Shown here piece by piece: positions 1 to 64,000 of a stretch of 64,000 nt of DNA. Under the pieces are notes generated by a model that was not told where the DNA came from, searched no databases, and saw only the letters and a list, made by a program, of their open reading frames with translations. Source of the stretch: Pseudocercospora fijiensis CIRAD86 (lineage: Eukaryota; Ascomycota; Dothideomycetes; Mycosphaerellales; Mycosphaerellaceae); NCBI RefSeq assembly GCF_000340215.1, contig NW_006921532.1:277844-341843 (forward strand). The letters run 5' to 3'. Positions within the stretch are counted from its first letter, which is position 1. Every line of letters begins with the position of its first letter. A program made the position numbers and the translations under genes.

Positions 1-1494
1 ATTCTTAGTAACCGCGTAAACATTAGTAACTACGTCCGGATCCTAAGAAACAAAGTTAACTTTAATAGGCTTAGTAGTTCCGTTACTACTTCGCTCCTTA
101 ACCTATTTTGCCCTAACCTTCTAAGTTTCTCGTTTAGTAATAGCGGCGAGGGTACTATTCCTAGTGTCCTTAAACTCGATCTTGCTACTATACTTCTTTT
201 CTAGAAGGGTCTTTAGCTAAGGCAGCTTCGGGGCTCTCCGATCCTATTCGAAATCAATCTTGTCGCTAGTGTCTATATAGTAGAATCGGCTATTTACTTA
301 TATAATAAGCTTCCTCTTAAGAAGCTCTTTCTAGATAGGGTAGGACGATTAGATATATTTGAACCCGCTATATATCTAGCACTTACTATCTAAGTTAGAA
401 TAGATCTTCCGTATAGCGTAGACATCTACTAAAGGGGCTTTAGGATAGTTAGGATCTAAAACCTAGTAGACTAGCGGTATATCGCCTAGTATAGTAGTAT
501 TAATAACCTCCCTAACTCGCTATAATGCTTTCGCATTTAGGTTTAGCTAGGCTAGGGATTTAGCTAAGTCCGCAACGTCTTAAGAGTGCTTAGTAATAGT
601 AGGAGTCGCGGTCTTAGGACTACTTTACGATTTAGGAAGGAACTTAGGTCCCTTATTTCCTAAGGCTTCTTTCCTAACCTACGCTAGGTTATTCCGGTCT
701 TCGCCGTAGATAAACTTCCTCGTATCGGCTATACTATTAATATCGGCCTTAATATATACTAGGACCTCTTTGTATTTCCTAAAACTCTTAGGATCGGACT
801 CGCTAAGCTTATAGCGACGGAAGATACGCTAAGCTATAGGCTACGGCAATCCCTAAAGGAGCAGCCTCGTTCTCTAAGAGTTTTCGAGGTTACTCTATTC
901 GATGCCGTCCGCTAACTCGATAAACTCGCGGACATACCCCTTTAGGTCGTTATCCTTAGTGCGCCTTACTAAGCAGAGGGACTCGAGCTACGTACGACTA
1001 CCTTTAATACGACGGCTATCGCGCTCCCGATATTCCCTTATAAAGGCTATCTTAAAGGTCTCCTAGTTAGTATTAGACTTGTCGTCCTTTTCTAAGTAGC
1101 TAACTAGGGTTTTAAGGGTTCGGTAAAGCTTAGAGGAGGTAGTCCTCGTAAAGGACCGAATCTTATACTAGTCGGATTCTCTATCGAGCTCGTAATTAAC
1201 TAAGCCTTCCTTAAAGCGCTTAATATATGCCGTAGCGTTCCACCCTTCGAATAAGGGGTTTGTAGTGCTCCCTAGTTCTAGCGGGCGACGCTTGTTTTAA
1301 CGGAGAAGTTTAGTTTGCTTCTCTATTATCTTTATAATAACATTGTAGAGCGCCTCTAGCGTAGAGGGCGTAGGAGGCTTACTTATATTAACTAGTCGCC
1401 GCCTAATTTCTTCGTTAATAGGATCCGGAGCGTTTTCGGATTCCGAAGATTCTACTAATCCGTAATACTCGTTTTCGCTAGAGCTAGAGCTTAT
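1..1494 (-). pseudogene. gag N-terminal half of copy A3, RIP-inactivated
   Basis: Reading right to left from an ATA at 1492-1494 (inferred former ATG) the frame encodes the Ser/Glu-rich start and capsid-like part of family-A gag, aligned codon for codon with 10262-11750 of copy A1. Numerous TAG/TAA codons replace Gln and Trp codons. The CCHC zinc-knuckle region lies near 370-330. The protein would form the particle shell. The rest of the ORF is outside the window. Confidence 0.8.
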
Positions 1495-2320
1495 TCGATT
1501 GTTATAAAATAGTTAAAATAGCTGAAATAGAATGCTATATATAGTTGAAATGGAATGCTATATAAATGTGTTTTTAGTGTCTTTAGTTTGTTTAGTTTGT
1601 TGTAATGTTGCTATGCGAGAGAGTAGTATATTAGGCTGTTTCTCCTAGTATTACCCCTAGGGTAGTATTAGGATTTAGCCTCCTAGGGGTCGCCTAACTA
1701 CCTCTAGGAGCTTAGTTTAGTAGATTTTAGACAAAAGCCGCTCGGAGAGAGAGACTACAATCTCTATTTATACCTAGATCCTAGAAACTAGCTCGTATCT
1801 CCTTTAGCTAGGCAGGGGGGCGGTAGCCTTCTTTTTCTAGTAGAAGGCTAAGTACTGTCTAAGCGAGGCTGCGAACCTAGGAACGCCCTACCTAATTAAT
1901 AGGGGACTCCCCGGCTATCCGACCTATAAGCCGTATTTGCTATTAATTAATAGTCTTAGCAAACTAAGCAAGGCCGATAGGTAATTAGTCTATCTCCTCC
2001 TTAGGCGGGGCTTATCTCGAGTAAGCGGTGCTAAATAGGTCTTCGACCTAGAGCCGAGTCCTTAGAAGCTAGCTATAGCTATAGACTAGGCCCTAAGCTA
2101 TAATAGTCCTAAGGGTTTATAGCTTTTCGGGGTTAAAGCGATGCCCTCGTTAAGAGGTTTCTCTGCTTATCGTAATAGCCCCTTAAGATACTTTAGTATC
2201 GTCCGTATCGTAGGCTCTTATCGTGCCCTCGCTTCGGTTATAGCTATTCGTGCCTAGAGACCACCTTTAATATACCTAAACCTATTAGATATAAAGAGAT
2301 AGCCCTACCTTCGGCTCTAA
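1495..2320 (-). other. 5' leader of copy A3
   Basis: Untranslated stretch between 5' LTR and gag, about 0.8 kb, matching 9454-10261 of copy A1 on the opposite strand. It contains one 25-bp palindrome at 1646-1670. Directly inside the LTR (2320 leftwards) is TTAGAGCCGAAGG, a candidate primer-binding site whose unmutated form would begin T-TGG. Confidence 0.7.
1646..1670. repeat. 25-bp boundary palindrome, copy A3 leader
   Basis: Near-perfect inverted repeat (half-site TAATACTACCCC and its complement around one central base), about 150 bp upstream of the gag start. Confidence 0.85.
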
Positions 2321-2599
2321 TAAAGGACGGAAACCAACACTACTACTACTACTAGCAGTAATAGTATAGGCTACCGAGGGTAATATAACCTATAGCAATA
2401 TAGGTAGCTATGTTTAGTATAATAGGATAATAAGACGGTTGCTTAGGCTAATAACTAGAGCCCTATAATATAGGTATTATAGAAGTGTAATATAAACAAT
2501 GTGCTATACGAGGTTGGTGCTCTATCTACAATGTAGTAGGAGGCCTCTTATATAGGCTCAAAACTAGCCTATAGGTATAGAGCCGGTTACTAGCTAATA
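2321..2599 (-). repeat. 5' LTR of copy A3 (279 bp)
   Basis: Begins TAAAGGACGG and ends TTACTAGCTAATA, as in all family-A LTRs here. The terminal TA dinucleotides are consistent with an original TG...CA LTR mutated at both ends by RIP. Contains a short (ACT)n run near 2340. Confidence 0.88.
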
Positions 2600-4131
2600 G
2601 TAGGTACCTACGCTATTTTTAGTAACCGCGTAAACGTTAGTAATAGCGTCCGGGTCCTAAGAAACAAAGTTAACTTTAACGGCCTTAGTAGTACTATTAC
2701 TACTTCGCTCCTTAATCTACTTTGCCCTAACCTTCTAAGTTTCTCGTTTAGTAATAGCGGCGAGGGTACTATTTCTAGTCTCTTTAAACTCGATCTTTCC
2801 GCTATACTTCTTCTCTAGAAGGTTCCTAAGTTATAGTAGCTTTAGTACTCTACGATCCTATTTAAAATCGATCTTATCGCCGGTATCGGTATAGTGGAAC
2901 CGGCTAGTTACTTATATAACGAGCTTCCTATCGAGAAGCTCTTTCTAGATAGAGTAGTCCGATTAGATATATTTAAAACCGCCGTATATCTAGTACTTAC
3001 TATCTAAGTCTAAATAGATCTTCTATATAGCGTAGATATTAACTAAAGAGGCTTTAGGGTAGTTAGGGTCGGGGAACTAGTAGACCGGTAGTATATTCTT
3101 TAGTATAGTAGTATTAATAACCTCCCTAACTCGCTATAATACTTTTATATTAAGGTTAAGCTAGACTAGAGATTTAGCTAAGTCTACTATATTCTACGAG
3201 TATTTAGTAATAGTAGGGGTTATAGTCTTAGGACTATTTTACGACTTAGGGAGGAACTTAGGTCCTCTATTAATTCCTAAGGAATCGTTTCTAACCTATA
3301 GTAGGTTATTCCTATCTTTCTTATAGATAAACTTCCTCGTATTAGCGTAGCTATCTATATCGAACTTGATACACTCTAGGACCTCCTTATACTTACGAAA
3401 ACTCTTAGGATCGGCTTCGCTAAGCTTATAGCGACGGAAGATACGCTAAGCCGTAGACTATAGTATAGTAACCCCTAAAGGAGTAGCCTCGTTCTCTAAG
3501 AATTCTCGACGTCCTTCTAGTCGATACCGTCCGCTAACTTAATAAATTCGCGGATATACTCCTTTAGGTCGTTATTCTTAGTACGCCTCGTTATATAGAG
3601 GGCCTCGAGCTACGCGCGACTACCTTTAATACGACGGCTATCGCGCTCCTAATACTCTCTTAGAAAGGCCTACTTAAAGGTCTCCTAGTCGGTATTAGAC
3701 TTATCGTCCTTTTCTAGGTAGCTAACTAGGGTTCTAAGGGTTCGGTAAAGCTTAGTAATAGTAGTCCTCGTAAGGGACTAGATCTTATACTAGTCGGACT
3801 CCTTATCGAGCTTATACTTAACTAGGGCGTCCTTAAAGCGCTCTATATATACTATAGCGTTCTATCCTTCGAATAAGGGGTTTCTACCGCTTCCTAGCTC
3901 TAGTAGACGGCGCCTATTCTAACGGAGAAGCTTAGTTTGCTTCTCGATTATCTTTATAATAATATTATAGAGTACCTCTAGTATAGAGAGCCTAGTAGAC
4001 TCTCCTAGTTCGGCGGCGCTTATATTAAAGTTAACTAGTCGCCTTCTAATTTCCTCGTTAATAGGATTAGGGGAGTTATTAGAGTTAGAGGATTCTACTA
4101 ATTCGTAATACTCGTCTTTACTTAAGCTTAT
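2600..4131 (-). pseudogene. gag fragment of copy A4, RIP-inactivated
   Basis: Starts at an ATA (4129-4131) that corresponds to the ATA start of the other copies. It runs leftwards through the capsid-like region and the CCHC zinc knuckle (around 2960-3000) until copy A3 interrupts it. Dense TAG/TAA stops. The sequence has drifted further from A1/A2 than those have from each other, and more Cys and His codons have become Tyr. Confidence 0.8.
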
Positions 4132-4817
4132 TTAGTTATTATAATAAAATAATTAAAATAGTAATAAAATACTATATAAAAGTGTTTTTAGTAGATTTAG
4201 TTTATTACGATATTGCTATACGAGAAAGTAGTATAATAGGCTATTCTCCCCTAACAATACTCCTAGGGTAGTATTAGGCTTTAGCCTCCTAGTAGTCGCC
4301 TAGATACTACTAGAAGCTAAGTTTAGTAATTTTTAATAAAAAGCCGCTCGGAGGGAGGAATACTATAACCTCTATTTACTCCTAGATCCTAGAGACTAGC
4401 TTCCTCTTATCTCCTTTAGCTAGGTAGGGGGATAGGGGCCTTCTTTTCTTAGTAGAAGGCTAAGTACTATCTAAGCGAGGCTACGAATCGGGGAGTAGTC
4501 TACCTAATTAATAGAGGAACTCTCTAGTTATCTAATCTATACTCTAGAAGTTACTATCGATCGATAGTCTTAGCGGGATCCGCTAAGGTTAATAGGTAAT
4601 TAATCTATCTTCCTCTTTAGGCGACTAGTCCGCGTTACTATCCTATAACCGAGCCGGTAGGCGGTAGCTTATCTCGAGTAAGCGGTACTAAATAGGTCTT
4701 CGACCTAGAGCTAAGTCCTTAGAAACTAGCTATAGTTATAGACTATACCTTAAGCTATAATAGCTCTAAGGGTTTATAGCTTTTTAGGGTTAAAGCGATA
4801 CTCTTATTAAGAGGCTT
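4132..4817 (-). other. Leader of copy A4, interrupted by element B
   Basis: Collinear with the leaders of A1-A3, including the palindrome at 4252-4276. It breaks at 4818 and resumes at 36706. The last five bases, ggctt, are the target duplication of B. Confidence 0.8.
4252..4276. repeat. 25-bp boundary palindrome, copy A4 leader
   Basis: Same 25-bp module with several transitions relative to the consensus. The central TCCTAGGG and the flanking complementary arms remain recognisable. Confidence 0.75.
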
Positions 4818-5163
4818 TATTACAGTTACTCGCGACAGATCGTTAGGTAACTTCTTATTACGTACAAGCCGAGGCTTCTTTAGAGAGGCTAATATAAGCG
4901 GGAGGCAGAGATAGAATAATTAGTATAAAGGTAATTCCAATTAGTAAGTAGGTAATATAAGTTAAACGCTTCGAGCTATAAGGGTATTCCGGCGTTCCTA
5001 AATACAAAGGAGACATCTTGTCTATAGTCGTAAGCGACGTAAGCGACGCTATCGCTCTCGACCGCTCCTATCGCTCCTAGTAAGATAGAGCGATAGCTTA
5101 GCCTACTAGTCTTAGCGTCGCTCTAAGATTATATAAGGACTCTAACTAATTAGATCCGTAATA
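4818..5163 (-). repeat. 3' LTR of chromovirus B (346 bp)
   Basis: Plus-strand termini are TATTACAG and CCGTAATA. The other LTR keeps TGTTACGG at its start, so the canonical TG...CA ends were partly converted by RIP. Differences from the 36355 copy are C/T and G/A transitions. Confidence 0.95.
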
Positions 5164-5177
5164 CTATCCCTCTCCTT
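5164..5177 (-). other. Polypurine tract of element B
   Basis: On the minus strand AAGGAGAGGGATAG immediately precedes the 3' LTR, the expected position for the plus-strand primer of reverse transcription. It fixes the orientation of B. Confidence 0.75.
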
Positions 5178-5227
5178 AAGCGGAATAGTCCCTTATTCCG
5201 GAACTTTCTAATTCTAACTTCTTTATT

Positions 5228-5812
5228 ATACTAAAGTTATCGAAGGACTTATCTTCTCGCTAGCGTAAGGAAAATATCGCAAATAATATCCTCGCCGACT
5301 ATCTCGAAATACCGATCTGCTACTTTTATTACGAATAGGCTAGTAAATCCTATAAGGTCGATCTTCGTTCCGGTCGCTACTCCGAGTACGCCCTATATAG
5401 CTAGTCCTATAATATACAAGTTACTCGTATAGAGTATAAAAAAATCCGGAAGGCGCGCCTAAAGATAGCTAAAGATCTTAAGGCAGCCGAAGAGGAGGAG
5501 GACCTTCTTACGCGGAAACTCTTCGAGTACCGCGTAAAGGTCCGCCGCTTACGCAAGTCGCTATATATAAAGGAAAATCGGGAGATATAAGCTCTTAAGG
5601 TAGAGGAAGCCTCTATTTAATAGGCGGAGGAGCTTAAAAGAGAGCTAGGCTCTTCGCCTATAGAGCCGATATTATTCTCGTTACCTACTAACGAGCCGTT
5701 TCCCTTAGATAGCCGATTATAGATATCGCCTTATAACTAGAGTCGTCTAGATAGGACATCCTAGCCTATCTCTAAAATTCCTAGTAGGAGTGCCGAGAAT
5801 CTAGTATCCTAA
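5228..5812 (+). pseudogene. Antisense Cys-rich/coiled-coil ORF of element B, RIP-inactivated
   Basis: Lies between the pol end and the 3' LTR, on the strand opposite gag-pol. The frame begins at an ATA (possible former ATG) and runs about 194 codons with stops attributable to RIP. Residues near 38-70 show C-x2-Y-x6-Y-x8-Y-x2-Y-x6-Y spacing. TGY to TAY changes would explain the tyrosines, so the ancestor probably had a six-Cys zinc-binding motif. A charged heptad-like stretch rich in Glu, Lys, Arg and Leu follows (residues about 75-135), likely a coiled coil. Similar small Cys-rich, coiled-coil proteins are common hypothetical proteins in fungal repeats. Function unknown. The start and end are estimates. 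Confidence 0.5.
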
Positions 5813-5899
5813 AGGTATATATTTTTAGTATTTCCTATCTATTTTATCTTCTAGCTAGTTAGTCTAGTAGTATAATTCTTAGCTACAAAAGACATAGTT

Positions 5900-6012
5900 G
5901 CTAGGTACGCTATTAGAGTCCCCGCTCCTCGAGCTATACTACCCTAGGTCGTTAAGAACTCTAAGGCGCTATAATCGATAGGGTCTAAGAGGTCGTAGGT
6001 TTAATTCCTATA
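5900..6012 (+). other. tRNA-like relic (possible SINE head or tRNA pseudogene)
   Basis: Contains GTCGTTAAGAACTCTAAGGC, resembling the D-arm of type-II tRNAs, followed about 50 bp later by AGGTTTAATTCCTAT, which matches the internal B-box (GGTTCRANNCC) with one C-to-T change. Both ends are unclear and no functional fold is claimed. It overlaps the extreme end of B pol on the other strand. Confidence 0.3.
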
Positions 6013-6016
6013 CTAG

Positions 6017-8764
6017 TTATTTCCTTTTTGTCTAGTTTTAATATTTTTTAATTATCTACTAATAGTTCTATAGGTTTTCTTTTAGTTCCTAAGTGTTTTC
6101 TAAATGTAGGTATCCTTTCTATTTAACAAGGTATTTCTAATCTTACTAGTCTAGGATTTTTTCGACTTTAAACTTATTTTCTTCCTTAGGTTAGAAGTAA
6201 AATGTTTCTTAATACGGTGTTTCGGCGTCTATAGGTTCTAGTATAGAGATATAGAATACTAGGTAGATTTTTGCGTCGTCCGGTAGTTTAAGTCGGTAAT
6301 TAACTAGTCCTTTAGGCTTATTAATCAAAAATAGCCCGACTTTAACGTAGTCTAGTTTCTTAGTCGATCTCCGGGTTTTTAGATTCTTTATTAGGAGGTA
6401 GACCTTATCCCCCTTTTTTAGCTAAGGTACTATTTTTCGTTTAGTATTATACGATTCCGTAATCTTTTCTTAAGACTCGGCAATTGCCCTTTGCAATTGT
6501 TTATATACCTACTTTAAGTCTTCTAAAGCGACTATCGCTTTATCCGCGTATAGATACTATAAATACTATTCCCCGAATAGCTACGGATGTTTCCTAAAAT
6601 TAGCGAAGAATAGTGTCTCTTTCGTAGTCTTAGATTGTTAGTTGTTTAGTACAAGTTGTACTATAGGCAATAGCGATGCCTAATTGTTTTATACGTAATT
6701 AACGTAGTGCCGTAAGTATACCTCTAAGGCCTAATTCTTGATTTCCGTTTAGCCGTCTATCTATAGATAATATACCGTTAATAGCTTATACTTAATTCTA
6801 AGTATCGCTATAAGCGTCTTCTAGTAGTTTAACGTAAAGAGCTTGTCTCTATCCGTAATATAGGTCCTTAGGAATCTGTAGTATCGTATAAGTCTATCTA
6901 GTACGAGGTATCCGAGTTACTCTACCGTACTTGCTTCGTTAGTAGGAATAAAGTGTATATATTTCGTAAGCCTATCGACTATAACAAGTATTATATCGTA
7001 GCTATATCCTATAACCGGATCCTTAGACTTCGGTAGTTTTGTAATAAAGTCTATCGTAACTTCGTCCTATAGTTTGTCTAGTAGCGTCCTAAATTAGATA
7101 TATCTATACTTAGCGTATCTATTAGCCTTGTTACGCTAACATTGTAGACATTTCTTAATATATTCTAGAACTCGTTGTCGTATATATAGGAATCCGAAGC
7201 TCCGCTTAACTAGTTCTATTGTTTTCGAAACTCTAGGGTGTCTATTTTCTAGTCCGTCGTAGTATTGTCGTATATACTCCGTAACTCGTTCCTTAGGTAC
7301 TTAGTATTTCCTATATTCGATTAGGAACTGTTCTTCTATATCCTAAAGAACTCGTATAGTATAGTTGAATTCTTTTATATTAGTACTAAGGCTTCCGTCT
7401 TAGTTTGCTTTTAATATCTACTACTATACTAGTTCGTAACCCTCTATATAGTCGCTACGGCGGCTTAGTACGTCGGCTCGTCCGTTCTCGCGTCCTAGGG
7501 TATAGCGGATTTCGAACTTATACTATCCTAGTAGCTCCGACTAGCGGGCCTACCTTCGGGTTAGTACTTTAGTCGTAGTAAAGTAAGTTAGATTCTTATA
7601 ACTAGAAAGAATCGTAAGACTTAGTACTCCCTCCGCGTATACTCGCTAGTATTATAGTAATGCAACTATTGCAAGTAGCTCCTTATTATAGATATCGTAG
7701 TTCTGTTCCGCGGGTAATATCTTTCTTAAGTAATAGGCTACTAGGTGCCGTTTCCCGTTATACTCCTATATAAGGCATACTCCTATAGCCCTATCCGACG
7801 CGTCTGTTTCTATCTAGACCGCCTTATTCCTATCGAATAATCGTAGCGTTAGCGTAGAAACGCATTGCTTCTTTAGCTACCTAAACGCTTCGTCTTCCTT
7901 CGTACTCTAGTTCTATTTCTTGTCTTTCTTTATAAGCTCCGTAAGGGGTACCGCTATCTTAGAGTAGCCCTCGATAAATTTCCTATTATAGTTAGCTAAT
8001 CCTAGGAATAATTGTACGTCTTTAACGTATATAGGCGTTAGCTATTCCTATATTAACTTGGTTTTTTCTAGATTAATCCTAATTCCTATAGTACTAATAA
8101 TAAATCCTAGGAACTTAACTTCCTTCTTATAGAATTCGCATTTCTTAGGTACAGTCTTAAATCCTACTTAAGTAAATCGTTTAAAGACGTCCTATACTAT
8201 TCGTATATAGTCCGCGAGAGCTCCCTTAGTATAGACTAAGATATCGTCTATATGTACGATAACGTATATATCTAGGAGGTCTCGGAGGACTTCGTTTATA
8301 AGGTCTTAATATAACGCTAGGGTATTTGTAAGTCCTATAGGTATAACTAAGAATTCGTAAAGCCTATATCTCGTTCGGAATACTATTATCTATTCGTATC
8401 TAGCTACTATACGTATTACGTAAAACGTATCGTATAGGTCAATCTTCGTATACTAGTCTAATCTAGTTAATCGGTCTTGTATTTCTTCGATATTCGGTAG
8501 TAGGTACCGATTCTTAATCGTAATGTCGTTAAGTCGTCTAAAATCGACTACTAGCCGTCCTTCGTCTAATCCGGATTTCGGAACGAATATTACTAGCGAA
8601 GCTACCGAGGATATCGACTTCCGTATCTAGCCTTTTTCTAATTTTTCTTTTAGCTATTTATCTAGGGTTTTAAGCTCTTTCTTAGATATTGCGTATAAGG
8701 GTCCCTATAGAGGCTCTTTCCTAGGCTATAAGTGTATCTTATAATCCTATAGTTAGTGTTTAGG
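6017..8764 (-). pseudogene. pol of chromovirus B, distal part (RT, RNase H, integrase, chromodomain), RIP-inactivated
   Basis: Continues leftwards from the segment ending at 28509. Recognisable in order: RT palm and fingers (8700-8150) with the catalytic pair intact as I-D-D-I-L-V-Y (8243-8248), RNase H (about 7950-7450), integrase (about 7300-6400), the Gly-Leu-Phe / Asn-Tyr-Arg-Leu-Lys C-terminal motif of Gypsy integrases (6380-6290) and a chromodomain (6190-6030) with Y-L-V-K-x-K-G-Y and E-N-T. Chromodomains tether integrase to histone marks. Dozens of TAG/TAA codons replace Trp and Gln. The final TAA (6017-6019) may itself be a mutated Gln codon. Confidence 0.88.
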
Positions 8765-8962
8765 TATTAGGACTAAAGAGGTTATACGTAATTAGTATAT
8801 AACCGGGCTCGAGTAAAGCTAGGGTCTCGATACCTTAGGTAGGGCTTAGCGCTTAGTAGTAGGCTAACTAGCCTGCCTTCCTCCTTCTCCTTCTAGTTCT
8901 CTATCGAATACTACTCGTACCTACTACTACCCTATCTACCTGCTAATATAACCCTTCTTATA
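8765..8962 (+). repeat. 5' LTR of element C (198 bp)
   Basis: Begins TATTAGGACTAAAG and ends CCCTTCTTATA, consistent with TG...CA termini converted to TA...TA. Pairs with 28306-28503. Confidence 0.92.
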
Positions 8963-9170
8963 TAGTATTCGATCTACCCTTTAAGGGTAGCGGCTAGATA
9001 GTTCTTATTTTAAGCTTTTAGCGGTATAGCTACGAATAAGACTAATCTAACTATATTACGCCCGAAGAACGGGATCTATACGTACTATTCTATCGAAACA
9101 ACCGTACTAATTATTAAGCAAGGCCTTCTATACGGCCTATTACACTAAGTTAAGTATACTAGACCGATAT
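8963..9170 (+). other. Leader of element C with candidate primer-binding site
   Basis: Starts directly after the LTR with TAGTATTCGATC, whose unmutated form TGGTATTCGATC would be a tRNA-primer site. It is followed at 8974-8990 by a perfect 17-bp palindrome (CTACCCTT, T, AAGGGTAG). The leader is cut at 9171-9174 by the CTAC duplication of copy A1 and resumes at 21449. Confidence 0.65.
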
Positions 9171-9174
9171 CTAC

Positions 9175-9453
9175 TATTAGCTAGTAACCGGCCCTATACC
9201 TATAGGCTAGTTTTGAGCCTATATAAGAGGCCTCCTTCTACATTATAGATAGAGCATCAACCTCGTATAGTATATTGTTTATATTATACTTCTATAATGC
9301 CTATATTATAGGGCTCTAGTTATTAGCCTAAACGATAGTCTCGCTATCCTATCTTACTAAACATAGCTGCCCGTATTGCTATAGGTTATATTACCCTCGG
9401 TAGCCTGTACTATTGCTACAAGTAGTAGTAGTAGTGTTGGTTTCCGTCCTTTA
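9175..9453 (+). repeat. 5' LTR of copy A1 (279 bp)
   Basis: TATTAGCTAGTAACCGG start and TTTCCGTCCTTTA end. Contains a (TAG)n microsatellite near its 3' end. Differences from the 21166 copy are transitions only, as expected from RIP. Confidence 0.93.
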
Positions 9454-10261
9454 TTAGAGCCGAAGGTAGGGCTATCTCTTTATATCTAACAGGTTCGGGT
9501 ATGTTAAAGGTAGTCTCTAGGCACGAATAGCTATAACCGAAGCGAGGGCACGATAAGAGCCTATAATATAGACGATATAGAAGTATCTTAAGGGGCTATT
9601 ACGATAAGTAGAGGAACCTCTTAACGAGGGCATCGCTTTAACCCTAAAAAGCTACAAACCCTTAGGACTATTATAGCTTAGGGCCTAGTCTATAACTATA
9701 GCTAGCTTCTAAGGACTCGGCTCCGAGTCGAAGACCTATTTAGTACCGCTTGCTCGAGATAAGCCCCGCCTAAGGAGGAGATAGACTAATTACCTATCGG
9801 CCTTGCTTAGTTTACTAAGACTATCTATACGATAGCAATTTCTAGATTATAGGTCGGATGCCTAGACAGTTCCCCTATTAACCGGGTAGATTGTTTCGGG
9901 ATTCGCTACCTCGTTCGGACAGTGCTTAGCCTTCTACTAGAAAAAGAAGGTCCCCGCCCCCCTACCTAGCTAAAGGAGATAACGATAGTTAGTAAAGTAG
10001 CTAGTTTCTAGGATCTAGGTATAAATAGAGATTGCAGTCCCTTCCTCCGAGTAGCTTTTATCTAAATTTACTAAACTAAAGCTCCTAGGGGTGTCTAGGC
10101 GACCCCTAGGAGGCTAAACTCTAATACTACCCTAGGGGTAATATTAGAAGAAAACAGACTAGCATACTATTTTCTCGCATAGCAATATCGAACCAAACCT
10201 ATAACATATACTAAAAACACTTTCCTATAGTATTTTATTTTAACTACTTTATAACAATCGA
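9454..10261 (+). other. Leader of copy A1
   Basis: No coding potential seen. Starts TTAGAGCCGAAGG (candidate primer-binding site after RIP) and includes the palindrome at 10122-10146, about 115 bp before gag. Confidence 0.7.
10122..10146. repeat. 25-bp boundary palindrome, A1 leader
   Basis: Arms TAATACTACCCT and GGGTAATATTA around the centre, in the 5' leader upstream of gag. Confidence 0.85.
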
Positions 10262-13200
10262 ATAAGCTCTAGCGAAAGCGAGCATTACGAATTAGCGGAA
10301 TCTTCGGAATCTAATAACCTACCGGACCCTATTAACGAAGAAATCAGGCGACGACTAGTTATTATAAGCGCTATCGAACTAGGGGCTATCGAGCCTTCTA
10401 CGCCCGAGGCCCTCTATAATGTCGTTATAAAGATAATTTAAGGGCAAACTAACCTTCTCCGTTAGAATAGGCGTCGCCCGCTAGAGCCGGGAAGTAGTAG
10501 GAACCCTTTGTTCGAAGGGTAGAACGCTACGGCGTACGTAGAACGCTTTAAGGACAACTTAACCGAGTACGGACTCGAAGAGGAGTCGGACTAGTACAAG
10601 GTCCGGTCCCTTACGAGGACTACTATTACTAAGCTTTACCGAACCCTTAGAACCCTAGTTAGCTACCTAGAAAAGGACGACAAGTCTAACGCCGACTAGG
10701 AGGTCTTTAAGTAGGCCTTTATAAGGGAGTATCGGGATCGCGATAGCCGTCGTATTAAAGGTAGTCGTACGTAGCTTAAGAACCTCTATATAGAGAGGCG
10801 TACCGAAGATAACGACCTAAAGGAGTACGTCCGCGAGTTTATTAAGTTAGCGGACGGCATCGACTAGTAGGACCTCGAGAATTCTTAGAGAACGAGGCTA
10901 CTCCTTAAAGGGTTGCCGTAGTCTACGGCTAAGCGTATCTTCCGTCGCTATAAGCTTAGCGAAGCTAATCCCGAGACCTTTAGGAAGTATAAAGAGGTTC
11001 TAGAGGCTGTTAAGGACGACATTAATAGCTCCGCCGATACGAAGAAGTTCATTTACGGCGAGGATAGGAATAACCTAGCTTAGGTAAAGAGCGACGCCTT
11101 AGGAAGTAGAGGACCTAAGTTCCTTCCTAAGTCGTAGAGTAGTCCTAAGACTGTAACTCCTACTATTACTAAGCACTCTTAGGACGTTGCGGACTTAGCT
11201 AAGTCCCTAGCCTAGCTTAACCTTAATACGAAAGCACTATAGCGAGTTAGGGAGGTTATTAATGCTAGTATACTAAAGGATGTGCTACCGGTCTACTAGA
11301 TTTCCGATCCTAACTACCCTAAGGCCCCTTTAGTTAATGTCTACGCTATACGAAAGATCTATTCTAACTTAGATAGCAAGTGCTAGATATGCGGCGGTTT
11401 TAAACATATTTAATTAGACTGCCCTATCTAGAAAGAGCTTCTTAAGAGGAAGCTCGTTATATAAGTAAATAGTCGGTTCTACTATACCGATACCGGCGAT
11501 AAGATTAACTTCGAGTAGGATCGCAGAGCTCCGAAGCTGCCTTAACTTAGGAGTCTTCTAGAGAAGAAGTATAGTAGCAAGATCGAGTTTAAGGATACTA
11601 GGAACAGTACCCTCGCCGCTATTGCTAAATGAGAAACTTAGAAGGTTAGGGTAAAATAGGTTAAGGAGCGGAGTAGTAATAGTACTACTAAGCCTATTAA
11701 AGTCAACTTTGTGTCTTAGGACCCGGACGCAGTTACTAATGTTTACGCGGTTACTAAGAACAGTATAGATGTCTACGCTGCTATAAGGTCCTAAACTTAG
11801 TTATCCTAAACCTAGTCCTAGGGTAAGGGCAAGAGCCCGTAGAACCCTACCCGCCCTAGTACGGCAGCCCTTACTAGGATACTTAAGAAGCAGGCAGCTA
11901 ATAAGGCTAAGAAACAGCGAGAATTAGTCGCTAAGACTAAGACACTCTAGATAGCTAAAGACCGTGCAACCCGAGCTAGTATAGCTACTCCGGAGGTACT
12001 AGAGACTCCCGATGTCGATATAGAGGATACTACTACCGACCTTAGTAGTACCCTAGGCCTAGCTAACCCGCCGGCCTATAAACGAAAGTTAGCCGACCTA
12101 AAGAGCTTTCGCTTTAATAGGTATATAAAGAGGTATAGTGCCGGGCCTACTAACTCTTACGATATAAAGGCAAATGCTCTCTTCTAGGCTTTATAGTTCC
12201 TAGACCTTAAGTCTAACATGTCTATAGGAGAGCTTCTAGTATACGGTTTGCCTACTAACCTGTTCTAGAGCCGGATTCCTAACGATGCTACCTTTATAAA
12301 AGACCTTGCAGCCCTCCGACGTAAATAGGGGCGAGAGGACTATATCGACGTCTCTTCCCTATAGTTCCTTCCTAAATTTTTAGGGGCCTAGGAGTTAGTA
12401 GAAGGCGAATTAGTAACCTACGAGAGCTAGGAGACTATCGATAATACTAACGAAGAGGGGATTAAGGAGATAGGCCGAGGGGATAATAATAATGCCGACC
12501 CTGCTTCGGTTTTAGTTTCTATTAAGGCTGTCCGATTTACTAGCTAATAAATCGGTCGAGTAGGACCTCCTCGACCTAAGGAACTTTACTCTATCCCTAA
12601 TAATATAGACCTTTCCGTAGTTACCCGTTCCTTTGCCGTCGTTCCCGCTATCTATATTTAAGTTACTATCGGAAGCTATAGTTAGTAGTTGCTAGCAATG
12701 CTTAATAATAGTTTAGAGTTACTTATTATAAGTAAGCGCTAGGCTAAATAGCTCCGACTACTAATAAACAGAGATATTTCCCTTAGTATATAGGGAGTAA
12801 ATAGGGAGGTTGCGCTAGTAGGTACCTGCTACAATGTTATAGTAGACGCTTTCGGCATATGCTTTTCCTTTACCTTCTAGATTGCCGCTAACCCGAATAC
12901 GCTAATTATTCTAGGTCGTCTATAGTCTCGTATAACCCGGGATGTCTAGCGCAACTGCGACGATAGCTCCTAGGAAGGAACTATTACTAACTAGAAGGGT
13001 AACCGAGTCGTATTTACTAGTTATATCGGAAACACTAGCTATAAGTCCTACGAGGATATCCTTACTGCTTCTAAGCGCTCTTCGGGAAACGCTATAGCGC
13101 GGTTATAAGACCGGCAATCTGCGCTATAAGTTAGTATAGCTTAAATAGGTTATATCTAGAGGTGCGCCGCTCCGTACGTTAAGGCAAGTTTCTAGGCTCT

Positions 13201-13339
13201 ATACTAAGGAGGCGAATGCTCGAAGCGATAGCGAGTATAACAACCCAGTAACGACAACCTAGTATACGAATCTCGGTAATAATACTATCGCAAGCATCGC
13301 CGCCGGAAGCGGATCTATCCGAGCCCGAATCCGAACTAA
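10262..13339 (+). pseudogene. gag: gag-protease ORF of copy A1, RIP-inactivated
   Basis: Starts at ATA (inferred ATG) followed by a Ser/Glu-rich N-terminus. About 1,025 codons. A capsid-like helical region spans residues about 90-330. An intact zinc knuckle C-x2-C-x4-H-x4-C lies at 11381-11422 (residue about 374). A Lys/Arg-rich linker follows, then a retropepsin-like domain near residues 800-930, where the active-site segment reads L-N-N-S, probably mutated from an Asp-containing motif. It would supply the particle shell and maturation protease. About 60 in-frame TAG/TAA codons result from RIP. The frame ends at TAA 13337-13339, with a second in-frame TAA at 13358 inside the palindrome. Both stops are conserved in copy A2. 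Confidence 0.88.
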
Positions 13340-13357
13340 CTAATTAGAGCGCCGAGC

Positions 13358-13382
13358 TAATACTACCCCGGGGGTGTTATTA
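13358..13382. repeat. 25-bp boundary palindrome, A1 gag/pol junction
   Basis: Read in the gag frame its first codon is TAA, giving TAA TAC TAC CCC GGG GGT. It lies between the gag-protease stop and the pol frame. Confidence 0.9.
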
Positions 13383-13383
13383 G

Positions 13384-16300
13384 GAATCTAACGTTTTCGC
13401 CGGAATTATAAATTAGGATTACTAGCTATATACCTACCGACTTAAGGAGACTTCTAGTAAAGTTTACGCGCTATTCTACTACGCTAATCTCCGGGCCTAA
13501 CGTTAAAGAGAGAGGGCTCGGGTATTACGAGCGGTTAGTATATATACCCTATATAAGAGGGTAGCTAATAAGATTAAGCCCGTAAAGGGCAGCGTATATA
13601 TAACCGATAGGTCTAATCCTAGCGGAAATCCTGACTAGCGACAAAAGTGCCTTAACCGCGAAGCGATGTTAATACCTAGGGATAGTCTATACGACTAGAG
13701 GTATATTACTAAAAAGTTCTCCGCTATTCCTAGGGGATCGAGGCTAACGCCGGAGAGACTAGCGAATACTAAACCTAGCATCGAGCTTTCGGATCTCGAA
13801 CTAGATTTGCTATACGAGCTTCTATACAACCGCGAAGCCGTATTAGTATATAACTTCACGTATCTAGGCAGGATTAACCCGGAGGTTGCCCCTCTATAGA
13901 GGATCCGAACGATCGAGTATAAGCCTTAGGCTTATCTAGGGTTTAAGTTAAACCTAAGCCTAAGAGGTATAGTTAAGGATATAATACGGCAGCGTGTAAA
14001 GGCTAGCACCTTAGAGCCTTCCTATACCTCGTATCGCAATCTATACTTCCTAGTTTAGAAGAAGATAGCTCCTAGGGAGCTAAAGAAGTATCGGCTAATT
14101 AACGCTATATAAAAGTTTAATACAGTTACAATTAGAGATACTAATCTTCCTCCGGAGACTAATAGGTTCTTAGAAGCCTTTACTAACTATATAGTAGCCT
14201 CGCTAGTTAATATATTCTCGGGCTACGACTAGATACCTCTCTACCCTAATAGCCGGGACCTTACTAGTTTCGAGACACCTCTTAGGCTATATAGACAAAC
14301 TACCCTTCCCTAAGGGGCAACTAACTCCGTAGCCTAGTTCGTTCGTATTATAAACCAAGTCCTCGCGGCCTATATCTCCTATATAGCGATGCCTTTCCTT
14401 AACGACATCGGCATTAAGGGCCCTAAAACTAGGTACGATAATAAAGAAGTAGAGCCTAGCATCCGTAGGTTCTTTCTTAAACACATTTAGAACCTCGATA
14501 GTGTCCTCTACGACCTAGAGCGAGCTAACCTAACGGTGTATAGGGAGAAGCTTTAGCTCCTATATAAACGAATAAATATTGTCGGGTTTGTAACTAATAA
14601 GAATAGCCGCTATCCTAACAATATACGGGTCCTAAAGATTGTATCCTAGCCCGACCCTACCTACTAGAAAGATGTCCGGATCTAGCTTAGAGTAGTCTCC
14701 TACTTCCGTATCTAGGTCGAAAACTTTGCGTTAGTATACAAGCCTCTATACGCCTTGCTTAAGAAGGATACAGAGTTTAAATAGACCTCCGTTTACTAAG
14801 CCGCTAAGAATAAGGTTACTAAGGCACTTATTAGCGCGCCTACGCTTACCTCTATTAACTACTCGGAAGGCGTAGGTCTACTAATTGTTACTATCGACTC
14901 GAGCGGGGAAGGCTACGGCGAGATACTAATATAGTATAATCGTAAGGAGCCCTCCTTACGTTACCCTATCCGGTACGAGTCCGGTCTATAGAAACCTATC
15001 GAGGCCCGATACGATACTAGTAAGCGAGAGTGCCTTAGTGTCTATAAGGCTCTTAAGAAGTTCCGACCTTAGCTCTTTAGAGTGTTCTTTCGCCTAGAAG
15101 TCGACGCTTAGACGCTAGTCTATTAGCTTAACCGTATAGCCTCCGACCTGCCTAACTCTACGATAGCTCGGTAGGTTGCCTAGATCTATTTGTTTGATTT
15201 CGACGTCTTCTATATTCCTAGTAAGAAGTATACTAGACCGGATAGCCTTTCTAGAAGGCCTACTATAAAGGAAGACATCGCCGAGATAATAGAAGAAGAG
15301 AATATCGACGCGGTTATTAACCGTACCTTCTTTACTACCTTCTATATTAACGCTATGCCGGTAATCGCTAGGTCTACTGCCGACGACTAACCTAGTAACT
15401 AGCCTAACGAAGACCCTACTACTAATAGCGAGGACTAGGACGACGCTAAGGCGGGCGAACTAGGTAGGGATAATATCCTTAATAGAGTCTACTCCGACGA
15501 CTCCTATAATATCGCCTACTTCCTTACCTATACGAAGAGAGCTCCTAGTCTATTAAGGAGTTAATACCGTCGTATTATTCGCTATTCTCGGAGGTTCCTT
15601 ATTAAAGATCGCATCCTTTAGCGATAGGCTATAATTAATGCACCGCTCTAGCGTATTATTAACGATCTAGTAGCCCGATAAGAAATCCTTCGCTCCGTTT
15701 ACGATAAGCTCGGCTACCGGGCGGCGGAGGGCACCTTCGATATCCTTCGTCGACGCTACTAGTAGGACGGCGTATAGGCTAATATCTCCCGCTACTATAA
15801 GAGCTGTCCTAAATGCAACTCTAGGAACAGCTACTAGCGTCTAGGAGAGCTTCGTATCCCTACTACCTAGTTAGTTAGGGAGCGGTAGTATAGCGATAGG
15901 GTCTATCTTAGCCGTAATAATAGCCTATATATTATTCGAGAGGGTCTTTCTCGATAGCCGGAGGCCTATTATTTCTATAAAGGTTACGGTACTATTAATG
16001 CCCGTAATATAGCTATCTTCCTATTTAAGGATCTGTTTTGCCGCTAGGGAATACCTTACGAGGTTATCTTAGATAACGCTACGAACAATATAGCTAAGGA
16101 GGTTTAAGCGCTACTTGTTTCGTACGGGGCTAAGAACGTTCGCATCTCCCTATACTATCCCTAGTCGAATACTATTGTTAAGCGCGGCTATCGGTCGTTA
16201 ATTAATGCCCTATCTAAGATAACTAATAGTAGCGATAGATTAGTTCCTATTTCTACCCGCGTCCTAGCCCTTCTCTAGGCGGACCGAACTACTATTATCG

Positions 16301-17097
16301 ATACGACTAGACTTATACTAGCGGAACTTATAATTAGGAGGGACGCCGTTCTTCCTATTAAATTGTCCTACCGTACGTACGGCGTTTACGATTAGGGGTC
16401 TATTTGTACTAGGGCAGACCTTCTTACCCTATAGGCTAAGGCTCTTAAGGATATAACTACGACTTCTTAAGAGGGTCTTGCTCGACAACGTCGGCTTCGG
16501 GAAGAGGCGAAGCAGTATTTTAATAACTATAATACTATTAATTAGGAACCTCTAAAGGTTAGCGATATAGTCCTTCTATACCGGTCCGAACTAGAGTATA
16601 GTTACTCTTACAAGCTAGCCTTTAAGTAGAAGGGTCCTTATAGAGTAAAGGAGGTCCTTTACTCGGGTTCCGTATACCTTCTTTAGGAGCTAGATAGTAC
16701 TACCTTAAAGCACTCTTACCCTCGGGCTAATCTAAAGAAGATCGTTAAGTTACGCGAACCTACCCGCCCTCCGCCGACCGAGGAGGAAGTTAGTGCCTCT
16801 ATAGACCCTCTACCGTCCTTAGATACCTATCGGGAGGAGGATCCTACCGCTATTATAGATCCTATTCTACCTAAGAACTATGCCTATCCCTAGGTTCGTC
16901 TTAGTAAGCTATTAGGAATAACTTAAGAATAGAGGGAGGGTTATATACGGATTAACTATATATAGAGCGTTTCCGATGTTAATTCCGATTCTAATAGTAA
17001 ACTAGACTTCTAGCTATCTAACTCTAACTCCGAGGAACCTAACTAGTCTAGCGACGAAGACTGCCTAGAATTATAGCTAGATCCCGAGACTAAATAA
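13384..17097 (+). pseudogene. pol: pol ORF of copy A1 (RT, RNase H, integrase), RIP-inactivated
   Basis: In a different frame from gag. The start is not visible. RT spans 13900-14700; the metal-binding box reads F-L-N-D (AAC at 14401-14403) where copy A2 keeps F-L-D-D. RNase H is at 14850-15180. An R-P-D-S-L-S-R-R motif (15234-15257) marks the connector before integrase. Integrase has C-P-x-C near 15810 and its core at 15890-16350, with the expected catalytic Glu now Lys (AAG, 16180-16182). No chromodomain was found; the C-terminus is acidic and Ser-rich. The end at TAA 17095 is uncertain: in copy A2 the frame can be followed to TAATAA within the next palindrome. Confidence 0.88.
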
Positions 17098-17364
17098 TTG
17101 CTTGCTCTTCCTTGCCTCTACCTGCCTCTACTACGTTACTTCCTTACTCTTATCGATCGTTCTCTACGCTATTAATGTAGTACCGCCCTATACCTTTAGT
17201 CCTTACCTATTATCTATTCCTACTAATGTTTATACTCTCGTTTGTTGCTTTTAGTTTATCCTATTGTTATCTTTTACTTTTGCCTTTACCTTCGATTAAT
17301 ATTGCTATAACTTTATTCCTTCGCTCTTGTTTCCTTAGATAGAACTATATAAGGCGTGTTTTTC

Positions 17365-17389
17365 TAATAATACCCCGGGGGTAGTATTA
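17365..17389. repeat. 25-bp boundary palindrome, downstream of A1 pol
   Basis: Begins TAATAA in the pol frame. The complementary arms are perfect on the 3' side (GGGGTAGTATTA). Confidence 0.9.
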
Positions 17390-17394
17390 GGAAG

Positions 17395-17796
17395 ATAGCC
17401 GAACCTAACCCCTCTACCCTTCTAGGACTACTTCCCTCTAGATTCCTAGACTCTAGCAACCTTCCTTAAGTAATAACGATAACAAGATACTCTACTAGAG
17501 GATGTTCCTACCCTAATTAGTACTAGCTATATAGGATACTAAGAAAGGGAGGATCCCTCTCCCTTCCTAGCTCTTAGATAGATATAGCAACCTAGGCCTA
17601 TAGCCTCTAAGAATAGGGACCTTAGGCCGCTAAGCTTAGTATCTAGAAGAAAGAAGAACGCACGGGCTACGTTTATATGCCTGCTACTATAAAAGGTAAT
17701 ACTGCATCTATAACGATAGTACTATAGGCTAATATAAGCTGCGCTAGGCCTAGGCGATTTGCTCCTAGTTGCCGAGCATCTCTAGAGAAAAGCTAA
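17395..17796 (+). pseudogene. Possible small ORF between pol and ORF3 in copy A1
   Basis: Starts with AAG-ATA-GCC six bases after the palindrome; ATG by RIP reversal would give a good initiation context. It runs 133 codons to a TAA that is the first codon of the next palindrome. Ten TAG/TAA codons interrupt it. Copy A2 restores one of them to CAA, and its other differences (Tyr to Cys, Tyr to His) are RIP reversals. Copy A2 has one extra A near the end, which shifts the frame before the stop, and the other two frames have only slightly more stops (13-14), so coding status is unproven. No similarity recognised. Confidence 0.35.
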
Positions 17797-17818
17797 TACT
17801 ACCCTAGGGGTGTTATTA
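17794..17818. repeat. 25-bp boundary palindrome, upstream of A1 ORF3
   Basis: TAATACTACCCT arm with GGGGTGTTATTA on the other side. About 380 bp before the conserved ORF3 coding block. Confidence 0.9.
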
Positions 17819-18178
17819 GTCCCGCTAGCCTTACTACTATAGATTACTACTAGGTACTCGAACTAACTAGTTATATTTCGAGTGCGCGGGAATCTACGAA
17901 AGCTAGAGGTTAATAAAGGCGCGTAGTCGCTACTAGCAATTAGCTAGATCGATTATTAAACTTTAGCCGCCCTACTAATAAAGGAGTCTCGTATATAGCT
18001 TTACTTTTTAGGGTCTATATATAATCGTTATCCGTTTGCTTTACCGGAATATACGGACTACGCTACCTTCGTACCCTATTTAAAGCGAGCCTTCTAAGCT
18101 CTTTCTTCTACTCGAGTACTAACTAACTTACTACCGCCTATCCCCCCCCTCTCTTCTATCTAAACCCTTTAATTATTA

Positions 18179-21037
18179 TTAACAAGCCACGAACGTTTTT
18201 GCAAGCTCGTTACTAACTCCTTTCCGCTCCGGTCGACTAAGATATCTTCCGGCGCCCTAAATCCGCTAGGCGCTAGTAGCAGTAGTAACCTACTAGCTCT
18301 AAACCTAGGCGTACTAGTCCCGATCGAAGCCCCCTCCGATAGCGCCTTAGCTACTATAACTAGCCTCGAGCACTGCTTCTAGATCGTTACCGCCCTTAAA
18401 GACCCTTAAGAGAAGATCTAGAACGCTCGCACCCTACTACGCGTTATTAATAGGAATATTAAGAAGGCTACTATCTTAGTTACGTATAGTATAAACAACT
18501 TGCGTTAGTCTATCGGTAAGCGTGTCTTTAAGCGCGAGGTCCTTAACGATATAGATATCGAATAAGCCTTTCCTATCGTCTATAGCCTCGAGACGGCCGG
18601 TACCTAGATTCGCTTACGCTTTAAGACCCTCGACTAGGCCTTCGAATATTAGGGAGGACTAAGTAGTCTTCCTAAGAGCCTTGTTAACTTCGCCTACGGT
18701 AGATAAGAGCGTATAAAGTAGGTCTCTTCGTTCGTTAATAAGTACAAGGTCCGTCGTTAAGGCGCTAAGTACCTTTCCCGCACTATAATCTATCGTATAT
18801 CTACCGCTAGTAAGAAGGTAGGCAAGTAGTTACTTAACTTGTCCTTTACGCTTAACGACTTTACGATATCCTACTAGAAGCGGCACTACGATGCAATTGT
18901 CTAGATCGATCTTAATATATAGACAACTAAGGATCTACTAAAAGAGAAGGGCTATCGTATTAATAGTATAGGTTTTATTGTTAAAGGTTAAGAGGCTCCT
19001 ATCGTTAATGTCCTTAAACGTAAGGCTCTTCGCCTAGAAATAGAGGCCGATACGGCTACTAGTCTCGCGCTCGCTACGGAGATATAGGCTTAAGACCGTC
19101 GCTCGACCCGTAACCGTAAGGTCCCTTAGGAAGTTAAGGACGAGCGCGCTAAGGCCGAAGCAGCGCGCAAGAAGGCATTGTATGCTCGCTAGGCCCTCCG
19201 CAAGGCTACTAAGAAGTACAGCGCCCCTTCTAGGGCTAACTATAGTACTAACTATAGTAACTCGGATGTTAATATACTAGATATACTACTAGAAGATGTC
19301 TCCTCCGAAGGCTCCTTTAGCGAGCGTAGAGATAGAGGGCTCTCGCCGATCCTATTAACTAAGAACATCTATAGTTCTTATAAGGGCGACTCTATTACGT
19401 ACCTTATTACTAAGATCGATATAGTTCCTAAAGCCGATATAGGCAAAGCTCCTACCGCCCTATCTATCTATTAATAGCTCGACGACCTTAGTAAGCTAGG
19501 AGAAGAGCCGTTCTCTATATATACTAACTATATTAAGAAGGCCGCTAAGGTCTATAGTCTCTATGCTAGTACTAAGGCGATTGTCCTCGTCGGCCGCCTA
19601 TTAAAGATTAGTCGCGAGGTTCCTAATTAAGACGCCTTCGCTGCCTTTAAGGCTAATTAGGCCTATACTAACTAGTTTCCTAGACGCCCTGTTGCCGCCC
19701 CGATATCTCTAGGACTCTACGCGTTTAACCCTACTAGTACTATTACTCGCGCCCTTACGCTAACGGATCGCTAGAGCAAGTTCGTTACCGGTATCCTTAG
19801 CTAAGGCACTTCCTTCGACCGCTTTCGCTAGACTAGCAATACTATCTTCCCTTAAGTCTTTAGCTAGTTACAAGAGCCTCGTAGAGTATATCTTCCTTTC
19901 CTTATCGACCTAATATAGGAGGAGTTTGAAATATACCTTTAGTATATGCGTGCGATGCCTAAGTCTAAGCAGGAAGGCCGCAATACCCTTTAAACTTATA
20001 GTATAAGTAACTAAATCGTCCGCTAGTACCCTGCCCTATAGCTCTTAGCTATCGCCCTTCGACCTAATTATATATACGAGCTTATCTCTGTCCCTAAGCC
20101 TACTAAGTTCTTTAAGATTAGCGGTACTTATAAAAACTGTCCTTCTAAGGAGTCTGCTCGTCTCGGATAAGATATAGTTAAGCTCGCAGCTAGCGAGGGT
20201 ACTAGTTACCTACGTATCAAGGTCTGTCTTATATCTAAGGATAAGACTAGCTGCTCTACTATTATCGAAGGCATGTATTAGCCCGAGGTCTTTACGAACT
20301 AGGTTAAGAAGCTTAAGGCTCGTAGCCTAGTCCCGCTAAGCAAAATCGGCAAGCTTACTAATAAGTACCTTACCGACGACGACCTCGACTATATATTCGA
20401 TAGTTAGCCTAATAGTAAGGGGCGCAAGGCGGAGTAGATCCTTAACCCTCTAAAGGAGTACGAAGTCTCTGTTTAGATACTATACCTACTATATAGTAAT
20501 CTAAAGACTAAGAGCAACCGTATATTAATTAACCTAGGCTACTCTCGCGTTATCGACGGTACTAAGATTAAGGGTTACGACAACTTAACCGTCGCCGAGG
20601 TTGCTAAGGCGCACCGCAATCTAACCGCCCTTCTAGGTTCGAATACCTTCGTACCGTTCCCCTTCCCTACTGCTATCTTAGTCGAAGGCCTTAGTTACAT
20701 CTCCGACGCCCTAGTTAGTAGGATTCCTTAGTTAAGTTACGTTATTTAGAACGAAGTTAAATAGATCCTCTAGCTTAATAACGAGGGACTTAAGGAATAT
20801 TTATACGATTAGGAGAATGCTACGAAGGAAAAGGCTGCTAACCTCCTCGTTAATTAAGCTTTCTATAAGGGATAGTACTTCGGTACTAATAGCTTTAACG
20901 TATACGGAGGAGATTTCGAGAACCGACTAGTAGATAAGGTTATTGCTAGTAAGGATTACGGCGCGTTAAAGCAATAGTAGGTCTATATAGTGTTGCTTAG
21001 GAAGTTGTTTTTGTATAATTATAGTATCTAGGATTAA
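18179..21037 (+). pseudogene. ORF3 of copy A1: unassigned protein of about 950 codons, RIP-inactivated
   Basis: Continuous frame from about 18179 (start uncertain; the frame may extend up to 17813) to TAA 21035-21037, the first codon of the last palindrome. I recognise no domain. Visible features: a hydrophilic Ser-rich N-terminus, a Trp/Leu-rich block, a strongly basic Ala/Lys/Arg segment near 19130-19220, an acidic stretch after it, and a well conserved C-terminal third containing L-G-Y-S-R-V-I-D-G-T-K-I and P-F-P-F-P (20531-20680). No CCHC, protease, DDE, chromodomain, signal peptide or convincing transmembrane anchor was seen, so an envelope role is unsupported. It is conserved as protein in copy A2. 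Confidence 0.7.
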
Positions 21038-21059
21038 TACTACCCCGGGGGTGTTATTA
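21035..21059. repeat. 25-bp boundary palindrome, end of A1 ORF3
   Basis: Read in the ORF3 frame it gives TAA TAC TAC CCC GGG GGT, the same register as at the end of gag. Confidence 0.92.
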
Positions 21060-21149
21060 CGGAGTTCTAAAAAGCGCCTTAGCTAAGAACGCTAAGGATG
21101 CATACATGTTTGTTTTAAGCGCGCAATATAAAGCGTGTCTAGTTAGATA

Positions 21150-21165
21150 CGAAGAAAGGGAGGGA
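21150..21165 (+). other. Polypurine tract of copy A1
   Basis: GAAGAAAGGGAGGGA directly upstream of the 3' LTR. It confirms plus orientation. Confidence 0.75.
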
Positions 21166-21444
21166 TATTAGCTAGTAACCGGCCCTACACCTATAGGCTA
21201 GTTTTAAGCCTATATAAGAGGCCTCCTTCTATATTGTAGATAGAGCATCAACCTCGTATAGCACATTGTTTATATTACACTTCTATAATGCCTATGTTGC
21301 AGGGCTCTAGTTATTAGCCTAAACGACAGTCTCGCTATCCTATCTTGCTAAACATAGCTGCCCGTATTGCTATAGGCTATATTACCCTCGGTAGCCTATA
21401 CTATTGCTATAAGTGGTAGTAGTAGTATTAGTTTCCGTCCTTTA
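21166..21444 (+). repeat. 3' LTR of copy A1 (279 bp)
   Basis: Pairs with 9175-9453. Followed by CTAC (21445-21448). Confidence 0.93.
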
Positions 21445-21448
21445 CTAC

Positions 21449-22852
21449 TAATTCCGCTATATCCGTATCTTAGGGGCTAATAATACATTATTAGTGCTAC
21501 CCCTTATTACAATAGCCGGCTTATTACGAAACAATAATAATAACAACCGCGGCGCCGCTAGTAGCGCTAGCAAAAACAATACTAGTAGTATAGCACCTAC
21601 TAAAGTGCCTACTAAAGCACCTGCTAAAGGGCCCGCTACTAAGCCTACTAAAGAACCTATAATTCTAGGTAACGACCTAGAATTGCCTATCGACGACATT
21701 CTTAACAATATTGTTAATCGTCGATATAGCTAACTAGCCTTTAGTCCTTAACTAGTAGGGAGACTTTAAGAAGCTACCTAAAACAGGCTTACTGCCCTAC
21801 GTTAAGAATAGTAGCTAAAGGATAACCTCCTCGAGCTCCGTCGCCTTTAGGAAGCCCTAACGACTACTACTAAACCTATAGCAGGACCTTCTTTACTACC
21901 TATCTAAAAGAAGGATACTAAACTTAAGGACTATACCGTATTTAACGGCTCTAGTCGCAAGCAATATAATAACTACATACGTAATTATAAGCTTAACTAA
22001 CGAAATATACCGAGGGCTCTTCTAGACGACTATTTATTAGTTGTCTACGCTATATAGTACATTAATAGCGACCTAAAGCGCATATAGGATAACTATTTCG
22101 ACTCCCTTAATAACTAGACTGCTGTTTAGTAGCAGACCTATAAAACTATTATACTAGATACCCTTAGAAACCCTATACTAAGGCAATAACATACTTAGGA
22201 TCTATATCTTCGAGCTAAATAGAAGACTAATCAATCGGCTCGCTTATTTAAGGCCTATTTAAAGACCCTCGAGGATAACCTTCCGGCTAAGGCTAATTCT
22301 ATATAGATCTCTAAAATACGCCCTAAGCTTAGGTAGGAGCTTATTCTCGAATTGGACCGCCGCCGTATATTTAAATAGGCTAACCTAATATGTATTTAAT
22401 TTATAGTCGAGGTAGAAATAGCTAAACGAGCTGTTTAACTCTAACGAAGACTAGAATCGAGGATCCGACTAACTAGTACTAACCGTAGTAACCGTAGTAG
22501 CCGCGGGGGAAGCTAAGGTTCCTACTATAATAACAATACTAATAATAGAAACAGTAACGACCGTAGAAGAGGCCGTAGCCGGCGGCTATATAGAGGGGGC
22601 CGCGATAGGGGCCGTAGAAGGGGCTCGTATCCCTATAGTACTAATCGCTTAACTAACAATAGTAGCAATAGCGGCTATAGCAACCCCCTAACTAGATTAA
22701 AGTGCTTTAATTGTAATAGTACTAGCTATCTACTAGGCTAATGCGACAAACCTAAGGACTAGGCCCGAATTAACCGTACTACCGCTAAGTACCGAAAGCA
22801 CCTCTTAGCCGCTAACGCTATCCCTATAGACTAACCTTCGAAAAAAGAGTAA
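21449..22852 (+). pseudogene. gag: gag of element C, RIP-inactivated
   Basis: The leader of C resumes at 21449 and the gag frame can be followed from about 21494 to TAA 22850-22852. An N-terminal Asn/Thr/Pro/Ala-rich linker (21530-21670) precedes a capsid-like segment (21930-22450). An Arg/Gly-rich basic stretch (22500-22620) and a zinc knuckle at 22703-22744 follow. In the knuckle the fixed His is Tyr (TAT), the change RIP makes from CAY. A hydrophobic open frame on the other strand (21457-21708) overlaps it but is a low-complexity shadow. Confidence 0.8.
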
Positions 22853-25800
22853 GCGCCGCACTAACTATTAGCCTTATACGGCGTAAAACTATCGATATTA
22901 TGCTAGCTATTATACGTACCTATCTTATATAGGATATATATAGAGATAACTATAAGACTAAGGTTATACTAGATCTAGGAAATTCAGTTAGTGCCCTTAT
23001 TAGCTATTGCCTAGCTAAGCAATTAGACCTCCGACAATTGCCTAGAACTAATATACTAACCCTTACTTAGTTTAATAACGCTCGGTACTTAACCTATAGG
23101 GCCTACTATATTCCTATAGTTCTAAAGAACGATCTCGGAAATAAACGCCTACTAGACTTTACTACCTACGTAGTAGATATAGATAACCTATATAGGGGAG
23201 CTACTATTGTTATTAGCAACCCTGTTCTTAAGTACTATACTGTAGTTATAGACTTAGGCAGTTAATAATAGCGATTTAGAATCGCTAGGAGAGAGGATAT
23301 TAAACATATCGATATTAGCGAGTGTCCTAATAATATTAGGGTCCTGTTTATTAGCAACCTTATACTAACCCCCGCCTTAGCTAATCTAACTACCGACCTA
23401 CTCGGTAGTAATAACGATGAACCTATGCCCCCTAATAGTATAGACCCTAAACAGCTTAAGTATATTAAAGGACGGAAACTAATACTACTACTACTACTAG
23501 CAGTAATAGTATAGGCTACCGAGGGTAATATAACCTATAGCAATATAGGCAGCTATGTTTAGTATAATAGGATAACAAGACGGTTGCTTAGGCTAATAAC
23601 TAGAGCCCTACAATATAGGCATTGTAGAAGTGTAATATAAACAATATACTATACGAGGTTAGTGCCCTATCTACGATGTAGAAGGAGGCCTCTTATATAG
23701 GCTTAAAACTCAGCCTAGGTGTGTAGGGCCGGTTACTAGCTAATAATATACTAGAGCCTATTCGAGAAACCTACATTAATGTATTTAAACACTACCTAGC
23801 ATCGACATTGCCTATATTTAAAGAGACGGATTATAAGATTAATATTATAGAGGGCAAGGAGGTTCCTTTTAGACTACTCTACAACCTTAGTAAGCGCGAG
23901 CTTGCTATATTGCGTAAGTATCTAGAGGAAAACCTAGCTAATAGCCGGATACGGTATAGTAATAGCCCTACTAGCGCCCCTATCCTATTCGTACTAAAGA
24001 AGGATAGTAGCCTACGCCTATATATCGACTATCGTAGGCTTAATACTGTTACTATTAAAGACCGCTATCTACTCCCTCTTATTAATAAGACCCTCGATCG
24101 CCTTTCTAGGGCCTACTTCTATACTATACTAGACATTAAGGATGCGTACTATCGTATCTGTATTCGCAAGGGCGACGAATAGAAGACGGCCTTCCGTACT
24201 CGCTATAGCTATTTCGAGTACTTAGTTATACTATTCGGCTTAGCTAATGCCCCTATAATATTCTAGTCCTATATTAATCGGGCCCTTTCGGGCCTATTAG
24301 ACTATCTCTATATAGTTTACCTAGATAACATCCTAGTTTATATATATTTACCTAATATTATAGAATACTAGGCCGTAGTGCGTAAGGTCCTCGACCGCCT
24401 ACGAGCCTATAGACTATATTACAAACCTTCTAAATACACCTTTGCTACTAAAGAGGTATTATTCCTTAGCTTCCTTATTTCAACCGAGGGTATTAAGGCT
24501 AATCCTAACCGGATTAAAACAATTACTAAATAGCCTGTTCCTACGTCTATTAAGGAGCTTTAATTATTCTTAGGTTTTACTAACTTCTACCGTCGGTTTA
24601 TTAAGGGTTATTCGAGGCATATAATACTACTAACTAAACTTACTAAAACCAAGGCTAATCTATCTAGAGAGTTTAGATAGACTAATAAGATATAAGCCGC
24701 TTTTAACGGTCTAAAGAGACGATTTACTAAAGTCCCCTTATTATACTATTTCGTACTAAGTAAGCAGATCCGAATTAAGACTAACGCTTTATAGTTCGCT
24801 ATATCGGCTATTATATTATAGCAATTAGATAATAACTATTACTAGCACCCGATTGCCTTCTTTTTACGAAAGATAATCGATATAGAACGTCGATATAAGA
24901 CCTACGAGTAAGAGCTCTTAGCAATCGTAGAAGCCTTTAAGTATTAGCGCTACTATCTCGATAGTACTTAGTATACAATTTAGGTCTATACGGACTATAA
25001 CAACCTCCGTAGAATTACGAAGGTTACTAGGGTTATAGGTCGATAGGCTAGATAGGCCGTCTACCTCGCTAGGTTCGATTTTAATATATTATATTAGCTA
25101 GGCGTAAGCAACCCTACTAATAGCCTATCGAGGCGGCCTAATTACGATAGCGAGACTTAGCAATCTATTAATTTATTGTTTCTAACCCTATAGTATAAGA
25201 TTGCTATAGCCCGTATTGTTAATAAGCAAGTGTAGGATAAGCGGACTTCTAGACCCCGCGGCGGTAATAAGTACTATAGCGGAGTTGTCGTTCTTCTAGT
25301 ACGCGTTAGAAAGGACGTAGATCGCTCGAGCTATAATAACTCGATTAAAGACATTGCTATCTATAGCAATAGCCTATATAGCGATAGTGCTTTAGAAGAG
25401 GTTGTAGTAGTTCCGGCTACTAGTACTATTAGATATATATAATACGTACCTCGTTCGATAGCGAGGGTGCTATTAAATAACCTTATAAATAGGGATAGTT
25501 AATCGTTTATAGATAAGCTATTACGTACTTAGTAGAGGGACGCCTTTGCTATCGAGCGCATTAATAGGCTTATAAGTAGGCGAGCGACTCGATCTAGTAA
25601 GAGTAATAACAATTAGTCGATCGACAATAAAGGTTACTTAAAGTTTAAGGGCAGATATTATATCCCCGCTAAACAATCGATTAGATAAGAGCTTTTAAAG
25701 AGGCACCACAATAGTAAGCTTGCTAGTTACTATAGTATAGAGAGGTCGCACGAGCTACTATCGCGTATATACTACTAGCTAAATAGTAAGCGGTATATAA

Positions 25801-27060
25801 AAGAATATATATAGACCTGCGTAGTATACTAGCGAGTTAAAGTACTAAAGTACTTACTATTTAGCGAGTTGTCTTTACTTCCTGTTCCTAGGAAGCTATT
25901 TATAGAACTTATAATAGATTTTATTATAGGCCTTCCTCCTACTAAGCGTAGGGGTAGTAAGGATATATATAATACTATCCTTGTTATAGTAGATCGATTT
26001 ACTAAAGGCGCTCGATATATCCCGGCGCGGAAAGACTAGACTGCTATTAATATAGCAGAAGCGCTATAGAGCAACGTCTTCTGTGCCTATTAGGGAACCC
26101 CTAAGGGGATAGTATCTAATCGTAGATCGATACTAACATCTTACTATTAGAGCGAGATTTGCTTATAGCTAAGACTAAAGCATCGGCTATTAATAGCCTT
26201 CTATCTATAGACTAACGGTTAAACTAAGAGGCAGAATGCTGCCCTATAGTAGTATCTACGTAGTTACATTAACGAGAACCCTAACGACTAGGTCAACCTC
26301 CTATAACTAGCTAAATTTGTATATAATAATAGTATCTACTTATCTACTAAGGTGTTACTATATATAGCTATAATAGGCTAGAACGCTACTATACTACAAG
26401 ACCCCCTACCGCTCGAGGCCGAGCGTAAGGAAAGGGAAGCGCGTTAAGTATTAATACCTAAGACACTAGCGGCTATTAAGAGGGTTTAAAAGATGCGGGA
26501 AATTTACGCTAAGTTAGCTAATAAACTAGCAAAGGCCTAGGTATATTAGAAGGCCTACTATAACAAACACTATACGCTAATAACTTTTAAGCAAGGCGAT
26601 ATAGTTATACTAAGTACTAAGAACCTCCGTATCCGCAAACACCTATTACCTAATAGTAAAACAAGACCTAAGCTCGCACCGAGATACATTAGCCTATTCC
26701 GCATTCGAGAAGTTAAGGGCTCTTCTATATAGGCCTATTAGTTATAGCTTCTACCCTATTATACTATCTATAATACCTTCTATATATCCCTCTTTAAACT
26801 ATACTACTAGCGCGAAGGCGATAAAGCGCCTACTAAGTTAGAAGAAGTCTTAGCCGATAGTAAAGAGCTATAGTCTATAGAACGCATCCTATAGTATCGG
26901 ACTAGGAAAGGTAAGAAGGAGTACCTATTAAGATAGTAAGGCTATTTGCCTAAATAGGACTCGTAGGAGGCTAAAGACTCTTTTAAAGATATAACTAAGT
27001 TGTTAGATAAGTATTAGACTAGTATAAAGAACAAGAAGAAGGCTAAGGGCCTATAATGCC
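22853..27060 (+). pseudogene. pol: pol of element C (protease, RT, RNase H, integrase, chromodomain), RIP-inactivated and split by a solo LTR
   Basis: In the next frame relative to gag. The protease active-site region is near 22966-23010 (I-L-D-L-G-N-S). The solo LTR 23466-23745 interrupts the protease-RT linker. The RT fingers/palm block 23808-24182 is the only long uninterrupted frame. The catalytic box reads Y-L-D-N (24318-24329), the second Asp lost. RNase H is at 24760-25100. Integrase has its second Asp as Asn (26118-26120) and its Glu as Lys (26226-26228). A chromodomain (26860-27010) keeps the Lys-Glu-Tyr-Leu-Leu and Gly-Tyr core. The ORF stops around 27050-27060. Confidence 0.88.
23466..23745 (-). 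repeat. Family-A solo LTR inside element C
   Basis: Complete LTR of about 280 bp in minus orientation with no internal sequence, flanked by a perfect 4-bp duplication ATAT (23462-23465 and 23746-23749). It is therefore the product of LTR-LTR recombination after a separate family-A insertion. Confidence 0.92.
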
Positions 27061-27069
27061 GCCTAGGAA

Positions 27070-27094
27070 CAATACTACCCCTAGGGTACTATTA
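27070..27094. repeat. 25-bp boundary palindrome, downstream of element C pol
   Basis: CAATACTACCCC, T, AGGGTACTATTA. The same module as in family A but in a different retrotransposon family, 10-20 bp past the end of pol. Confidence 0.85.
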
Positions 27095-28305
27095 GCTAAC
27101 TAATTAGAGGCAAGCAATTGTTAGCAACAAGGACAATAAGACTATACTACTATAGTAAACGCGCACTAAGTATTAATAAGCGCGCTATAACGCGTTAATC
27201 GATTACCTACTCTTCTAAAAGATATCTACCTCTTTACTAACGCGCCCTATAGGTCCCTCTCTTATTCCCTCCTTCTATCGAGGCCTCGAGGCCTAGGCGA
27301 TTAGCGAGGACGACGCGCGTACGCGCAAATAGTAATAATAATAATAATAGTAACGGCGTCGCGCCTATACTAAAGGGCGGTACGGCTAGCGCGGCTATAT
27401 TAGTAATAGTATTATAGGATATATTACTATTCGAAGAAGGAAGACGACGCGACTATATCGGTAACGGTATTGCTAATATTATTATTAGTTAAAGAAGGAA
27501 ACCGAAAGCAAGGTAAAGTTAGCGCTAAGACGGCTAGCGCTGCTATTATTAATATTACCTAGTTGCTACTATTGTTAACCTTACCTATATTAAAACTTTA
27601 AGGCCGAGTTAAAACTTTAAGCCGCCTAAAAGATTAAGCGACTAATAGACTAACTAAAAGCAAAAACTATAGAGCTAAGCTAGCCGGGGTCGATCTTGCG
27701 GATAATAGGTTACTCCTCGATCTATCTAACCCTTTAAGCGAGGCGAACCTCTACTACTACACTTATAATAGCCTTTACCTATAGAAACTAGAAGAACTAA
27801 GTTTTTTAAAAAGATATAATTAGTTAATACTTAAAGGCTATCAAACCTAACTAATTAGGGCTAGTAAAACTACGATAGTAAATAATAGCCCTCGTAATAA
27901 TAAGAGCAACCCTCGGAACGGACAAACCCTCGGAGCGGACATTTCTAGGTCTTTTAGAGTAGACGCAAAGAACTCGGAACGATATTACTTAGAGCGGAGG
28001 TAGGGCTGTAATACCTCGTACGTCTACCTATTATAGTAGGGAAGACGCGCCTATATTATAATTAGTCGATAGCCCTTAATTCTTATAGCTCTATATCCCT
28101 TTACTTTATTATATATAAGGATAGCGCAGCTAGAGTTAGACATTGTATTAGAAGGTAAGGTTTGATATAGTTACATATTCGGTAGTTATACGTTTAATTT
28201 AGCGCGGACTAAGCGGCTTATTAGACCTACTAAGTTAGTAGCAATAGAGGTTAAGACTAGAATAAAGACCGGCTACGAGGGCGCGGCCTTTAGAAGGAAA
28301 GCGTA
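27095..28305 (+). other. 3' non-coding region of element C
   Basis: 1.2 kb with no assignable ORF. It contains a 14-bp perfect palindrome AGGCCTCGAGGCCT (27281-27294), a second GCGCGTACGCGC (27315-27326), a TAA/TAG-rich microsatellite (about 27330-27350) and repeated segments rich in CGGCGC. A minus-strand frame starting at ATG near 28148 could encode a small Cys-containing peptide, but support is weak. It ends with the purine-rich AGAAGGAAAGCG tract before the LTR. Confidence 0.6.
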
Positions 28306-28503
28306 TATTAGGACTAAAGAGGTTATATGTAATTAGTATATAACCGGGCTCGAGTAAAGCTATAGTCTCGATGTCTTAGGTAGGGCTTAGCGCTTAGTAG
28401 TAGGCTAACTAGCCTACCTTCCTCCTTCTCCTCCTAGTTCTCTATCGAATACTACTCGTACCTACTACTACCCTATCTACCTACTAATATAACCCTTCTT
28501 ATA
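28306..28503 (+). repeat. 3' LTR of element C (198 bp)
   Basis: Matches 8765-8962 with transition differences only. Followed by TTAGG. Confidence 0.92.
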
Positions 28504-28508
28504 TTAGG

Positions 28509-31051
28509 TAAGGCTGCCTTACCTCTCTCCTCTTTAAAGAGTCGCTTCTACTTACTATACTCTTTAGGAATATCTAGGTCCGAGATTCTAGTTTTATTCT
28601 TCGATAGCGTATAACTTCTATCCTTCCCGTAATTATTATTATAACCCTCCTAACCTAATAGCGGTATCGATCTAGGTTGAATACGGTTCTCCGTAATTCC
28701 TATCGACGTAAACGTCTTATAAGTCGCTCTACGCTTATTAATCTTATCTGTCTACGAACGCTACTACTATATAGGTTAAATGCCGATTATATAGTCGTAT
28801 TCCTTAAATATAAGTACTCCTCTTTTCTAGTCTACGGTTAGGTTATACTTTCTTAACTAAGGTATACCTAATATAATGTTATAACTAGCTATACTAGTAA
28901 TACCTAAGACAATCTCCTCGTAGTGCTGTTAGACAGCTAGTAGTAACGGTATCGTCTCTCGTTCTATACTAGGTAGCGGTAACCTATCTACTACTATAAG
29001 TTTATACGCTCCTTCTCTTCTACTTTAGGTTGCGATCCCTCGGCTTTTAACGAATAATTCGGAGGCAAAGTTCCCGCTCGCTCCGGAATCTATTAATATA
29101 CTCGTCGGGTGCCCGTTAACGATAACTTTTATACGGAAGACTGCTATTAATGCTTAAGCGCTTTCGGTATTAAGGAACTCTCTTAGAACGCTCTAATCTA
29201 GAGAGTTAGTCCGTTTCCCGACTAATTAGTAGCCTAACGTTGTTCTAACTAGCTACGGATCCGTAGTCCTACCGTTCGTACTTCTTCGGTATATAATTTT
29301 TCTTCGAGGGTATCGTTATATACATCCCGTCCTTGCGCTACTATAGCCTTTCGGTATTGCTAATTTAATCGCTAGACCGTCTAACGTATCTCTTAAGTAA
29401 TAATCGTCCTCTCGTCGGACAGGACGTATCCGTAGGGAGTAATTATACTTCCTATCGGTACTCGCTCCGTAATGAAGTTATAGTACGTGTAGTCTGTAGG
29501 TATCTAGGGGTAATTCTAGAATTTTGCCTATAAGCTTATCTAGAAATAATCAAATTAGATAGGATCGACCTTCCGTTACCTATTAACCTTTAGAAACATT
29601 TCCTTGTATTTACGTACTAGATATAAGGCGATTGTTCGCGCTGCTATAGGTATATCTATTATAAACGTAAGGATCGTATCGTCGTTAATCCCGAATTCGT
29701 CTTTACTTTCTTTATTCGTAGTTTCTTCTTCGGTATCTAGACTTCCTTCTAAATCTTCTTGCTATTCCTTCTCTTACTAAGGGGACTCCGGTACTTCTAG
29801 GATAGCTCCTAACTCCTCCCTAGGAGGGAATAAAGCTTCCGGATCTCGGTTTTCTTTATCGTCGGTATCTAAGCAAGATTTATTAATCGTTTCTTCTTCT
29901 AACTAGGATTTCGTATCTTCTCGTATAAGTCGCCTAATATAAGGGAAGAATCCTACTTCTATTTTAGTAGAATAATAAATTTAGTATTAGTCGTCGTAAT
30001 AGAATCTCTAGTAAAGGGTTCTATATACAGGTTCTTATCGTCGTGCTATTATATAGATTTGTCGTAGCTCTTTCCTTACGACCTCTACGTAGGTCCTCGG
30101 CGCGTTATTAATAGAGTATAGCTCTACTATTATTCGGTAGCCTTCTCTACCCGAGTCCTTTCGTTATATTATATTAAACTATTCGCGTCGCACTATATTC
30201 TTACTACGGCAGTTCTATACTATATAGCCTTCCTTACTATATATATAGTAAGTTAATCTTCCTACTTTCTTAGGCGAACTCTTGCCCTTTCTTCCTTTAA
30301 ATACTCGACCCTTCTAGGTAGCGTCTAGCTCTATTAGTTGCGCGCTATAGTAGTTGTTCCCCTTTAGTTTATCGTAGGTACTATAGTTTCGCCTACTATT
30401 GTATCTAGGAGTATAACTAGCTTTTCTAGAAGTCTTAGAATCGTAGCGTCGTTCTAAAGCTCGTTTATAGAGCCTATCGTCGAGATCGATCGTAACCTTA
30501 ATTAATATTCCTATATTATCTATTTTTCTACTATCGCGCATAAGCTCGTCCTTAACGTTGTCCTTAAGACCTCGCCGATATATTATTATAAGAGCTTCGT
30601 CGTCCTAATTCGTAAGTTAGGCGTATTCCTAGAATTTAGCGGCGTAATCGGTATATAACCCTTTCTAAGTTAAGTGTTAGATAACCCTAACTACGGTAGC
30701 AACCTCGTTAGAAAATCCGAAGACCTTCTTTATCGTACGCTTAAGATATTCGTAGCTTACGAAGATTCTATTCGAGTAGTCGGTCCCGTTACTATCTAGA
30801 TAGGTCCTAAGAAATAGTTTAACCTAATACTAAGCCCTGCCTCGTATAAACGTCGTTACGAAGACTAGCTTTAAGTTATCTTAAACCTAGTTAAATATAA
30901 AATATATATCTATCTAGCTAACCTAGGTATCGAACTTGTCTCGGTCGCTATAATAAAAGTCTAGCTTTCCGATCTTAAGGGAATCGTTTCTAGTATAGGT
31001 TCCTAGTCTAAAATATAACAACTTAACAAAAGTTAGGGCCCCTTTAGGCAT
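28509..31051 (-). pseudogene. gag-pol: gag, protease and RT N-terminus of chromovirus B, RIP-inactivated
   Basis: Starts at a surviving ATG (31051 leftwards) and reads M-P-K-G-A-L. The capsid region is at 30900-30330. A clean stretch (30541-30314) encodes a Lys/Arg-rich segment ending with the E-L-D-A-T motif typical of Gypsy gag. The zinc knuckle at 30209-30250 has three of its four metal ligands turned to Tyr. An acidic linker follows at 29900-29700. The protease has D-S-G-A intact near 29082-29092. The frame then enters the RT lead-in (I-P-K-E-Y and K-R-L-F-K-E-E, 28570-28515) and continues across element C at 8764. Confidence 0.87.
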
Positions 31052-34000
31052 AGTGCGGCTTAAAACGACCGAAAAGCCGACTCTAATTAGTCGGCGGCGA
31101 GGAACTTTAAAATTTCTCGATTCTCGAGCGGTCCGGAGGGCGTAGGAGTCGCGGTATCGACTATAACGCTCCGGCGCCGCGATAGTAGTGTTTCCGAGGC
31201 CGTCTCTGTCGTTTACGCCTAATCCGGCGGCGTTTTTTGCTCGAGGCGGTATTGTTCGCGCCTAATCCGGCGGTATTTGCTCGGAGCGGTAGGCTCGAAA
31301 GGCTTATCCTACGCGTTCCGGATAGCACTACTCGCTATAGGCGTTTTATAGGGTACTTATAGTAGGCGTTAGATAAGGTACTCGCTATAAATAGTTCGAA
31401 TCCTATTTAACTATAGGCGTTTTAGATAGTATTTGCTATAAGCGTTTCGGATAGGACTACTCGCTATAGCTATCTCGGACAGTTACCGCTATAAGCGTTT
31501 CGAATATTACTACTCGCTATAAGCGTTTTTAGTAGTATTTACTATAAGCGTTTCGGATTAGACTTGCTATAAGTATTCTAAATAGGACTTACTATAGGTA
31601 TTTTAGATAGTACTACTTGCTATAAGCGTTCTTAATAGTACTTGCTATTTGCGTTCCGAATTAGACTTACTATACGCGTTCCGGATAAGACTTAGTATAA
31701 GCGTTTCGGATTAGAATTGCTATATAGTGCGTTCTAAATGAAACTTAGTATAGGCGTTATAGACAGTAGTACTAACTGTTAGCGCTCCGGATTAGAGTTA
31801 TTAGACTTACTATACGCGTTCTAAATAGTACCCAGTATTATAAGCGTTCTGAATTAGACCTATTATAGGCGTTATAGATAATAGTTAGCTTATCCTACGC
31901 GTTCCGGATAGTACTACTCGCTATAGATATTCTATAGAGTACTCGCTATAGGCGTTATATAGGGTACTCGATATAGATAGTTCGAATGCTATTTAACTAT
32001 AGGCGTTTTAGATAGTATTTGCTATAAGCGTTCCGGATAGTACTACTCGCTATAGGCCTTCCGGATAGTGCTTCGTATAAGTATTTAGTTTCGGATTAGA
32101 CTTAGACTTACTTTATACATTCCGGACAAGACTTTCTGTAGGCGTTTCGGATTAGATCATTAGACTTGCTATACGCGTTCCGGTTTATATAGGACGAACT
32201 ATACTAAGCGTTTAAAATAAGGCTTGTCCTACGCGTTCCGGATAGTACTACTCGCTATAGATATCTTAGATAGTTACCGCTATAGGCGTTTCGAATATTA
32301 CTACTCGCTATAGGCGTTTTTAGTAGTATTCACTATAAGCGTTTTGGATATAACTTGCTATAAGTATTCTAAATAGTACTTACTATAGGTATTTTAGAAA
32401 GTACTACTTACTATAAGCGTTCGTAATAGTACTTACTATTACCGTTCTAAATTAGACCTACTATACGCGTTCCGGATAGTACTTACTCTACGCGTTTCGG
32501 ATAAGACTTAGTATAGGCGTTTCGGATTAGAATTGCTATATAGCGCGTTCTAAATAGAACTTAGTATAAGCGTTATAGATAGTAGTACTAACTATTAGCG
32601 CTCCGGATTAGACTTGCTATACGCGTTCCGAATAGTACTTACTAAGTTACTATTATAAACGTTCTAAATCAGACTTTCTATAGGCGTTATAGATAGTAGT
32701 TAGCTTGTCCTACGCGTTCCGGATAGTACTACTCGCTATAGGTATTCTATAGAGTACTCGCTATAGGCGTTTTATAGGGTACTTACGGCCCCTTTAGGCT
32801 TACTACGGCTTAAAATAAGCTAAAAGCCGACTCTACTTAGCTATAGCCGAGGAACTTTAAAATTTCTTAGTTTACGAGCGGTTCGGAGATTATAGGAGTC
32901 GTAGTATATAGTTCGTAAGCGGTTCGGAGATTGTAGGAGTCGTAGTATATATCGTAAGGCTACGATAGTATTATTTCCGATGCTATATCGGTCGTTTATA
33001 CCTAATCCGGCGGTATTTGCTCGAGGCGGTATGCTCGAAAGGCTTAGCCTACGCGTTTCGGATAGTACTACTCGCTATAGATATTCTATAGAGTACTCGC
33101 TATAGGCGTTTTATAAGGTACTCGCAGTAGGCGTTATATAAGGTACTCGCTATAAGTAGTTCGAATACTATTTAGTAACTATAGGCGTTTTAGATAGTAT
33201 CTACTATAAGCGTTCTAGAAAGTACTACTCGCTAAAGATATCTCGGATAATTATCGCTATAAGCGTTTCGAATATTACTACTCGCTATAAGCGTTTTTAG
33301 CAGTATTTGCTATAGGCGTTTCGGGCGTTTTAGATTAGACTTACTATAGGTATTCTAAATAGCACTTGCTATAGGTATTTTAGATAGTACTACTTGCTTT
33401 AAGCGTTCTTAGTAGTACTTACTATTACCGTTCCGAATTAGACTTGCTATATACGTTCCGGATAGTACTTACTCTACGCGTTCCGGATAAGACTTAGTAT
33501 AAGCGTTTCGGATTAGAATTGCTATATAGCGCGTTCTAAATAGAACTTAGTATAGGCGTTTTAGATAGTAGTGCTAACTGTTAGCGCTCTAGATTAGACT
33601 TACTATACGCGTTCCGAATAGTACTTACTATTATAAGTGCTCTAAGTTAGCCTTACTATAGGCGTTGTTAGTAACAGTTAGCTTATTCTACGCGTTCCGG
33701 ATAGTACTGCTCGCTATAGATATTCTATAGAGTACTCGCTATAGGCGTTCTATAGGGTACTTAGAGTAGGCGTTATATAGGGTACTCGCTATAGATAGTT
33801 CGAATGCTGTTTAACTATAGGCGTTTTAGATAGTACTTACTATAAGCGTTCCGGATAGTGCTACTCGCTATAGTCTTAGCCTATAGGCCTTCCGGATAGT
33901 GCTTAATATAAGTATTTAGTTTCGGATTAGACTTAGACTTAATTTATACATTCCGGATAAGACTTTCTATAAGCGTTTTAGATTAGACTTAGTATACGCG

Positions 34001-36354
34001 TTCCGGTTTATATAGGACTAACTATACTAAGCGTTTAAAATAAGGCTTGTCCTACCGACTCCTACGCGTTCCGTATAGTACTACTCGCTATAGGTGTTCT
34101 ATAGAGTGCTCGCTATAGGCGTTTTATAAGGTACTCGTAGTAGGCGTTATATAGGGTGTCCGCTAAAAGTAGTTCTAATGCTATTTACTATAGCCTATAG
34201 GCGTTTTAGATAGTATTTGCTATAGGCGTTCCGGATAGTGCTACTCGCTATAGATATCTCGGATAGTTACCGCTATAAGCGTTTCGAATAATACTACTCG
34301 CTATAAGCGTTTTTAGTAGCATTTACTATAGGCGTTTTAGATATAACTTGCTATAAGTATTCTAAATAGTACTTACTATAGGTATTTTAGAAAGTACTAC
34401 TTGCTATAGGCGTTCTTAGTAGTACTTACTATTAGCGTTCTATATTAGACTTACTATACGCGTTTCGGATAGTACTTACTATACGCGTTTCGGATAAGAC
34501 TTAGTATAGGCGATCCGTATTAGAGTTACTATATAGCGCGTTCTAAATAAAACTTAGTATAGGCGTTATAGATAGTAGTACTAACTGTTAGCGCTCCGGA
34601 TTAGACTTACTATACGCGTTCCGAATAGTACTTAGTATTATAAGCGTTCCAAATTAGAATTCCTATAGTTGTTTTCGATTAAAGTTGCTATAAGCGTTTT
34701 AAATTAGACTTACTATACGCCTTGTAGGCAGTACTTGCTATAAGTGTTCCGACTCGGAAAGAACTACTTACTATAGATATTTCGAATAGTACTCGCTATA
34801 GGTATTTCGGATAGCAATTACTATTAGCGCATTCCGGCTCGCTATAGGCGTTTTTTAGGGCACTCGTAGTAGGCGTTATATAGGGTACTTGCTATAAATA
34901 GTTCGAATACTATTTAGCTATAGGCGTTTTAGATAGTATTTGCTATAAGCGTTCCGGATAGTACTACTCGCTTTAGGCCTTCCGGGTAGTACCTAATATA
35001 AGTATTTAGTTTCGGATTACACTTAGACTTATTATATATATTCCGGATAAGACTTTCTATAAGCGTTTTAAATTAGACTTGCTATACGCGTTCCGGCCTA
35101 TATAGGACTAACTATACTAAGCGTTTAAAATAAGGCTTATCCTACGCGTTCCGGATAGTACTACTCGCTATAGGTATTCTATAGAGTACTCGCTATAGGC
35201 GTTTTATAAGGTACTCGTAGTAGGCGTTATATAGGGTACTTAGCGCTCGCTATAAGCAGTTCGAATACCTATAAGCGTTTCGGATTAGACTTGCTATACG
35301 CGTCCCGGTTTATATAGAACTAACTATACTAAGCGTTTAAAATAAGGCTTGTCCTACGCGTTCCGGATAGTACTACTCGCTATAGATATCTTAGATAGTT
35401 ACCGCTACAGGCGTTTCGAATATTACTACTCGCTATAGGCGTTTTTAGTAGTATTTACTATAAGCGTTTCGGATATAACTTGCTATAAGTATTCTAAATA
35501 GTACTTACTATAGGTATTTTAGAAAGTACTACTTACTATAAGCGTTCGTAATAGTACTTACTATTACCGTTCCGAATTAGACCTACTATACGCGTTCCGG
35601 ATAGTACTTACTATACGCGTTCCGGATAAGACTTAGTATAAGCGTTTCGGATTAGAATTACTATATAGCGCGTTCTAAATAAAACTTAGTATAGGCGTTA
35701 TAGATAGTAGTACTAACTATTAGCGCTCCGGATTAGACTTACTATACGCGTTCCGAATAGTACTTAGTATTATAAGCGTTCTAAATAAGAATCCCTATAA
35801 GTGTTTTAGATTAAAATTACTATAGGCGTTTTAGATTAGACTTAGTATCCGCCTTATAGGTAGTACTTACTATACGCCTTATAGGTAGTACTTACTATAA
35901 GCGTTCTAACTCGGAAAGAACTACTTACTATAGATATTTCGAATAGTACTCGCTATAGGTATTCCGGATAGTAATTACTATAGGCATATTCCGGAAGTAG
36001 TTACTATAGATATTTAAGACTATCTTGCTATAAGCGTTCCTAATAGTGCTCGCTATAAGCGTTTCTAAATAGTGCTTTCTAATATCTATAACGCGTTCCG
36101 GATTAATATTACTTTTTAGTATTAGCGTTTTAGATATAATTTACTATATGCGTTTTAGATTAGGCCTACTATAGGCGTCTAGATAAGACTTTAGCTACTC
36201 GTCGCCTTAGGCTTCTCGTATAGCTCTTCGAGCTATATAAGCCCTAGTGCACTACTAACACTAGAGGTAGTACGTCGAGTACTACCTATCTCGCTAGGGG
36301 TAGGACTTCCTCTTCCGACTTGTAATAAGGCACTTATCCTAAGGGCGTTTAAAG
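31052..36354 (-). repeat. 5-kb degenerate tandem array in the leader of chromovirus B
   Basis: Between the 5' LTR and gag. From about 31300 to 36180 the sequence consists of units of roughly 25-30 bp built on GCGTTCCGGATAGTACT and CGCTATAG cores, an estimated 150-200 units. Higher-order copies are visible: 32207-32650 is almost identical to 35327-35770, and blocks opening with CCTACGCGTTCCGGATAGT recur about every 0.9-1.1 kb (31310, 32230, 33045, 34065, 35140). The gag-proximal segment 31039-31300 is also duplicated at 32787-33060, including the gag start context. No ORF. Function unknown. Confidence 0.88.
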
Positions 36355-36700
36355 TGTTACGGTTACTCGCGATAGATCGTTAGGTAACTTCTTATTACGT
36401 ACAAGCCGAGGCTTCTTTAGAGAGGCTAATATAAGCGGGAGGCAGAGACAGAATAATTAGTACAAAGGTAATTCTAATTAGTAAGTAGGTAATATAAGTT
36501 AAACGCCTCGAGCTATAAGGGCATTCCGGCGTTCCTAAATACAAAGGAGATATCTTGTCTATAGTCGTAAGCGACGTAAGCGACGCTGTCGCTCTCGACC
36601 GCTCCTATCGCTCCTAGTAAGATAGAGCGACAGCTTAGCCTACTAGTCTTAGCGTCGCTCTAAGATTATATAAGGACTCTAACTAATTAGATCCGTAATA
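36355..36700 (-). repeat. 5' LTR of chromovirus B (346 bp)
   Basis: Keeps TGTTACGG at the plus-strand start and CCGTAATA at the end. Followed by GGCTT (36701-36705). Confidence 0.95.
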
Positions 36701-36705
36701 GGCTT

Positions 36706-36865
36706 CTCTACTTATTGTAATAGCCCCTTAAGATACCTCTATATTATCTATATAGTAGGCTCTTTTTATATTTTTACTTCGGTTATAGCTATTCGTACCT
36801 AGAGACTACCTTTAATATACCTATATCTATTAGATATAAAGAGATAGCTATATCTTCGGCTCTAA
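36706..36865 (-). other. Leader start of copy A4
   Basis: Continuation of the leader broken at 4817; collinear with 2150-2320 of A3. Confidence 0.8.
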
Positions 36866-37157
36866 TAAAGAACGAAAACTAATACTACTACTACTAGTAA
36901 TAGTATAAGCCTCCGAAGGTAGTATAACCTATAGTAATATAGGTAGCTATACTTAGTAAAATAGGATATTAAACTTGTTATTTAGGCTATAGTAAGTATT
37001 AGTAACTAGAGCCCTATAATATAGGCTCGACTAAAGCATAACAGAAATAGTATACTATATAAGGTTAATAATCTATCTACTTTATAGAATAATGCCTCTT
37101 TTATAGGCTTAGTACCTAGCTACCTAGTAAGGGTATAGGGCCGGTTACTAGCTAATA
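36866..37157 (-). repeat. 5' LTR of copy A4 (about 292 bp)
   Basis: Most diverged family-A LTR in the window, with small indels and extra transitions but the same TAAAG start and CTAATA end. Followed by ctag, a probable target duplication whose partner is off-window. Confidence 0.85.
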
Positions 37158-37450
37158 CTAGATATTCTAAGTTAATATATAGTTCCGTAAATACGCTAAA
37201 CTACTAAGAAGGGATATAAACCTTTAGAAAACTCTATAGCGTAGATAGTATATTAGTTAAGATATAATAGATATAAGTATTTATACGCTACTTATTAGTA
37301 TAAGGGTACTAATATTAAAGTCCGAGTCCTAAGCCCGATAGTAGAAAGGTACTACTTATTAAGGAACGCCGTACTAGACTCTCGGAGAGCAAGCCCGAGT
37401 ATATAGGATATTTTCTTAAAATCTATATAAAGGTATATATACGTTTATCC
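37158..37450. other. RIP-affected flank without a recognised repeat
   Basis: About 290 bp with the same CA/TG depletion as the transposons but no match to any element in the window. The RIP-type composition stops at the last codons of the GH3 gene. It could be spread of mutation into unique DNA or a fragment of another repeat. No gene seen. Confidence 0.5.
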
Positions 37451-39400
37451 TTAGCAACTGCTTTTATAACTCAATCCATTCCCAAACCGGAATACCGGGT
37501 TAGCAGTATCAAAGGGCACATCCTCCTTGCTATTAGCGACCGCCTGCGTGCTTCTAGGAAGGTCAAATGGCAGCTTTCCTAGAGGCTCAGCTCCATCGAC
37601 TCCTAGCACCACGTCCAAGAATGCCTCAGGACTACTTCCGAAACTCGCCAGCAGCGCAACAGCAGATTCTGCAATCTCAGGAATAGCTGCTGGACGATCC
37701 AAATACATGTCCACGATGGTGGGGACAGCGTCGTAGATGGCCTGTTGACGAGCCTTCTCGGTGGCATTGTCCTCCAGTGAGCCGGCATGGTAGTTGGATT
37801 CAAACCCGCCAGGTCGTGGTTCGTATGGCGCTCTGAGTCGCAGCAGTGCAAGATCGGCTTCCTCTGGTGTCTCGACAACCTCCAAGCCACGGCCTTCAAA
37901 GTAGGTGGCGTTGATACCTTCGATGTACACCTTGGCGCCATCATGGTTTTGCAGAGGAAGTATGTTGTCCTGGTTCTTAAGCAGCGTGTAAGCGGAACGC
38001 TGCGCTTCTTCTCCCCATTTCACAAACGCTGCATTGCCAACGACTTTGACAGCTTCCTCGGGATCTACGAATGGGTTGTCGAAGAGACCAAGCATGAACT
38101 TTTCTTTCAGCAGACGCCGCACCGAAACATCAATCCTCCCTTCAGAGATCCTGCCTTCTTGCACAAGCTGTACGATGAGCTCTGGTCTAGTTTCGCCACC
38201 AAACTGATCGACACCTGCATCGAGGACCCTTGCGGCCCTTTCGAGCTCACTAAGGTACTCCACACCCCAAGCTCGTGCTGGCATGTCTTGTCCACGGATT
38301 GTAGTATCTGTGATAAGACCCCAATCCGAGCAGACAATGCCGTCGAATCCCAATTCTTCGCGAAGTAGATCGGTGATGATGCCTTTGTTGAAGCTGAACC
38401 CGACCTCTTCAATCTGGGTGCCATCATGAACAGCGCCAATCGGACGAGAGTAGTAAGGCATCATCTGCCTTGCACCCACGGCGATAGCAGCCTTGAACGG
38501 AATGAGATGGTAATCGAAATTGGCGCCGGGATACGTTCTACTCAATGTCAGCTTTACTAAATCAAGGGTGCTGAGTGTATCTCACTGATTCTTGCCATAT
38601 GTGAAATGACTATCTTCTCCGTTCTCCATCGGACCGCCGCCTGGAAAGTGCTTCGTAATGGTGCTTACAGAGTGTGAACCAAAGTGCTCGCCCTGAAAGC
38701 CTTTGATGTATGCGACAACCAGACTGGACGTGAGCTCGGCGTCTTCTCCCATGGTACCGGCAATTCTCGCCCATCTATACTCAGTAGACAGATCAATCTG
38801 AGGATGCAAAGCTGTGCGAATGCCAATTGCCAGGTATTCTTGCCTTGCTACCTCTGCGAACTTGTAGACGAGGTCCGGATCTCCAATGGCTGCAAGACCC
38901 AGTGACTCTGGCCATTGTGAAAAGGAATTTGCGGATATGCTGCTGCCGATCGCCTCAGTGAAAGCGTGACGAGGATCAGTAGAGAGAGTCACAGGAATGC
39001 CGAGCCGAGTGTTCAGAGCTGTCTCCTGAACCAGGTTGTACCACTCTGCAGTCTCCTTGACATCTGTGACCGTGCCACCGAGATTGAAATGTGTCAGATG
39101 CCACTCGCTAATGACCTTTTCTGTTCCGTTTCGCGTCTCCGTCTCTGCAGCCAAGGTGCCATTTTCGCCCTGGGATATCTGAGTATGGAAGAGCTGGCCT
39201 GCCTTCTCCTCAATTGTCATGCGCGAAAGGAGATCGTCAACTCGAGCGTCGATACATAGCGAAGCATTCTGGTATGGAAAGGTAGCGCTGTTATGGCGCC
39301 GGACGATGTTGCTGCGTATCGTTTGAGGGTGGCACGATGCCAAGGTTACAAGAAGCAAAGGAAAAGCACGAGGCCCACCGCAAATGCTGCTGAACCTCAT
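37451..39400 (-). CDS. Secreted glycoside hydrolase family 3 protein (beta-glucosidase-like)
   Basis: Two exons, 39400-38586 and 38537-37451, joined over a 48-bp intron (38585-38538: GTGAGA donor, CTGAC branch site, TAG acceptor). Splicing restores the motif K-N-Q-T-Y-P-G and gives 633 residues. N-terminal signal peptide (about residues 1-23, hydrophobic core A-F-P-L-L-L-V-T-L). GH3 barrel: K-H-F-P-G-G-G near residue 248 and nucleophile motif V-C-S-D-W-G with Asp about 343. GH3 C-terminal domain about residues 420-630, ending F-G-N-G-L-S-Y. The family cleaves terminal beta-linked glucose or related sugars from oligosaccharides by a retaining mechanism. Secretion suggests wall or plant-glucan breakdown; the exact substrate is not readable. 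No RIP signature in the gene. Confidence 0.93.
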
Positions 39401-40885
39401 GGCTGAATCTGAAGTCTCGTGGACTATTCTAGCTCAATGGCGGCCGCATTATATACCATACTGCCCACCGGTAGCAAGACCGCGCTTCTGTACTGTTTGC
39501 CATACCGTCACACTGTCCTCATGCGCTACTGCAGCGCGAATTGTCTCCCACTGGTCTACTCTTGCCATTTTCCCTGATTGTCATCAAACAAGACGCCGTA
39601 AAGGTCCGCAATATACAGTCGGCTATGACTCTTTGCAGTCATTGTGCCGCATCGCCCGCTGGAATGCTTCTTCTGGAGGAAATCTTGCCCGAGAACATGG
39701 CCTAACAGAAGTGCCGTATTGCGGCCGTTCAGCTTGGCAGTCTTGGCTGCTGGTCATGAGTACGATCGCTTCGCGTGGTAGCATCGTGACGGTGGGTATG
39801 TAGTGCATACAGTGGCTTCGATGATCAAGCGGAGGTCGGTGGCGATTGAAGGTGTTTGCAAGGGGAGAGAGAACTTTCGGGTTCATTCACTCCGAGAGCC
39901 GGTGTTGAGCCGGCCTGGGGATCTGGAGAACTTGATGCGGAGTGCATGTCAGTCAACACCCAGCAGACGAGACAACCGACTCAGAGGGCGACTTCACCGT
40001 CCTGGGAACATGCATATACCATTCTCCGTGCTCCAAAGTGAAACTACCGTCATCGTCTTCATGGATCCCATACGCATCATACACCTACCTGCCACGTTCC
40101 GATTGGGAAAGAATGAAAGCGCAAGTGCAGTTCGCGCGAGCCAGAGATGGGATCATATCTGCGAGAAGAGGTGTCGGAGAATACGTAGAGGCTGTCATCG
40201 TCAAACATGGACTCATTCGTGCTACTCGCGCATACCGTTGCATACAACGCGTATGCTTGGTCAGTATGGCGCTGCATGATTTCTTATAATGTCAGTGACC
40301 GGTCCTCCAGTACGCTCGACGGGAGGATGGCCGAGCTTAGATATGGCGCGTATTGCACAGCCTGAGCAGCCGGATATGAGAAGCACGTTAACGTTTCCTG
40401 TACCTTAACTCTGGCTGAAGGATGGAATCCAAGGAAAGGCGCGCACGTCGATAAGGATTTGATTTGCGAGCGAGATGACGAACAGAATTCACCAATCTCG
40501 AGCGAACTGAGCAACCTTCGATGCCTCGCGACATGCCCTCATGACTTTGGAGGTCGAACTTTTCATTCTCCCTGCCGAGGATTCCTTTGGGATGAGGGCG
40601 ACCACACGCGCCACGACACGATCACCTGGTCCCAAACGGCGCGCCTCAATATTGATACAAATTCCTCTGAGAAAAGGGCTGCAGCATCTCTGGCGGTGTT
40701 AGAAGGAATCACGCACGACTGAGACGAGAAATGCGTCGCATGGCCGCTTGATGAGCAAGTGGCTTTGATCCAGCGACATCGGGTCCGCTGGACTGAAATT
40801 CGCATGCCGAGCTGCGCACTCTGCAATCCTGCACTGGAGGCTGGCTCGTAAAGAGTGATGCTCGCGCCATGTGAAAGTGTTCGTC
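39401..40885. other. Upstream region of GH3, former divergent intergenic DNA
   Basis: Balanced base composition and no RIP. Several short open frames on both strands (up to 158 codons) have no recognisable domain, no intron structure and heavy overlap with each other, so I annotate none. Before element D inserted, this joined 59979 onward, giving about 1.7 kb between the divergent GH3 and monooxygenase genes. Confidence 0.6.
39449..39456 (-). promoter_or_regulatory. Possible TATA element of the GH3 gene
   Basis: TATATAAT on the minus strand, about 50 bp upstream of the start codon, in otherwise GC-balanced DNA. Position is plausible; no other support. Confidence 0.35.
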
Positions 40886-40890
40886 CGGAT

Positions 40891-41072
40891 TGTTGTGGTT
40901 CAGTCAGGTGATATGCTGGTTAGCTGATACTATTAGCTGACCTGTGCTAAGAGGAAGGACATACAATGGCTATATTAACTGCAGTTTCTGTAGCAGGCTC
41001 CTGATCCTTCTTTGTACAGTTATATAGTTGTTAATCCGATAATTAGTTGCATCTCTAGCACGATTTATAACA
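40891..41072 (+). repeat. 5' LTR of element D (182 bp), RIP mosaic
   Basis: The first 127+ bases keep their CA and TG dinucleotides. From LTR position 142 (base 41032) CA sites are converted. The right LTR shows the opposite pattern. Confidence 0.95.
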
Positions 41073-41089
41073 GGTTATAAGCCCGGCGC
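41073..41089 (+). other. Primer-binding site of element D (initiator tRNA-Met half-molecule type)
   Basis: GGTTATAAGCCCGGCGC follows the LTR. With one RIP reversal (GGTTATGAG) it is complementary to the anticodon stem-loop of initiator tRNA-Met (CTCATAACC), the primer type known from Copia and Ty5 elements. Confidence 0.7.
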
Positions 41090-41280
41090 ATACGCTTACC
41101 TGTCTAGTTCAACTATAAAAGAACTGTTTCTAGAGTCTACTAAATAGAGCTAGCTATCTAGACCTATTAGGTACCTAGTTAAGAGCTCTAGTTCGGACTA
41201 AAACCTAGTAAGTGTCCCTTATAAGCCCTGCCTAGCACTATACTAAAAGGCAGCTAGGAACGATAGACACTAATTAGACA

Positions 41281-44200
41281 AAGACAGTAAAGGAGAATTA
41301 GGTTCTTAGGAAGGGGATCAACTTTTAAGACTAGAAGCTTATATTCTAGGCGGCCCTTCTAGAAAAGGACCTAGTTAGTATAGTATTCTATAGACTTAAC
41401 TAGGCTAATAAAATAAAACTACCTCTAAAAAGCATATTTATAGGGGACTTAGCCGATTAGTAGTATAGAGATATATTTAGGGACTAGAAAAAGAAAGATA
41501 TCTAAGCCCTAGGTATACTTATTACTAGACTCGACCCTACTCTTAGACTAGACTTCGGTAATATACCTAAGTTAGCTAAGGACATATACGACTATATTAA
41601 GGCTCTATATAAGCCTATTGTAACCGTAGATATATTTAATACTATCAAACTTATTAGGCATATTAGGATGCCCCTTACTAATCCGAACACCTAGTAGTAC
41701 TACGAATCTTTTTAGTAGTAGTTTAATAGATTCTAAACATCGATAGAACAATTTGCTAGCTTAGTTATAATAACAGAAGCGCCTGTAAAGTTATTAGACA
41801 TTAAGATGCCTAATATGCTTGTTAGGATGCTGTTCATTTAGGGCCTTTCTAGTTACGAATAGCTTAGATCCTAGAAGTATAACAATAAGCCTAAAGCTAA
41901 GGACTTCTCCCTTAAAGCAATAATAACGTCCCTAAGGAGAGAAAAGCCTCCTAAACAGTTATCTAGCAGCTTAAAGCTTGTTAGAGGGGCTATTAGCAAT
42001 AATAACGACTAGTGCACTTAGTGCAAGTATAAACATACTAACGCTAAGTGCTACAAGCAACACCCTAATATAGTACTACCTAGTTAGGGAAAGAAAGACA
42101 AGAGCAAAGACAAAGACAAAGATAAAGGCAAGAAGGGTAAAGGTAAGGGAAAGGGCAAATCTAGTAGTGCTATTAACAATAATAAAGATGAATCTAACTC
42201 CTCCTCTAACTCGGAAGATAAGGGAGACTATTAGCTAGACGGCCTTAGTAGGGGCCTAATTAGGGGAGCTATTGCAAAGCCGGGACTAGCTATAGCAAGC
42301 TCTAAGAACCTAATAGCTAACACAAAAGTTTAGGATACAGGTACATTACTACACATTATAGGGAACAAGAGCTAGTTCAGCGATCTTAAGCACCTAACTA
42401 AGCCTATTTAGTTCTCCTAAGTAGTAGGAAAATCAAGTATATTACGATTAGGAACTGTTAATATCTTCCTAACCTATAAAGGAAAGAAAACCCCAATTAC
42501 TCTAATAGACGTCCTCTACTCCCCGAACTTAGATTGCAACCTAATCTTAGTAGAGCGTCTTTAGAAGAAATGTAGCATTTACTTAGATAGACCTTTAGGC
42601 ACTTTAATACTTAAAGGCAAGCTAATTAGAAAGGTTAAGGAAGTATAAGGAGTACTTACCCTTAAAGATGCTAGAGTCAAAATGCTAGGCTTAGCTTTAA
42701 AACCAAACTTAGAATCGAGTTAGAAAGGGCAGCTATTAGCCCTAGCTATCGCTAGACTACGAGCGGACACATTAAGATAGCATTAGAGACTTAGCTACGT
42801 CGGCAACAAGATCCTAACAGCTACTAAGGAAGCTATTCTAGGCCTAGAAGAAGTTGATATATCTAAACTCGAGCACTATAAGACCTGCAAGCTCTCGAGA
42901 GCTTAAAGAGTTATATTAAGAGAATACAGAACTAGACTAGAAAAAGCCCTTAACGAAGTCTATATTAACCTTATTAGCGTACAACTATTTAATCTGTTTA
43001 GAAACAGGTACATTATAATCCTAACTAATGCTAAAACTAGGCTTAGGTAGGGTCTATTACTTCGAAACAAAGACAAGGTAACAAGTAGTAACAAGCTAAC
43101 TAACTAGATAACTAGAATTAAGAGGCAATATAACAAAATCCCTAAGATTATCTTTAGTAATAGCGGGGGAGAGTTTACTAACAACGATCTAGTACATTTT
43201 GTAGAGGAAGTTAGTATTAGATAGGATATATCTACACTATATACACCGGAGCAGAATAGCATTATAGAGTCGTTAAACAAGACGATTCTGCTTAAAGCAA
43301 GAGCAATAATAATTAACTCTAGCCTACTAATATACTGCTAGTACTTTGCAGTAATGCATTCGATTTACCTAACTAATAGACTAGTAAACTTAAGAACTAA
43401 GGAAGTTCTACTTAAGGCTTTCGAATTAGACTTGAATATCGGCAGTACAGACATTAACCTGTCTAAGACGAGACGATTTGGCTATAAGGCATTCAAATAC
43501 CTCGAATCCGGAGTTGAACGACTTAACTCCTAGAAATTTGCACTAAGAGCTTTCGTTTACTAGTTTATTAGATTCTAAGAAAATTCGTTAACAAACTATC
43601 TGCTTTAGAACCCGCACTAGAAGGATAGCGTATAGCAGCATAACATTAGATTCTCTCTATACGTTACCTTTAACGAGGACTTTGTCTATAAAGACAATTT
43701 TACTAAGCTTCTAAGTACCCTTTAAGCTTAGGGGGAGTATTTGAGACTAGCTGTCCCTTAGGAGACTATTTAGGTACTTAAAACCTAGTCTAACCTTTTA
43801 TTTAAGTTAGGAATCCTAGCACCATTCCCTAGTAATAACCAAACACCTTAGCACTCTTTAGAACCTTAGGGGGAGCTATTTAGAGGTAGCATCCCTTAGC
43901 CTTAGTAGGCTTATAATTAGGAAGATTAGGAAGACTCCCTTATAGCTTAGGGGGAGCAAGGTACACTTAAGCAAGGAACACTACCTTAGCTAATACCTAC
44001 AGCTAATAAGCTAATACTCTAAAATCACTAACTAGAACTACTAGCTGCCTAGCAGGAAGCTGCTCCTAAGAAAAATTAGTACACTTAAGAAACAGATACT
44101 GCTAAACTAGAAGACACCCTAATCACTCCCTTCTAAGTCCCTAAGACTACTAGCAAGAGAAAGAGGGCTCCTAACCTACCTTAGCTAAACCCTCCTTAAG

Positions 44201-45599
44201 CCGAAGTACGACTTAGGTCTAGCAGAGCCGTAGCTAAGTATAACTATAGCAAGATTACTAAGATTACTATAGCTGCTGCTACAAAAGATGCTTAGAAGCT
44301 AGCTAACCTAACAACCCTAGCTAAAGCCCTAAAAAGGCCTAACTAGGATAAATAGAGAAAAGCCGTTACAAAAGAGATAAGGTCTCTTGAAAAGTCTAGT
44401 ACAATCGAGTAGATTCTAGCCGAATCCCTGCTAAAAGGCAGAACACCTCTAATAGGAAAATGGGTTTTTAAGATCAAATACCTACTAGACGGCTCTATTA
44501 ACAAATACAAGGCAAGATAGACAGCTAGAGGCTTTATATAGAAGCAAGGTCTTAACTATATCAACACCTATACTCCTATACTAAGAGCAGCTACTACTAG
44601 ACTTGTCCTTAGGCTTTTAGTAAACAAAAACTAGAAGCGAAGACAGGTTAATATCGAGACTGCTTTCTTAAATCCCCCTCTAGACAAAGAGATTTTTATT
44701 AGACCCCTAGAAGGCGCGTACCTGTTTAAGAAGCACCCTCTAAAGTGGATTATCCGTATTAGAAAAGGATTGTATAGCCTTAAGTAGGCTGCTAATCTCT
44801 AGCACTATAATGCTTTAGACACTCTTCGTTAACTTAGCCTAAGCAGGATAAAGAGTAACTATTGCCTATAGCAAGGTAATAGTATTCTTGTCCTCCTTTG
44901 TGTAGATAACTTCTAAATCTTTAGAACCTCTAAGGCAAAGATCGATACTCTAATTAAAGGTCTTCGTAAGAAGTATATAATTAAGATTGTTACGTCTAAC
45001 CTGTTTCTAGGCCTTTATCTATAGGAAGATAAGGAGGGAAACCTTACTATCTCCTAGACATACTATACTAAAGAGAAGCTTTAGAAGTATAGCTTAGACT
45101 AGTATAAGCTAATGAAGTATCCACTTAAGAAGCTTTACGAGCCTCTTATAACCCCCTATAACCGTTAGGACTACTAGCTATTTAATACTATAATTAGTGA
45201 AATGCAGTTTCTAGCTAACTAGACTAGACTAGACATTAGCTACGCCGTCAACTACCTTGCTAGGTTCCTTTAGAATCCCGGACCTAAGCATATTATAGCT
45301 GCTAAACATCTCTAGAGGTATATTGCTAGTACAGTTGATAAAGGACTTGTCTTTAGAAAGAAGAAAACTTTAGAATTTTAGGCATACTCTAACGTAGACT
45401 TTGCTAGTAACCCTTTATTATTAAGATCAACATTAGGCGCCCTTATACTTCTTAACAACACTCCAATTATATAGAGATTACAGCTCTAGAAGGAAGTCGT
45501 ACTCTCTAGCACTAAAGCAGAGTATATTACTCTAATAGAAGCATATAGAGAAATCTGCTAGCTCCGAAATTTGATAACTAAGCTTTAACTACTTACTAG
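41281..45599 (+). pseudogene. gag-pol: gag-pol of element D, proximal part, RIP-inactivated
   Basis: One frame throughout. Gag is at 41281-42350 with a C-x2-C-x3-H-x4-C zinc knuckle at 42013 followed by a Lys-rich tail. The Copia protease is near 42330-42420. GAG-pre-integrase and integrase are at 42780-43500; the second catalytic Asp is Asn (43159-43161), while the Glu in P-E-Q-N-S-I-I-E-S is kept. RT is at 44380-45100 with A-R-G-F and T-A-F-L-N motifs; the YVDD box reads C-V-D-N (44899-44910). RNase H starts at about 45360 and is cut by copy A2. Start estimated. Confidence 0.88.
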
Positions 45600-45878
45600 T
45601 AAAGGACGGAAACTAATACCACTACTACCACTTATAGCAATAGTATAGGCTACCGAGGGTAACATAACCTATAGCAATATAGGCAGCTATGTTTAGCAAG
45701 ATAGGATAACGAGACTGTCGCTTAGGCTAATAACTAGAGCCCTATAATATAGGCATTGTAGAAGTGTGATATAAACAATGTGCTATACGAGGTTAATAAT
45801 CTATCTACTCTATAGAAGGAGGCCTCTTATATAGGCTTAAAACTAGCCTATAGGTGTAGGGCCGGTTACTAGCTAATA
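45600..45878 (-). repeat. 3' LTR of copy A2 (279 bp)
   Basis: TAAAGGACGG start, GCTAATA end. Abuts a minus-strand purine tract (GAAAGGGAGGGA, 45879-45890). Confidence 0.93.
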
Positions 45879-45986
45879 TCCCTCCCTTTCTTCGTGTCTA
45901 ACTAGACACGTTTTACATTATGCGCGCTTAAAACAAATATGTATGTATCCTTAGCGCTCTTAGCTAAGGCTATTCTTAGAACTCCG

Positions 45987-46011
45987 CAATAATACCCCCG
46001 GGGTAGCATTA
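45987..46011. repeat. 25-bp boundary palindrome, end of A2 ORF3
   Basis: On the minus strand its first codon is the ORF3 stop (TAA TGC TAC CCC), the same register as in A1. Confidence 0.88.
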
Positions 46012-48870
46012 ATCCTAGATACTATAATTATACAAAAACAACTTCCTAAGTAACACTATATAGACTTACTATTGCTTTAACGCGCCGTAATCCTTACTAG
46101 CAATAACCTTATCTGCTAGTCGGTTCTCTAGATCTCCTCCGCATACGTTAAAGCTGTTAGTACCGAAGTACTATCCCTCGTAGAAAGCTTAATTAATAAG
46201 GAGGTTAGTAGCCTTTTCCTTCGTAGCATTCTCCTAATCGTATAGATATTCCTTAAGTCCCTCGTTATTAAGCTAGAGGATCTATTCAACTTCGTTCTAA
46301 ACAACGTAACTTAACTAAGGAATCCTACTAACTAGGGCGTCGGAGATATAACTAAGGCCTTCGACTAAGATAGCGGTAGGGAAGGGGAACGGTACGAAGG
46401 TGTTCGAACCTAGAAGGGCGGTTAGATTGCGGTACGCCTTAGCAACCTTAGCGACGGTTAAGTTGTCGTAACCCTTAATCTTAGTGCTATCGATAACGCG
46501 AGAATAGCCTAGGTTAATTAACATACGGTTACTCTCGGTCTTTAGATTACTATATAGTAGGTATAGTATCTAAATAGAGACCTCGCACTCCTTTAGAGGG
46601 TTAAGGATCTACTCCGCCTTGCGCCCCTTACTATTAGGCTAACTATCGAATATATAGTCGAGGTCGTCGTCGGTAAGGTGCTTATTAGTAAGCTTGCCGA
46701 TCTTGCTTAGTAGGACTAGGCTACGAGCCTTAAGCTTCTCAACCTAGTTCGTAAAGACCTCGGGCTAATATATGCCTTCGACAATAGTAGAGTAGCTAGT
46801 CTTATCCTTAGATATAAGGCAGACCTTAATACGTAGGTAACTAGCACCCTCGCTAGCTGCGAGCTTAACTATATCTTATCCGAGACGAGTAGACTCCTTA
46901 GAAGGACAGTTTTCGTAAGTACCGCTAACCTTAAAGAACTTAGTAGGCTTAGGGACGGAGATAAGCTCGTATATATAATTAGGTCGAAGGGCGATAGCTA
47001 AGAGCTATAGGGCAGGGTACTAGCGGACGATTTAGTTGCTTATACTATAAGTTTAAAGGGCATTGCGGCCTTCTTACTTAGACTTAGGCATCGCACGTAT
47101 ATACTAAAAGTATATTTTAAACTCCTCCTATATTAGGTCGATAAGGAAAGGAAGATATACTCTACGAGGCTCTTATAACTAACTAAAGACTTAAGGGAAG
47201 ATAGCATTGCTAGTCTAGCGAAAGCGGTCGAAGGAGGTGCCTTAGCTAAGGATACTAGTAACGAACTTACTCTAGCGATCCGTTAGCGTAAGGGCGCGAG
47301 TAATAGTACTAGTAGGGTTGAACGCGTAGAGTCCTAGAGATATCGGGGCAGCAGTAGGGCGTCTAGGAAACTAGTTAGTATAGGCCTAATTAGCCTTAAG
47401 GGTAGCGAAGGCGTCTTAATTAGGAACCTCGCGACTAATCTTTAATAGGCGACCGACAAGGACAATCGCCTTAGTACTAGTATAGAGACTACAGACCTTA
47501 GCGGCCTTCTTAATATAGTTAGTATATATAGAGAACGGCTCTTCTCCTAGCTTACTAAGGTCGTCGAGCTATTAATAGATAGAGAGGGTAGTAGGAGCTT
47601 CGCCTATTGCGGCTTTAGGAACTATATCGATCTTAGTAATAAGGTGCGTAATAGAGTCGCCTTTATAAGAACTATAGATGTTCTTAGTTAATAGAATCGG
47701 CGAGAGCCCTCTATCTCTACGCTCGCTAAAGGAGCCTTCGGAGGAGATATCTTCTAGTAGCGTATCTAGTATATTAATATCCGAGTTACTATAGTTAGTA
47801 CTATAGTTAGTACTAGAAGGGGCGCTATACTTCTTAGTAGCCTTGCGGAGGGCCTAGCGAGTATACAATGCCTTCTTGCGCGCTACTTCGGCCTTAGCGC
47901 GCTCGTCTTTAACTTCCTAAGGGACCTTACGGTTGCGGGTCGAGCGACGGTCTTAAGCCTATATCTCCGTAGCGAGCGCGAGACTAGTAGCCGTATCGGC
48001 CTCTATTTCTAGGCGAAGAGCTTTGCGTTTAAGGACATTAACAATAGGAGCCTCTTAACCTTTAATAATAAAACCTATACTATTAATGCGATAGCCCTTC
48101 TCTTTTAGTAGATCCTTAGTTGTCTATACGTTAAGATCGACCTAGACAATCGTATCGTAGTGCTTCTTCTAGTAGGCTATCGTAAAGTCGTTAAGCGCAA
48201 AGGACAAGTTAAGTAACTACTTGCCTACCTTCTTACTAGCGGTAGATATACGATAGATTATAGTACGGGAAAGATACTCGGCGCCTTAACGACGGACCTT
48301 ATACTTATTAACGAACGAAGAGACCTGCTTAGTATGCTCTTATCTACTGTAGGCGAAGTTAATAAGGCTCTTAGGAAGACTGCTTAGTCCTCCCTAATAT
48401 TCGAAGGCCTAGTCGAGGGTCTTAAAGCGTAAGCGAATCTAGGTACCGGCCGTCTCGAGGCTATAAACGATAGGAAAGGCTTATTCGATATCTATATCGT
48501 TAAGGACCTCGCGCTTAAAGATACGCTTACCGATAGACTAACGTAAGTTATTTATACTATACGCAACTAAGATAGTAGCCTTCTTAATGTTCCTATTAAT
48601 AACGCGTAGTAGGGTACGAGCGTTCTAGATCTTCTCTTAAGGGTCTTTAAGGGCGGTAACGATCTAGAAGTAGTGCTCGAGGCTAGTTGCAGTAGCTAAG
48701 GCGCTATCGGAGGGGGCTTCGATCGGGACTAGTACGCCTAGGTTTAGGGCTAGTAGGTTGCTACTACTACTAGCGCCTAGCGGATTTAGGGCGCCGGAAG
48801 ATATCTTAGTCGACCGGAGCGGAAAGGAGTTAGTAACGAGTTTGCAAAAACGTTCGTAGCTTATTAACGA
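46009..48870 (-). pseudogene. ORF3 of copy A2: unassigned protein of about 950 codons, RIP-inactivated
   Basis: Aligned codon by codon with 18179-21037. A 69-codon stretch (46524-46315) escaped stops and shows the conserved L-G-Y-S-R-V-I-D and P-F-P-F-P motifs. In this copy the Gly before T-K-I is Ser, and a Glu and a His are Lys and Tyr: all are RIP-type changes relative to A1. No known domain recognised. Confidence 0.7.
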
Positions 48871-49228
48871 TAATTAAAGGGTTTAGATAGAAGGAGGGGG
48901 AGGGGGTAGGCGGTAGTAAGTTAGTTAGCGTTTAAGTAGAAGAAAGAGCTTAGAAGGCTCGCCTTAAATAGGGTGCGAAGGTAGCGTAGTCCGTATATTC
49001 CGGTAAAGCAAACGGATAACGATTATATATAGACCCTAAAAAGTAAAGCTATATACGAGACTCCTTTATTAGTAGGGCGGCTAAAGTTTGACAATCGATC
49101 TAGCTAATTGCTAGTAGCGACTACGCGCCTTTATTAACCTCTAGCTTTCGTAGATTCCCGCGTACTCGAAATGTAACTAGTTAGTTCGAGTACCTAGTAG
49201 TAATCTATAGTAGTAAGGCTAGCGGGAC

Positions 49229-49253
49229 TAATAACACCCCCGGGGTAGTATTA
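49229..49253. repeat. 25-bp boundary palindrome, upstream of A2 ORF3
   Basis: Reverse complement of the A1 module at 17794, centred on CCCCCGGGG. Confidence 0.9.
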
Positions 49254-49653
49254 GCTTTTTCTCTAGAGATACTCGGCAACTAGGAGCAAATCGCCTAGGC
49301 CTAACGCAGCTTATATTAGCCTATAGCACTATCGTTATAGATATAGCATTACCTTTTATAGTAGCAGGCATGTAAACGTAGCCCGTACGTTCTTCTTTCT
49401 TCTAGACACTAAGCTTAGCGGCCTAAGGTCCCTATTCTTAGAGGCTATAGGCCTAGGTTACTATATCTATCTAAGAGCTAGGAAGGGAGAGGGATCCTCC
49501 CTTTCTTAGTATCCTACGTAGCTAGTGCTAATTAGGGCAGGAACATCCTCTAGCAGAGTATCTTATTATCGTTATTACTTGTAGAAGGTTGCTAGAGTCT
49601 AGGAATCTAGAGGGAAGTAGTCCTAGAAGGGTAGAGGGGTTAGGTTCGGCTAT
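49254..49653 (-). other. Region between pol and ORF3 in copy A2, counterpart of the possible small ORF
   Basis: Matches 17395-17796 of A1. It keeps CAA where A1 has TAA, and Cys or His codons where A1 has Tyr. It carries one extra A in an A-run near its end, so the frame would not reach the palindrome stop. Confidence 0.4.
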
Positions 49654-49658
49654 CTTCC

Positions 49659-49683
49659 TAATGCTACCCTCGGGATATTATTA
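49659..49683. repeat. 25-bp boundary palindrome, downstream of A2 pol
   Basis: Central bases altered (CCCGAGGG on the coding strand), but both TAATAAT and ATTA arms are kept. The pol frame meets its TAATAA. Confidence 0.8.
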
Positions 49684-49950
49684 GGAAAATACGCCTCGTA
49701 TAGTTCTATCTAAGGAAATAAGAGCGAAGGAATAAAGTTATAGCAACATTAATCGAAGGTAAAGGCAAAAGCAAAAGACAACAATAGGATAAACTAAAAG
49801 TAATAAACGAGAGTATAAACATTAGTAGGAATAGACAACAGGTAAGGACTAAAGGTATAGGGCGGTACTACATTAATAGCGCGGAGAACGATCGATAAGA
49901 GTAAGGAAGTAACGTAGTAGAGGCAGGTAGAGGCAAGGAAGAGTAAGCAA

Positions 49951-52900
49951 TTATTTAGTCTCGGGATCTAGCTATAATTCTAGGCGGTCTTCGTCGCTAG
50001 ACTAGTTAGGTTCCTCGGAGTTAGAGTTAGATAGCTAGAAGTCTAGTTCACTATTAGAATCGGAATCAATATCGGAAACGCTCTATATATAGTTAATCCG
50101 TATATAACCCTCCCTCTATTCTTAAGTTATTCCTAATAGCTTACTAAGACGAATCTAGGGATAGGTATAGTTCTTAGGCAGAACAGGATCTATAATAGCG
50201 GTAGGATCCTCCTCCCTATAGGCATCTAAGGACGGTAGAGGGTCTATAGAAGCACTAACTTCCTCCTTAGTCGGCGGAGGGCGGGTAGGTTCGCGTAACT
50301 TAACGATCTTCTTTAGATTAGCCCGAGGGTAAGAGTACTTTAAGGTAGCACTATCTAGCTCCTAAAGAAGGTATATAGAACCCGAGTAAAGGACCTCCTC
50401 TACTCTATAAGGACCCTTCTACTTAAAGGCTAGCTTATAGAAGTAACTATACTCTAGTTCGGACCGGTATAGAAGGACTATATCGCTAACCTTTAGAGGT
50501 TCCTAATTAATAGCATTATAGTTATTAAAATACTGCTTAGCCTCTTCCCGAAGCCGACGTTATCGAGCAAGACCCTCTTAAGAAGTCGTAGTTATATCCT
50601 TAAGAGCCTTAGCCTATAGAGTAAGAAGATCTGCCCTAGTACGAATAGACCCCTAATCGTAAACGCCGTACGTACGGTAGGACAATTTAATAGGAAGAAC
50701 GGCGTCCCTCCTAATTATAAGTTCCGCTAGTATAAGTCTAGTTGTATCGATAATAGTAGTTCGGTCCGCCTAGAGAAGGGCTAGGACGCGGGTAGAAATA
50801 GGAACTAATCTATCGCTACTATTAGTTATCTTAGATAGGGCATCAATTAACGACCGATAGCCGCGCTTAATAATAGCATTCGACTAGGGATAGTATAGGG
50901 AGATACGAACGTTCTTAGCCCCGTACGAAACAAGTAGCGCTTAAACCTCCTTAGCTATATTGTTCGTAGCGTTGTCTAAGATAATCTCGTAAGGTATTCC
51001 CTAGCGGTAAAACAGATCCTTAAATAGGAAGGTAGCTATATTACGGGCATTAATAGCACCGCAACCCTTATAGAAATAATAGGCCTCCGGCTATCGAGAA
51101 AGACCCTCTCGAATAATATATAGGCTATTATTGCGGCTAAGATAGACCCTATCGCTATACTACCGCTCCCTAACTAACTAGGTAGTAGGGATACGTAGCT
51201 CTCCTAGACGCCGGTAGCTGTTCCTAAAGTTACACTTAGGACAGCTCTTATAGTAGCGGGAGACATTAGCCTATACGCCGTCCTACTAGTAGCGTCGACG
51301 AAGGATATCGAAGGTGCCCTCCGCCGCCCGATAGCCGAGCTTATCGTAAACGGAACGAAGGATTTCTTATCGGGCTGCTAGATCGTTAATAATACGCTAG
51401 AGCGGTGTATTAACTATAGCCTATCGCTAAAGGATGCGATCCTTAATAAGGAACCTCCGAGAATAGCGAATAATACGACGGTATTAACCCTTTAATAGAC
51501 CGGGAGCTCTCTTTATATAGGTAAGGAAGTAGGCGATATTATAGGAGTCGTCGGAGTAGACCCTATTAAGGATATTATCTCTGCCTAGTTCGCCCGCCTT
51601 AGCATCGTCCTAGTCCTCGCCGCTAGTAGTAGGGTCTTCGTTAGGCTAGTTACTAGGCTAGTCGTCGGCAGTAGACCTAGTAATTACCGGTATAGCGTTA
51701 ATATAGAAGGTAGTAAAGAAGGTGCGGTTAATAACCGCGTCGACATCCTCTTCTTCTATTATCTCGGCGATGTCTTCTTCTATAGTAGGCCTTCTAGAAA
51801 GGCTATCCGGTCTAGTATGCTTCTTGCTAGGGATATAGAAGACGTCGAAATCGAACAAATAGATCTAGGTAACCTACCGAGCTATCGTAGAGTTAGGCAG
51901 GTCGGAGGCTATATAGTTAAGTTAATAGACTAGCGTCTAAGCGTCGACTTCTAGGCGAAAGAACACTCTAAAGAGCTAAGGTCGGAACTTCTTAAGAGCC
52001 TTATAGATACTAAGGCACTCTCGCTTACTAGTATCGTATCGGGCCTCGATAGGTCTCTATAGACCGGACTCGTACCGGATAGGGTAACGTAAGGAGGGCT
52101 CCTTACGATTATACTATATTAGTATCTCGCCGTAGCCTTCCCCGCTCGAGTCGATAGCAATAATTAGTAGACCTACGCCTTCCGAGTAGTTAATAGAGGT
52201 AAGCGTAGGCGCGCTAATAAGCGCCTTAGTAACCTTGTCCTTAGCGGCTTAGTAAACGGAGGTCTATACAAACTCTGCATCCTTCTTAAGCAAGGCGTAT
52301 AGAGGCTTGTATACTAACGTAAAGTTTTCGACCTAGATACGGAAGTAGGAGACTACTCTAAGCTAGATCCGGACATCTTTCTAACAGGTAGGGTCTAGCT
52401 AGGAAACAATCTTTAGGACCCGTATATTGTTAGGATAGCGGCCGTTCTTATTAGTTACAAACCCGACAATGTTTATTCGTTTATATAGGAGCTAAAGCTT
52501 CTCTCTATATACCGTTAGGTTAGCTCGCTCTAGGTCGTAGAGGACACTATCGAGGTTCTAAATATATTCGAGAAAGAACCTACGGATGCTAGGCTCTACT
52601 TCTTTATTATCGTACCTAGTTTTAGGGCCCTTAATACCGATATCGTCGAGGAAAGGCATCGCTATATAGGAGATATAGGCCGCGAGGACTTGGTTTATAA
52701 TGCGAACAAACTAGGCTACGGAGTTAGTTGCCCCTTAGGGAAGGGTAGTTTGTCTATATAGCCTAAGAGGTATCTTGAAACTAGTAAGGTCCCGGCTATT
52801 AGGGTAGAGAGGTATCTAGTCGTAGCCCGAGAACACATTAACTAGCGAGGCTACTATATAGTTAGCAAAGGCTTCTAAGAACCTATTAGTCTCCGGAGGA

Positions 52901-53660
52901 AGATTAGTATCTCTAATTGCAACTACATTAAACTTCTATATAGCGTTAATTAGCCGATACTTCTTTAGCTCCCTAGGGGCTATCTTCTTCTAAACTAGGA
53001 AGTATAGATTGCGATACGAGGCATAGGAAGGCTCTAAGGTACTAGCCTTTATACGCTGCCGTATTATGTCCTTAACTATACCTCTTAGGCTTAGGTTTAG
53101 CTTAAACCCTAGGTAAGCCTAAGGCTTATACTCGATCGTTCGGATCCTCTATAGAGGGGCAACCTCCGGGTTAATCCTACCTAGATACGTAAAGTTATAT
53201 ACTAATACGGCTTCGCGGTTGTATAGAAGCTCGTATAGTAAATCTAGTTCAAGATCCGAAAGCTCGATACTAGGTTTAATATTCGCTAGTCTCTCCGGCG
53301 TTAGCCTCGATCCCCTAGGAATAGCGGAGAACTTTTTAGTAATATACCTCTAGTCGTATAGACTATCCCTAGGTATTAATATCGCTTCGCGGTTAAGGCA
53401 CTTTTGTCGCTAGTTAGGATTTCCGCTAGGATTAGACCTATCGGTTATATATACGCTACCTTTTACGGGCTTAATCTTGTTAGCTACCCTCTTATATAGG
53501 GTATATATACTAACCGCTCGTAATACCCGAGCCCTCTCTCTTTAACGTTAGGCCCGGAGATTAGCGCAATAGAACAGCGCGTAAACTTTATTAGAAGTCT
53601 CCTTAAGTCGGTAGGTATATAGCTAGTAATCCTAATTTATAATTCCGGCGAAAACGTTAG
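49951..53660 (-). pseudogene. pol: pol ORF of copy A2 (RT, RNase H, integrase), RIP-inactivated
   Basis: Same layout as A1 pol. The RT box is intact, F-L-D-D-I-G-I (GAC GAT at 52647-52642). The connector motif R-P-D-S-L-S-R-R lies in the uninterrupted stretch 51858-51658. The integrase Glu is Lys, as in A1. The end at TAA (49951-49953) is shared with A1 but may be a mutated Gln codon, since the frame continues openly to the palindrome at 49683. Confidence 0.87.
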
Positions 53661-53665
53661 ATTCC

Positions 53666-53690
53666 TAATAACACCCCCGGGGTAGCATTA
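53666..53690. repeat. 25-bp boundary palindrome, A2 gag/pol junction
   Basis: On the coding strand it begins TAA TGC TAC CCC in the gag frame, as in A1. Confidence 0.9.
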
Positions 53691-53708
53691 GCTCGGCGCT
53701 CTAATTAG

Positions 53709-56700
53709 TTAGTTCGGATTCGGGCTCGGGTAGATCCGCTTCTAGCGGCGATACCTACGATAGCATTATTACCGAGATTCGTATACTAGGTAGTCGTTGC
53801 ACTATTATGCTCGCTATCGCTTCGAGTATTCGTCTCCTTAGTATAAAGCCTAGAAACTAGCCTTATCGTACGGAGCGGCGCACCTCTAGATATAACCTAT
53901 TTAAGCTATATTAACTTATAGCGTAGATTACCGGTCTTACAACCGCGCTATAGCGTTTCCCGAAGAGCGCTTAGAAGTAGTAAGGATATCCTCGTAGGAC
54001 TTGTAGCTAGTGTTTCCGATATAACTAGTAAATACGACTCGGTTGCCCTTCTAGTTAGCGATAGTTCCTTCCTAAGAGCTATCGTCGTAGTTACGCTAGA
54101 CACCCCGGGTTATACGAGACTATAGACGACCTAGAATAATTAGCGTGTTCGGGTTAGCGGCAATCTAGAAGGTAAAGGAAAAGCATATACCGAAAGCGTC
54201 TACTATAACATTATAGTAGGCACCTACTAGCGCAACCTCCCTATTTACTCCCTATATACTAAGGGAAATGTCTCTGTTTATTAGCAGTCGGAGCTGTTTA
54301 GCCTAGCGCTTACTTATAATAAGTAACTCTAAGCTATTATTAAGCATTGCTAGCAACTACTAACTATAGCTTCCGATAGTGACTTAAATATAGATAGCGG
54401 GAACGACGGCAAAGGAATAGGTAACTGCGGAAAGGTCTATATTATTAGGGATAGAGTAAAGTTCCTTAGGTCGAGGAGGTCCTACTCGACCGATTTGTTA
54501 GCTAGTAAATCGGACAGCCTTAATAGAAACTAAAACCGAAGCAGAGTCGGTATTATTATTATCCCCTCGGCCTATCTCCTTAATCCCCTCTTCGTTAGTA
54601 TTATCGATAGTCTCCTAGCTCTCGTAGGTTACTAATTCGCCTTCTACTAACTCCTAGGCCCCTAAAAATTTAGGAAGGAACTATAGGGAAGAGACGTCGA
54701 TATAGTCCTCTCGCCCCTATTTGCGTCGGAGGGCTACAAGGTCTTTTATAAAGGTAGCATCGTTAGGAATCCGGCTCTAGAACAGGTTAGTAGGCAAACC
54801 GTATACTAGAAGCTCCCCTATAGATACGTTAGACTTAAGGTCTAGGAACTATAAAGCCTAGAAGAGAGCATTTGCCTTTGTATCGTAAGAGTTAGTAGGC
54901 CTAGTACTATACTTCTTTATATACCTATTAAAGCGAAAGCTCTTTAGGTCGGCTAACTTTCGCTTATAGGCCGGCGGGTTAGCTAGGCCTAGGGTACTAC
55001 TAATATCGGTAGCAACATCCTCTATATCGATATCGGGAGTCTCTAGGACCTCCGGAGTAGCTATACTAGCTCGGGTTGCACGGTCTTTAGCTGTCTAGAG
55101 TGTCTTAGTCTTAGCGACTAATTCTCGCTATTTCTTAGCCTTATTAGCTACCTGCTTCTTAAGTATCCTAGTAGGGGCTGCCGTACTAGGGCGGGTAGGG
55201 TTCTAAGGGCTCTTGCCCTTACCCTAGGACTAGGTTTAGGACGACTAAGTTTAGGACCTTATAGCAGCGTAGATATCTATACTGTTCTTAGTAACCGCGT
55301 AAACATTAGTGACTACGTCCGGGTCCTAAGATACAAAGTTGACTTTAATAGGCTTAGTAGTACCGTTACTACTCCGCTCCTTAACCTGTTTTGCCCTAAC
55401 CTTCTAAGTCTCTCGTTTAGTAATAGCGGCGAGGGTACTATTCCTAGTATCCTTAAACTCGATCTTACTACTATACTTCTTCTCTAGAAGACTCCTAAGT
55501 TGAGGTAGCTTCGGGGCTCTACGATCCTACTCGAAGTTAATCTTATCGCCGGTATCGGTATAGTAGAACCGACTATTTACTTATATAACGAGCTTCCTCT
55601 TAAGAAGCTCCTTCTAGATAGGGTAGTCTAATTAAATATGTTTAAAACCGCCGCATATCTAGCACTTGCTATCTAAGTCCGAATAGATCTTCCGTATAGC
55701 GTAGACGTTAACTAAAGGGGCCTTAGGGTAGTTAGGATCGGAGACCTAGTAGACTAGTAGTATATCCTTTAGTATACTAGTATTAAGGACCTCCCTAACT
55801 CGCTATAGTGCTTTCGTATTAAGGTTGAGCTAGGCTAGGGATTTAGCTAAGTCCGTAACGTCCTAAGAATACTTAGTAATAGTAGGAGTTACGGTACTAG
55901 GACTACTTTGCGATTTAGGAAGAAACTTAGGCCCTCTAGTTCCCGAGGTATCGTTCCTTACCTAGGCTAGGTTATTCCGGTCCTCGCCGTAAATGAACTT
56001 CTTTACGTCGGCGGAGCTGTTAATGTCGTCCTTAATAGCCTCTAGGACCTCTTTATACTTCCTAAAGGTCTCGGGATTAGCTTCGCTAAGCTTATAGCGA
56101 CAGAAGATACGCTTAGCCGTAGACTACGGCAACCCTTTAAGGAGCAGCCTCGTTCTCTAAGAATTCTCGAGGTCCTACTAGTCGATGCCGTCCGCTAACT
56201 TAATAAACTCGCGGACGTACTCCTTTAGGTCGTTATCTTCGGTACGCCTCTCTATATAGAGGTTCTTAAGCTACGTACGACTACCTTTAATACGACGGCT
56301 ATCGCGATCCCGATACTCCCTTATAAAGGCCTACTTAAAGACCTCCTAGTCGGCGTTAGACTTGTCGTCCTTTTCTAGGTAGCTAACTAGGGTTCTAAGG
56401 GTTCGGTAAAGCTTAGTAATAGTAGTCCTCGTAAGGGACCGGACCTTATACTAGTCCGACTCCTCTTCGAGTCCGTACTCGGCTAAGTTGTCCTTAAAGC
56501 GTTCTACGTACGCCGTAGCGTTCTACCCTTCGAATAGAGGGTTCCTACTGCTTCCTAGCTCTAGCGGGCGACGCCTATTCTAACGGAGAAGGTTAGTCTG
56601 CCCTTAAATTATCTTTATAACGATATTATAGAGGGCCTCGGGCGTAGAAGGCTCGATAGCCCCTAGTTCGATAGCGCTTATAACAACTAGTCGTCGCCTG

Positions 56701-56783
56701 ATTTCTTCGTTAATAGGGTCCGGTAGGTTATTAGATTCCGAAGATTCCGCTAATTCGTAATACTCGCTTTTACTAGAGCTTAT
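53709..56783 (-). pseudogene. gag: gag-protease ORF of copy A2, RIP-inactivated
   Basis: 1,025 codons, the same length class as A1 (3,075 against 3,078 bp). Begins at ATA (56783-56781). The CCHC zinc knuckle lies near 55660-55620 and the retropepsin-like domain near 54400-54050. It ends at the TAA shared with A1 (53709-53711). Confidence 0.87.
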
Positions 56784-57597
56784 TCGATTGTTATAAAGTA
56801 GTTAAAATAAAATGCTATAGGAAAGTGTTTTTAGTATATATTATAGGTTTGGTTTGTTTCAATGTTGCTATACGAGAAAATAGTATGCTAGGCTGTTTTC
56901 TTCTAATATTACCCCTAGGGTAGTATTAGAGTTTAGCCTCCTAGAGGTCGCCTAGACACCCCTAGGAGCTTTAGTTTAGTAAATTTAGACAAAAACCGCT
57001 CGGAGGAAGGGACTGCAATCTCTATTTATACCTAGATCCTAGAAACTAGTTACTTTACTAACTATCGTTATCTCCTTTAGCTAGGTAGGGGGGGCGGGGA
57101 CCTTCTTTTTCTAGTAGAAGGCTAAGCACTGTCCGAACGAGGCAGCGAATCCCGAAACAATCTACCCGGTTAATAGGGGAACTGTCTAGGCATCCGACCT
57201 GTAATCTAGAAATTGCTATCGTATAGATAGTCTTAGCAAACTAAGCAAGGCCGATAGGTAATTAGTCTATCTCCTCCTTAGGCGGGGCTTATCTCGAGTA
57301 AGCGGTACTAAATAGGTCTTCGACCCGGAGCCGAGTCCTTAGAAGCTAGCTATAGTTATAGACTAGGCCCTAAGCTATAATAGTCCTAAGGGTTTGTAGC
57401 TTTTCGGGGTTAAAGCGATGCCCTCGTTAAGAGGTTTCTCTGCTTGTCGTAACGGCCCCTTAAGATACTTCGGTATCGTCCGTATCGTAGGCTCTTATCG
57501 TACCCTCGCTTCGGTTATAGCTATTCGTACCTAGAGACTACCTTTAATATACCCGAACCTGTTAGATATAAAGAGATAGCCCTACCTTCGGCTCTAA
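56784..57597 (-). other. Leader of copy A2
   Basis: Non-coding, collinear with the A1 and A3 leaders, with the palindrome at 56904-56928. Confidence 0.75.
56904..56928. repeat. 25-bp boundary palindrome, A2 leader
   Basis: TAATATTACCCC, T, AGGGTAGTATTA; almost perfect symmetry. Confidence 0.88.
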
Positions 57598-57876
57598 TAA
57601 AGGACGGAAACTAATACTACTACTACTACTTATAGCAATAGTATAGGCTACCGAGGGTAATATAACCTATAGTAATATAGGCAGCTATGTTTAGCAAGAT
57701 AGGATAACGAGACTGTCGCTTAGGCTAATAACTAGAGCCCTGCAATATAGGCATTATAGAAGTGTAACATAAACAATATACTATACGAGGTTGATAATCT
57801 ATCTACTCTATAGAAGGAGGCCTCTTATATAGGCTCAAAACTAGCCTATAGGTATAGGGCCGGTTACTAGCCAATA
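57598..57876 (-). repeat. 5' LTR of copy A2 (279 bp)
   Basis: Ends GCCAATA, keeping a G/C pair that is mutated in the other copies, so the original LTR began TGTTGGC or TATTGGC on the coding strand. Followed by CTAG. Confidence 0.93.
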
Positions 57877-57880
57877 CTAG

Positions 57881-58100
57881 GGAAGAAGTCAATAGGATTC
57901 ATATCTAGGTAGACAACTAGTTAGCTATTTCCCTTATTAAGGACTATACAAATTCTAAGAGGTCGAGGCACGTTTCCCTTAGGAACTACTACTATAGAGA
58001 ATAGTATACCTAGGGAAAGATTAGTGTCGAATTCGTTACTACTAACAAATAGCTAGCGGACTGTTTTACTAAGCCTAAATCTCTAAACAAAATTCTCTAA
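57881..58100 (+). pseudogene. gag-pol of element D, distal part (RNase H C-terminus)
   Basis: Continues the frame broken at 45599. It shows V-D-N, K-D-Y-T-N-S-K-R-S-R-H-V and L-A-D-C-F-T-K-P, matching the conserved end of Copia RNase H. The frame ends at TAA 58098-58100. Confidence 0.85.
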
Positions 58101-59791
58101 TAATATAGCGTCTCTAGGACAAACTCCTAAGTCACTCCTTTAGAAAGAAAAATCTTATTTATAGGATTAGAAAACAAGCTTTATACACTCATTAAATTTC
58201 ATTCTAATTTCTAGAAACAGCCTAGCTGCATTATATAGTCTAAGCTGCAAAATTTCTTTTATAACAATATTGAGACTAAGTAGGAAGAAATACCCTAGCC
58301 CTTAAGAGTCAGAAACTCTCTAATACTATAAGGCTTTTACTAATCTAGACTACCTAGCCTATTTCAAAATCGAAAACATATATTATAGCTCTCTGTCTAC
58401 TAGAAAAAACCGAATCTCCCTAATTAGCTACCTATCTTAGCATTACTATCTTCGTAATTAGAGAAACCCCTCTAAGGACTATTAGAATTACGCGTCGAGC
58501 TAGGACTAGTAGACAACCTAGAACCTAGACTACGACTACGTCCCTAAGCAGTAGCCTAGGCATAAGCATTTGCCTACTATAGTAGCAAATTTGCTACTAC
58601 CTAGGCGCCCTAAGGAGTACTCTAATCGATGCTAGACGGGACTAGTACGTATAGACGACGCTAATTAGTGCCTGCTCTACTCCCCGGATTGCGAGGCAGT
58701 AGAGGCGCTATAGGCGTCTAACGATTCGTATTAGAGCGTAGCCGAGAGACGTAACCTAATAAAAGAATTAGTATTTTTGCTTTAAAAAAATATATAAGAC
58801 TAGATTTAACTTACTAGAGAACTCGCATTAACTATAATAATTTAGGCTAGTATAGTTAGTATAAGCGCCCTTTAGGAAAGCGATATCCTAACCGTTAATT
58901 CGATAACTTAGAGTTATATACTCTAAGTACGGACCCTTTAACTGCTTACAAGGACCGCACTAGCTGTTACTAGTATACACGCGTCTAGCAGTAGCTGCAT
59001 GTATAAGCGCGGTAGGTAAGTAGTTAACATTCGATTTTGAGCCTAAATTGAATGCCTTAGCCGCCTTGCGCAGACGCGGAGGCATACTTAGAAACAGCCG
59101 AGTATTATCCTAGCTCGTAATAAAATGCCTAATATTAACATTGCGTAGCTAAGGCGGAGTCTGCTCCGGACTAATATTAGTTAAGCACTAGATAATTCTC
59201 TAGAGAATCGCGATAGTTAACTAAACTTCCTTAAGGACTGCGCCTAGTTAGCAAATTGTTAGAAAAGGGAAAACTCTAATAGTAATACTTACTAGTCTCT
59301 ATAAGCTAGAGCTTATTATAACGCAAAGGGTGCCGATTCTTGTTTAGATTATTACTACCGCCGCCGCTGCTACTACTACCTATACTACTCGCTATACTCC
59401 CTAGGCTAGGGTAAAGAATTATCGCTATAATAAAGTCTCGGCTAGCTATTAGACTTAAAAAGTTTTAGTAAGAATTTAAATTCTAGTAGAGGCTGCTAGT
59501 ACTTAGGGGATTGCTAAAGAGTAGATTATAAAAGTTTAAGTTATCTAGTCAAGTTTAAGTGTCTTTTATAGGCGCCTACTAACCCTACAATTACGACTAA
59601 GGACATTACTCTAAAGCAAACTAATTAGTAAACATCGTAATGTAAGTACGTACGAGTAGCGTAGTATATAGGGCTGTATATAAAGTAGATATAGTCTAAT
59701 ATCTAAAGGCAGTTAGAAGATAAAGTAAAGCTCTAAGCCTAGATTTAAAGTATCTAATCTAAACAGCATATTATCTCTACCTAAGGGGGAG
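58101..59791 (+). other. 3' region of element D
   Basis: About 1.7 kb between pol and the 3' LTR, RIP-affected. It contains the antisense Cys-rich frame at 58790-59085; the remainder has no assignable gene. A purine tract (AAGGGGGAG, 59783-59791) abuts the LTR and serves as the polypurine primer. Confidence 0.65.
58790..59085 (-). pseudogene. Antisense Cys-rich ORF of element D, RIP-inactivated
   Basis: Opposite strand to gag-pol. Starts at an intact ATG (59085) with M-P-P-R-L-R-K-A-A-K. About 95 codons, with two TAGs in likely Gln codons and one TAA. Shows C-G-P-C, then about 27 residues on A-Y-T-N-Y (Cys to Tyr by RIP likely), then a further Cys. This arrangement resembles Cys-rich zinc-binding domains common in fungal hypothetical proteins (the DUF3716 type is my best guess, unverified). 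Downstream end uncertain. Confidence 0.45.
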
Positions 59792-59973
59792 TATTATAGT
59801 TTAGTTAGGTAATATGCTAGTTAGCTAATACTATTAGCTAACCTATGCTAAGAGGAAGGACATACAATAGCTATATTAACTGCAGTTTCTATAGCAGGCT
59901 CCTAATCCTTCTTTGTATAGTTATATAGTTGTCAATCCGATAATTAGTTGCATCTCTAGCACGATTCACAACA
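59792..59973 (+). repeat. 3' LTR of element D (182 bp), RIP mosaic
   Basis: Converted at CA/TG sites up to LTR position 127 (base 59918). From position 142 on it is clean (CAATCC, TTCACAACA), the reciprocal of the left LTR. Confidence 0.95.
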
Positions 59974-59978
59974 CGGAT

Positions 59979-60164
59979 CTGATTCGCCTACTCTGCGTCG
60001 GCCGAAGGATCATCACACTTCAGGGCACGATCGGCACTCTCGGAACCCCAGATACCAACGCCGATGATTCAGCAGCTTGAATTGCGACTCTCGGAGGGAA
60101 TGACTTCAAAATCGAATGCAGTTCCCTGTCCGGCACTGTCAAGCGGTTTGCTTCATCGCAAATA
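59979..60164 (+). other. 5' flank of the monooxygenase gene
   Basis: Only 186 bp of original upstream DNA remain between element D and the start codon, so D probably separates the gene from part of its promoter. No clear TATA box. Confidence 0.5.
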
Positions 60165-61514
60165 ATGACAGGTCGAAAGATTCGAGTCGTCATCGTTGGC
60201 GGCGGCATTGGAGGTCTCGTGGCGGCGACGTTCCTTGCTCAGCATAGGCATCAGGTCACTGTTCTTGAGCGTCGACAACGATATGCAGAATCGGAATTTC
60301 TGGAGGCGGCTCAAGGGATCAATCTCACGAAGAACGTCTGGACCTGCTTTGCTGCGCTGGGCATGACATCTGACTTTGAGCAAATCTCGGACTATGGCAA
60401 GGACTGCACTGTCAGGAAGCATATAGATGGTTCAACCGCTCGAGTGGTCAACAGCCTTAATGGTCATCGATTTGTGCATCGTACTAACCTTCCAACACTA
60501 TTATTTCACTTCGCGACGAAAGCGGGTGCTGCCGTGCTGCAGGGCGAGAGCTTCACAGAAATCAACGACTCGAACGAAGGTGTCACTCTGCAGCTTCAGT
60601 CTATAAAAGAATTGGCAGCAGACTTGGTCATTGGCTGTGATGGAATTCACTCCAAAGTACGGTCATGCATACCTTCGGCAAAGCAAATCCAGCCCGTCTT
60701 AACGGGAGACTGTACCTTCCTCGTTGATGGGCCCAAGGAAGTTATGCAAAGACACGAAACTTCCTCGGCCTTATACAACAACGGTACTCCGCCATTCCAC
60801 CTCTGGACGGCGCCACAACGATCAATTGTTGCATGGACAATGACACGGCACCAGCGGTATCACCTTCAAATGAGTGATCATACTTACGGTACAGGGACCG
60901 CGTACAACTTGGACGAAGCTGATACAGAGGGCGCATTCGTGGAGCGCTATTCGAATATGCACGCCTTTCGCAAACGATGGAGTGATTTCGAACCAGCCAT
61001 TAGAGATCTTCTAGGCGAGACTGCCGCTGTCACAAAGTGGAGAATTGCAGAGCTGCCAGAATTGCCATCGTGGGCCAGCGAGTCGGGTAAATTGGTTCTG
61101 TTGGGTGATGCTGCACATGCGTTTCCTCCAGTGAGTGATCTGACATAGCACTAACAGTCAGCTGCTGACGATGCATAGTACGCCGGTCAAGGTGCTGCAA
61201 TGGCGATTGAAGATGCGACACTGCTTGCAGCACTTGTCTCGCGCCATGCCGACTCGCAAACAATGCTTTCAATAAGCAGGGCATACGAGAAGCTTCGCAG
61301 ACCTCGTATCGTCGGCTTTCGTGATATCATCAAAAGGAATGTTCAACAGTGGTCTGGGGAAAATTCGAATGTCGAGGCACAACAGCCATCGGCCAATGAA
61401 GCGATCCCAAGTGGTGCGAAGGGAGCATGGTCGACGATGGAGCGATACAAATGGATTGATGAATACGATGCAGTTGCAGAAGCCCACAACTGCCATTTCG
61501 ATGCCAAGCTCTGA
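60165..61514 (+). CDS. FAD-dependent monooxygenase (salicylate hydroxylase-like)
   Basis: Exons 60165-61130 and 61179-61514 with a 48-bp phase-0 intron (GTGAGT donor, CTAAC or CTGAC branch site, TAG acceptor); 433 residues. Rossmann motif V-V-I-V-G-G-G-I-G-G at residues 8-17, D-G motif V-I-G-C-D-G-I-H-S near residue 160, and the second FAD motif L-L-G-D-A-A-H-A-F-P-P completed across the intron by Y-A-G-Q-G-A. These are the three signatures of single-component flavoprotein aromatic hydroxylases, which use NAD(P)H and O2. The natural substrate cannot be read. Cytosolic; no signal peptide. No RIP changes. Originally divergent from the GH3 gene. Confidence 0.93.
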
Positions 61515-62703
61515 GTCTTTACAGTATGCAGGAGTCCAGTCCCTGCAGATAGGTGGATTACGGCTCGCGACTACTTTATGGATCGATACAGAACATCGAA
61601 AAATCTCCAACATTGTCTCGTAGCACGTACCTCCACATCGCTCTACTACTATCTACTGCCAAATAATGACGCCCCTAGAAGAATGGACTGATTGTTCGGC
61701 CTGTCGGCCTGTGGTTCCCCAGCCGGCTTGGCATCTCGTGAGTCAGCATCCTCCCAATAATGTCTCCAGCTTCTGTGTTCCCATCTCTTTTTCCTTTGCA
61801 TCTCGATGGTCATGACAGTGCTAGACATCAATGTCGTGGTGCCACTGTGGTAGACTCAAGAATGGTGCGTCGTCCCATGTTCACGGTTCTGGGCAATGCC
61901 GTCGCATGAGCGGCGAACGGTAGAACTACAGCCCCACGCTGTGAGTACCTCCTGAGCATAGCCTGGTTAAGTCACATTACTTACCAGCTCTGCTCAGGTC
62001 GACAGCGATGACAACGTGGGCGCATGTGTACTTAGACTTCACCGTCGCCCTGCAGCGTGTTCGCTCAACTGCAGCTGAGCCGCTACAGCGCTGGGTGGCC
62101 AGACGCAGAGAACGTGGCAACCAGGATCAGACGGGACTCATGGTCCACGCTGCGGCTAATTGAGTTCCGCGATGTATGTGGGATTCTGAGTGCAGACAAC
62201 GGCGATGCGGCATTCCATCAACTTTCCGCAAAGACAAAGACAAGAGCGCCTCTTCAGGAGGATCTCTCGCATTCGAATTCGAGCCTGATGCCGAGAGGTG
62301 CCTGGAATGAAAGAAGCGTGAGCGTCAGATGTAGGTGAAGCTGGGAAAATCGACGAGCGCATTTCCTACTGTAGACTTCGAACACCTGCGACGCAACACT
62401 GACGGAGTAGAGATGCACTTCGAAACTTTATCTGAATATTGTTGCATCGAAGCAGGTACGAGTGAAGTGAAGTGGCACTTGCCCGCAAGCAAACCCCCAA
62501 CCGCACCCGCATCTCCTTCACTCGTGAGGACAAACTCCACCTGCAAAACTTCTCGCCCGACACCTTCTCAATTCCCTCTCCTCTCATCCACGAACTCGCC
62601 CCAATTTCGCATCTCACTCTCGCATCTCTTCTCTTCTCAAAATCAGCAGAATACACATCGCACTTGCCACCATATAAGCAGCATCTTACGCCAACATCTC
62701 AAC
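61515..62703. other. Intergenic region with CT-rich promoter of the next gene
   Basis: No convincing gene; short frames overlap on all strands. The last 150 bp are pyrimidine-rich (CTCTC runs, 62560-62640) and contain TATAAG at 62674, about 30 bp before the chosen start of the next gene, typical of fungal core promoters and 5' UTRs. Confidence 0.55.
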
Positions 62704-63696
62704 ATGAGAACCGAGCAGATCATCTTCGAAGCTAAAGAAGCAGGCCGCCGAATGAAGGCCAGTTGCGACTCCGACACCGAAAGTCGCCGCTCGTCCATCA
62801 CAATCGACGACAATGGCATGATCATCCAGCGCGGCTTCCTTGCGCCAGTCAGCAGGTCGTCGTCGCAGAACTCGCTCGCGTGCACTCTGACAAACTCCTC
62901 CGCCAGCTCTTCCTTCATCGCAGACTTCAATACACCGGCAACGTCATTTGGGTCGCCAGCACCAGGCTATAGTCGCCCGACAGGATCTCTCTACCACGCG
63001 GCAGAATTCAGAAGACTGCGCAAGGAGTCGGCCACCTCTCTTTTGCTTCCTGTTCAAAATCCGCCACTGGAGGTGGTATGGAGACCACGACCTGGGATGG
63101 GTGAAAGGCGCCGGACTTGGCAGACTGCCAATCATCGTGCGTCGCAAAGCACCTCCAGCAGCTACAAAGGCGATGAGAGCGCACTGGGCAGCTCAAAACG
63201 CGACCAAGGATCGGCGGCGACGACGGAGGTCCAGCGCGTGTCACAAAGCACTCCCAGCAGCTACAAAGATGATAATGGCATGAAAATCTCCAAAGACCCC
63301 ACAGAATTCGGAGCGAAGAGGGCAGTCTCGCGCGTGGCGTCGCCATCAGCATCTCTGCTGTCAGAAAGCCTCATGGAATCGAGAATGAAACAGAAGAGTC
63401 GGAGTGCATTTGAAGCGCAAATGAAGAGGAGTGGCGAGTGTGGCAGCACCGGCAAAACGCCGAATTTTGGTGGACGCGAACAGCGAAGCAGCTCACTTCT
63501 GGAGAATGGCCAGTCACCACTAAAGCAAAAGGAGCCTGCCCGGAGCGATTCAGAACACGCAGAAGACGATGGTGCTGCAATCGCCTCGGATGGCGAGGAC
63601 GACGACGACTTCATTGACGACAGTGATGTCACCATCATGCGCAACCGGAATTGCTACGCAGAACGTCGAGCGCTCAACGATGCGAGGGTAATCTGA
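62704..63696 (+). CDS. Ser-rich, probably disordered hypothetical protein
   Basis: 330 residues from an ATG in good context (CAACATGAG). The open frame extends upstream to 62335, but that part is the pyrimidine-rich leader and is Thr/Pro/Ser shadow sequence. No domain recognised. The protein is rich in Ser, Arg, Gly, Asp and Glu. A direct repeat S-Q-S-T-x-S-S-Y-K-x-D occurs twice (about residues 149-160 and 191-202). Short basic patches precede an acidic tract (D-G-E-D-D-D-D-F-I-D-D-S-D, near residue 300) and a C-terminal R-N-R-N-C-Y-A-E-R-R-A-L-N-D motif. Probably intrinsically disordered and possibly nuclear; function unknown. No intron needed. Confidence 0.75.
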   Translation: MRTEQIIFEAKEAGRRMKASCDSDTESRRSSITIDDNGMIIQRGFLAPVSRSSSQNSLACTLTNSSASSSFIADFNTPATSFGSPAPGYSRPTGSLYHAAEFRRLRKESATSLLLPVQNPPLEVVWRPRPGMGERRRTWQTANHRASQSTSSSYKGDESALGSSKRDQGSAATTEVQRVSQSTPSSYKDDNGMKISKDPTEFGAKRAVSRVASPSASLLSESLMESRMKQKSRSAFEAQMKRSGECGSTGKTPNFGGREQRSSSLLENGQSPLKQKEPARSDSEHAEDDGAAIASDGEDDDDFIDDSDVTIMRNRNCYAERRALNDARVI

Positions 63697-64000
63697 CTCT
63701 GAACGGACGGGATCGACGTGGAAGTCCACGTAGCGACATAACACACCACACAACACCATTGATGAAAAGGCACTTTCGAGGACGCTCAAATATTCCGCGC
63801 GTGGCACGCACGGAACTCTTTCGATAGACCCCAAATACGAAGCGGCTAGCGGCCGGAAAGGTGGCGAGAATCTCGAAGCGCATTTGGAGAGCACATTACT
63901 AGCATCGACGCGCTCTTCGGAATTTTGGGACTGAACTTAATGGTGCTCTGCAGCACATCGTCACGTCAGATCGTAACAGACTAGGAATTTTCATGATATC
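63697..64000. other. 3' flank of the last gene
   Basis: Balanced composition. Minus-strand open frames here overlap the coding gene and look like shadows. Nothing assigned. Confidence 0.5.

Follow-up and report, generated by a model that had tools for sequence, protein, structure and literature searches.

Two gypsy families (A and B) and two copia subfamilies (C and C′) of LTR retrotransposons in Pseudocercospora fijiensis, a fungus of banana leaves, share a palindrome that can be identical over 25 bases between the gypsy and copia families. Its numbers and orientations differ between these carriers, with five sites in A against a single one observed in each of B, C and C′, and the placements found at the family level are coding boundaries or spacers between ORFs. 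On sequence grounds, we tentatively favor a palindromic boundary element that is portable, being exchanged between elements, and that probably works as a hairpin in the RNA. Cis-elements are normally thought to be private to one element lineage; if the proposed reading is true, competing gypsy and copia retrotransposons share expression signals like parts.

A palindrome common to gypsy and copia elements

The DNA analysed (hereafter, the window) is a stretch of 64,000 nucleotides at C1:277844-341843, and the genome searched for further copies of the palindrome comprised 73.9 Mb in 30 contigs. One protein encoded in the window matches a P. fijiensis CIRAD86 protein at 100% across 46% of the query. 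The motif takes the form (C)TAAT-NNN-ACCCC-N-GGGGT-NNN-ATTA(G), or CTAAT-GCT-ACCCC-S-GGGGT-GYT-ATTAG in less-mutated copies; more precisely, less-mutated A and C copies read TAATGCTACCCCGGGGGTGTTATTA and B copies TAATGCTACCCCCGGGGTGCTATTA, often flanked by C and G. Within the window, 11 sites were found at ≤3 mismatches (0 expected from 100 shuffles) and 13 at ≤4 mismatches, the added ones being those at 4252 and 49659. Genome-wide, there were 1114 sites at ≤2 mismatches and 1219 exact matches to TAATNNNACCCCNGGGGTNNNATTA, each against a backwards control of 0. Viral and prokaryotic collections contained no exact match to a degenerate form of the motif, and scans with Rfam and for tRNAs gave no matches. 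The repeat-rich parts of the window bear a strong signature of RIP (TA/AT ~2, with CA and TG depleted) and, since the repeats are RIP-mutated, transitions were discounted when copies were compared.

Among the 1219 matches, the first 68 consecutive sites on C1 were classified individually. All 68 lie within A, B, C or C′ and none outside, with 56 placed by sequence (A 42, B 6, C 7, C′ 1) and 12 only by their spacing to neighboring A sites. One set of fetched loci had been picked because the site was present. Sites preceded by G, previously unseen in A or B, number two in the genome and correspond to an A site (L080) and one C place. With B, C and C′ carrying the motif too, the idea that it is private to family A was rejected. 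The first-pass annotation had considered that hits might be scattered without relation to ORF ends, or that the motif might represent terminal repeats of an independent mobile element. Scatter was not seen, as the 68/68 placement indicates, and no palindrome-bounded unit was observed among these sites; yet the motif has moved between elements. As no such unit was seen at the 68 sites, an independent element bounded by the palindrome was discarded, and so was an identity as the termini of a DNA transposon or MITE, given also the single sites observed in B, C and C′.

Family A is a Ty3/gypsy LTR retrotransposon, based on its LTRs, target duplication and the order of RT, RNase H and integrase. 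Element A1 (9175..21444, plus strand), delineated by its repeats, by reading its ends and by Pfam matches, has LTRs of 279 bp each (9175-9453 and 21166-21444), a 4-bp target duplication (CTAC) and a purine tract before the 3′ LTR; its pol yields Pfam matches to RT, RNase H and the integrase zinc-binding domain. Four of its palindromes are in plus orientation: P1 in the leader, 669 nt past the 5′ LTR (10122..10146), P2 between gag and pol with TAA in the gag frame (13358..13382), P4 in the spacer before ORF3 (17794..17818), and P5 (21035..21059), which in A1-type copies ends ORF3 with an in-frame TAA. P3, in the spacer after pol (17365..17389), is on the minus strand, its asymmetric arms being in reverse orientation, and its dyad extends to TTCC...GGAA in most copies. 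Element A2 (45600..57876, minus strand; 4-bp duplication CTAG) carries palindromes at 45987, 49229, 49659, 53666 and 56904. The leader palindrome is also present in the truncated copy A3 (1646..1670, minus strand) and, in degraded form, in the truncated copy A4 (4252..4276, minus strand). All ten A1 and A2 coordinates in the first-pass annotation, as well as its leader sites in A3 and A4, proved correct, while a further window site, at 27070, was absent from its list and belongs to B.

A1 sits inside element B, a chromodomain Ty3/gypsy retrotransposon (8765..28503, plus strand, interrupted by A1) with 198-bp LTRs (8765-8962 and 28306-28503) and a 5-bp duplication (TTAGG), which encodes a knuckle, protease, RT, integrase and chromodomain as judged by eye from an X-for-stop translation. 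The B palindrome (27070..27094, plus strand) lies 13 nt past the pol stop in the window copy and 13-30 nt past it in 42/45 aligned rows, with three rows unparsed and with the window copy and L011 counted twice. In 22 B copies that had not been selected for carrying the palindrome, it was always present, without a transversion in its 25 columns; the sample included 20 fetched copies from 40 listed places, skipping those known from motif lists. The neighbors of the palindrome are nearly as conserved in B as the palindrome itself. Directly upstream, at 27045-27069 and in many B copies, is a degenerate TAATG(T/C)TAC-TATTA stretch that contains the pol stop TAA and resembles a copy of the palindrome that has lost its central part.

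In the copia elements, the motif occupies two different positions. In family C it separates the CCHC knuckle from the protease, is read in frame as NATPGVLL and is translated through without a stop; this was seen in 21/21 aligned copies, namely L012 and 20 of the 40 places listed. In the related subfamily C′, first seen as the 3′ end of L114, the motif lies at the pol end in antisense orientation; an alignment of 21 3′ ends, comprising L114 and 20 of 40 places scored with a query that itself contains the motif, showed it present in 10 and absent from 11, two of the motif-free ends (L133 and L134) aligning poorly on one side. The C′ pol frame enters the palindrome in one register and meets a stop inside it in 10/10 copies. 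A search by distance for ten C′ gag regions recovered five, all of which lack the motif at the C position. Two C copies read at both ends (L107/L125 and L055/L128, paired by coordinates ~3.6 kb apart) have the gag/protease site and lack the 3′ site. C and C′ differ by presence or absence of the motif, with sequence substituted and without a clean target duplication; variation elsewhere in the linker leaves no clean empty site between them. The homologs retrieved for C came from plants, insects and metagenomes and were distant, and their linkers were uninformative on the insert. Beside the C′ palindrome of L114 (521-1025), we observed a tandem duplication of ~250 bases that is 93% identical.

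Sites relative to the reading frames of family A

Three reading frames, all on the plus strand, were delineated in A1: a RIP-interrupted gag-protease ORF with a CCHC knuckle (10240..13360, start approximate), identified by codon-position bias and frame-preserving indels; a RIP-interrupted pol ORF (13360..17100, ends approximate); and ORF3 of ~960 codons (18150..21037, start approximate), for which there was no Pfam match and no homolog at E 0.001. Transversions between A and its subfamily A′ fall mostly at third positions of the expected frames over ~11100-13200 and 13500-17100.

The first-pass annotation had read the palindrome in the same register at the ends of gag and ORF3, supplying an in-frame TAA to both. 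For gag this was borne out. When six A′ copies were compared with A1, indels between 12950 and P2 cancelled or were multiples of three, so that the frame is kept to P2, and the P2 codon in this frame is TAA in 13/15 copies and GAA in 2/15. The ORF3 frame is likewise kept to P5, the sole indel between 20650 and this site being +6 in five A′ copies, and TAA stands at P5 in 7/7 A1-type copies. Among A′ copies, however, only 3/8 have TAA and 5/8 have CAA, which argues that the ORF3 stop at P5 is not a fixed feature; together with net indels just past P5 that are multiples of three in 3/5 A′ copies, CAA at this position suggests that A′ ORF3 may run on. The sites previously described as following pol and preceding ORF3 sit more loosely than this wording implied. 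The pol frame breaks from 17105 in 4/6 copies and at 17207 and 17278 in the other two, in all six ahead of P3 (17365) by ~90-260 nt, and the ORF3 frame settles ~350 nt past P4 (17794). The frame indels thus make P2 an exact ORF end and P5 an ORF end in A1-type copies only, and place P3 and P4 in one long spacer and P1 in the leader, leaving three of the five A sites (P1, P3 and P4) away from any ORF end.

Using approximate boundaries, the chance that 5/5 sites fall in the ~2875 noncoding of 12284 bases is ~0.0007, and the chance that five random noncoding placements fill all four A spacers is ~0.04. Two of the three motif frames hold a stop in either orientation, and a stop at an ORF end is therefore not telling alone.

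In less-mutated copies, P2 reads TAATG, with TAA in the gag frame and ATG in the pol frame. Fixed transversions over 13383-13697, sorted by pol-frame position, comprise 7 at third, 3 at first and 1 at second positions (22/23 rows used), a third-position bias after P2 that favors coding from the putative P2 start codon. The eighth codon from this ATG is TAG in 12/12 A1-type copies, and later stops are common to both subfamilies; these shared stops, in RIP-mutated copies, leave a pol start at the P2 ATG putative.

Conservation, arm pairing and flanking sequence

Comparison of the A subfamilies revealed 0/121 fixed differences across the five sites versus 91/1454 in their flanks (Fisher p 0.0009), where fixed differences are transversions or gaps, subfamilies comprise 2-9 copies each, and three P3 rows whose identity was intermediate are left out. 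Without the rows fetched for the tested site, the counts were 0/121 and 102/1461 (p 0.0004), and with transversions alone the difference was weak (p 0.02-0.03 over the two versions of the test, p 0.03 being that for 0/121 versus 51/1454). No difference between the A groups was found in the P3 region.

The palindrome, described as near-perfect, is imperfect: TAAT and ACCCC are symmetric, but the middle triplet of each arm (GCT, AAC, AGC and others) is often unpaired, and because of these triplets a strict hairpin, with its arms paired throughout, was rejected. There are 82 sites with G or C at both outer bases; the 50 of them that were listed all have C-G or G-C and none C-C or G-G, and one-sided end changes (T...G, C...A) were also found, as RIP predicts. 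The arms of one copy, L108, are fully matched, unlike those of its relatives. Imperfect palindromes are known to undergo correction of one arm with the other as template; the matched arms of L108 suggest such correction, rendering the covariation weaker as proof of selection. Predicted RNA hairpins are moderate, at -7 to -16 kcal/mol, and a fully matched variant reached -22.9, all values being computed without a shuffle control. P3 and the C′ site, which are in the opposite orientation, pair more weakly as sense RNA.

Two C′ copies, L120 and L123, resemble B for 34 nt past the palindrome, 28/34 of these positions being identical to L025. For L120, the alignment score against B was reached in 0/500 shuffles for 5/6 B copies and in 2 for the other; for L123, it was reached in 0/500 for 4/6 B copies and in 1 and 14 for the others. 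The other motif-bearing C′ copies have no such 34-nt B-like continuation, and left flanks of C′ and B mostly showed no match beyond chance. The flank common to B and the two C′ copies argues that the palindrome passed between superfamilies, and we regard it as a direct sign of gypsy-copia transfer. A common origin of the A and B sites, as judged by their flanks, was rejected (best 4/300 shuffles in 40 comparisons). A 14-mer, CTAACTAATTAGAG, occurs at 13336-13349, just before P2, and at 27096-27109, just after the B palindrome; it stands on opposite sides of the two sites and may be a RIP product.

Precedents and candidate roles

Several known systems resemble parts of this arrangement. The non-LTR retrotransposon SART1 uses coupled termination-reinitiation at UAAUG, as described in PMC5972666. 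The likeness is that two ORFs of a retroelement are joined by a stop-start overlap, with RNA structure located there or downstream, and a UAAUG overlap of the SART1 type is indeed found at P2 in less-mutated A copies. In contrast to SART1, A is an LTR element, the A hairpin arm itself contains the stop-start, the A motif recurs at four further places in the element and is found in other families too, and reinitiation at P2 is a prediction. Sireviruses, i.e. plant Ty1/copia elements, have an inverted repeat at gag/pol along with other conserved noncoding motifs (PMC2829016). There, a conserved inverted repeat at the gag/pol junction of an LTR element is proposed to act on RNA, whereas the P. 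fijiensis sequence is common to gypsy and copia elements. Sirevirus membership was rejected, as A and B are gypsy elements of an ascomycete host. Fungal GalEa copia elements, according to PMC5445492, possess a Conserved Hairpin Site directly after the 5′ LTR that replaces the primer site. Both cases concern a conserved palindromic hairpin in fungal LTR elements, but the first A site is 669 nt inside and the others are at or near ORF ends; with P1 this far past the LTR end, identity of the A palindrome with the GalEa site was rejected.

A search of the literature by half-sites and general terms retrieved no description of the motif, the sole half-site match being an unrelated influenza paper; the string "palindrom" is absent from the main text of PMC4981457 and PMC3562529, and "motif" and "ORF" are absent from PMC13041039. 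Unlike bacterial mobile palindromes, the sites examined here are in a eukaryotic nucleus, confined to few retrotransposon families and at fixed positions. Such bacterial palindromes (Rickettsia RPE, REP/REPIN) are short, occur in many places and sometimes lie in frame in coding sequence.

Taken together, the stop-start at P2, the third-position bias behind it and the SART1 and Sirevirus precedents lead us to prefer an RNA boundary element, with passive insertion next. As we picture it, a short palindromic cis-element is common to unrelated P. fijiensis LTR retrotransposons and passes between them, at least once along with 34 nt of neighboring sequence; it would be retained close to cistron boundaries or right at them, and there end or link reading frames. 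It would most likely act on RNA, as a boundary hairpin. At the A gag/pol junction, the 5′ hairpin arm contains the overlapping TAATG and could thereby mediate coupled termination and reinitiation; at the other sites, the hairpin may provide a stop or a processing boundary. The sequence itself shows that the motif is shared, where it lies, that the copia subfamilies differ in having it, that B and C′ have a flank in common and that gag ends in it; RNA rather than DNA as the readout, any effect on translation or processing and the mode of movement are what we infer here. The bolder proposition of a portable punctuation of the eukaryotic nucleus, namely a 25-27 bp hairpin that gypsy and copia elements swap and that ends or couples reading frames, including through UAAUG, we consider doubtful.

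The first-pass annotation had proposed a punctuation system for one multi-ORF transcript. Placement at boundaries and in spacers, the gag stop inside the motif and the greater conservation of the A sites relative to their flanks agree with this proposal. Its restriction to a single transcript does not fit with four families or subfamilies carrying the motif, with three of five A sites off ORF ends, with the absence of the ORF3 stop from most A′ copies read, or with the placement in C, inside an ORF and without a stop. The boundary reading offers a concrete test of how a three-ORF fungal LTR element makes its later proteins.

A real, if uncertain, possibility is that the palindrome is a passive insert, arising through template switching or repair and surviving only where harmless, as it would be in a spacer, in a linker or at the end of an ORF. 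This would account for an identical 25-mer across gypsy and copia elements, its in-frame tolerance in C, the occurrence of both orientations and the ORF3 stop absent from most A′ copies read; the presence/absence pattern of C and C′, the 34-nt flank common to B and two C′ copies, and the five copies in A without clear flank sharing with B also fit. It sits less easily with the finding that all 68 sites taken in a row belong to A, B, C or C′ (12 of them assigned by spacing only), with 0/121 versus 91/1454 fixed differences and with the ~0.04 chance of filling all four A spacers, and neither a clean empty site nor a target duplication was found.

DNA instead of RNA could be the readout if the two TAATNNNACCCC half-sites formed a dimeric binding site for a host or element protein that acts in transcription or chromatin. 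The symmetry of TAAT and ACCCC around a triplet that is often not complementary, the use of both orientations and the ability of the end pair to change on both arms together are in line with such a site, yet nothing about such a site would explain its overlap with a stop codon or its presence inside a copia ORF; given also that none of the 68 consecutive sites is outside retrotransposons, we hold this to be unlikely. Far less probable still is a dimerization or packaging signal whose hairpins pair between two genomic RNAs. The dimer initiation site of retroviruses is a palindrome, and self-dimers of the motif are predicted at -29 to -59 kcal/mol (values computed without a control); the A sites, however, include gene ends far from the leader, and the single sites seen in B, C and C′ are all outside the leader. 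The retroviral dimer initiation palindrome is also discussed in PMC5445492.

Other features of the window were recorded alongside the retrotransposons. Gene islands with little RIP at 60081-61148 and 37451-39433 hold a FAD monooxygenase-like gene and a glycosyl hydrolase family 3 gene, the latter spanning two adjacent open stretches on the minus strand. Between element B and a gene island, a RIP-mutated repeat array (31277-35994) consists of 300-nt copies spaced ~0.8-1.1 kb apart, and offsets of 25 and 53 bases are numerous in it.
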